36,450 bases of DNA from a candidate division TA06 bacterium (GTDB taxonomy: Bacteria; Hydrothermota; DG-26; E44-bin18). The stretch lies in the NCBI GenBank assembly GCA_004376575.1, contig SOJN01000110.1, positions 1-36,450 on the forward strand, given 5' to 3'. The translations under genes were made by a program, and so were the position numbers. Position 1 is the stretch's first letter; every line of letters begins with the position of its first letter. This document shows, in pieces, positions 1 through 36,450 of this stretch. The notes under the pieces were generated by a model. It saw only the letters and a program-made list of their open reading frames with translations, was not told the origin of the DNA and did no database searches.

Positions 1-2163
1 GATGTAGCAGGTTACCCATCTCCCCTTGCTCTTCAGATTGAGGACCTCAGGCTTTATGTCCACTGTTGCGTCCAGAGTCCTTTGGATAGGCCCGAGGTCG
101 TAGGCTACGACGAAATCAGGCATCGCCTGGCACAACTCAAAGAGAACGGCGCGAGCTGTATCCCACTGGCTGGAGAACGCCAGGCCTCCAGGAGTTGCTC
201 GTACCCCCTCAAACCAGACTCCGGTGTATTCGCCTTTGATAGGGTCGAACTGATATATACGATTGGGCTGTCTCGTGTCCCCCAGGACGGAAACCCACAG
301 CCAGGGATTCCCTGGCGACGCATCATCCCATGCTAGACCAAAGATCAGGTATGAGTTGGGATAGGAAGCGACAACAACTCCTGTCGTGTCAATCTTGACG
401 ATTGCTAGATCCAGGAAGCTTACCCATGCATATTGCCCATCCCACGCAAGCCCCAGGCCAACATCATGCGGCCCCCGAAATTTGTACAGCACATTGCCAA
501 ACTTGTCGAAAGCAGTTATCATCGAATCGTCACTTCCAAAGAAATAGTCATGGTCAGGCCTGTAGGCGAGATCCCACCATCCCCAGTCACCCAGTTCTGA
601 GTTCTTACTCTTCTGCGCAAATTCCCTTACGTATTTCCCATCCCTGTCAAAGACATATATCATGTTCGAATCACCCCAAGCATTCGCCCCGGTCACATAA
701 AAATAATCCCCGTCGAATTCTACTCCGTATAACCCCTGGTCTCCAGTGTAGTAGAAAGCCCATATCGAATCGCCAAGGCTAGTCATCGGACTAGTGTAAC
801 CTTGTTCCCGTTGTCTTTCAGAAGGCTTCACATCAAAACCCCGTGCCATCCTCGGCTCGGGCATGGCCATTGCGGAGACTCCCTCTGCCGACGTATGGAT
901 CTGAATGTTGCCCCCTCCCAGAAAGTCTCCAGCCGAGTAATAAGGATTTCCATCTGCGTCGTAGATATGTATGCTGAACCTGTCCCTGCCGTGGCCGGGC
1001 TCGCCGCGATCCTCAACCTCACATTCGAACCCATATCCGTACATACCATTGACCCTACAAAGCCCTGAGAAATCAGCCACGGTGTCTCCATGTACGACTA
1101 GGGTTTCTATCGTGTCGCTGTGGACTTTCATCTTTGCCGCATGGTCATTGAATTGGAGCTGACCCCATGTGACCCCAGCCTCAGAATGCACATTGAAGCC
1201 AAATGTTCTCTTGTCCGCAGAACCCAATGGGACTACAGGGATCCAGCCTCCACCAGTGACCAGGGCTGACACACCGTAGGTCTCCAGAATCGCTATGTGC
1301 CATCCGAACCAATCCACGTCTGTTGAACAAGTCACAGTGTTTGTCCCACTGATGCACTGCACCGGAAGCTCAAAGAGACTCGCCGCAGGTCCCCTATTCC
1401 CGTGGAACACGTCTCCCGGGCCGAGTATTACCTTGCCATTGAAAGATATCAATTCCGCAGTCCCAGATAAATTACCGGCCTGTGTAAAGAGAAAGAGGGT
1501 TGCTGAATCCCCTGCAATGTCGGCGAAATTGGAGCTGCTGCTGGCATTTTCTAATGACTCAGCACCATCGTTAATTACTATCTGCCTCCTTGGCTCCGAG
1601 GGATGGCTGTAGATAGCCACGAGCGCCTCGCCGCAGCTCCTTCCTAATGCAGATACAGAATATGTGTAGTTGCCATTTCCTGTTAAGAAGGGCGTCACGT
1701 CCCAACGATAGGCACAGAGGTCGTAAAAGGTGCTGCCACCATATCCCCAGCCAGGATCGTGGTCAAATGGCAGGACAGCAGGCAACGGGTTGCCGTCAAA
1801 GGTGGCAGACGCTGTATTGGTGTGTACTTGGTCCCACGATGCTTCATACATGTACGCCCAAAGGATGCCGGCACCAGAAGGAATTTCTGAGACGGTGAAG
1901 GTCCCGGATTTTCCTTTCGTCGCCACTACGTCAACCACAACACCTCCGCGCCCGGTCCAGGAAAAGGATGTCGTTGGGGGATTGTCGCCGTCTACGCAAG
2001 GAATCGTGTCCTGAATCTCCGATTCCTCTGCAAGCGGAACCACTGTGGGCGCCGGCATTGGTTTGCTGGGTTTAGCGATAAGAAGAGGGACGTCAAGTAT
2101 CAAAACAAGAAGGCTTATCCCGGCCGAGATGGCCATACCCAAGGGGAATCTCGTGCCATTCAT
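1..2163 (-). CDS. Large secreted propeller protein, 5' part (C-terminus off the window)
   Basis: This frame is open for 721 codons from the ATG at 2163 to the first base of the window, so the protein is incomplete at its C-terminus. The start has a strong GGGAGGGAG ribosome site. Residues 8-30 form a signal peptide or membrane anchor. Residues about 65-295 resemble DUF3344-like extracellular beta domains (for example RQIVINDGAESLEN). Residues about 300-420 match the post-COAP-1 pattern, beginning VTGGGWIP and ending GGNIQIH with a central FSGLCRVNG. Residues about 455-690 look like a six-bladed/NHL-type propeller (IYVFDRDGKYVREF, GLAWD repeats). The last visible residues, DIKPEVLNLKSKGRW, match a motif often seen near the C-termini of archaeal and candidate-phylum exoproteins. 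The coding assignment is firm. The domain names are recognised by eye, and the role (surface or extracellular binding) is inference. Confidence 0.9.
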   Translation of the reverse strand, partial: MNGTRFPLGMAISAGISLLVLILDVPLLIAKPSKPMPAPTVVPLAEESEIQDTIPCVDGDNPPTTSFSWTGRGGVVVDVVATKGKSGTFTVSEIPSGAGILWAYMYEASWDQVHTNTASATFDGNPLPAVLPFDHDPGWGYGGSTFYDLCAYRWDVTPFLTGNGNYTYSVSALGRSCGEALVAIYSHPSEPRRQIVINDGAESLENASSSSNFADIAGDSATLFLFTQAGNLSGTAELISFNGKVILGPGDVFHGNRGPAASLFELPVQCISGTNTVTCSTDVDWFGWHIAILETYGVSALVTGGGWIPVVPLGSADKRTFGFNVHSEAGVTWGQLQFNDHAAKMKVHSDTIETLVVHGDTVADFSGLCRVNGMYGYGFECEVEDRGEPGHGRDRFSIHIYDADGNPYYSAGDFLGGGNIQIHTSAEGVSAMAMPEPRMARGFDVKPSERQREQGYTSPMTSLGDSIWAFYYTGDQGLYGVEFDGDYFYVTGANAWGDSNMIYVFDRDGKYVREFAQKSKNSELGDWGWWDLAYRPDHDYFFGSDDSMITAFDKFGNVLYKFRGPHDVGLGLAWDGQYAWVSFLDLAIVKIDTTGVVVASYPNSYLIFGLAWDDASPGNPWLWVSVLGDTRQPNRIYQFDPIKGEYTGVWFEGVRATPGGLAFSSQWDTARAVLFELCQAMPDFVVAYDLGPIQRTLDATVDIKPEVLNLKSKGRWVTCYI

Positions 2164-2175
2164 AACTCCCTCCCG
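2155..2175 (-). promoter_or_regulatory. Ribosome binding site deciding the 2163 start
   Basis: On the minus strand GGGAGGGAG lies about four bases before the ATG at 2163-2161, which fixes the start of the left-edge gene. A second in-frame ATG lies nine codons downstream without such a site. Confidence 0.75.
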
Positions 2176-2752
2176 ACAGAACTGCATTTCGTATCTTGAG
2201 GGCAATCTCCCGTAACCGCCCACTTGAATAATAGCACATTCCTCGGTATTTGCAACACTTTCGGCGAAGCCGCCGCGCAGCCGAGCGTGCGCACACTATC
2301 ATTTGGCCTCAACCCGCGTACGTGGTTGAAGTTCTCATGGCTTTGGTGACTGTGCCCAAATTGTGTCCATCGGAGACCAAACTCGGCTCCCCGACCCCAT
2401 CTCAAGAAAACTGTGGGAATAGGTTCCATCGCTCCTTTAGCTGTACGCCAACAATTGGCTATCGCCAGCTTCTCAGATCACACGGTTCATCTTAGATTTC
2501 GGCCTCCTTTTCACATGGGCTACCTGAAGTCTAGAGGAGAACGGTGGGAGTGTCAAGTAGTCTCGGATGACCTCCCGGACCGCTGTGCCAGATTTGTGCC
2601 AACCTGGACGCAAAAACGACGAAGATCGAAAATCGAAATTCGACACGCACGAAATCACGAAACCCCCTTGCCCATCCCTCTTTTCCACATCTGCTCATCT
2701 GTTCATGTTCTCATGTGCTCATATGAACATATGAGGATGTGAGCGAATTGGA
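2164..2752. other. Gene-free gap; mostly unassigned, repeat block at its right end
   Basis: I see no convincing gene on either strand. A weak diverged element head (CCTCGGTATTTGCAACA) is near 2242. From about 2582 the sequence turns into the dispersed repeat: the block TGTGCCAGATTTGTGCC, then the CACGAAATCACGAAACCCCC block, then CATATG/CATGTG-rich palindromes. Confidence 0.6.
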
Positions 2753-2773
2753 TTGGGGGGCTGTCCCCATGCC
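2640..2773 (+). repeat. Composite intergenic repeat, copy 1 (tail blocks)
   Basis: Contains the CACGAAATCACGAAACCCCC block, the run of near-palindromic octamers (TTCATGTT, CTCATATG) and the terminal TTGGGGGGCTGTCCCCATGCC region whose first 20 bases recur at 7981 and 20186. The repeat ends inside the first codons of the 2753 ORF. Confidence 0.85.
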
Positions 2774-3490
2774 TATCCGCTCCACGCGAGAGCCGAGGCA
2801 GTTTTTGAGCTTGGCAAGCGGGGTGAGTTAGAAGTTCTGTCTGATCTGTTGAGATTTTTGAATGCGCCTGAGCCGGAGATAAGAAAGGGTGCGGTTGATG
2901 GGATGTGGGCACTTGCGAAGAAAGGAGCAATTGATCCGCCCTTGAGGAGGTTGCTGATGGTTGTCAGAGGTGACAATGATTCTGAAGTGAGAAGGGCGGC
3001 CGTATCAGCAATGGAGACCTGCGGGAGCAAAGCGGTTTCACATCTTCTCGAACTGCTTGATGACAAACATACTACAGTCAGGATTGAGGCCAGGAGGACC
3101 CTGGGAAAAATCGGCGATAGGATGGCATCAGCCCCTTTGATAACCAGGTCAAGGAGAGGATCGTACAAAGAACGAAAAGCTGCTATGCACGCGCTGGGAC
3201 AGATGGGGGCGAGACAAGCAGTTCCTCTTCTCATCGACGTCATAGAAGCGAACAGACCGGATGCTCCCATTGCGCTGGATGCGGCGAGAGCGCTTGCACT
3301 CATCGGGGATCAAACGGCAATTCAATATATAGAGCGGGCCATGCTCCAACAGCTCGTCACCGCGGAGAAGCCCCACAAAGATCTTCTCTTTTCTTACAGG
3401 AGATTACTGAAGACCGGCTCCTATGACAAGTTCAAAGCAATCCGCCGATCTTGCACGAAGGCAAACGAAAAACCTCTTACATCAAGCTAG
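2753..3490 (+). CDS. HEAT-repeat protein, apparently 5'-truncated at a repeat
   Basis: The 245-codon frame opens with TTG inside the tail of the intergenic repeat, so its first seven codons (through HA) derive from the repeat. From ARAEAVFELGKRG onward it is a run of HEAT/PBS-lyase helical pairs (for example EVRRAAVSAMETCGSKAVSHL, TVRIEARRTLGKIGD, DAARALALIGD), about five repeats plus a Lys/Arg-rich tail. No signal peptide is visible and no Shine-Dalgarno precedes the TTG. HEAT solenoids are protein-binding scaffolds; no partner can be named. The arrangement suggests an originally longer gene, perhaps with a signal peptide like the HEAT proteins at 5582 and 22011, that lost its 5' end to the repeat. 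Alternatively it is a short cytoplasmic protein using an in-frame later start. Whether it is expressed is unclear. Confidence 0.7.
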   Translation: MGGCPHAYPLHARAEAVFELGKRGELEVLSDLLRFLNAPEPEIRKGAVDGMWALAKKGAIDPPLRRLLMVVRGDNDSEVRRAAVSAMETCGSKAVSHLLELLDDKHTTVRIEARRTLGKIGDRMASAPLITRSRRGSYKERKAAMHALGQMGARQAVPLLIDVIEANRPDAPIALDAARALALIGDQTAIQYIERAMLQQLVTAEKPHKDLLFSYRRLLKTGSYDKFKAIRRSCTKANEKPLTSS

Positions 3491-3582
3491 GGTATCTCAT
3501 TCATATCTACGGGATGATAACATGCCAGCACACCGACTCTCAGGGAACCCGAGCGGAACGAAGTCCAATGGTAAAGTATATC

Positions 3583-3606
3583 CCCGGGCCAGATTCGGGT
3601 TTTTTT
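3583..3606 (+). terminator. Probable Rho-independent terminator
   Basis: CCCGGG...(T)TCGGG pairs into a short stem of four Watson-Crick pairs plus two G-T pairs with a small loop, followed directly by seven Ts. It lies about 95 bases after the HEAT stop codon and immediately upstream of the next promoter. The stem is short, hence moderate confidence. Confidence 0.55.
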
Positions 3607-3607
3607 C

Positions 3608-3636
3608 TTGACAGGTTCTGAAGAAACCTCTATGAT
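3608..3636 (+). promoter_or_regulatory. Sigma-70-like promoter of the 3988-7381 operon
   Basis: TTGACA at 3608-3613, a 17-base spacer and TATGAT at 3631-3636 form a near-consensus promoter on the same strand as the operon. Transcription would start near 3643. The GGTT...AACC inverted repeat inside the spacer could be an operator, but this is speculative. Confidence 0.7.
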
Positions 3637-3926
3637 TGCAGTTAGGGTGGATACGGGCTGAGGGCGGTCTGAGACGGGCATTCTGAGAAGTCAGCTCTAT
3701 CCTAAGCTTTCGTGAGAACCTAGGCGCGCACGAGTATTGAACGTTCTCGACACCCTCAATAGCCACGTTCTGGAGCTCTAGATTACTTGTCTGCCGGACT
3801 CCGGCAGAGGACTGGCGAAGAATACATGGTGCTTCCGGGAAGGACTTTTCAACAAAACAGTGTTTTTCTCAGAGGAGAACGTGTTCAGGTTCGCAAAATG
3901 CTGTTAGAGAGTTAGGGGGAGGAGCT

Positions 3927-4055
3927 ATGGCATTCAAACGGCGAGCCACCTTTACCGCACAAGAATCTCAGGATGGGAGGGTTTACAATGAGCAGAATTC
4001 TATGTATCATTCTTCTGATGAGTTGTATTACCGTAGGGGCATCAGAAGAGTCTAA
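3927..4055 (+). CDS. Possible 42-aa leader ORF overlapping the next gene
   Basis: ATG at 3927 follows a very strong ribosome site (GGGGGAGGAG) and opens 42 codons (MAFKRRATFTAQ...), ending in another frame inside the metallopeptidase-like gene that starts at 3988. It has no recognisable domain. It could be a leader peptide that couples translation, a 5' remnant, or chance. The good ribosome site is the only real support. Confidence 0.25.
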   Translation: MAFKRRATFTAQESQDGRVYNEQNSMYHSSDELYYRRGIRRV

Positions 4056-5556
4056 GCATGTCATACGCAAGGAGATGGTAATCGGGACAGAACCCGATTC
4101 GACTTGCCCCATGCTCTGGCAATGCTACCATCGCCAGGAACCAAATCTCATAGAATGGCTTGGCGGCAGAGGGAAGGTGACCATTGTCTCGACAGAATGC
4201 GCCGGCGTGAATCGGTTCTTCCTGGCAAGCCCTGAGGAAATTACGTTCTGCCCCGATGCAAAATATTGTGTCGGAGACACATGGGACCTTGGTCCGTATC
4301 CCCTTGACGAACTACTCGATTTCCGAATACATCATGAGCAAACTGGCCAAGACAGGTATCCGATCATTGACGGGAGCAACCCTTGGATGCTGTATTTCGA
4401 AGATTGGCCAGAACGATACCTTGACTGCAACGATGTGGTCGTCCTGGTGGAAAACTTAGGAATCCCAACGGTGGTCAAGGCAGAGACAATTGACATCGAA
4501 CACGGGGTCCAACTCCTTGCTTATGAATATCCGCCATATATTGGCCACTTTGAGCCCGATGGGGAGTTTGTCGTAGACAGAAATTTTCCCATGGGCGATG
4601 TCATATGGAAGCCAGGTCCAGAGTATGTTCTTGAATTCGCACTTGAATTCCATTATGACGCTTATCCCGAAAGGCCTGATTTCGATCCCACAGTTATCTA
4701 TGACATCGATATCGAGGGTGTTACGACATACGACGACACTAAGACCGCTGATGATTGGAAGGACGAGGCGTTGGTTGTATACACGGACTCCTCGCCGCCA
4801 ACAGAGTTTGACTTAGGGCCTCACGCTATGCAAACTATGTTGACGTTCAAAGATCCTGAGGGAGGTGGCCTAGGCTCGCAGGAAGTGCAGAACACGTTCA
4901 TGGTCTTTTTTGACAAAGGCGACCAGTGGTATTGGCAGGACTATCCCAGAGACCCTATGTACACTGGGTTGGTTTTGAACTGGTTTCATTTGTGGAAGAC
5001 GATACCAGAGTTTTTGGATCCTCCATACGAGTCGTACTGTGCTCGCTATGACGGTTGGGAGCTTCAATCGAACGGATATTATCATCCACAGCGCGATGAA
5101 TTCGTGTATTGGATAACACAAAAGAGCCAGCGCGATGAGGGCTACTTCCCACTCATCGTAACAGACCCTTGTTGTGAAACCACTGATTGGATTCGAGGAA
5201 TAGACAAATTCGCGCACATCTGTAGACACGAAAATCTCCACAAAAATCAATTCATCTTCTGGTGGGGAACTTGGATCAGATACGAGCAAATGCGGGACAA
5301 TCTCGACCCTGACGATGATGGAGTGCCATTTGGCATAGAGCTCCAGGAAGGCCTCGACCCGTGGTTCTTCTGTAGCCATCCCTGTGCATGTTGTGGTGGG
5401 TGCCTTCCTCCTAGTCCACAATGCCCTGGGGATGATCCCAGCATCGTGGACGATTGGGAGTACCTCGTCTATAGAGAACATGAGAACTGGATGTTCCATC
5501 GTTGGGACTATTCGGACTGGGCGAATCCTGGTAAGCAAACAGTGCCCAATTTCTAG
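3988..5556 (+). CDS. Secreted HENLH zinc-metallopeptidase-like protein
   Basis: ATG at 3988 is preferred over the in-frame ATG at 3973, because GGGAGGG lies between them at normal spacing; this gives 522 aa. Residues 1-18 (MSRILCIILLMSCITVGA) are a signal peptide. The bulk is acidic, aromatic-rich beta sequence with many Cys. Near residue 414 is HENLH, which fits the HExxH zinc motif, in the context DKFAHICRHENLHKNQF. It is followed at 440-445 by DPDDDGVP, a calcium-loop of the thrombospondin-3 type. The C-terminus ends in a DWANPGKQ motif. Known zincins use the two His as metal ligands and Glu as base; the third ligand is not evident, so protease activity is inference. It is the first gene of a probable operon with a HEAT protein and a sorting-domain protein. 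Confidence 0.8.
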   Translation: MSRILCIILLMSCITVGASEESKHVIRKEMVIGTEPDSTCPMLWQCYHRQEPNLIEWLGGRGKVTIVSTECAGVNRFFLASPEEITFCPDAKYCVGDTWDLGPYPLDELLDFRIHHEQTGQDRYPIIDGSNPWMLYFEDWPERYLDCNDVVVLVENLGIPTVVKAETIDIEHGVQLLAYEYPPYIGHFEPDGEFVVDRNFPMGDVIWKPGPEYVLEFALEFHYDAYPERPDFDPTVIYDIDIEGVTTYDDTKTADDWKDEALVVYTDSSPPTEFDLGPHAMQTMLTFKDPEGGGLGSQEVQNTFMVFFDKGDQWYWQDYPRDPMYTGLVLNWFHLWKTIPEFLDPPYESYCARYDGWELQSNGYYHPQRDEFVYWITQKSQRDEGYFPLIVTDPCCETTDWIRGIDKFAHICRHENLHKNQFIFWWGTWIRYEQMRDNLDPDDDGVPFGIELQEGLDPWFFCSHPCACCGGCLPPSPQCPGDDPSIVDDWEYLVYREHENWMFHRWDYSDWANPGKQTVPNF

Positions 5557-5581
5557 AATACTCTCACAAAGGAGGTCAAGA

Positions 5582-6634
5582 ATGAGGAAGTGTGTGATTC
5601 TTGGAATGGGGCTCATCGTATGCCTAACCTCAGCTTTCGCATCCAACGGGCTGATGGAAGAATATACTCACAATTATCTGGCCTTGAGGGAGGCCGATGT
5701 TGATTCCATCATCAAATTGCTTGAGAGCCCGGATTCAACGGTAAGATGTGAATCTGTGACCCTTATTGCAGTGGCGTTTTACAAGGGCTTTCCATCTGCA
5801 CAAAGAGCGGTTCCTATTCTGATAGATCTTCTTAATAGTGACGACCGTATTTCTGTGCGTGAAAATGCTGCAGGCGCTTTATCCAGGTCAGGCGACAAGA
5901 GTGGGATTGAGTCACTATCAGACTTGTTGAAGGATGAGAGCCTGCCCCCGCGCCTGTTGGCGTCAGTGCTACGAGGCCTGCGGATCGCTGGCGTCCGAAC
6001 CACCCAGGTTATCAGGATTGCTTCGGAGAATCTCCGTTCATCTCATCCAGGACTGAGGAACGAATCGCTGATGATTTTGGCAGGATCACAAGACAAGGGA
6101 GACATGAAAAAACTACTGCAAGAATACGTGTATTTTCACGAGGATCCCGACACTCTGCTGAAGGCGATTCGGTCATATGGTCTGACGCCACTATACAGAA
6201 ACCGCTACGATGAGTTGTCATATTTATTGTCCGCTAACCTCGTTATCATAGCCCGTCAAGCGCCTGAGATTCTCGAACCACTGCTTAGCCATTCCAACCC
6301 TAGGTTCAAATTGGATGCGGCTAGAGCTTTTGGATCTGAACGAGATCAAAGGGCAATTCCTGTTCTTCTAGATATTCTGAAAAGTGGGAAAGACTGGGCC
6401 CACAGATCAAGAGCCGCCGAAATTCTCGGTTTTTACCGAAAACGACATCTCGGAACAAGCGAAGAGGCTGTGATATTTACGCTGAAGGAGGCTCTGAACG
6501 ACGAACACCTTGAACAAGGTCATGGGGGGACGTATAGACCTGTGGTTTGTCAAGCATATCAAACGCTGCTAATGCTCGGAGTGCACACTGAGAAGCCAGA
6601 AGACTTGAAATATGTGCCAAGGTCATTACCGTAG
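5582..6634 (+). CDS. Secreted HEAT-repeat protein
   Basis: ATG at 5582 follows AAAGGAGGTC, giving 350 aa; the frame is open further upstream but that part overlaps the previous gene. Residues 1-20 (MRKCVILGMGLIVCLTSAFA) are a signal peptide. The rest is HEAT/Armadillo-like helices, for example DSTVRCESVTLIAVAF, AVPILIDLLNSDDRISVREN, RFKLDAARAFGSERDQRA and AIPVLLDILKSG, probably seven or eight repeats. The location would be periplasm or cell exterior. It lies 25 bases after the metallopeptidase-like gene and is likely co-transcribed from the 3608 promoter. HEAT solenoids bind other proteins; a natural guess is an assembly or regulatory partner of its neighbours, but nothing in the sequence proves this. 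Confidence 0.88.
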   Translation: MRKCVILGMGLIVCLTSAFASNGLMEEYTHNYLALREADVDSIIKLLESPDSTVRCESVTLIAVAFYKGFPSAQRAVPILIDLLNSDDRISVRENAAGALSRSGDKSGIESLSDLLKDESLPPRLLASVLRGLRIAGVRTTQVIRIASENLRSSHPGLRNESLMILAGSQDKGDMKKLLQEYVYFHEDPDTLLKAIRSYGLTPLYRNRYDELSYLLSANLVIIARQAPEILEPLLSHSNPRFKLDAARAFGSERDQRAIPVLLDILKSGKDWAHRSRAAEILGFYRKRHLGTSEEAVIFTLKEALNDEHLEQGHGGTYRPVVCQAYQTLLMLGVHTEKPEDLKYVPRSLP

Positions 6635-6730
6635 TGCTGACGCTTCACGCGATGACCCGCTTGGAAGTGCAGGTGTCATGTTATCTCAAGCCAATTGAGT
6701 CCAAGTTAATCCACCGCAAGGAGGGTTGGA

Positions 6731-7381
6731 ATGTTTCCGAGAATAATTCTGACGTGCATGCTTTTGCTATGTCTTGGAGGGGTGGGGCATGGCGGAACTA
6801 GCGCCCCATACTCCACGGATAGCGAATTGAGGGTTACTATTCGCAACTCCGCACCAACCAATATGTATGGCGTAGTAGCTACTGTTGGCGAGGCTCCAGA
6901 CTGGGTAATGTTCGAGGCCAAGGTTGACACTGTTGCCGACAGCCTTCTCCCAGGAGAGGCAAGGGATGCTGTCTTCAACTTCTCCACCGAGGTCGGCGAG
7001 TCAGGTGCATTTGAGATTGAAGTAGAAGTCTCAACCGGCGAAGGCATCTGGATCGAACGCTTTCATGTTCCCGCAAGTTCCAGTGAATTGCCGGAAGCCC
7101 CTAGGTCTACTGCTCTATTAGAACCGGAGCCCAACCCGTTTTTCGCCTCGACTTCAATTCGCTTCAATCTGGCAAAAGATGGAGAGGTAGACCTCACAGT
7201 CTATGATATCTCGGGGAGGGTAGTAAACAGGCTGGTCTCAGGAGTCCAATCTGTCGGCTTGTATGCGTTGAGCTGGGATGGTCAAGACTCAGATGGGAAT
7301 AAGGTTGCAAGCGGCTCATACTTCTTGAAGCTGAGCGTTGGTGACTACAGCGAGACAAGAAAGCTCGTATTGGCAAGATAG
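6731..7381 (+). CDS. Small secreted protein with FlgD/T9SS-type sorting domain
   Basis: ATG at 6731 follows AAGGAGGGT; 216 aa. Residues 1-22 are a signal peptide (MFPRIILTCMLLLCLGGVGHG). Residues about 25-120 form a beta-rich domain resembling a CARDB-like adhesive Ig domain (LRVTIRNSAPTNMYGVVATV, LLPGEARDAVFNF). Residues about 130-216 are a typical C-terminal sorting/FlgD-like Ig domain: EPNPFFASTSIRFNL, VDLTVYDISGRVVNRL, LSWDGQDSDGNKVASGSYF and ending TRKLVLAR. In related bacteria such C-terminal domains direct export and surface anchoring by a type IX-like route. Third gene of the operon; it may anchor the set at the cell surface (inference). Confidence 0.88.
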   Translation: MFPRIILTCMLLLCLGGVGHGGTSAPYSTDSELRVTIRNSAPTNMYGVVATVGEAPDWVMFEAKVDTVADSLLPGEARDAVFNFSTEVGESGAFEIEVEVSTGEGIWIERFHVPASSSELPEAPRSTALLEPEPNPFFASTSIRFNLAKDGEVDLTVYDISGRVVNRLVSGVQSVGLYALSWDGQDSDGNKVASGSYFLKLSVGDYSETRKLVLAR

Positions 7382-7392
7382 CAAAAAACAAG

Positions 7393-7435
7393 AAGCCTGG
7401 CATGTGCGAGAATCCAAGTCTTCGGTGCCAGGCTT
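7393..7435 (+). terminator. Hairpin terminator after the 3988-7381 operon
   Basis: AAGCCTGGCA at 7393-7402 pairs perfectly with TGCCAGGCTT at 7426-7435, twelve bases after the stop codon. The loop is long (23 bases) and the following tract is only moderately T-rich (TCCATTTCTCC), so termination is probable rather than certain. Confidence 0.6.
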
Positions 7436-7503
7436 TCCATTTCTCCTCTTGAGGGAGTCCGGAACCAACACCTTTTCTCGCTGGAGTTCTTCAGGATGGC
7501 TTT

Positions 7504-8001
7504 GGGGACGGTGCTTGACTTTTTGACATTTTGCCCTCAAAGACGATACTCTGGTTACTTCCTATGAGTAATTCTATCCCACCAAACCCCATAAGTCAAC
7601 CTCCCTGGCACGGTCATCGCCACATGTTCGTATATGCACAAGTTCACATGTGTACACGTGCGCACATGTGCAAGATCTGCGATCTCAGGTCACAGATCTT
7701 AGATTAGTTGTGCCAAATCAATACTATGTACACGAAAATCGAAAATAGAAAATCGTCGGAGATCCTGCTTAGTCTCTCTTGCTGAGACGGAGTCGAAGTT
7801 TAGAGAGAATTAGTCCTTCGCGAAGTCGGAGGGAGCTTGTCGAAGGGAAGATCGAAACACACAAAATCACGAACCCCCCTTACCCATCTCTTTTTTCCAC
7901 ATCTGCTCACCTGTTCATATGTTCATGTTCTCATATGTTCAAATGAGCATATGAGAATGTGAGAATGTGAGCGAATTGGGTTGGGGGGCTGTCCCCATGC
8001 C
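7504..8001 (+). repeat. Composite intergenic repeat, copy 2 (complete head to tail)
   Basis: It begins with GGGGACGGTGCTTGAC and ends with GGGGGGCTGTCCCCATGCC. In between are: the CCTCAAAGACGATACTCTGG block; the CACATGTGTACACGTG palindromic block (7622-7670); a GATCTGCGATC...AGATTAGTTGTGCC block; a 108-bp block (7748-7855) identical to 9923-10030; the CACGAAA...CCCCTTACCC block; and CATATG octamers. There are no coding frames. With the flanking sequence it fills the whole 7382-8131 gap. Confidence 0.85.
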
Positions 8002-8010
8002 TAACCGTTC

Positions 8011-8131
8011 GATGTCGCAGGGAATGGAGATAGGATATGGATGGGATATTGAGGCACTCTCGGAGGAAACGGAGAGAAACAGATAGGCCCAGCATAAGTC
8101 CCAAGCGCCATTCCTTGACCCTACCACAGTC
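8011..8131 (+). repeat. 120-bp block shared with 26444-26570
   Basis: The sequence from GATGTCGCAGGGAATGG to CCATTCCTTGACCCTACC matches 26444-26570 with scattered differences. Both copies end at or close to the 3' end of a minus-strand gene; here the boundary coincides with the stop codon of the 8132 ORF. Confidence 0.8.
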
Positions 8132-8539
8132 TTAAGGTGTCAGTGCGCTATCGCCAAGAGGATTCAAGGCATCATGTGGGGATAGCCGTGAGGAGCTTTC
8201 TCGAAAATGAAGATGGGAACCTGTTATATAGCCAATGGTGGCGCCCGGTTGGACAGTATCATCGTGGGGAAAATCCAGCAAACTCACATGCCAGTATCTA
8301 AACCTTCCGATCCAACGATCCCTCAACTCTGTGCTGTCCACAATGGAGGTGTCGGGGCAGTAGATCGAATCGGCAGCTTCATTTATGTCCACGCCTGCAT
8401 GAAAATATCCGACTCTGTACTCCCCCAGAGTGCTATTGATACCGTGTTGTCCATCTTGTGGTCTTACCGGCCATTGGTAGGCGGAAAGACTGCCTGCGCC
8501 AAGAAAGAACACTAATACGATTAAGATTTTCACTCTCAT
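8132..8539 (-). CDS. Short M23 (LytM)-like secreted protein, probably truncated
   Basis: 135 aa. Signal peptide at residues 1-20 (MRVKILIVLVFFLGAGSLSA). M23 zinc-peptidase landmarks are present: HAGVD (H47, D51) and HLHF (H109, H111), plus H84 in the position of the central His. The stretch between HAGVDI and the central His is much shorter than in typical M23 domains, so the core is internally reduced. The frame stops exactly where repeat block 8011-8131 begins, in the middle of a region that normally continues after DALNPLG. I infer a C-terminal truncation. M23 enzymes cleave peptidoglycan cross-bridges, but many members of this type are inactive. The ATG overlaps the stop of the upstream propeller gene (ATGA), so translation is probably coupled. 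Confidence 0.72.
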   Translation of the reverse strand: MRVKILIVLVFFLGAGSLSAYQWPVRPQDGQHGINSTLGEYRVGYFHAGVDINEAADSIYCPDTSIVDSTELRDRWIGRFRYWHVSLLDFPHDDTVQPGATIGYITGSHLHFRESSSRLSPHDALNPLGDSALTP

Positions 8540-9738
8540 TGTGTCCTCCTTAGCTGGAATACGCGGATTTCATTCCCAGTCACATAGCATAGCATATTGC
8601 CTTTGCTGTTTACTTTAAAAACACGTCTTCCCCCTCGATTAAGACCCTTACCGATGGCAAAATCGAGTATGACACTGCCATCTTCGGAAAAGATCATTAT
8701 TCTTTCTGAAGCATCTTTTGAACCCAGTTTTTCGTAATGCCAGAAGACACCTGCTACAAAAAATGGTGCTTCTGAAGGGAAGTCAAGGGTAGTGCCCAAA
8801 TTCAGTAACTGATAAGGGTCATCAGATTCATATTTCCAGAGTATCTTCTTTTTCCCGACATCTATCAGGAACACCAAGTTTCTCACGGCGACCGTCAAGA
8901 ATTTGCCATCGGGCGAGAAAGAAGACAACACCGAGCCCTCTTTCTCCAAGTCAAATTTCTCCAGAAAGGTACCCTCCTTCGTATAAAGCAACAGATGATA
9001 GATATAGCTCTTGCCTTCAGGAATTGCCTCGGGAATGGCTACATATTTTCCGTCTGGAGAAACGGCGATCAGATGCCCATGTTTTCTGCACGGCAAATCT
9101 ACTGTTTTATTGCCGATCTGCAAATAGTTGCTCTGTGTCTCTGTCCATTTGATTGTTGGTATGCCAGCAAGCATTGAAATATCGCCTTCGCGCTTTGTCA
9201 AATTCGCTTCAGTTTTTCCAGGAGTGCCACGGAAGTAGTAGACATCGTCATCAGCCCAAACATCCTTCCCGATTATCTCGTTGCCACTAGGAGATACCCA
9301 CCACCAGGAACCATAGACCCCTCCAATCGTCTTCACCACTTTCCCAGACATGTTCATTACGTCAACAGGCCCGTGATGAAACTCCCCATCATATTTCTCT
9401 GGATGCATGATTCCAATGTATTGTCCATTTTGCGAAATCCTGACCTGCGTCCATTCCTTCAGTTTCGTCTCCTTGATTACTTTCCCGGAACTATCCAAGT
9501 ACAGGATTGCCTTAGCGTTCTCGCAATTCCCTGTCACTATGACGCTCGGACAAAATAGCCCTTCTCTTTCCTTATCAAATGCAACATCGGTTATTCCCTC
9601 TGGGAACTCCTTGTCCCAAACCAGCTCTACGGTTGATTTCTGGTTTTTCTCCCCCTGAGCCGCTCGGACTTCTGCGAGGCCCAAGAGCGCTAGTCCCGTT
9701 GCAACGATCACCAGAGTCGCCATTCTTGCATTTCTCAA
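8536..9738 (-). CDS. Secreted beta-propeller protein
   Basis: 400 aa starting at TTG 9738, because AGGAGG lies just upstream; an in-frame ATG at 9723 is the alternative. Residues 1-26 are a signal peptide (LVIVATGLALLGLAEVRA). The rest is WD40/PQQ-like blades: WTQVRISQNGQYIGIM, LIAVSPDGKYVAIP, SSFSPDGKFLTVAV and VFLIDVGKKKILWKY. It is a paralogue of the proteins at 12465, 24823 and 29143; all begin the mature part with a V-x-L-V-W or similar strand and share SPDGxY/F blades. Propellers of this kind are binding platforms; no enzyme motif is seen. The first gene of a two-gene minus-strand unit with the M23-like ORF. The ribosome site lies at the edge of the repeat head at 9741. Confidence 0.85.
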   Translation of the reverse strand: MRNARMATLVIVATGLALLGLAEVRAAQGEKNQKSTVELVWDKEFPEGITDVAFDKEREGLFCPSVIVTGNCENAKAILYLDSSGKVIKETKLKEWTQVRISQNGQYIGIMHPEKYDGEFHHGPVDVMNMSGKVVKTIGGVYGSWWWVSPSGNEIIGKDVWADDDVYYFRGTPGKTEANLTKREGDISMLAGIPTIKWTETQSNYLQIGNKTVDLPCRKHGHLIAVSPDGKYVAIPEAIPEGKSYIYHLLLYTKEGTFLEKFDLEKEGSVLSSFSPDGKFLTVAVRNLVFLIDVGKKKILWKYESDDPYQLLNLGTTLDFPSEAPFFVAGVFWHYEKLGSKDASERIMIFSEDGSVILDFAIGKGLNRGGRRVFKVNSKGNMLCYVTGNEIRVFQLRRTQ

Positions 9739-9740
9739 GA

Positions 9741-10215
9741 TTCCTCCTCGGTGCTTGACAGTTTGACAGTATTAGCCCTGAGGACGATACGCGACACCTC
9801 TCTCCTCAAAGACGACAGAATCGTCACTTCCCACGAGTGATTCTATCCCATCCCAAGGCCAGAAAACACGAAAATCGAAGATCGAAAATAGAACCAATAA
9901 CCAACCTACGAAGGCGAAAATTGAAAATCGTCGGAGATCCTGCTTAGTCTCTCTTGCTGAGACGGAGTCGAAGTTTAGAGAGAATTAGTCCTTCGCGAAG
10001 TCGGAGGGAGCTTGTCGAAGGGAAGATCGACGCGCACGAAACCGCCAACCCCCCTTACCCACATCCTTTTTCCACATCTGGTCATCTGTTCATGTGTTCA
10101 TGTTCTCATATGCTCATATGAGCATGCGAGCGATTGAGCGCAGCTCTGATGTGTTGATATGTTAACAATTGTGCACATATCGACGGGTCAGCTAGTGGGT
10201 TGGGGGGCTGTCCCC
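9741..10215 (+). repeat. Composite intergenic repeat, copy 3 (complete)
   Basis: Head CCTCCTCGGTGCTTGACAG, then a block (9746-9860) almost identical to 22165-22267, the 108-bp block 9923-10030 identical to 7748-7855, the CACGAAACC/CCCCCTTACCC block, CATATG octamers, then the TGTGTTGATATGTTAACAATTG block with TCGACGGGTCAGCTAGTGGG, and the tail GGGGGGCTGTCCCC. No coding frame. Confidence 0.85.
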
Positions 10216-10242
10216 AAGCCCCGCCCAGGGTTCTGAAACCCC

Positions 10243-10272
10243 TTGACAGATTGCCGTACTCACAGATATACT
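10243..10272 (+). promoter_or_regulatory. Promoter of the first beta-helix gene
   Basis: TTGACA (10243-10248), 18-base spacer and TATACT (10267-10272), just outside the repeat tail. The same promoter is conserved base for base at 22580-22609 before the paralogous gene, which supports function. A GGGTTCTGAAACCC hairpin immediately precedes the -35 element in both copies. Confidence 0.7.
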
Positions 10273-10345
10273 CTTTTCTGGGGCCTTGAAGTCTAAAGAC
10301 CGACCTGAAGGCTCTATCATTGAAGCAGGGGTAAAGGGGTCCCAA

Positions 10346-12370
10346 ATGAGAATGACTGCTCGGATGAAGAGTCACCGGCGGAGTTTCAGTCAAAAGAGTA
10401 ACACGCTGCTGGCTGCCTCCGTAGTCCTGCTTTTTGGCATTGAGGCCGCGGCATCGGTTCTCAATGTCCCCTTGGATTATCCCACAATCCAGGAAGCCCT
10501 TGATGCCGCGGCTCGCGGAGATACAGTAAAGGTTGCCCCGGGAATCTACAATGAAGATGTGACCATTTCAAAGCCCTTAGTACTCTGGGGTGCTGGGAGT
10601 TCTGTGACCACAGTTGCTGGAGGTGAAGCCCAGAGGGCAGTGAAGCTAGAGACAGACAGCGCTTTGGTTAGAGGATTTCGCGTTCAGAGCAGTAAGGGCG
10701 TAGGTGTCTATGTCTTTGGAGACAACAATGTCATCGAGGAAATGGAGATCTTGAATAGCTCACTCGGGATCGAAGTAGAAACCCCATATCAAAACACTGT
10801 TATCCAAAACAACATCATTTCAAACAATACTCACGGGGTTTTTCTGCGCCATGAGTCCGGCGGCTCCTTCATCATAGATAACGTAATTACTTTGAATGAC
10901 GGAGGTATTGCGTTGATGCGATCCTCTTTCAACACGATACTAAACAACACAATTTCGAATAGTAGTTATGACGGAGTCATACTTCGCAGATCAAAACATA
11001 ACACCATTAAGGGCAACCTGTTGGAAGGGAATGTGAGACATGGTTTCCACATCAGCCATTTTTCTGACAGCAACTTCGTTCTGAAGAACCGGGTCGTAGG
11101 AGTAGATAAGAATTCCGGGTACGGTTTCCATTTCGATCATGGAATTTCGAACGTCATTTGTGGAAATTTCGTATCTAACTACGAGATTGGCGTATGGATC
11201 TATAGACATAACAGCGACGAAATTATCAGTGAGAACACAATTGTCAACAATCAATTTGGCCTTGTTTTGGATGTTGTTGAAACGAATATGGTGTATCACA
11301 ATAATTTCGTTGAGAATGAGGTCCAGGTATTTGACCATTTCCCTTCCTTGAACGACTGGTATCATCCCGTACTGCTAGAGGGAAACTTCTGGTCGGATTA
11401 TCAGGGATCAGATGATGGGAGCGGCAGCGGCAAACACTCTATTGCAGGGGACGGGATAGGGGATACCGACATCCCCCATCCCGGTGCAGATTTCGATTTC
11501 TATCCTTTTATGGACAGAAACGGGTGGAGACCACCAAAGAGTGTGAAAGAGGAGGCGTTGGATGAATTGGCTGAGCTTATTGAATCCGTAGCTCACCCTA
11601 AGATTCGCAAGCATATTGAACATGCCTTTCGGGAGTTAGAGAAGACTCTTCCCTATTTCTCAGACAACTGGCACATTACCAAGCCCTCACGTGTATTTGT
11701 CCATGAGAAAAAGGTCACAAAGGAAGTGAGAAAGGCGTCCCGGTCCGCAAAGAAATACGACATCCCTGATTTTGAAGGGGTGATCAGCAAGCTCCGTGAG
11801 ATTGCTTTGTTTATGGTGGAGGCGGACTCCCTCCTAGCCGGGAAAGCAATCAGGGAAGCGGAAGCCTGTCCAGGGGCCAAGGAAAAGGAGATCAAGAAGG
11901 CAAAGAAGGAGATGACCAAGGCCTATGCAGAGCTGAACAAAGTAGACAAGAGTATGCGAAAGCTCGGCATCGAGTGGTACAAATATGACAAAGCAATCAA
12001 TCACTTCAAACACGCCTACAAACATGCCCACAAGGCTGTGAAGAAAAAGCGTGCGCTTCTTGCTGCCACTCCTTCATCTCCGCCTTTTGTGTTGCAGTCC
12101 GCTGTAAGCCCAAACCCTTTCCACGAAAACACCGCTATTCGCTACCAATTATCGGGTGCTGGAAAGACGATTCCTGTCTGTCTAAACATATATGACCTCA
12201 CGGGCAGAGTTATAAGGACTCTTGTGGATGAGCGCCAGGATCCGGGAGAGTACACAGTTCAGTGGAGGGGCAAGGATAGGGATGGACGCCAGGTTGCAGG
12301 CGGGGTCTACTTCTATAGACTTACAGCCGGAGACTTGGTATCCACGAAAAAGATGGTTCTTATGCGCTGA
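10346..12370 (+). CDS. NosD-like beta-helix protein with helical region and sorting domain (copy 1)
   Basis: ATG at 10346 matches the start region of the paralogue at 22683 and follows AAAGGGG; 674 aa. The frame extends 20 codons upstream without a ribosome site. Signal peptide at about residues 20-38. Residues about 40-375 are a right-handed beta-helix: it opens with NVPLDYPTIQEALDAA, has many N-x-I-x-x-N-x-I PbH1 coils, and closes with GNFWSDYQGSDDG...DGIGDTD, the usual end of NosD/CASH domains. Residues about 390-570 are Lys/Glu-rich helices, likely a stalk or binding region (YDKAINHFKHAYKHAHKA). Residues about 577-674 are the FlgD/T9SS-like sorting domain (SPNPFHENTAIRYQL, NIYDLTGRVIRTLV, GGVYFYRLTAGD, KKMVLMR). 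It is probably a surface-displayed carbohydrate-binding or lyase-like protein; no catalytic residues were recognised. Followed after 94 bases by a propeller gene, an arrangement repeated at 22.7-26.1 kb. Confidence 0.88.
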   Translation: MRMTARMKSHRRSFSQKSNTLLAASVVLLFGIEAAASVLNVPLDYPTIQEALDAAARGDTVKVAPGIYNEDVTISKPLVLWGAGSSVTTVAGGEAQRAVKLETDSALVRGFRVQSSKGVGVYVFGDNNVIEEMEILNSSLGIEVETPYQNTVIQNNIISNNTHGVFLRHESGGSFIIDNVITLNDGGIALMRSSFNTILNNTISNSSYDGVILRRSKHNTIKGNLLEGNVRHGFHISHFSDSNFVLKNRVVGVDKNSGYGFHFDHGISNVICGNFVSNYEIGVWIYRHNSDEIISENTIVNNQFGLVLDVVETNMVYHNNFVENEVQVFDHFPSLNDWYHPVLLEGNFWSDYQGSDDGSGSGKHSIAGDGIGDTDIPHPGADFDFYPFMDRNGWRPPKSVKEEALDELAELIESVAHPKIRKHIEHAFRELEKTLPYFSDNWHITKPSRVFVHEKKVTKEVRKASRSAKKYDIPDFEGVISKLREIALFMVEADSLLAGKAIREAEACPGAKEKEIKKAKKEMTKAYAELNKVDKSMRKLGIEWYKYDKAINHFKHAYKHAHKAVKKKRALLAATPSSPPFVLQSAVSPNPFHENTAIRYQLSGAGKTIPVCLNIYDLTGRVIRTLVDERQDPGEYTVQWRGKDRDGRQVAGGVYFYRLTAGDLVSTKKMVLMR

Positions 12371-12464
12371 CAAGCAAGAGAGGTCGGATTGTAGCAACAT
12401 TTGACTTGACAAACTTAGCGGGCATTACGTGAGATGATAGATACGCCTGGAAAGAAAGGGCGCG

Positions 12465-13751
12465 ATGCCTAAAGGACAGAAAGCTGTGCTTGTAATAGGT
12501 GTACTGGGTCTCTGCCTGACACATGCTGCCCTGCTTGCCCATGCTGAAGATATCGAGAAGAAACAGGAAAAAATCAACGTTAGACTTGTATGGAAGAGCG
12601 TACACGCTGATAGATTCATCCCGGACCGAAAAACCTTTCCTCCCCCAGAAATCCAAGCAGAGATAGAATCAGAAAGCACATCAGAGGTTGCCAAACGATT
12701 TCTGATCAACACCTTGAGGGAACAAGTGGCGAAACATGATCGGCTTGTCTTTTTTGAAGATGGAAAGGTGATGGATGTGAAGGAACAAGGACATCACTAT
12801 CTCCTCTTTTCGCCAGGAGGTAAATATGTCGGTTTTGGGGGCGGAACGAAGGGAATGACGGAAGAGGAACTTGGCCGAGTAGGTTATGTCGGTGAGTGGG
12901 GCCCAATAACACAGTTCATCTTGATGACAGTGCAAGGTGAATTTCTCTGGAAAAAGGTTCGCGTCTTTGCACCGATTAGGATTTTGGAAAATGGCGAGGT
13001 TGCAGTTTCTCACAGAACAGTTGGCGGTGACAGAGGGCTTATACTGTACAGTCTTACTGGTGATACTCTCTTCGATCTCCCCAAACAAGAAGCAACGAAA
13101 CCCAGTCGTTACGCTGATAACAGTGAAAAACCGATCTATGCACACTTGGACAAAGGATATCTGTGGGTCTTTGCCGTCGGAGGGAAGGTTCTTTTGAAGG
13201 GGAAGTTAGAAGGCATAGGAGCCTGGTCTGTTGACCTTTCTGACGATGGTAGATACATCTTTCTCGATGGAAGAAAGGCAGGGGCTCCAAGATTTCCACA
13301 CACTGAGTGGCTCCTTGACCAGCGTGGTCGGATAATTAGAGAGTTTTCGTTTCGTGCTCCTTCTGTATTGGATTTCTCACCAGATGGAGACTTTCTTGCG
13401 ATTCTAGACGATGGAAAGCTAAGGCTCATAGAGTGCTCAGCAGGTCAGATACGCAGGGAGATTTCAGCGGAAGAGAAGGGTGATTATTTGGTGAATACTG
13501 AGATTTCTGCAAAAGGAAATCTTGTTCTTCTTAGGAATATCCTCATAGAGGACAGAAACTTCGGCGTAATCAGCTGGCGATTAAGGATATTCGACAATGC
13601 GGGAAACGTTGTGTGGCAGGAGACATTCCCTTCCAAGGATAGGTGGGGACACGGAGGCACCTTCATGGCAGATGATGGATCCTATTTCTTTGCCAATTCG
13701 GATAATTCGCTGTATTGCTATGCAGTTGTTCGACAAAGAATGCAGCACTGA
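12465..13751 (+). CDS. Secreted beta-propeller protein (copy 1)
   Basis: ATG at 12465 follows AAAGAAAGGG; 428 aa. Signal peptide at residues 1-27 (KAVLVIGVLGLCLTHAALLAHA). A charged N-terminal stretch, NVRLVWK...IPDRKTFPPPEIQAE, precedes propeller blades such as LLFSPGGKYVGFGG, VDLSDDGRYIFLDGRK, WLLDQRGRIIREFSF, DFSPDGDFLAILDDG and MADDGSYFF. It is the partner of the upstream beta-helix gene and paralogous to 24823 (same length class, near-identical N-terminus). The conserved pairing suggests the two secreted proteins act together, perhaps one as surface receptor and one as soluble binder; that is inference. No enzymatic motif is visible. Confidence 0.87.
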   Translation: MPKGQKAVLVIGVLGLCLTHAALLAHAEDIEKKQEKINVRLVWKSVHADRFIPDRKTFPPPEIQAEIESESTSEVAKRFLINTLREQVAKHDRLVFFEDGKVMDVKEQGHHYLLFSPGGKYVGFGGGTKGMTEEELGRVGYVGEWGPITQFILMTVQGEFLWKKVRVFAPIRILENGEVAVSHRTVGGDRGLILYSLTGDTLFDLPKQEATKPSRYADNSEKPIYAHLDKGYLWVFAVGGKVLLKGKLEGIGAWSVDLSDDGRYIFLDGRKAGAPRFPHTEWLLDQRGRIIREFSFRAPSVLDFSPDGDFLAILDDGKLRLIECSAGQIRREISAEEKGDYLVNTEISAKGNLVLLRNILIEDRNFGVISWRLRIFDNAGNVVWQETFPSKDRWGHGGTFMADDGSYFFANSDNSLYCYAVVRQRMQH

Positions 13752-14227
13752 AAGGGATCAAATGTCAAAATGTTCTTAGATGTTCTTGCTCGGTGCCGTC
13801 CGAATACTAGAAGGATCCATGACTTGACAGTTTGACCCGACTACGTCGTTCCTGACTCCGCCGGGCTTCGCATTTTTCAGGCTTCAGCCCAACGCTGAAT
13901 TCATTTTGTAGTGAAGTCCACCACGGACGCCAGCTCTTCTATGCCATCTACTTGTAGCTTGCCAACAAGATCTGCGATCATAGATCTACGCTCTCAGATT
14001 AGTTGTGCCAGATTTGTGCCAACTTGGACGCAGAAAAGACGAAGATCGTAAATCGAAACACACGGACCCCTTACCCAGCTCCTTTTTCCACATCTGCTCA
14101 TCTGTTCATGTGCTCAAATGCTCATGTGTTCACATGTTCATGTTCTCATATGCTCAATTGAGCATATGAACATGTGAGCGAATTGGATTGGGGGCTGTCT
14201 CTGCGCCTTCTCACTCAAATGCGAGGA
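13752..14227. other. Gap filled by composite repeat copy 4
   Basis: No gene seen. From 13788 it holds repeat copy 4. The 13850-14030 part (GACTCCGCCGGGCTTCGCATTTTTCAG ... AGATTAGTTGTGCC) is also found at 26160-26315, extending the duplication of the preceding gene pair. Confidence 0.7.
13788..14200 (+). repeat. Composite intergenic repeat, copy 4
   Basis: Head GCTCGGTGCC..., a TTGACAGTTTGACCCGACTACG block, GATCTGCGATCATAGATCTACG block, TGTGCCAGATTTGTGCC, the CCCTTACCC block, an array of CATGTG/CATATG octamers containing a perfect 24-bp palindrome at 14146-14169, and a diverged tail GGGGGCTGTCTCT. Confidence 0.8.
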
Positions 14228-15232
14228 CTACTCTTGGTTTCTTCTTCCGTGATCGACGGCCTTATCATTATCCTTAGTCTGTCCTTGATGTTCTACCCAA
14301 CCCCACAAGCTCCAGACCCATCCATAACTCGAATCATATCCCGCTTCTTTCGCTTTCTGTCGACATTTAGTTACACGGTCATACCAGTGTGGATTGGACC
14401 ACGCCTCGGCGCGAACAGCCCAAAGAAGATCTTTGAGTATTTCTGGCGTAAGGACCTTCTTCTGCCTTATGTACTCTTCATAGATGTCTCTAATAGCTCT
14501 GATTGAGACTAATTTCTTATCCCAGTCCGGGGAAGATATAACTATCTCAAGATCAAGCAGCACCCTAGATGCCAGCACAGGCAATTTTCCAAAGGCCCAC
14601 TGCAGGTGTATTTGCCAAGGATAATACCTCTTATTTAGGATGAATCCGAGATGTAACAGATCCTCCAAAACGCGGGCGAGCATAGTGTGAGATTCAAGCA
14701 TTCTGTGTCTTCTTACTACTTGCTGGTATTCCACGAGATCGTCATCAAGCTTCTTCAATCCCAATATCAACAGCTTTTTCCAAAGCCAGTCAGGGAATCG
14801 CTCAGGTGCAGTCGCATGCCTAAGTCTATCAAAGATATTATGCGGGTCGCGAAGAACTAGGTTTTCTTGGAGCTCGTAGAGGTCCTCAATGCTTACCTTT
14901 TCCCAAGGTAAATCTGCTTTATTCTCCAAGAACTCTTTATAATGTCCATTCAGAAGCCACCAGGATGGGTGCACACAAATCTCGGGGTGGCCAACTGTCT
15001 TAGCAAAACTATGGGGACAATGCTCCAGCATCAGCTGTAGCTGCCCACCATGGGTCTGCCATAGTGGATCATCCAAATAGATAACAGCATCTAGGTCTGA
15101 AAATTCGTCAGCAATACCTAATCCATAAGAGCCTGGAATCAGAATACTCATCTCAGATGCTAACTTTGGATACTTCTCAGCAATTAGTGGGGTTATCGTT
15201 TGTTCAAAGTAGTCCTTAATGTCTTTCTGCAT
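14228..15232 (-). CDS. DUF4037-type nucleotidyltransferase-fold protein
   Basis: 334 aa; start ATG at 15232 with GGAGGGGG upstream. Residues 31-52 hold the nucleotidyltransferase signature: GSYGLG then EFSDLDAV, in which G34-S35 and D46/D48 correspond to the hG[GS]...DxD metal site. E84 may supply the third carboxylate. The rest is alpha-helical, consistent with the DUF4037 C-terminal part. The family is related to aminoglycoside and MNT-type nucleotidyltransferases; the substrate is unknown. It is cytoplasmic (no signal peptide), stands alone between two repeat regions and has no obvious partner gene such as a HEPN toxin. A small-molecule or tRNA/protein-modifying role is possible but unproven. 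Confidence 0.82.
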   Translation of the reverse strand: MQKDIKDYFEQTITPLIAEKYPKLASEMSILIPGSYGLGIADEFSDLDAVIYLDDPLWQTHGGQLQLMLEHCPHSFAKTVGHPEICVHPSWWLLNGHYKEFLENKADLPWEKVSIEDLYELQENLVLRDPHNIFDRLRHATAPERFPDWLWKKLLILGLKKLDDDLVEYQQVVRRHRMLESHTMLARVLEDLLHLGFILNKRYYPWQIHLQWAFGKLPVLASRVLLDLEIVISSPDWDKKLVSIRAIRDIYEEYIRQKKVLTPEILKDLLWAVRAEAWSNPHWYDRVTKCRQKAKEAGYDSSYGWVWSLWGWVEHQGQTKDNDKAVDHGRRNQE

Positions 15233-15286
15233 GGCATCCCCCTCCTGAAGATGCGATGTTGATAAAGTCTTCTGGAAATCCTAGGG

Positions 15287-15400
15287 CTGGTGCCCTCCGA
15301 CTTCGCGAAGGATTTCCAACATGACTTTGTGACATTTGCTTCCTCAAAGACGACAGAATCGTTACTTCTCATGAGGGATTCTATCCCACGACCTACCGAA
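15287..15400 (+). repeat. Partial repeat: head blocks only
   Basis: GGGCTGGTGCCCTCCGACTTCGCGAAGGA then CTTCCTCAAAGACGACAGAATCG...CTCATGAGGGATTCTATCCCA correspond to the head part of the composite repeats (compare 16389-16460 and 9795-9850). No tail follows. The remaining sequence to 15554 shows nothing recognisable. Confidence 0.7.
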
Positions 15401-15554
15401 AGTAAACGGTGCAGCAATACGTGGGTTGGGGTCGGGTCTTGAAAACTGAATCTCCGCGTCCCATTAATCGAGTTCGGTTCCGTATCAGGTCAGGCGTGGT
15501 GGCTTAATCGATTGGGGTTTCAAGATTCAAGGTCTGATTCCAATTCTGCATTTG

Positions 15555-16346
15555 TCATGTGCTTGGCTTCCTCGCACGGATGTGCAGGTAATAGGCTGCA
15601 ACCTGGGCATCCTGTACGTAGGGGCAGGCACGGACAGTTTCATCAGTGGGTCGTGGCTCTTCAATCTGTTCCAGCAAAAACCCCGTTCCAATCAATAGAT
15701 TGAGCCACTGGCTGAGCGTGCGCGTGAACCGTGGAGTCTTGAAGTTGGATAACCCAGCCTTGGCTTCTGGCGGCGCGGCGGCGAAGAGCCACTCTGAGAT
15801 CTCCCCATTCAGGTTGCGGAAGTAATCACCAACCTCAATCGCGTACGTAAGGCCTTGTTCATCACGCAGATTCCGACGATGCGGTGTGTCATAGCACGGA
15901 TGGCAGATAGAAAACTGCAGGAAACCGCTCGGCTTCAGGACACGATGGGCCTCCGCCAAGACGCGATCCGTTTCGGGGATGTCCATGAAACTCATGAAAC
16001 CCGTTGCGAAGTCAAAGCCCAAATCGGCAAACGGCAGTTCCACGGCACTGGCGACACGGTACTCTATGCCCAAAGGCTCTTGTTCCTCGCATTGTTTGGC
16101 GTGTCCAACAAAAACCTTTGAAATATCTATCGCGGTGACACTCGCTCCACGTTTCGCGAGCAATCTGGTGTTATGACCTTCTCCACAACCGATGTCTAAC
16201 CCCACGAGGCCGTTCACATCCGGCAATATTTCGAAGAAGGCCGGTGTGTTGAGGTAGTCGCGGTAAAGGTCGTACCCGGCTCTCGCGAGTTTTGTCCATG
16301 CGTCAGCATTCCTGTCCCAGTACCGTCCGACTTCCTGATGGTCCAT
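15555..16346 (-). CDS. Class I SAM-dependent methyltransferase
   Basis: ATG at 16346 preceded by GGGGGT gives 263 aa; the frame is open for another 106 codons upstream, but that part reads through repeat sequence and is rejected. Motif I is LVGLDIGCGEGHNT (about residues 48-60), followed by acidic TAIDIS after the second strand, then ELPFADLGFDFATG and a helix ending AHRVLKPSGFLQFSICHP, the typical Methyltransf_11 order. The substrate is unknown (small molecule likely). It is monocistronic, flanked on both sides by repeat fragments, and transcribed like its neighbours on the minus strand. No cofactor-site residue appears to be missing. Confidence 0.87.
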   Translation of the reverse strand: MDHQEVGRYWDRNADAWTKLARAGYDLYRDYLNTPAFFEILPDVNGLVGLDIGCGEGHNTRLLAKRGASVTAIDISKVFVGHAKQCEEQEPLGIEYRVASAVELPFADLGFDFATGFMSFMDIPETDRVLAEAHRVLKPSGFLQFSICHPCYDTPHRRNLRDEQGLTYAIEVGDYFRNLNGEISEWLFAAAPPEAKAGLSNFKTPRFTRTLSQWLNLLIGTGFLLEQIEEPRPTDETVRACPYVQDAQVAAYYLHIRARKPST

Positions 16347-16388
16347 TTCAAACCCCCATCTCTCTTTCTGGCAAGCATTGATTATTTG

Positions 16389-16742
16389 TCTAGGGACGCT
16401 GTTTGACATTTTCTTCCTCAAAGACGACATTCTCGTCACTTCCCAAAGAGAATTGTATCCCACGGCCCACCAAAAGTCAACGGGAGCGTGGGGGCGGTGC
16501 TTGGGTGTGCCGCGAAGCTCCTTAGCTCTTGCCCGCCCATGTCTGGGTTGACTCCGTCGGGCTTCGCCGGTGTGAGTTCGGCCCCCATACTGGAAACCAC
16601 GAAGATCGAAACACACGAAACCACGAAACCCCCTTACCCATCTCCTTTTTCCATATCTGCTCATCTGTTCATGTGTTCATATCCTCATGTGCTCATATGA
16701 GCATATGAGGATGTGAGCGAATCGGGTTGGGGACAGGCCCCG
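16389..16742 (+). repeat. Composite intergenic repeat, copy 5 (inverted tail core)
   Basis: Head AGGGACGCTGTTTGACATTTTC, CTCAAAGACGACATTCTCG block, a GCGGTGCTTGGGTGTGCCGCGAAGC block that recurs at the right window edge (36400-36450), TTGACTCCGTCGGGCTTCGC, the CGAAACCACGAAACCCCC block, CATATG octamers, and tail GGGGACAGGCCCC. In the other copies the tail reads GGGGGCTGTCCCC, so here its centre is reverse-complemented. Confidence 0.8.
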
Positions 16743-16786
16743 TGTATCTCGCTTCGCAAGAAACTGGGAACTCCGTATCTGACACA

Positions 16787-17545
16787 TTATGCACGAATTG
16801 TTAGGTATGTTAACGTGAATCCTAATCTGCGTGCTAAGCGTAAAGACGGGATGTTTGATGCAAAAGCACCATAACTAGGCACTGCCCCCTGTTCCAATAT
16901 CCATTGGGTTGCCGCTGATACGACTGCAAGGCCGTATCCTTGCCCTCGATACTTTTCCTCAGTCGTTACGCCAAACTCGGCAATATCAGGATCATCTCCC
17001 CATATTATTACAGTCCCTGCTACTTTCTGGTCTTCGCGATAACAATCAAATGCCCAGACGAAGTTTTCCGGCGTTGGTCTCCGCCGCTCTGACATTCGCC
17101 GGTCAAATTGATCGGGAGGTATGTCTGCTTTCATGAGTGCCACGGGCATATGCAGGGTTTTCGCTGGTCGGAAGTCCCCCTCATTTGTTATAGTGTAGTC
17201 AAAGCCCGGTTCATCAAACAGCTTTTCACGGTCATCAGGCTGCAGTGTTTGCCTCAGTTCGGCAATACCGAGTGGAGAGAAGAGCTCATAAATACTCATG
17301 TTTTGAATAGCTGGAGTGATTGCACTTATTACACTAGGTATACCAGTTACTAGGGCTCCACCTCCATCGGCAACGCAATGTATCAGCAGACGATTTCCGG
17401 GCTCATCTGTCCGTTTCGAGGATTCCCGTATGTCAATACCTAAGGATGGAAAAGATTGGAGAGAGAATCCTAACTCTCTCTCTAAATGGAAACGCACTCG
17501 ATCATCCATGTTGGCGGTCGTCAGCTCTCGATTGTTTGTACTCAT
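16787..17545 (-). CDS. GNAT-family N-acetyltransferase
   Basis: 252 aa; ATG at 17545 with AAGGAG upstream (an in-frame ATG at codon 13 is possible). The C-terminal third carries the GNAT fold: motif A around FGVTTEEKYRGQGYGLAVV with the acetyl-CoA loop RGQGYG, and motif B as SNIPSLRLARRLGF, as in FR47-like acyltransferases. The N-terminal ~150 residues are a divergent domain without a recognised motif. It presumably acetylates a small amine or protein N-terminus; the substrate is unknown. It is monocistronic, between repeat copy 5 and the 17801 element. The 60-130 bases upstream are notably AT-rich. Confidence 0.85.
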   Translation of the reverse strand: MSTNNRELTTANMDDRVRFHLERELGFSLQSFPSLGIDIRESSKRTDEPGNRLLIHCVADGGGALVTGIPSVISAITPAIQNMSIYELFSPLGIAELRQTLQPDDREKLFDEPGFDYTITNEGDFRPAKTLHMPVALMKADIPPDQFDRRMSERRRPTPENFVWAFDCYREDQKVAGTVIIWGDDPDIAEFGVTTEEKYRGQGYGLAVVSAATQWILEQGAVPSYGAFASNIPSLRLARRLGFTLTYLTIRA

Positions 17546-17800
17546 GACACGCTCCTTCTTTGTTCTTAGATAATTGTCAGGGATAACTCTTGCTATCTTT
17601 TATGAAGCCACGTATTCCCTTTTGTCTTTTGAATAATTATATGATTATTAGATTTGTCAAGATTATTTGTATCCCGTGAAGGATTATTTTCTTTTTAAAC
17701 ATCGGTCTTATTTGCTTTGCTTTTCGAAGGCTAGGCAAAATTGAACCTGATATGCGTTCCTCTCTTGAACTCCGCTTGAAACACGCCCTCGGAAGGCCCG
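17546..17800. other. AT-rich upstream region of the GNAT gene
   Basis: The segment 17570-17700 is distinctly AT-rich compared with the window. On the minus strand it contains TTGACA at 17660-17655 and TATAAT at 17641-17636, but only 13 bases apart, so it is not a standard promoter. No gene is seen. Confidence 0.4.
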
Positions 17801-18079
17801 GCTCGGTGCTTGAGTTTCTGACATTCCTGATGTCTGAAAGAGTTGTGCGAGATCTGCACCAAATCCTCACCAACAGACACTACGATCACTGTTGCGAAAG
17901 AATTTGACAACCATCCGCGAATATGGAAGAATTCTCTTGAGTGAAATGATAAGGCGCGGAACCATGACACACTGCTGGAATCTGTCAGGATGTTGGACTA
18001 GAGAAGGTCCACACTGTGGGGACATGCATTTGGACCTGATTGAAGCGGAGGTTTTGCCAAAATGCCAAACACCGTCCCC
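17801..18079 (+). repeat. MITE-like 279-bp element interrupting a gene
   Basis: Left end GCTCGGTGCTTGAG..., right end GCCAAACACCGTCCCC; read inwards these are imperfect inverted repeats (CGGTG[C/T]TTG, TG[A/G]CATT). The interior, from GTGCGAGATCTGCACCAAATCC through TTGCGAAAGAATTTGACAAC to GGAGGTTTTGCC, is highly similar to 27728-27965. It has no coding capacity, and it cuts the gene that starts at 18197. Confidence 0.78.
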
Positions 18080-18197
18080 AGTCTGTCGCAAGGCTACGAT
18101 TATAGCCCGAGGATGACCCGCAAAGAGACAGCACCAGCGTGAGACCTAAAACCACTCCGATAAACCACGGAGTTATGCGCTTCATGTCGTGGTTCAT
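17985..18197 (-). pseudogene. Signal-peptide gene cut by the 17801-18079 element
   Basis: An ATG at 18197 with a good GGAGGGAGC ribosome site, 23 bases after the stop of the propeller gene, opens a signal-peptide sequence (MKRITPWFIGVVLGLTLVLS and SLCGSSSG). After about 40 codons, at ...SLATDW, the frame enters the repeat at 18079 and ends at 17985 after 30 repeat-derived residues. It was presumably the second gene of the minus-strand operon and has lost everything but its export signal. The original function cannot be told. Confidence 0.72.
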
Positions 18198-18219
18198 TGC
18201 TCCCTCCGTTGTTTGATGC

Positions 18220-19452
18220 TTACTGCTGTTCAAGGTAGAACTCCACGAGTTGCCAATCCATAGACATGACATAGATCCCATAATCTCCGCATTCGCGAAC
18301 ATCTCCTACTTCCACGTCCAGCCCGTGTTTGCCAGCCACCCCCAGGTTGACGTAGTCCCACTCGCCAGTTCCTGGGTTATGTGCGAAGCCAAAAAGGTAA
18401 CTGGGAGACTCCGATGAGGTTTCTATTCCTCCTATCCAGAGCAGCTTGTGCAAGATCGGCTGGGTTTCATGCCAGATCTTGCCGTAGGCAAACGGCGTGC
18501 CCCATTGCTGGATGCCTGTGCCGTAGGCGTAATTAGTGCCCATATTCAGCAGTACAGTGGAGTTCTGCCAGCTGCTTGTGCCCGGGTCCCAGGTCAACTC
18601 CCCCACTCCGTCGTAGGGATTTTGATAGTAGATATGCAGCTTGTGGTTGTCGTGCGGGCCTCTTGCGGGAGCGAGTGTAACACCCCTCAGAATGCTAGTG
18701 AAGGGCGTCCTACCCCCCCAGTCCCAGGTGTACGGGGCGGGGACGGTCTTCACCCAAACACCACTTTGGTAGGTCAGCTCGTTAATGGTTAGCTCCTCCC
18801 CGCCTGCGGGGCCAACACCGTATATTCTGTTCGTAACATCATTTCTTCCTGGGCCGATGGCTTCACACCTTACCCCCTCGTTATAAGTGGTCCACTCCCA
18901 TAGTCCCGTACCGTGATTGAATGTGAATTCATAAATGTTGAACAGCTTGTCAGTCGCGTAAACGCGGTCTACACCGTCATTTCTTCCCGAACCGATAATA
19001 ACATAGTCCCACTGCGTATCGGTGATTTGGAGCATAAGAACATCCGTCCACGTGAGCCCTCCATCGCTCGAGAAAACTTCCCACAGCTGTTCATCTTTGA
19101 CACAGTATAGGCGATGGTTTCCGTCGTTCCTTCCCGGACCGATGAAAACACCTTCATAACCCACACCCGCCTTCAGAAGTTGTCCCGGCCAATTCGTGGG
19201 GTCTTGTGCAGTGGTAGAGAAGGCAACTAGGTCTCCGTTGCCCTTGGCACAATAGATATAGTGTATAGCTGGCTTAGGTGGTAAAATGGCGTTACCTACT
19301 GCGATCCCGCCTGGATAGCCGTCGCCCTCAGCAATGACTTGCTTCACCCACCCTGGCTCGGGAACGAGTTCTTTCGCCTTAGGCTCCGGCAAGCAGGCCC
19401 ACATGCTGCATGCCGAGATGAACAGCACTAGACGAATCAGCCTTCGCGCCAT
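18220..19452 (-). CDS. Secreted or lipid-anchored propeller with GRND repeats
   Basis: ATG at 19452 follows AAAGGAGGGTGCGTC; 410 aa. The frame is open upstream but without a ribosome site and through repeat sequence. N-terminus MARRLIRLVLFISACSMWAC has a short hydrophobic segment and a possible lipobox ISAC (Cys 15). The body is a propeller-like array in which a motif recurs: IGPGRNDGNHRLYCV, IGSGRNDGVDRVYAT and IGPGRNDVTNRIYGV, each followed by a strand ending in W or E-x-F/L, roughly 45-50 residues apart. This spacing resembles tachylectin-like or WD-like blades. No catalytic motif was seen; ligand binding is inferred. It heads an operon whose second gene (18197) has been destroyed. Confidence 0.83.
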   Translation of the reverse strand: MARRLIRLVLFISACSMWACLPEPKAKELVPEPGWVKQVIAEGDGYPGGIAVGNAILPPKPAIHYIYCAKGNGDLVAFSTTAQDPTNWPGQLLKAGVGYEGVFIGPGRNDGNHRLYCVKDEQLWEVFSSDGGLTWTDVLMLQITDTQWDYVIIGSGRNDGVDRVYATDKLFNIYEFTFNHGTGLWEWTTYNEGVRCEAIGPGRNDVTNRIYGVGPAGGEELTINELTYQSGVWVKTVPAPYTWDWGGRTPFTSILRGVTLAPARGPHDNHKLHIYYQNPYDGVGELTWDPGTSSWQNSTVLLNMGTNYAYGTGIQQWGTPFAYGKIWHETQPILHKLLWIGGIETSSESPSYLFGFAHNPGTGEWDYVNLGVAGKHGLDVEVGDVRECGDYGIYVMSMDWQLVEFYLEQQ

Positions 19453-19565
19453 GACGCACCCTCCTTTTTGGGTTTTCGCAAGGAAAACCACACGTGTTAC
19501 GCCCGATTGCAGTATCTTTGTGCAATGAATACTACAGCCGACGGAATTTGTCAAGGAAAGCTGCT

Positions 19566-20200
19566 GGGGACGGTGCCCTCCGAATACTCGAAGGATTTTC
19601 AACTTGACTTTGTGACCCGACTGCGTCTTCACTGGCCTCGCCTTTCTTGACTCCGTCGGGCTTCGCGCCTGGCTTCGCATTTTGCCCTCAAAGACGATAC
19701 TCTGGTTACTTCCTATGAATGATTCTATCCCATCCCAAGGCCAGAAGACACGAAAATCGAAAATAGAAAATCCTCATGCCCGCATATTCACACATGCACA
19801 AGTTCACATGTGTACACGTGGGCACATACGCAAGGTCTGCGATCTTAGGTCACAGATCTTAGATTAGTTGTGCCAGATTTGTGCCGACCTGATGCTGTGA
19901 ACACGAAAATCCCTGTCACCACAGCCCACGCCCACCCGAAACTGCGAAATTCCACCCCTACACCCGTCTCCGCCTCCGGAATTGAGAAACTAGACATCCC
20001 ATGACGGCATAGGCAGATCTGCTCATTTGTTCACGTGCTCAATTGAGCATATGAGGATGTGAGCGAATGAGCGCAGCTCTGATGTGTTGATATGTTGACA
20101 CCCTTCGGCTGCGCTCAGGATCCCAACCATTGGATTGTGTATATTTCGGTTAATTGTGCACATGTCGACGGGTCAGCTAGTGGGTTGGGGGGCTGTCCCC
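19566..20200 (+). repeat. Composite intergenic repeat, copy 6 (longest)
   Basis: Head GGGGACGGTGCCCTCCG, TTGACTCCGTCGGGCTTCGC, a CATTTTGCCCTCAAAGACGATA block, CACATGTGTACACGTG block, CAGATCTTAGATTAGTTGTGCC block, a unique segment 19915-20005, CATATG octamers, then a 109-bp tail (20092-20200) identical to 22444-22552, ending GGGGGGCTGTCCCC. The last bases form the 3' end of the 20177 ORF. Confidence 0.85.
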
Positions 20201-20917
20201 ATGCCCGCAGACAGTCTTTTCGAGTCTATCTAATGAGTCGTCATCGGCCCACAGCTCCACCTTTGCCACTCCAGAGCCAGAATCCCCATCCGAGAGATAA
20301 ACGGTCACTGCTATGGTATCCGAGACCGTATCATCGGCGGAAGGTTCCAGGATGCAGACTGTATCAAGTCTTGCATTGTCTCGGGGAAACATGCGATTCC
20401 ACTGGAGACGCGGCCACAGTGTTGCGCGAGTGTCGTTAGGTACTATCCCGCCATCGGGGTCGTTCATTCCAATTTCATAGCAGTACTCGACGAACCCGTC
20501 GCAGCGAAAATGGGGTGGGTCAAAGTTTGGGTGCTTGTACCACCACACGCTATACACCGCCTGGTCGCGGGTGGCATATTCGATGGCCGTATTTATGATC
20601 AATGTGCGTTCATGAGCCGACAGGTGGAGCGTCCTCACACCCTGAAAAGCGCCTGCACTGAAAAAGGCGTCGAAGCCGCGTACGACGGCACTATCAATTC
20701 CTTCTGTTATGCATTCGGCAACGCGATGAGATGATCTGCTGTTAGGATCTAATGAGGAGTTCCAGTCTATGTATATGCCGCTGTGCCAGACTGCGGGCGG
20801 ACCCACGTGAAATATGACGTCGCCCTTCTCGAAACATTCTTGCGGAAATACTGACACCGGGACTAGGAGTACAATCCCCACACTCCAGAGCAACCATTTC
20901 AAAAGGTTTTGTCTCAT
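20177..20917 (-). CDS. Permuted NlpC/P60 (YiiX-like) secreted protein, C-terminally truncated
   Basis: ATG at 20917 with GGGGGA upstream gives 246 aa; an ATG at 20950 is possible. Signal peptide at residues 1-27. The domain at 30-180 shows GDVIFHVG...HSGIYID (H45) and FRCDGFVEYC (C139), i.e. His before Cys, the order of the circularly permuted papain-like YaeF/YiiX group, which are amidases or lipases/acyltransferases. Residues 186-236 start a bacterial Ig-like domain (VCILEPSADDTVSDTIAVTV, SGVAKVELWADD). This breaks off at KTVCG and continues with HGDSPPTH encoded by the repeat tail (20200 downward). The gene is therefore truncated mid-domain. Second gene after the HEAT protein, 35 bases apart. 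Confidence 0.8.
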   Translation of the reverse strand: MRQNLLKWLLWSVGIVLLVPVSVFPQECFEKGDVIFHVGPPAVWHSGIYIDWNSSLDPNSRSSHRVAECITEGIDSAVVRGFDAFFSAGAFQGVRTLHLSAHERTLIINTAIEYATRDQAVYSVWWYKHPNFDPPHFRCDGFVEYCYEIGMNDPDGGIVPNDTRATLWPRLQWNRMFPRDNARLDTVCILEPSADDTVSDTIAVTVYLSDGDSGSGVAKVELWADDDSLDRLEKTVCGHGDSPPTH

Positions 20918-20952
20918 GACCTGATTCCCCCTGTGTGTTTTGTTGGACATGT

Positions 20953-22011
20953 TTATCTGTTTTTGAGTGCTTTCCCTTTCTTGATTTCCTCATAGGCATT
21001 TATCATATAACGACTCGGTTGTCTGCCCTCTGCCTTGGCTTTGTCAATGTGCTCTTTGAGTGGCTCCAGGGCCCTCGGGTCTCCAATTTTCGCTAGTGCC
21101 ATCGCAGCGAACACAGCGTCATCTCCCTCGTATGTAAGCACTTCTATAAGAGCAGGTACAGCGGTTGTGTCTCCCAAACGCTGGAGACTCATAATCGCCC
21201 CTATTCTTGTATGCACATCTTCGCTTGAGAGGAGTTCGACAAGTGGTTTGACTACGGCGCGGGAACGGGTGTATCCGAGTGCACCTATGGCCACCGGCCG
21301 AATCTCTTTATTGTCATCCTCCAAGAATTCGACCAAGAGTGGCACCCCTCTGTCTCCGAAGTAACCTAAGGCTGCAATTGCATTCTTCCTGAGGCCTTCA
21401 TCCGCAGTGTTGTTAGCCATGCGCACAATTGGTTCAAAAGCCTTGTTCACGTCTGCGTAGTTTGATGCTATTCGTATACCCGTCGTTGCTGCGGATTTCA
21501 GTAGGCGATCGTCCGACTCAATGAAAACGAGCAACGAATCGACCACTTTATCTGTTCCTATGTATCCAATGCAATAGGCTGCTTTGTCTCTGACACCTGC
21601 CGGATTTGTTGTGTCCCTTGCTACCTCAATGAGAGGGACCATTGCTCTCTGGTCCCGAGACACTGTCGCTAGCTCGATCGCTCTCTTTCTGAGCCATGGG
21701 TCCAGGTTCTTCGATGCTATTAGTCGTAGAAATGCGGGCGTTGCGATTTTGCCCAGGCTGACGAGTTTCTCTGCAGCAAGCATGAAGCGCTGGTGACCTC
21801 CCTCTGTTCCATCAAGAGCAGTTTCCAGCTCCCCGGCATACTGTTCCGCCTCTTTCACCATTCTAAGGCTGTCTTCTGGAGTAAGCGGTGCTTCGTTCTG
21901 GACAGGAGCACCCGCGGCCACACAGAACAAGAGAACCGGGAGAAGAATACAGAGAGATTTGAAAACGTTCCTGAGATTGACCCCTACAAAGGATCCTGAT
22001 AGTTCAACCAT
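20953..22011 (-). CDS. Secreted HEAT-repeat protein
   Basis: ATG at 22011 with AAAGGAG upstream; 352 aa. The 20 codons in front are open but lack a ribosome site. Signal or anchor segment at about residues 17-33 (SLCILLPVLLFCVAAGA). The mature protein is a regular HEAT/PBS-lyase solenoid of about eight repeats, e.g. WLRKRAIELATVSRDQRA, VRDKAAYCIGYIGTDKV, LRKNAIAALGYFGDRGVP, IRPVAIGALGYTRSRAV and VFAAMALAKIGDPRALEPL. It is one of three HEAT proteins in the window. It forms an operon with the permuted NlpC/P60 protein, so it may scaffold or chaperone that enzyme outside the cytoplasm; this is inferred from position only. Confidence 0.88.
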   Translation of the reverse strand: MVELSGSFVGVNLRNVFKSLCILLPVLLFCVAAGAPVQNEAPLTPEDSLRMVKEAEQYAGELETALDGTEGGHQRFMLAAEKLVSLGKIATPAFLRLIASKNLDPWLRKRAIELATVSRDQRAMVPLIEVARDTTNPAGVRDKAAYCIGYIGTDKVVDSLLVFIESDDRLLKSAATTGIRIASNYADVNKAFEPIVRMANNTADEGLRKNAIAALGYFGDRGVPLLVEFLEDDNKEIRPVAIGALGYTRSRAVVKPLVELLSSEDVHTRIGAIMSLQRLGDTTAVPALIEVLTYEGDDAVFAAMALAKIGDPRALEPLKEHIDKAKAEGRQPSRYMINAYEEIKKGKALKNR

Positions 22012-22163
22012 CTTTCCCACTCCTTTCTGGAAGTTTGGTTCCATCTTATGTTCACGGTCACGCAAGTGCATGGGTACCTCCCACGCAGGTGATCCACTTC
22101 TTCTTAGGATGATACCGCTGTCTCCTACTGCCCAAGCTAATGCTTCGTTTACCGAAAGATTCT

Positions 22164-22552
22164 TCCTCGGTGCTTGACAGTTTGACAGTATTAGCCCTGG
22201 GGACGGTACGCGACACCTCTCTCCTCAAAGACGACAGAATCGTCACTTCCCACGAGTGATTCTATCCCACCTAACCCCATAAGTCAACCTCCCCGGCACG
22301 TTCATCGCCACATGTTCGTATATGCACAAGTTCACATGTGTACACGTGCGCATATGCGTACATATGCACACATTAGTCCATTTTGCTTTTCCGAAAAACT
22401 GAAAAAGGCGTCGGCGCCTCGTCTTCCACTTCAACATGTTGACATGTTGACACCCTTCGGCTGCGCTCAGGATCCCAACCATTGGATTGTGTATATTTCG
22501 GTTAATTGTGCACATGTCGACGGGTCAGCTAGTGGGTTGGGGGGCTGTCCCC
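22164..22552 (+). repeat. Composite intergenic repeat, copy 7 (complete)
   Basis: Head TCCTCGGTGCTTGACAG, block nearly identical to 9746-9853, a CACATGTTCGTATATGCAC...CACATGTGTACACGTG palindromic block (22310-22375), a unique 60-bp piece, and the 109-bp tail (22444-22552) identical to 20092-20200 ending GGGGGGCTGTCCCC. No coding frame. Confidence 0.85.
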
Positions 22553-22579
22553 GTGCGCCGCCCAGGGTTCTGAAACCCC

Positions 22580-22609
22580 TTGACAGATTGCCGTACTCAC
22601 AGATATACT
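22580..22609 (+). promoter_or_regulatory. Promoter of the second beta-helix gene
   Basis: TTGACA (22580-22585), 18-base spacer, TATACT (22604-22609). It is identical to the promoter at 10243-10272, and preceded by the same GGGTTCTGAAACCC hairpin. Confidence 0.7.
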
Positions 22610-22682
22610 CTCTTCTGGCGCCTTGAAGTCTAAAGACCGACCTGAAGGTTCTATCATTGAAGCATAGGCAAAGGGGTCCCAA

Positions 22683-24728
22683 ATGAAAATGAGAATGACT
22701 GCTTGGAAGAAGACTCACCGGTCGAGCTTCAGTCAAATGAGCAACTGGTTGCTGGCTGCCTCCGTAATTCTGTTTTTTGGCATTGAGGCCTTAGCATCGG
22801 TCCTCAATGTTCCATCGGACTACCCCACAATTCAGGAGGCCCTTGATGCTGCGTCCCGCGGAGACACAGTAAAGGTTGGGCCGGGAATCTACTACGAAAA
22901 TGTGAGAATACCGAAGCCTCTCGTTCTCTGGGGCTCCGGTAGTAGCTCGACCACGATTGATGGAAGCGGAATCGATATGGTGGTGAGGGTGGAGGCTGAC
23001 AGTTGCCTTGTGAAGGGCTTTCTTGTTCAGAACAGTGGCGTTAACGATCCAACGGGCGTGGGGGTCTACATCTTCGGAGACGACGCCGTCATCGAGGAAA
23101 TGCAGGTCTCAAATACTCGAATGGGTGTTGAGATACAAGCTCCTCATCAGAACACTGTCGTGCGAAATAATCTTTTCTCGGACAATAGCTTTGGGATCTG
23201 GCTTCATTACAGGACGAATGGCACTTTAATCACTGGTAACACAGTTTTGGGTAAATATGATTATGGTGTTTGTTTGGCCAATACTGATTTCAACAGGATA
23301 GAGAATAACAGAATCTCTAATGGAAGAAGCGGAATCCGTCTCCGGCGATCCGACAACAACATCATTCAGGGCAACATATTGGATGGCATTGGAAGAATGG
23401 GAATCCATCTCAGCTATTCCGACAGCAACTTGGTTCTTAAGAATCGGTTTTACGGAATGGGCACAGGTTGGGGGTGGGGCCTTTTCCTTGGGGAGCGTTC
23501 GATTTCGAACGTCATCAGTGAAAATTTCCTGTCTGACCACGACATTGGCATTTGGGTTTATAGAGATAGCAGGGACGGAATCATCTGTGAGAACACCATT
23601 GTCAACAATCGATATGGCCTTGTTTTGGATGAAGTTGAAACGAATATGGTTTTTCACAATAATTTCGTTGAGAATGAGCTCCAGGTATTTGACCTATCTC
23701 CTTCCTTGAACGACTGGTATCATCCCATACTATTGGAGGGAAACTTCTGGTCGGACTACGATGGAGTAGATGATGGGAGCGGCAGCGGGAAGCATTCCAT
23801 TGCAGGGGACGGAATAGGAGATACCGACATCCCCCATCCTGGTGCAAATTACGATTTCTATCCCTTTATGGAGAGAAACGGGTGGAGACCGCCAAAGAGT
23901 ACGAAGAAGGATGCACTGGATGAACTGGCTGGTCTCATGGAATCGATCACTCACCCGAAGGTTCACAAGCACATTAAACATGCCTTTCAGGAGCTAGAGA
24001 AGACTCTTCCATATTTCTCAGACAACTGGCACATTACCAAAGCTTCACGTGTCTTCGACCGTGAGAAAAAGGTTACAAAGGAAGTGCGAAAGTCATCTCG
24101 GTCCGCAAAGAAATACGAAATCCCTGATTTTGAAGAAGTGATCAGCGACCTCCGCGAAATTGCTTTGTACATGGTGGAGGCGGATTCCCTCCTTGCCGGG
24201 AAGGCAATCAGAGAAGCTGAAGCATACCCAGAAGCCAAGCAAAAAGAGATCAAAAAGGCAAAGAAGGAAATGACTAAGGCCTATGCGGAATTGAGCAAAA
24301 TAGACAAGAGCATGAAGAAGCTCGGGATCGAATGGTACAAATATGACAAAGCAATCAATCATTTCAAACATGCCTACGAACATGCCCACAAGGCTGTGAA
24401 GAAAAAGCATGTGCTTCTTGCTGCCACTGCTTCATCTCCGCCTTTTGTGTTGATGTCCGCTGTAGGCCCAAACCCTTTCCACGAAACCACCGCTATTCGC
24501 TACCAATTGTCGGGTGCTGGAAAGACGATTCCTGTCTGTCTAAACATATATGACCTCACAGGCAGAGTTATAAGGACTCTTGTGGATGAGCGCCAGGATC
24601 CGGGAGAGTACACAGTTCAGTGGAGGGGCAAGGATAGGGATGGACGCCAGGTTGCAGGCGGGGTCTACTTCTATAGACTTACAGCCGGAGACTTGGTATC
24701 CACGAAAAAGATGGTTCTTATGCGCTGA
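22683..24728 (+). CDS. NosD-like beta-helix protein with helical region and sorting domain (copy 2)
   Basis: ATG at 22683 (or 22689) after AAAGGGG; 681 aa. Same architecture as the 10346 protein: signal peptide (LLAASVILFFGIEALA), NVPSDYPTIQEALDAA opening the beta-helix, PbH1 coils with NTVVRNNLFSDNSFGIWL and similar, a GNFWSDYDG closure near residue 350, a Lys/Glu-rich helical part, and a FlgD/T9SS sorting domain at about 584-681 ending KKMVLMR. The beta-helix differs strongly from copy 1, while the helical part is highly similar and the sorting domain almost identical. Such a pattern suggests diversification of the ligand-facing domain on a conserved anchor. It is followed by its own propeller gene. 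Confidence 0.88.
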   Translation: MKMRMTAWKKTHRSSFSQMSNWLLAASVILFFGIEALASVLNVPSDYPTIQEALDAASRGDTVKVGPGIYYENVRIPKPLVLWGSGSSSTTIDGSGIDMVVRVEADSCLVKGFLVQNSGVNDPTGVGVYIFGDDAVIEEMQVSNTRMGVEIQAPHQNTVVRNNLFSDNSFGIWLHYRTNGTLITGNTVLGKYDYGVCLANTDFNRIENNRISNGRSGIRLRRSDNNIIQGNILDGIGRMGIHLSYSDSNLVLKNRFYGMGTGWGWGLFLGERSISNVISENFLSDHDIGIWVYRDSRDGIICENTIVNNRYGLVLDEVETNMVFHNNFVENELQVFDLSPSLNDWYHPILLEGNFWSDYDGVDDGSGSGKHSIAGDGIGDTDIPHPGANYDFYPFMERNGWRPPKSTKKDALDELAGLMESITHPKVHKHIKHAFQELEKTLPYFSDNWHITKASRVFDREKKVTKEVRKSSRSAKKYEIPDFEEVISDLREIALYMVEADSLLAGKAIREAEAYPEAKQKEIKKAKKEMTKAYAELSKIDKSMKKLGIEWYKYDKAINHFKHAYEHAHKAVKKKHVLLAATASSPPFVLMSAVGPNPFHETTAIRYQLSGAGKTIPVCLNIYDLTGRVIRTLVDERQDPGEYTVQWRGKDRDGRQVAGGVYFYRLTAGDLVSTKKMVLMR

Positions 24729-24822
24729 CAAGCAAGAGAGGTCGGATTGTAGCAACATTTGACTTGACAAACTTAGCGGGCATTACGTGAGATGATAGAT
24801 ACGCCTGGAAAGAAAGGGCGCG

Positions 24823-26091
24823 ATGCCTAAAGGACAGAAAGTTGTGCTTGTAATAGGTGTACTGGGTCTCTTCCTGACTGATGTAGGTTTGCTTGCCCAT
24901 GCAGAAGATATCCAGAAGAAACAGGAAAAAATCAACGTTAGACTCGTCTGGAAGAGGGCATATGCTGGTAAGCTCATTCCGGACCGCAAAACATTTCCCC
25001 CTCCAGAGATTCAGGCAGAGATAGAATCAGAAAGCACATCAGAGGTTGGGAGGCGGTTTCTGATAAACGCTCTGAGAGAGCAAGTAGCGAAACACGATCG
25101 GCTAGTCTTTTTTGAAAGTGGAAAGATAATGGATGTAAAGGAAGAAGGATATGGTTTCGTCTATTTCTCGCCCAATGGGGAATACATTGGTTTTGGGAGT
25201 GGAAAGAAGGGAATGACGGATGAGGAATTTGCCCAAGCAGATCCATTTGCCGGGTTGATGAGCCAGCTTGTTCTAATGACAAAGGAGGGCGAATTCTTAT
25301 GGAGGAAGACCTTGGTGCCGAATAGGGTTAACATGCTTGAGAGCGGAGAGGTAGCTCTGGCGCGCTGTGGTGAGTTTCCAGTATCACCATGTCCTCTCTC
25401 AAAGATATATGGTCGCAGAGGCGAGTTGATCCTTGATTTTAGGAACAAACAAAAATCCACTTTGATGGCCGATCCAAAAGAGAAACCAATATTCCCACAC
25501 TGGGAAAAAGCGACCAAGACCCTGTGGCTTTTTGCAGCCGAAGGCAAAGTGGTTCTAAGAACAAGCGCCAATGAGTTCAGTGATCCCTCAACTGTTTTCT
25601 ATACCGAAAGGGTAATTCTGTCCGATGATGGGGACTATGTATTTCTCTATGGGCGGAAGTCAGGACAGAGATCTCCTATACCAGGTATTCAGTTCTTGAT
25701 GGACAAGAAAGGTGAGATTATCCGCAAGTTCTCATTCGATCATCCTAAAGATTTTGACTTCTCACCTAATGGAGACTTCTTGGCTGTGATTGACAATGGG
25801 AAAAGTCTAGATTTTATTGAGTCTTCGACGGGAAGAACTCTGTGGCAAAACCCGAAGAAGAACAAAGGAAACCGTCTTTGGAGTGTAGCAGTCTCAGAAA
25901 ATGGAGAGTTTATACTGTTGAACGGCAGGTTGAGGGCCGAAAAGAAATGGAGCGGTTTGCTGCTGAGTAAGAAGGGCGAGATTATCTGGCGCGAGAGACT
26001 GGGCCTGGCAGACGTTTTCATTGCCCGTGATGGTTCCTTCTTTTTCATTGCGGCGGGAGATTCTCTTCATTGCTATGCAATTGACTATTAG
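24823..26091 (+). CDS. Secreted beta-propeller protein (copy 2)
   Basis: ATG at 24823 after AAAGAAAGGG; 422 aa. Signal peptide (VVLVIGVLGLFLTDVGLLAHA) and the stretch NVRLVWKRAYAGKLIPDRKT are nearly the same as in the 12465 protein; the blades diverge later. Blade motifs: VYFSPNGEYIGFGSGKKG, VILSDDGDYVFLYGRK, FLMDKKGEIIRKFSF, DFSPNGDFLAVIDNG and VAVSENGEFILLNG. It is a partner of the second beta-helix gene (94-base gap, identical to copy 1). Probably secreted and ligand-binding; function unknown. Confidence 0.87.
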   Translation: MPKGQKVVLVIGVLGLFLTDVGLLAHAEDIQKKQEKINVRLVWKRAYAGKLIPDRKTFPPPEIQAEIESESTSEVGRRFLINALREQVAKHDRLVFFESGKIMDVKEEGYGFVYFSPNGEYIGFGSGKKGMTDEEFAQADPFAGLMSQLVLMTKEGEFLWRKTLVPNRVNMLESGEVALARCGEFPVSPCPLSKIYGRRGELILDFRNKQKSTLMADPKEKPIFPHWEKATKTLWLFAAEGKVVLRTSANEFSDPSTVFYTERVILSDDGDYVFLYGRKSGQRSPIPGIQFLMDKKGEIIRKFSFDHPKDFDFSPNGDFLAVIDNGKSLDFIESSTGRTLWQNPKKNKGNRLWSVAVSENGEFILLNGRLRAEKKWSGLLLSKKGEIIWRERLGLADVFIARDGSFFFIAAGDSLHCYAIDY

Positions 26092-26120
26092 GGGTCAATG
26101 AACAATTCAGAATGGTTGAG

Positions 26121-26570
26121 ATTCTTCCTCGGTGCTTGAAAGTTTGACCCGACTACGTCCTCTTGACTCCGCCGGGCTTCGCATTTTTCAGGTTTCAGCC
26201 CAGTGCTGAAGCCAACAACGCACGCCAGCTCTTGTATGCTATCCACCTCCAGCTTACCAACTAGATCTGCGATCATAGATCTACGCTCTCAGATTAGTTG
26301 TGCCAGATTTGTGCCGAATCATCACCAATAGATGTCTCGACCACTGTTGGGAAAGAATTTGACAACCGTCCACGAATGTGGGGAGGTTCCTTTGACTGAA
26401 GCTGGCAGGAAAGCGCTATGCTCGAGATGGGCACATACCGTTTGATGTGGAAGGGAATGGAAAGCAGATATGGATGGGATATTGAGCCACTCTCAGAGGA
26501 AACGGAGAGAAACAGATAGGCTCTGCCCAAGTCTCAGGCACCATTCCTTGACCCTACTACAATCTCAATC
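26121..26570 (+). repeat. Composite repeat made of head, duplication tail and two other blocks
   Basis: Head TTCCTCGGTGCTTGAAAG, then 26150-26315 matches 13840-14030 (GGGCTTCGCATTTTTCAG ... AGATTAGTTGTGCC). Then comes the block with GAAAGAATTTGACAACCGTCC (26340-26400), as in the 17801 element, then 26444-26570, which matches 8011-8131. No gene was seen in the gap 26092-26597. Confidence 0.8.
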
Positions 26571-26597
26571 CTCTATTAGGTGAGCATCCATAGTCGC

Positions 26598-27470
26598 CTA
26601 CAGCTTTTCCGCGTATACCATCCGTTCGGGTAGCATTGACACAAGCTTCCGCCCAGTCGGCTTCACGTACCGTTCGGCAAGCTCCTCGTAGCCGAGGTGT
26701 TCCAGCACGCGCCAACCGTACACGCCGAGGAAGTCAGCCACATCTTCGGGATCAATGCCGAAGAACCAGATCTTGTCGTTCAGGAGCATCCTTTTGTAGA
26801 GGTACTCTTGCCCGTAGATGACTTTTCCATCTATGAAGTCCTTGCGAATGTACGTGAATGCAAGGCGACTGCCCGCCGGCGCCTTGGCCAGGAAATCGAA
26901 GGTCGTCTGGATGCCGGCCTCAGTCAGATATTGTGTGACCCCCTCCAAGATGAAGAAGGTTTTCGTGTCGTCCGCGTAGCCATGTGAAGCTAGCACAGAC
27001 CCCAGCTCTTCACGGTCAAAGTCAATCGGCACCAGGGTCACGTGAGCTGGGACCCCTCCGAGCACCTTTCTCAGTCTCGACCGCTTGGCATCGATATTCT
27101 CCGGCTGATCGACCTCCCAGACCGGGACTTTGGCCAGAGCCGGAAGCCGGTAAGCCTGAGTATCGAAACCAACCCCCAGGTTCACCACCGTCTCGGCTTG
27201 GCCGTCCACAGCGTCAGCCACTTTTTCATCGATGTAGCGCTTCCGGCACACGACCATCGCCCAGATACCGGGGGTTCTCCTCTCTGCTGCCCTGACCAAC
27301 CAGTCCCTGGTCCAGGAAAACCGCATCAGCCGGACGTAGGCCCTCATGCCTAAGGGCAGGATCCGATAGGCCAGGTCATCGTTGATGATGCGCGTGCCCT
27401 CAGGAAAGTATTGCTCGATGGCGACAATGGTCGTCGGGCCTGATCCCGTTTCGGCTGCTTTCTGCGCCAT
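26598..27470 (-). CDS. SAM-dependent methyltransferase, leucine carboxyl methyltransferase-like (TIGR00027 type)
   Basis: 290 aa; ATG at 27470 with TAGGAGTT upstream. Motif I is VVNLGVGFDTQAYRLP (around residue 95), followed by VPVWEVDQPENIDAKR. Later come FFILEGVTQYLTEAGIQ and SRLAFTYIRKDF, all typical of the PPM1/Tcmp/TIGR00027 group of O-methyltransferases acting on carboxyl groups of polyketides or unknown acids. The full length is normal for the group. It is a single gene between two repeat regions, on the minus strand; no biosynthetic cluster surrounds it, so the substrate is open. Confidence 0.87.
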   Translation of the reverse strand: MAQKAAETGSGPTTIVAIEQYFPEGTRIINDDLAYRILPLGMRAYVRLMRFSWTRDWLVRAAERRTPGIWAMVVCRKRYIDEKVADAVDGQAETVVNLGVGFDTQAYRLPALAKVPVWEVDQPENIDAKRSRLRKVLGGVPAHVTLVPIDFDREELGSVLASHGYADDTKTFFILEGVTQYLTEAGIQTTFDFLAKAPAGSRLAFTYIRKDFIDGKVIYGQEYLYKRMLLNDKIWFFGIDPEDVADFLGVYGWRVLEHLGYEELAERYVKPTGRKLVSMLPERMVYAEKL

Positions 27471-27509
27471 TCTAACTCCTACGTTGATTTGTTTGGTGTA
27501 TTAACCGCT

Positions 27510-27965
27510 AGGGACGGTGCATGACCCTCCGAATACTCCCTTCGGATTCCCTCAGAACAAGCTCAGGATTTTCAACCCTCCGACTCCACGAAGGATCTAC
27601 GACTTTCTGACAAAATCTGCCTGCAAAAAACCGATACTGTCTGAGATTCTGACTTGCCTTTCCTTCCCGTAGTTGAACTCTACCCAAAATCAACAGCGTT
27701 GTCAAGCACCGTGTGACGCACAGACGGGCTGTGCGAGATCTGTACCAAATCATCACGAATAGATGCCTCAATCACTGTTGCGAAAGAATTTGACAATCAC
27801 ACCCGAATGTGGGAGAATTCTTTTGAGTGAAATGACAAGGCGCGGAACCACGACACACTGCTGGAATCTGTCAGGATGTTCGACTAGAGAAGGATCACAC
27901 TCTGGGGATAAGCATTTGGACGTGATTGAAGCGGAGGTTTTGCCAAAATGCCAAGCACCGTCCCT
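27510..27965 (+). repeat. Element bounded by perfect AGGGACGGTGC inverted ends
   Basis: Starts AGGGACGGTGC (27510-27520) and ends GCACCGTCCCT (27955-27965), an exact 11-bp inverted repeat. The left half is specific to this copy (TCCGAATACTC... head fragments). The right half (27728-27965) matches 17841-18079. The right end is read through by the 27884-29128 gene and supplies its last 27 codons. Confidence 0.8.
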
Positions 27966-29128
27966 AAGCAGATTGAGCCTGATACAACGTACGGATCCGC
28001 GTTGTCAGAAAAATAATCGATGCCCCAAGACAAATCGAGGGGATTACTGTACCACCCGTTTTTGCCGTCTGAAAGGTGGACGTGGTTATCCGACGCGTTA
28101 TAGTCTGCTATCCACTCTCCGCAGTTGACCCACTCCCCGACAACGATACCTGGTCGCAGGTTCTCGACGTGGATGTACTCGTACTCACCGACCACCATGA
28201 GTTCACCACTAATCAAATCAACCCTGCCTGCTGACACAGGATGCACCCTATGATTAATATTTCCCTGGATGTCAATTCCACTGTGAAAACGCCAGGTAGT
28301 TCCTGTTTTGCGGAACTCACCAAAGGTTCCAGTGATATCGTGTTGCTCCGTATTGGGGTTGCACGGCCACGGGTACTTAGAAAATATAGGATAATCGTAG
28401 TAGACATATATGCTCCATTCGTCTATGTAGCCCACATCGTCTGGTGCTAGGTCTATTGCCCATAGACCCCACTCTTGATTTACATCGAGCCCATTGAACA
28501 CTGTAATGCCGGTTTCCCCCCCATAGAGCCAACCGGAGCCCATTTCTTGATTGTGGAGCCTGTATAAATAGGGATTAGTGACATTCTCATCCTCAAGCTC
28601 GATTATCAGATCGCTCCAACACGTATGATAAACTGAAAATGACACATCAATCTTAGTAATCTCAGGTTCGTAGGGTGCTTCCCATATGTCTATTGGACTG
28701 TAAACCCAGTCATCATCATCGGGAATATGGACATCTGTCGGGTTCCAATAATACCCAAAGTATTCATTACATGGGCTCCTGTGCTGAGGCGCGGGGAGCC
28801 CTGAAGGTACACGCCACTTGCCGCTAGTGTGAAGGGCTTGATCGATTACCGCTACGTCAAACCCGCCTTCTCGCAACGTCACAAGCTGTTGTTCGGGAAC
28901 CCGCCGCGACAGAACCCCTGGCCTCTCGCACTCCAGCCCCAGCGACGACAGCTCTGCAGCCTTCTCTGGGGAAGGCACGCGGATCTCCACATCGTAGACT
29001 CTTTCTTGTTTGACGTCGTATCCGGCGTTCATTGGCTCCGCAATGACATTGAACAGTCCGGTCCAACCAACCAAGGTGAGTAGGAGCAGAACCGCGACGC
29101 CCGTAGTGTACTGCCTTCGACCTGCCAT
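27884..29128 (-). CDS. P-domain plus M23-like secreted protein, C-terminus replaced by repeat
   Basis: 414 aa; ATG at 29128 with AGGAGGTGA. Signal peptide at 10-31. Residues 45-97 (VEIRVPSPEKAAELSSLGLE...GFDVAV) match the N-terminal part of the neighbouring 30558 protein. Residues about 157-245 are a proprotein-convertase P/Homo-B domain (ITKIDVSFSVYHTCWSDLII, GLWAIDLAPDDVGYIDEWSI). Residues about 253-385 are M23-like: FHSGIDI (H282, D286) and NHVHLSDGK (H349, H351). From residue 388 (LGTVLGILAK...) the sequence is encoded by the inverted end of the 27510-27965 element, so the original C-terminus is lost. A role in binding or cleaving wall peptides is possible; the metal ligands of M23 look mostly present. 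Confidence 0.82.
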   Translation of the reverse strand: MAGRRQYTTGVAVLLLLTLVGWTGLFNVIAEPMNAGYDVKQERVYDVEIRVPSPEKAAELSSLGLECERPGVLSRRVPEQQLVTLREGGFDVAVIDQALHTSGKWRVPSGLPAPQHRSPCNEYFGYYWNPTDVHIPDDDDWVYSPIDIWEAPYEPEITKIDVSFSVYHTCWSDLIIELEDENVTNPYLYRLHNQEMGSGWLYGGETGITVFNGLDVNQEWGLWAIDLAPDDVGYIDEWSIYVYYDYPIFSKYPWPCNPNTEQHDITGTFGEFRKTGTTWRFHSGIDIQGNINHRVHPVSAGRVDLISGELMVVGEYEYIHVENLRPGIVVGEWVNCGEWIADYNASDNHVHLSDGKNGWYSNPLDLSWGIDYFSDNADPYVVSGSICLGTVLGILAKPPLQSRPNAYPQSVILL

Positions 29129-29142
29129 GAGACTATCACCTC

Positions 29143-30558
29143 CTACCGTACTTGTCTATAGACATGTAGCCTGCCGCCCGCCGCCAAGGAGAATTCCTTG
29201 CCGTCCGCTGACAAGCTGATCTTTGCGAATTCAGTCGGCTTTATGTCCGCGAATTGGGCCTGCCAGAGCTTCCTGCCGTTGAAGTCAAGCAGGACTACCG
29301 ACCCGTGTTCGATGAGCCCCACAACACGCCCTTGTTCTGCCAGGTCGAAGTCTCTCAGGGCCGCGTTCGTATCGTAACGAAACATTTCCTCGCCGGAGGG
29401 CAGACTGAGCAGGACAACCCCCTCTCTGGGGTGGAGGAGAACAACATGTTCCTGCGTGAGTGAGAATTTGACCTGCGTGGGAGAGAACCCTTCCATTCTT
29501 CTGATCATTCCGCCCCTTGAGTCTAGAAGATAAGTCACTCGCTTGTCGCGGCCTTGCGCCCTGGCATCCGGTTCTCTGAAGGAGGAGACTGTGTATGAAC
29601 CATCTCTTGAAACTGATACACAGGAAGGTTGGGTTAGCTGGTCTTCGGGCATGAATCGCCAGAGCTCGTCTCCTTCCAAATTGTAGGCTACGACCTCATT
29701 CATAGCTATCGGGTCGCTTTCCTCCGTTCTGTGTCTGGCGACTTGGAGGAGTAGATACTCCCCGTCTTCGGAGATGTCAAGATTAGTTGATATCAGTGAC
29801 TCGTCATCTTCGCGGGCCTTCAGCCTCCGGATCAACTTTCCATCTCTCGCATGGAATGACAGCCACAGGTCGTCGAGTTCCTCAACCCCTACGGAATTCC
29901 CGACATCAGAGACGATCATCCAGCTTGAGAACCCTTCCCACAATGCGGGGACCTCGATCTCGCCCGTCTTCTGCCCAGATTTGTCAAAGACTTCCCACCT
30001 CCCTCGCGGTCCCTTACCGCGGTCCTTGCCAGGCCGAAACAATCCGACGTACTCTGAATGTTTTGAAACAATTGCCCCCGCCAAGTCCGGTTGAACGGCA
30101 GACACAGCCAAGGCACGATCGAAGAACCAAGTCTCAGCTACGAGCTTCTTCCCAGTGCTAGACTCCTTCCGAAACCTGCCCAATACGGGTCTGGCTGCCT
30201 CAGTCTCGGTCTTTCGTCCCATGTAGACATCCCAGATGCCCTCGTCCAAAGTAGCCTTCTCCACGATCCCGAAGCTGGTCAGTCGCAGGTCATATCCTCT
30301 ACTTTCCAGTTTGGAGAGCAACTGCTCGGATATCCAGACTACCAGCGAACCCGGCCCCTTGCACTTAATCCCAAGTGAGCACAGTTCACGGGCTTTCTCG
30401 GATGAAGGCACGTAGACACTCACACAAAGGGGCCCCTTCTCAGGCAACTCCCTTCCTGTTTTCCCGCTCTTCGGCGGGGCACCAGGTGTTCCGTAGATTG
30501 CCCCGCAAAGGCTGACCAGAACCGCGATGCAGACAAAACAACGCCCAAGCCCTTTCAT
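29143..30558 (-). CDS. Secreted beta-propeller with prodomain-like N-terminal domain
   Basis: ATG at 30558 follows GAGGAGGT; 471 aa. The frame is open upstream without a ribosome site. Signal peptide at 1-24 (FVCIAVLVSLCGAIYG). Residues about 44-95 (VSVYVPSSEKARELCSLGIK ... SRGYDLRL) form a small domain shared with the downstream P-domain protein; it resembles the alpha/beta prodomains before secreted M14 or S8 peptidases. The rest is a propeller with blades LDISEDGEYLLLQVARH, VSVSRDGSYTVSS, YLLDSRGGMIRRMEGF and ISLSADGKEFSLAAGG, paralogous to 8536, 12465 and 24823. It is 14 bases from the next gene, so one operon. No active-site residues were recognised. Confidence 0.86.
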   Translation of the reverse strand: MKGLGRCFVCIAVLVSLCGAIYGTPGAPPKSGKTGRELPEKGPLCVSVYVPSSEKARELCSLGIKCKGPGSLVVWISEQLLSKLESRGYDLRLTSFGIVEKATLDEGIWDVYMGRKTETEAARPVLGRFRKESSTGKKLVAETWFFDRALAVSAVQPDLAGAIVSKHSEYVGLFRPGKDRGKGPRGRWEVFDKSGQKTGEIEVPALWEGFSSWMIVSDVGNSVGVEELDDLWLSFHARDGKLIRRLKAREDDESLISTNLDISEDGEYLLLQVARHRTEESDPIAMNEVVAYNLEGDELWRFMPEDQLTQPSCVSVSRDGSYTVSSFREPDARAQGRDKRVTYLLDSRGGMIRRMEGFSPTQVKFSLTQEHVVLLHPREGVVLLSLPSGEEMFRYDTNAALRDFDLAEQGRVVGLIEHGSVVLLDFNGRKLWQAQFADIKPTEFAKISLSADGKEFSLAAGGRLHVYRQVR

Positions 30559-30793
30559 CGTTCGCCAACCTCCTCTTTGAGTGTTCCCATCCGACGACAA
30601 GTACTTCTGAATTCCAACTTGGAAGCGACGTGTCGTCCAAATACGCCGAGGTGGAAGAGTACGACGCCATGTCGTCATTCCTCCCCTGACCTGCGCTGCG
30701 TCCTTGCCGCATCGGAGCAGAGCCGTCATGCCAGTCTCACTTAATCAGTATCGCCTTTCTTGTGAGCTCCGAGCAACTACTTGAGGAAACCCT

Positions 30794-31167
30794 AGGGACG
30801 GTGCTTGGCATTTTGGCATTTTGCCCTCAAAGATAATACTCTTGTTACTTCCTATGAATGATTATATCCCATCCCAAGGCCAGAAAACACGAAAATCGAA
30901 GATCGAAAATAGAACCAATAACCAACCTACGAAGGCGAAAATCGAAAATCGTCGGAGATCCTGAGCAAGGTCGAAGGGAAAATCGACACACACGAAATCA
31001 CGAAACCCCTTACCCATGTCCTTTTTCCACATCTGCTCATCTGTTCATGTGCTCAATTGAGCATATGAGGATGTGAGCGAATGAGCGCAGCTCTGATGTG
31101 TTGATATGTTGACAATTGTGCACATGTCGACGGGTCAGCTAGTGGGTTGGGGGGCTGTCCCCATGCC
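30794..31167 (+). repeat. Composite intergenic repeat, copy 8 (complete)
   Basis: Head AGGGACGGTGCTTGGCATTT (30794-30813), whose first 25 bases match the reversed right end of the 17801 element with a single mismatch; CTCAAAGATAATACTCTTG block; GAAGATCGAAAATAGAACC block shared with 9870-9920; CACGAAATCACGAAACCCC block; CATATG octamers; TGTTGATATGTTGACAATTG block; tail GGGGGGCTGTCCCCATGCC. It lacks the 52-bp insert present in copies 6 and 7. Confidence 0.85.
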
Positions 31168-31260
31168 CGCTCCTTTCTTGGGTTAGTAGTCTACCGGATG
31201 TTGATCAGTTCCATCCGGCCTTATCAACCAAAGTTTACCATCTCTTCCGTCTGAAGATTC

Positions 31261-31460
31261 TTCCTCGGTGCTTGACAGTTTGACATTTGTTGTGCCTGAA
31301 AGATGTACGCCGGATTCGCGCCAAATCATCACGAACAGATACCTCGATCACTGTTGTGAAAGAATTTGACAACCCTTGGTGGATGTGGAAGCATTCTTTT
31401 GAAGGAGACGACCGCGGTGCAATGGTAAGGCATCGGCCCGAGATGCGATGCAAGAATCTC
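31261..31460 (+). repeat. Repeat block with conserved TTGACA, upstream of the SIR2 gene
   Basis: Head TTCCTCGGTGCTTGACAG and interior CCAAATCATCACGAACAGAT...GTGAAAGAATTTGACAACCC match the first half of the 17801 and 27510 elements; similarity fades after about 31420. Confidence 0.75.
31366..31394 (+). promoter_or_regulatory. Candidate promoter of the SIR2-like gene, inside the repeat
   Basis: TTGACA (31366-31371), 17-base spacer, AAGCAT (31389-31394). The -35 is perfect and the -10 is weak. The same arrangement (TTGACA-17-AAGAAT) occurs in the sister copies at 17906 and 32902, and the SIR2 gene starts 137 bases downstream. Confidence 0.4.
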
Positions 31461-31530
31461 TCAACATATTCGATTATCAAGCTCAGTATGCTCCACGCTG
31501 GATGCCCAGATACTGGGAGGGACCCCTCAG

Positions 31531-32766
31531 ATGCTAACCGGCCTACTCATGGGTGCGGGGGCCTCATATGAACTCGGGATGCCACTGGTATGGGACCTCA
31601 CTGCTCAGCTACGACAATGGTTGACACCCGAGAAGCTTTGGCAACTCAATGTGTCGTGGCGGTCGCGTGGCGGGGGATATCCCGACCGCATAATAGCAGA
31701 TTTTGTGCCGCTTCTTGTCAGACCAGACCTCCACTACGAGAGTCTACTGGGCCATCTGGAGACACAGTATCGCCGGGCATCGCACTTACGACAGCATTAT
31801 CACAGCCTGTATCAGTGGCTGGTTGACATAGTCTATCATATCCTTTACCTCAGACATATCAGGGGGGAACCGGTCATTCTCGCAGCGATGCGTTTCTTCG
31901 ACGGACTGGCCGGTCTTGCGGAGCAGAGCAAGCCATTATGGGTCTTCTCACTCAACCATGACGTTCTCATCGAATGCATTGCTGTCCGTCACGGCATACA
32001 CGTATGTTCGGGCTTTCAGGATGGTATCATTGAATTGCCGCGGCGAGACCGCGCCGGCACAGAGGTTGGGCGCCTGAGAGCCGAGGTCATGACGGGTAGC
32101 CGATTTGAAAAGACTGGGCTCTTGTTTCTACGGCGTGGCAGTCCGGGTATCAACCTCTTGAAGATTCACGGCTCGCTCGATGTATTCGCGTTCAAAGACG
32201 GCAAAGACCTCTTAAAACTGCTTCCCATGGATTCGAGCGTCGAGGGGGTGATTGCATCCTTGCGCGCAGCCAACGAAGAGCTGCTTTATGTGGACTCGGC
32301 CCGTCCAAATGAGCCCGTAAAGGTGACGAATGAAATCGCGTACGCGGACGACTCTGGCGAAATGCAGTTTCTACGTCGGTCGCTGCTTGCAGGCATGTTC
32401 AAGTTCGATCGCAGTGCTAGTCAAGTGTTACCCATCCGGCTACTGGACTCTTTTCGTACAAACGTCAACCATGTTACGCACTTGGCCTGCGTCGGATATG
32501 GCTTCGGAGACATCCATATCAATCAAATCCTCCGTGGTTGGCTGGAATTCACTGCGCAACGGCGGCTTGAAATAGTAGCCCCAGGCGCCAAGGATATCCC
32601 TCAATGTCTCCTTCATCTGGCGCCCCAGGTAATGCTCACAAGCTCAACTACGACGGACTACCTCGCACAATTTGCTGCCACACCGCTCTCGGAGGAAGAA
32701 AGAATAGCCAAGGATTCCTGGAACTTGTTGAGGGAGGCCCAACGTAAGGACAAGGGCTATGCGTGA
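31531..32766 (+). CDS. SIR2-like NAD-binding protein (putative defence NADase)
   Basis: ATG at 31531 with GGGAGGG upstream; 411 aa, no signal peptide. SIR2-fold landmarks are in order: MGAGAS (residues 7-12) with GMPLVWDL as the NAD-binding loop; FSLNHDVLIE (139-148), the counterpart of TTNYDxLLE, with N142 and D144; KIHGSLD (211-217) with the expected catalytic His 213; and VGYGFGDIHINQIL (321-334). This set fits the bacterial SIR2-like family (SIR2_2 type) whose members degrade NAD+ on phage infection in systems such as Thoeris, DSR and pAgo-SIR2. No second domain is obvious beyond ~380. The next gene on the same strand is a PD-(D/E)XK-like nuclease. A defence role is inference from family and context. 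Confidence 0.84.
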   Translation: MLTGLLMGAGASYELGMPLVWDLTAQLRQWLTPEKLWQLNVSWRSRGGGYPDRIIADFVPLLVRPDLHYESLLGHLETQYRRASHLRQHYHSLYQWLVDIVYHILYLRHIRGEPVILAAMRFFDGLAGLAEQSKPLWVFSLNHDVLIECIAVRHGIHVCSGFQDGIIELPRRDRAGTEVGRLRAEVMTGSRFEKTGLLFLRRGSPGINLLKIHGSLDVFAFKDGKDLLKLLPMDSSVEGVIASLRAANEELLYVDSARPNEPVKVTNEIAYADDSGEMQFLRRSLLAGMFKFDRSASQVLPIRLLDSFRTNVNHVTHLACVGYGFGDIHINQILRGWLEFTAQRRLEIVAPGAKDIPQCLLHLAPQVMLTSSTTTDYLAQFAATPLSEEERIAKDSWNLLREAQRKDKGYA

Positions 32767-32858
32767 TTGTGACACGAGAGGTAGGCGGTGCACAAGGACA
32801 GGGTCTCTACGCTGAAGATCGTAGATCGACGACTGAGCATTCAACACTTCATTCTCCG

Positions 32859-33003
32859 TTGGTTCTCGGGTCTCTGGGCTCGATCACTGCTGCGAAAGAA
32901 TTTGACAACCGTCCGCGAATGTGGAAGAATTCTCTTGACCGAAGTGGCAAGACACGGAATCAACATAGACTTCGGGAATCCGTCAAGATATCAGATCAAG
33001 TAG
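32859..33003 (+). repeat. TTGACA-containing repeat block between the SIR2 and nuclease genes
   Basis: CTCGATCACTGCTGCGAAAGAATTTGACAACC...GTGGAAGAATTCTCTTGACCG matches the interior of the 17801 and 27510 elements and the copies at 31345 and 33873. Neither terminal inverted repeat is evident here. Confidence 0.75.
32902..32930 (+). promoter_or_regulatory. Candidate promoter of the nuclease-like gene, inside the repeat
   Basis: TTGACA (32902-32907), 17-base spacer, AAGAAT (32925-32930), 104 bases before the start codon. The hexamers and spacing are conserved in several dispersed copies of this block. Confidence 0.45.
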
Positions 33004-33033
33004 ATTAGCATACATTGGGTTGGCCCAAGGAAG

Positions 33034-33816
33034 ATGAAAGACTGGAACGGAAAAGACGTTGCAACCGCAAAGAGCAAGGGCGGGGTACTGGTGCTCGCTC
33101 ATCCGCTTGACAACCTGATCTCCACGGGATGTCTTCCGTGGCCCCCGCCGGAGGTCGTTCAGAAGCTCTACCAGAGTCGGCAGGTTCGAGCATTTGGCGA
33201 AGACCAACTCAAAATCTTCCGCCGCTTTGGGCTGGGGTATTACAGCGATTTACAGTCGATTCACAGTGAAGATGCTATCACATGGTCTGTTTTCGGTACC
33301 GTTGCACGGGCAGAGCGAAGTGAAAGGGAGAATTGGCTTGCGGACCTCTTTCAACTCCTCAGGCTTCCTGAGGCATCACCCGACCACGCGGACATATTTC
33401 TGTGGCGGAGGATTCCGCATCCCGACACCCTTGTTCCTGGCGGTCCAGAAATCGATGTTGGCATCATAACTTCCAATGCGCTGGTCCTTGGAGAGGCCAA
33501 ATGGAAGTCGCGCGTGAACGCGACCCAAGGGAGGGAAAAGGACAAGGACCAGATTCAACTGCGTGTCGAGTTTCTGCAGAAATACGGGCATCGCCTCTTT
33601 CCGAGAATCCCCCTGCATGCAGTGGTCGGCGTCAGCCTCCTCCCCGATGCTTTCGCTAAGACAGTGCCTGAGGGGGTGACATTCAGGTCGGTCACGTGGG
33701 AAAGCATTTGCTCTCTTCCCTCTCATCCCCATGCCGCCGAACTGCAGCGATACTTTGAGTGGAAGAGAAGACTCATGATGCCGAAGCACAATCGGATTGA
33801 AAGCGGCGAGAAATAG
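33034..33816 (+). CDS. PD-(D/E)XK nuclease-like protein
   Basis: 260 aa; ATG at 33034 after AAGGAAG (short spacing). No signal peptide. The core EIDVGIITSNALVLGEAKWK gives D141 and E154-x-K156, the PD-(D/E)XK catalytic signature, followed by a helix with Q173/Q175 (KDQIQLRVEFL). The upstream helix SIHSEDAITWSVFG supplies E79, as in many restriction-endonuclease-like folds. The C-terminus has beta strands (LHAVVGVSLLPDAF, VTFRSVTWESIC) and a basic tail. It is probably a metal-dependent DNA nuclease; specificity is unknown and no methylase accompanies it. It lies 267 bases after the SIR2-like gene on the same strand, each gene preceded by the same repeat block. The pair may be one anti-phage module, or two independent cassettes. 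Confidence 0.78.
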   Translation: MKDWNGKDVATAKSKGGVLVLAHPLDNLISTGCLPWPPPEVVQKLYQSRQVRAFGEDQLKIFRRFGLGYYSDLQSIHSEDAITWSVFGTVARAERSERENWLADLFQLLRLPEASPDHADIFLWRRIPHPDTLVPGGPEIDVGIITSNALVLGEAKWKSRVNATQGREKDKDQIQLRVEFLQKYGHRLFPRIPLHAVVGVSLLPDAFAKTVPEGVTFRSVTWESICSLPSHPHAAELQRYFEWKRRLMMPKHNRIESGEK

Positions 33817-33859
33817 GGAGCGATTTTGGTCCAAGCTCTGGAAGATACTTAATGTCTCT

Positions 33860-34054
33860 TGGGTCTTTGGGCTCGATCACTGTTGCGAAAGAATTTGACA
33901 AGCGCCCGCGAATGTGGAAAGATACTCTTGAACGAGGCAATCGCGGTGCCAAGCGTTACGCCTTCAATTGTCAAAAGATCAAGTCGGAGATCCTTCGAGT
34001 ATTCGGAGCCTGTCCTTCGTAGCTCGTCGGAGTTACGGAGGGGGCACCGTCCCC
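33860..34054 (+). repeat. Repeat block with inverted terminal GCACCGTCCCC
   Basis: CTCGATCACTGTTGCGAAAGAATTTGACAAGC and CGCGAATGTGGAAAGATACTCTTGAACG repeat the block seen before the SIR2 and nuclease genes. The right end, GGGGGCACCGTCCCC at 34040-34054, is the inverted end of the family. It closes the nuclease cassette on its right side. Confidence 0.75.
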
Positions 34055-34070
34055 AGTTTTCCACCCTTTG

Positions 34071-34628
34071 TTAGCCTAAGTGTTCGATCAAGATTTTTGT
34101 TCCAATTCCAATCAGAACCAAACCGCCGAGGATTTCCATCTTGTTCCCGAAAACATGCCCCAGTCTATTGCCGGAAAAAACACCTATAAATGACAGAACG
34201 AATGTCACTACCCCAATTATGACTATTGGAGTGACGACCGACACACCGATGAACGCAAATCCAAAACCCACTGCCAACGCGTCAATGCTGGTAGCGACTG
34301 AAAGCAGCAACAGGACATATATGTTCAAGTAGTCGTACTTCCTCTCCGACGGTGCTGGTCTTCCTGACTCGTAAATCATCTTGGCACCTATGAAACTCAG
34401 AAGTGAAAACGCAATCCAGTGGTCTATACCTGAGATGAAATTCGCTAGGCCCATACCTGACAACCACCCCAGCAGCGGCATGATTCCCTGAAATGCTCCA
34501 AAGAACAATGCTATTCGAAAGGCATCTCTCACCTTCAACTCTCTTATTGCTACTCCGCCGGAAACGGATACGGCAAATGCGTCCATCGCCAAACCGAATG
34601 CTATGAACAAAATGTCAGCAATCTGCAT
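34071..34628 (-). CDS. mntP: Manganese efflux pump MntP
   Basis: 185 aa, normal family length. Six hydrophobic segments in two threefold halves carry the MntP signatures GLAMDAFAVSVSGG (residues about 12-25) and ATSIDALAVGFGFAF (about 111-125), whose Asp residues are needed for Mn(II) export in characterised MntP. ATG at 34628; the ribosome site is weak (GGAAAG). Inner-membrane protein exporting Mn2+. In other bacteria it is controlled by MntR and by the yybP-ykoY riboswitch. Neither was recognised here, although a perfect CAGGTTAACCTG palindrome lies just upstream. It is divergent from the His-tailed EamA transporter gene, a second possible metal-linked protein. Confidence 0.93.
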   Translation of the reverse strand: MQIADILFIAFGLAMDAFAVSVSGGVAIRELKVRDAFRIALFFGAFQGIMPLLGWLSGMGLANFISGIDHWIAFSLLSFIGAKMIYESGRPAPSERKYDYLNIYVLLLLSVATSIDALAVGFGFAFIGVSVVTPIVIIGVVTFVLSFIGVFSGNRLGHVFGNKMEILGGLVLIGIGTKILIEHLG

Positions 34629-35108
34629 ATCCAGCTTTCCAGGTTAACCTGCAGAACTTGGGTTGGTTCCCCCGCATTCCCCGATGCTTGAGCTCGAGTA
34701 TAGCATGAAGAAAAGGGTCCCGCCATCCTTCTCCTCACGGGTTCTGTGGTGATCGTTCTTTGGCCATGCGCAACAGTTTCAAGGTCCTCTGTGAAGACCC
34801 GATTACCGGTACACCTAGTACGTAAACCTCAGGCCGGGAATGCGCAACAGCCATGAAATCCGGAGCCCTTGCGCATGTTCTTGCATCTACCATTAGCAAG
34901 ATCGCGGCCATGGGCTCGCCCACTCTCTGCTGGCGATTTGAGTTCGAGCACTGAAACACTAATTTTGGGCAGCTTATAAGACCGTAGAAGATAGACGTAG
35001 CTCTGCTTTTTGCTTGTAAGACTGCTTCCAAAATGCAAAAATACTGAAGGCCGGACCTGCGCGGAGTCAACCAGGGGCATACGCTGGCACCGGCAGAGGA
35101 TGAAATAG
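34629..35108. other. Divergent intergenic region between mntP and the EamA gene
   Basis: 480 bases without the dispersed repeat. Short minus-strand frames (34735-35070) have no ribosome site and no recognisable domain. A GC-rich stretch (34660-34685 on the minus strand, with GGGGAA...GGGGGAACCAACC) could fold into a leader structure of mntP, but I cannot assign a riboswitch class. Confidence 0.45.
34643..34654. promoter_or_regulatory. 12-bp perfect palindrome before mntP
   Basis: CAGGTTAACCTG lies about 15 bases upstream of the mntP start codon, a position suited to an operator or to a small hairpin covering the ribosome site. It does not match the MntR consensus I know, so its role is open. 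Confidence 0.3.
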
Positions 35109-36179
35109 ATGGCTAAGAGTCCGTTGATATTCGTCATAATATCTGCCTCCCTATTTGGCATCAGCCCGCCTCTCGCCAAGCTGCTTGTTACAGATATTCC
35201 ACCGGTCGCTTTGGCCGGACTTCTATATCTTGGTGCATTTGGTGGTCTGTCTCTTTATTCTTTCGGAACAAGAAAAAGAGCGACTGATCCCAGCAGAAGG
35301 GCGGCACCACTGGAAGGAAAGGATTTGCCCTGGTTGGCCGGTGCGGTACTTACCGGGGGAGTGGTAGGGCCAATAAGCATGATGATAGGATTAACGCTTG
35401 TTTCAGGGTTCTCCGCGTCACTACTTCTAAATCTGGAAGGACTCGCCACCTCTCTGATTGCTGTTTTCCTCTTCAAAGAGAATGCGGGAAAACGATTATG
35501 GTTGGCGCTTGTATGTATGACCATAGCGGGAATATTCTTGACCTGGGATCCTGGCCAAAGCAAATTCAGTATAGCGGGACCGGTGTTGATCGTCTTCGCG
35601 ATGGTGTGCTGGGGAGTAGATAACAATCTAACCCGCAACATTTCCGACAAAGATCCCGTACAGATTGCCAGGATCAAAGGTTTGGTGGCCGGAACAATAT
35701 CCCTTTCAATTGCTTTGATCCTCGGGATGAATATGCCACTTGACCATAGGATCGCATTGGCCCTGTTACTCGGATCGTTGAGCTATGGTATTAGCTTGGT
35801 GTTTTTCATCAAAGCACTTGAGCGACTAGGTTCTGCCAGGACTGGGACTTTCTTCAGTTTTGCACCTTTTGTTGGGGCTGTAGTCTCCCTTATCATACTC
35901 AGGGAATGGATCGGATGGGTTGTTTTTCCAGCAGTAGGACTTATGATCGTTGGGGTATGGCTAATAGGTACGGAAAGACATTCGCATCTTCACCTTCATA
36001 GAGCGATAATACACACGCATTCGCACACACAAGGTGACGTACATCACATGCACGACCATGTCGAGAAGATTCAGAAGCCGCATACCCACGAACACACCCA
36101 CGTAGAAGTGTCTCACAGCCATGTTCATTGGCCAGATACCCACCACAGACATGGACATGGAACGTCCGTAGGGGATTGA
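35109..36179 (+). CDS. EamA/DMT-family transporter with His-rich C-terminal tail
   Basis: 356 aa; ATG at 35109 with AGAGGA upstream. About ten hydrophobic helices in two EamA halves (first ~10-140, with LFGISPPLAKLLV; second ~150-285, with VCWGVDNNLTRN, the usual W-x-x-N signature). After residue 289 comes a ~65-residue tail with more than 20 His in HxH patterns (HSHLHLHRAIIHTHSHT, HTHEHTHVEVSHSHVH), likely a cytoplasmic or periplasmic metal-binding tail. DMT proteins export metabolites or small molecules. The tail and the divergent mntP neighbour suggest metal transport or metal control (inference). Confidence 0.88.
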   Translation: MAKSPLIFVIISASLFGISPPLAKLLVTDIPPVALAGLLYLGAFGGLSLYSFGTRKRATDPSRRAAPLEGKDLPWLAGAVLTGGVVGPISMMIGLTLVSGFSASLLLNLEGLATSLIAVFLFKENAGKRLWLALVCMTIAGIFLTWDPGQSKFSIAGPVLIVFAMVCWGVDNNLTRNISDKDPVQIARIKGLVAGTISLSIALILGMNMPLDHRIALALLLGSLSYGISLVFFIKALERLGSARTGTFFSFAPFVGAVVSLIILREWIGWVVFPAVGLMIVGVWLIGTERHSHLHLHRAIIHTHSHTQGDVHHMHDHVEKIQKPHTHEHTHVEVSHSHVHWPDTHHRHGHGTSVGD

Positions 36180-36450
36180 TCTCGGTCGCTGCAAGATGCG
36201 ATGCAAATGTGAAGCGCAAACTTTGTATGTATGCAAGAAGCGGAGGGAATGTCGAGCAGTGTCTTTCGGGACGCAGAGTAGCTGTGCCAAACTAAAACCT
36301 ATGAACACGAAAATAGAAAACGAAATAGGGCCACGCCATAGCAGAGGGCGTGAGGCATATTTCGCCGTGTTTACTCTTTCTTAATGAAAACTCTGGGGAC
36401 GGTGCTTGAGTGCGCCGAGAAGCTCTTTAGCTCTTGCCGGTGTGAGTCCG
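36180..36450. other. Right-edge region entering another composite repeat
   Basis: No gene seen. From 36395 (GGGGACGGTGCTTGAG) the head of another repeat begins; GTGCGCCGAGAAGCTCTTTAGC follows, as at 16505-16530, and the repeat runs off the window. Confidence 0.65.

What the first reader, a model, noticed from the sequence alone, without database searches (positions are those of the whole stretch)
31261..34054. SIR2-like protein plus PD-(D/E)XK nuclease: candidate undescribed defence pair
A SIR2-fold protein with an intact NAD-site (GAGAS, N142/D144, H213) is followed on the same strand by a restriction-like nuclease (D141, E154-x-K156). Each gene is preceded by the same repeat block, and another copy closes the region. 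SIR2-like NADases are established anti-phage effectors; a stand-alone two-gene SIR2/PD-(D/E)XK arrangement is not a system I can name. The pair could couple NAD+ depletion to nucleic-acid sensing or cleavage, or be two independent cassettes.
Basis: partly seen in the sequence, partly recalled or inferred. Interest (0 to 1): 0.7.

Follow-up and report, generated by a model that had tools for sequence, protein, structure and literature searches.

The report
Stand-alone SIR2 gene beside unrelated nuclease
Two neighbouring genes that look like separate anti-virus genes, one predicted to destroy the cell's NAD+ and one predicted to cut DNA, sit together here apparently by chance in a repeat-rich accessory region, because neither is found beside the other in any other sequence examined.

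Summary
ORF1 (31531-32766, 411 aa) is a SIR2-fold protein with an intact NAD site; its model matches the SIR2 subunit of Nezha (SIR2-HerA) best. ORF2 (33034-33816, 260 aa) carries PD-(D/E)XK residues (E79, D141, E154-x-K156, Q173) kept in nine relatives. The shared block is real, but it is a genome-wide repeat (20 copies of a 60-bp core), not a mark of this pair: it also precedes a NucC-like DUF6602 nuclease, a DUF5677 gene, a GrpB-like gene and orphan genes. Eight further SIR2 loci (prophages, phage structural-gene regions, a Vibrio integron cassette) lack this nuclease. Five Thermodesulfobacteriota genomes with close nuclease relatives lack this SIR2 family. The SIR2 family is in 0 of 395 genomes of that phylum and, in the window's own phylum, only in this genome (1 of 147). 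A 267-bp gap with its own repeat and promoter-like copy separates the two genes. Best reading: two independently acquired single-gene accessory (probably defence) cassettes; the SIR2 protein is a Nezha-like NADase without HerA, a new member of a known kind. The repeat is not an attC site; its cassette-like, uniformly oriented layout is the least explained part.

The parts
31255..31411 (+). Repeat block A upstream of the SIR2 gene: D18 module (31255-31284), left module, 60-bp core (31343-31402)
31531..32766 (+). SIR2-like protein, 411 aa: G8AGAS12, S140-L-N142-H-D144, H213, G322YGFGD327-x-H329-x-N331
   Evidence: model pLDDT 72.6, pTM 0.75; best PDB fold match is Nezha SIR2, E 1.5e-11
32879..32938 (+). 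Repeat core B in the 267-bp gap between the two genes; promoter-like TTGACA-17-AAGAAT at 32902-32930
   Evidence: two promoter-like sites found in the stretch against 1.7 expected, so the scan alone is weak
33034..33816 (+). PD-(D/E)XK-type nuclease, 260 aa: S78-E79-D80, D141, E154-A-K156, Q173
   Evidence: relatives; remote relatives match REase-ARP weakly and PADLOC PDC-M15A
33872..33931 (+). Repeat core C, closing copy, followed by mntP on the opposite strand (34071-34628)
17883..17940 (+). Further copy of the core repeat, not near SIR2 or the nuclease
26336..26381 (+). Further copy of the core repeat, beside a TIGR00027 methyltransferase gene
27767..27826 (+). Further copy of the core repeat

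Best explanation
Two independently acquired single-gene accessory cassettes that happen to be neighbours. The SIR2 protein is most likely a stand-alone Nezha-type NADase that depletes NAD+ when a phage is sensed and so stops infection (abortive infection). The downstream gene is most likely a stand-alone PD-(D/E)XK DNase of a small family, acting on foreign or damaged DNA. Each gene has its own upstream repeat block, which probably carries a promoter. Shown here: sequence motifs, SIR2 fold by prediction, separate contexts, lack of co-occurrence, repeat between the genes. Inferred: NADase and nuclease activity, role in defence, promoter activity of the block.
For: SIR2: PADLOC SIR2 models; all NAD-site residues kept in relatives; Foldseek best hits are E. 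coli SIR2-HerA SIR2 chains over the full length, E 1.5e-11, then KomBC, DSR2, Avs5. N142 and H213 are the kind of residues whose mutation (N168A, H227A) abolishes V. cholerae Nezha immunity (PMC11559045; correspondence inferred from motif). Stand-alone contexts: Vibrio plasmid integron cassette with attC-like repeats on both sides (attC hairpin z = -27); beside a repressor-like gene in a prophage-like contig (L085, with the near-identical L086); after virion genes or terminase (L033, L035, L034); in a tail region (L032); in L022. A nuclease-family HMM finds nothing in the SIR2 loci, and a SIR2 HMM finds nothing in the nuclease loci, with positive controls ringing. Nuclease: 5 Thermodesulfobacteriota genomes have close relatives with varied neighbours (HD and DUF2779 genes in L049; membrane protein in L021) and no SIR2 family. 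SIR2 family in 0 of 395 genomes of that phylum and 1 of 147 of the window's own. No relative of ORF2 in 59 genomes of the window's phylum. The gap of 267 bp holds core copy B.
Against: Both genes lie on the same strand with similar repeat blocks, so co-regulation is possible. Only five close nuclease relatives were found, and several relatives lie at contig ends where one neighbour cannot be seen (L021, L048, L051 for the nuclease; L033-L035 for SIR2). Two SIR2 loci (L022, L032) have an HNH_5 gene nearby, so a loose association with nucleases in general is not excluded. Defence has not been shown for either gene, and the SIR2 fold match has TM-scores of only about 0.5.
Confidence: 0.8

Rival explanations
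1. A real two-gene defence system: the SIR2 NADase and the nuclease act together, one sensing or cutting nucleic acid and the other depleting NAD+.
For: Adjacent, same strand, each preceded by the same block. Coupling of an effector with a nuclease is known in other defence systems (for example HerA with DUF4297; PMC11291478 abstract).
Against: No co-occurrence in 8 further SIR2 loci and 5 further genomes with a close nuclease relative; 267-bp gap with an intervening repeat; the repeat is shared with many unrelated genes.
Confidence: 0.06
2. The region is an integron array (or integron without integrase) and the repeats are attC sites.
For: Single genes between direct repeats of uniform orientation; cassette-like gene content (DUF6602, DUF5677, GrpB-like, orphans); a homologue of the SIR2 gene is a true integron cassette in Vibrio.
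Against: The core does not form an attC hairpin: top strand z about -1, bottom strand only -4.9 kcal/mol, against -21 to -22 kcal/mol and z about -27 for the Vibrio attC control run the same way. No integron integrase: best TIGR02249 score 93 against a cut-off of 265, and generic recombinases ring in all 14 control genomes.
Confidence: 0.05
3. The SIR2 protein needs HerA or a long-B Argonaute encoded elsewhere, as in Nezha or BPAS.
For: Best structural match is Nezha SIR2; weaker PADLOC matches to Argonaute-associated SIR2.
Against: No Piwi gene in the genome. No HerA-like gene was recognised next to the SIR2 gene here or in the other SIR2 loci (read from ORF lists, no HerA profile was run).
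Confidence: 0.07

Closest known systems
Nezha (SIR2-HerA) SIR2 subunit, PDB 8sub / 8j4u
   Same: Full-length fold match, size (411 against about 390-400 aa), NAD-site residues
   Different: About 16% identity; NCBIfam NF042942 at 28 bits against a cut-off of 500; no HerA gene recognised beside it
Long-B Argonaute-associated SIR2 (bAgaS, BPAS; PMC10620215)
   Same: SIR2_2-type domain with NAD+ depletion as output; PADLOC Aga_SIR2 hits
   Different: No Piwi protein in the genome
Single-gene defence cassettes in integrons and prophages (Darracq et al. and Getz et al. 2025, as reviewed in PMC12409362; Rousset et al. 2022, PMC9122126)
   Same: Homologues of this SIR2 gene sit in an integron cassette and in prophage or phage accessory positions
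   Different: The window itself is neither an integron nor a recognisable prophage; no activity tested
REase-ARP (PF22558) and PADLOC PDC-M15A nucleases
   Same: Remote relatives of ORF2 match these; same SED ... D ... ExK ... Q layout
   Different: ORF2 itself matches neither library

Membership tests
SIR2-type NADase effector | NAD-site residues GAGAS, N, D, H plus C-terminal G-x-G-F-G-D | tested here: met
   conserved across relatives, with D144 replaced by Y in L034
SIR2-type NADase effector | SIR2 fold | tested here: met
   Model pLDDT 72.6, pTM 0.75; Foldseek E 1.5e-11 to 8sub, TM about 0.5
SIR2-type NADase effector | NAD+ hydrolysis | not testable with these tools
   Needs an enzyme assay
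Nezha (SIR2-HerA) | HerA gene next to SIR2 | tested here: not met
   The neighbouring ORFs are the nuclease, mntP (PF02659) and ORFs on the other strand; judged from the ORF list and Pfam hits of neighbours, no HerA profile search of the whole genome
BPAS (long-B Argonaute plus SIR2) | Piwi-domain protein | tested here: not met
   No PF02171 match in the genome; control rings in M. jannaschii
PD-(D/E)XK nuclease | D ... (E/D)xK catalytic motif with upstream acidic residue and Q | tested here: met
   E79, D141, E154, K156, Q173 kept in nine relatives
PD-(D/E)XK nuclease | alpha-beta core fold | tested here: inconclusive
   Model pLDDT 42.9 from two sequences; order of elements is compatible only
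Two-gene SIR2 plus nuclease system | Conserved adjacency or co-occurrence | tested here: not met
Integron cassette array | attC hairpin sites | tested here: not met
   with Vibrio attC as positive control
Integron cassette array | Integron integrase IntI in the genome | tested here: not met
   best 93 bits against cut-off 265; assembly 97% complete, so absence is not absolute

The most novel reading that the evidence does not exclude
The core repeat marks the junctions of a cassette-collecting array that is not an integron: single accessory or defence genes are inserted between directly repeated, promoter-bearing blocks, by homologous or unknown site-specific recombination at an invariant GAAAGAATTTGACAA stretch.
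Probability: 0.1. Interest if true: 0.6.

Novelty: new member of a known kind. Interest (0 to 1): 0.28.

Why it matters
It adds a small SIR2 family that resembles the SIR2 half of Nezha, for which no HerA partner was recognised, and that travels in prophages, an integron and a genomic island, which suggests that SIR2 can sense and act without a helicase partner. It also shows that adjacency of two defence-like genes in one genome is weak evidence for a joint system. If the repeat blocks were cassette junctions, they would be a gene-collecting arrangement outside integrons.

Tried and rejected
Integron or attC reading: rejected by folding against a Vibrio attC control and by the absence of an integron integrase. 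Rfam scan of the region: only sub-threshold microRNA chance hits. Nuclease structure: AlphaFold from two sequences too poor for a fold search, so none was run. BFVD fold search of the SIR2 model: no significant match. PDB sequence searches: no meaningful match. Plasmid and phage tblastn for the nuclease: no match; IMG/VR scans for the nuclease: none. Core repeat in 39 relatives: none; exact 19-mer of it in viral contigs: none. A coding reading of the core repeat (frame SITVAKEFDNRPRMW...) was considered and not supported: mismatches fall evenly over codon positions, 51, 43, 43. A first HMM from the close nuclease rows failed to build; the HMM from all ten rows was used.

Full report
What is there. 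The window holds two ORFs on the + strand, 31531-32766 (411 aa) and 33034-33816 (260 aa), 267 bp apart, flanked and separated by three copies of one repeat.

The SIR2 protein. Pfam SIR2_2 is below its cut-off, but PADLOC SIR2 models hit down to 2e-16. Homologues at 54, 32, 27 and 26% identity, two at 36% and one at about 30% on a Vibrio plasmid were found. Alignment shows G8AGAS12, N142, H143, H213, G322, G326-D327, H329 and N331 invariant, with D144 replaced in one of six. The model built from six sequences (pLDDT 72.6, pTM 0.75) has as best PDB matches the SIR2 subunit of E. coli SIR2-HerA (Nezha; 8sub, 8j4u; E 1.5e-11, TM about 0.5, 16% identity), followed by KomBC, DSR2 and Avs5. In V. cholerae Nezha, N168A or H227A in the SIR2 active site abolishes immunity (PMC11559045). 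That these correspond to N142 and H213 is inferred from the motifs. NADase activity and abortive infection are inferred, not shown.

Contexts of the SIR2 family. Vibrio parahaemolyticus plasmid NZ_CP034567: in an integron array, with attC-like repeats on both sides; these repeats fold as attC should, z about -27. IMG/VR contigs: beside a repressor-like gene (L085; the near-identical L086 is a second contig of the same kind), after a virion morphogenesis-like gene (L033, L035), after a terminase gene (L034), in a tail region next to an HNH_5 gene (L032), and in L022 with a CAP12-type TIR gene and an HNH_5 gene nearby. None has the window's nuclease: an HMM of the nuclease family finds nothing in 83 kb of these loci, with its controls ringing. 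In L033-L035 the DNA held ends just after the SIR2 gene, so the downstream neighbour there is unknown. Phages and satellites are known carriers of such genes (PMC9122126), and integron cassettes too (PMC12409362).

The nuclease. ORF2 has no library match. A 59% identical relative lies in a Thermodesulfobacteriota MAG. Of 395 genomes of that phylum five have close relatives and three have remote ones. SED (78-80), D141, E154-A-K156 and Q173 are kept in all nine relatives; remote relatives match PF22558 REase-ARP just below cut-off and PADLOC PDC-M15A. The structure model is too weak to confirm the fold. Neighbours differ: an HD gene and a DUF2779 gene overlapping it in L049, a membrane protein in L021. 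The SIR2 family is absent from all five of those genomes and from all 395. The empty result has no positive in it, but the same profile rings in the window's genome at 1e-172. In 147 genomes of the window's own phylum only this genome has the SIR2 family, and in 59 relatives neither gene is found.

The repeat. The core of 60 bp (CTCGATCACTGTTGCGAAAGAATTTGACAACCGTCCGCGAATGTGGAAGAATTCTTTTGA) has 20 copies in the 3.0-Mb genome, 83-98% identical to it, and none in 39 relatives. Left and right modules around the core are shuffled between copies. Copies cluster: 6 of 20 lie in this 36-kb window (binomial 1e-7), and within each contig with several copies all point the same way (C66 5, C49 3, C107 2, C110 6; chance 2e-4 if copies were independent). 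Some copies share longer flanks through duplication (for example 17844-18078 and 27730-27964), so independence is not strict. Genes lying between two copies are in 8 of 9 cases on the same strand as the repeat. Downstream genes elsewhere include a DUF6602 NucC-like nuclease (C14), DUF5677 (C112), a GrpB-like gene (C49; identified by eye, not by profile), a UvrD-family helicase-nuclease (C45) and orphans (C66, C107). The core holds an invariant TTGACA with a variable -10-like element after 17 bases; the consensus scan finds this at copy B only and no excess over shuffles, so promoter function is an inference. It is not an attC site and no integron integrase was found.

Conclusion. The genes are best read as two independent accessory cassettes, likely both of defence type, each with its own upstream block. 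The pair as a system is not supported. The SIR2 protein is a member of a known kind: a Nezha-like SIR2 for which no HerA partner was recognised. The arrangement of the repeats deserves a separate look.

Limits.

Noticed in passing
G000:C66, C49, C107, C112, C14, C45, C130, C44 and window 17883, 26336, 27767, 31343, 32879, 33872: A 60-bp core repeat with shuffled left and right modules separates single accessory genes in uniform orientation in an unnamed MAG; absent from 39 relatives. Mechanism of spread unknown.
   Followed up: partly
L012:211-1116 (G000:C112) and window 31255-31284: A Y1 (IS200-like, RAYT-type) transposase gene is bracketed by inverted copies of the D18 module that also opens the block upstream of the SIR2 gene; the window's many other intergenic repeats may be REP elements mobilised by it.
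   Followed up: partly
window 10286-12370 and 22683-24728; 12465-13751 and 24823-26091: Two neighbouring secreted-protein genes are duplicated as a block about 12.3 kb apart.
   Followed up: no
window 2684-2758, 7896-7986, 10071-10153, 14087-14193, 16650-16740, 20004-20078, 31018-31100: Palindromic repeats built of TGCTCATATG-like 8-base units (D1 and I1-I17).
   Followed up: no
L009:4483-5397 (G000:C66): An orphan 304-aa protein in a repeat-bounded position; by eye it resembles cyclase-like proteins, with no Pfam or PADLOC match.
   Followed up: partly
L022:6391-7326 and 7705-8880: A CAP12/Pycsar-type TIR gene and an HNH_5 gene lie downstream of the SIR2 homologue in an IMG/VR contig, with repeated DNA between them.
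   Followed up: partly
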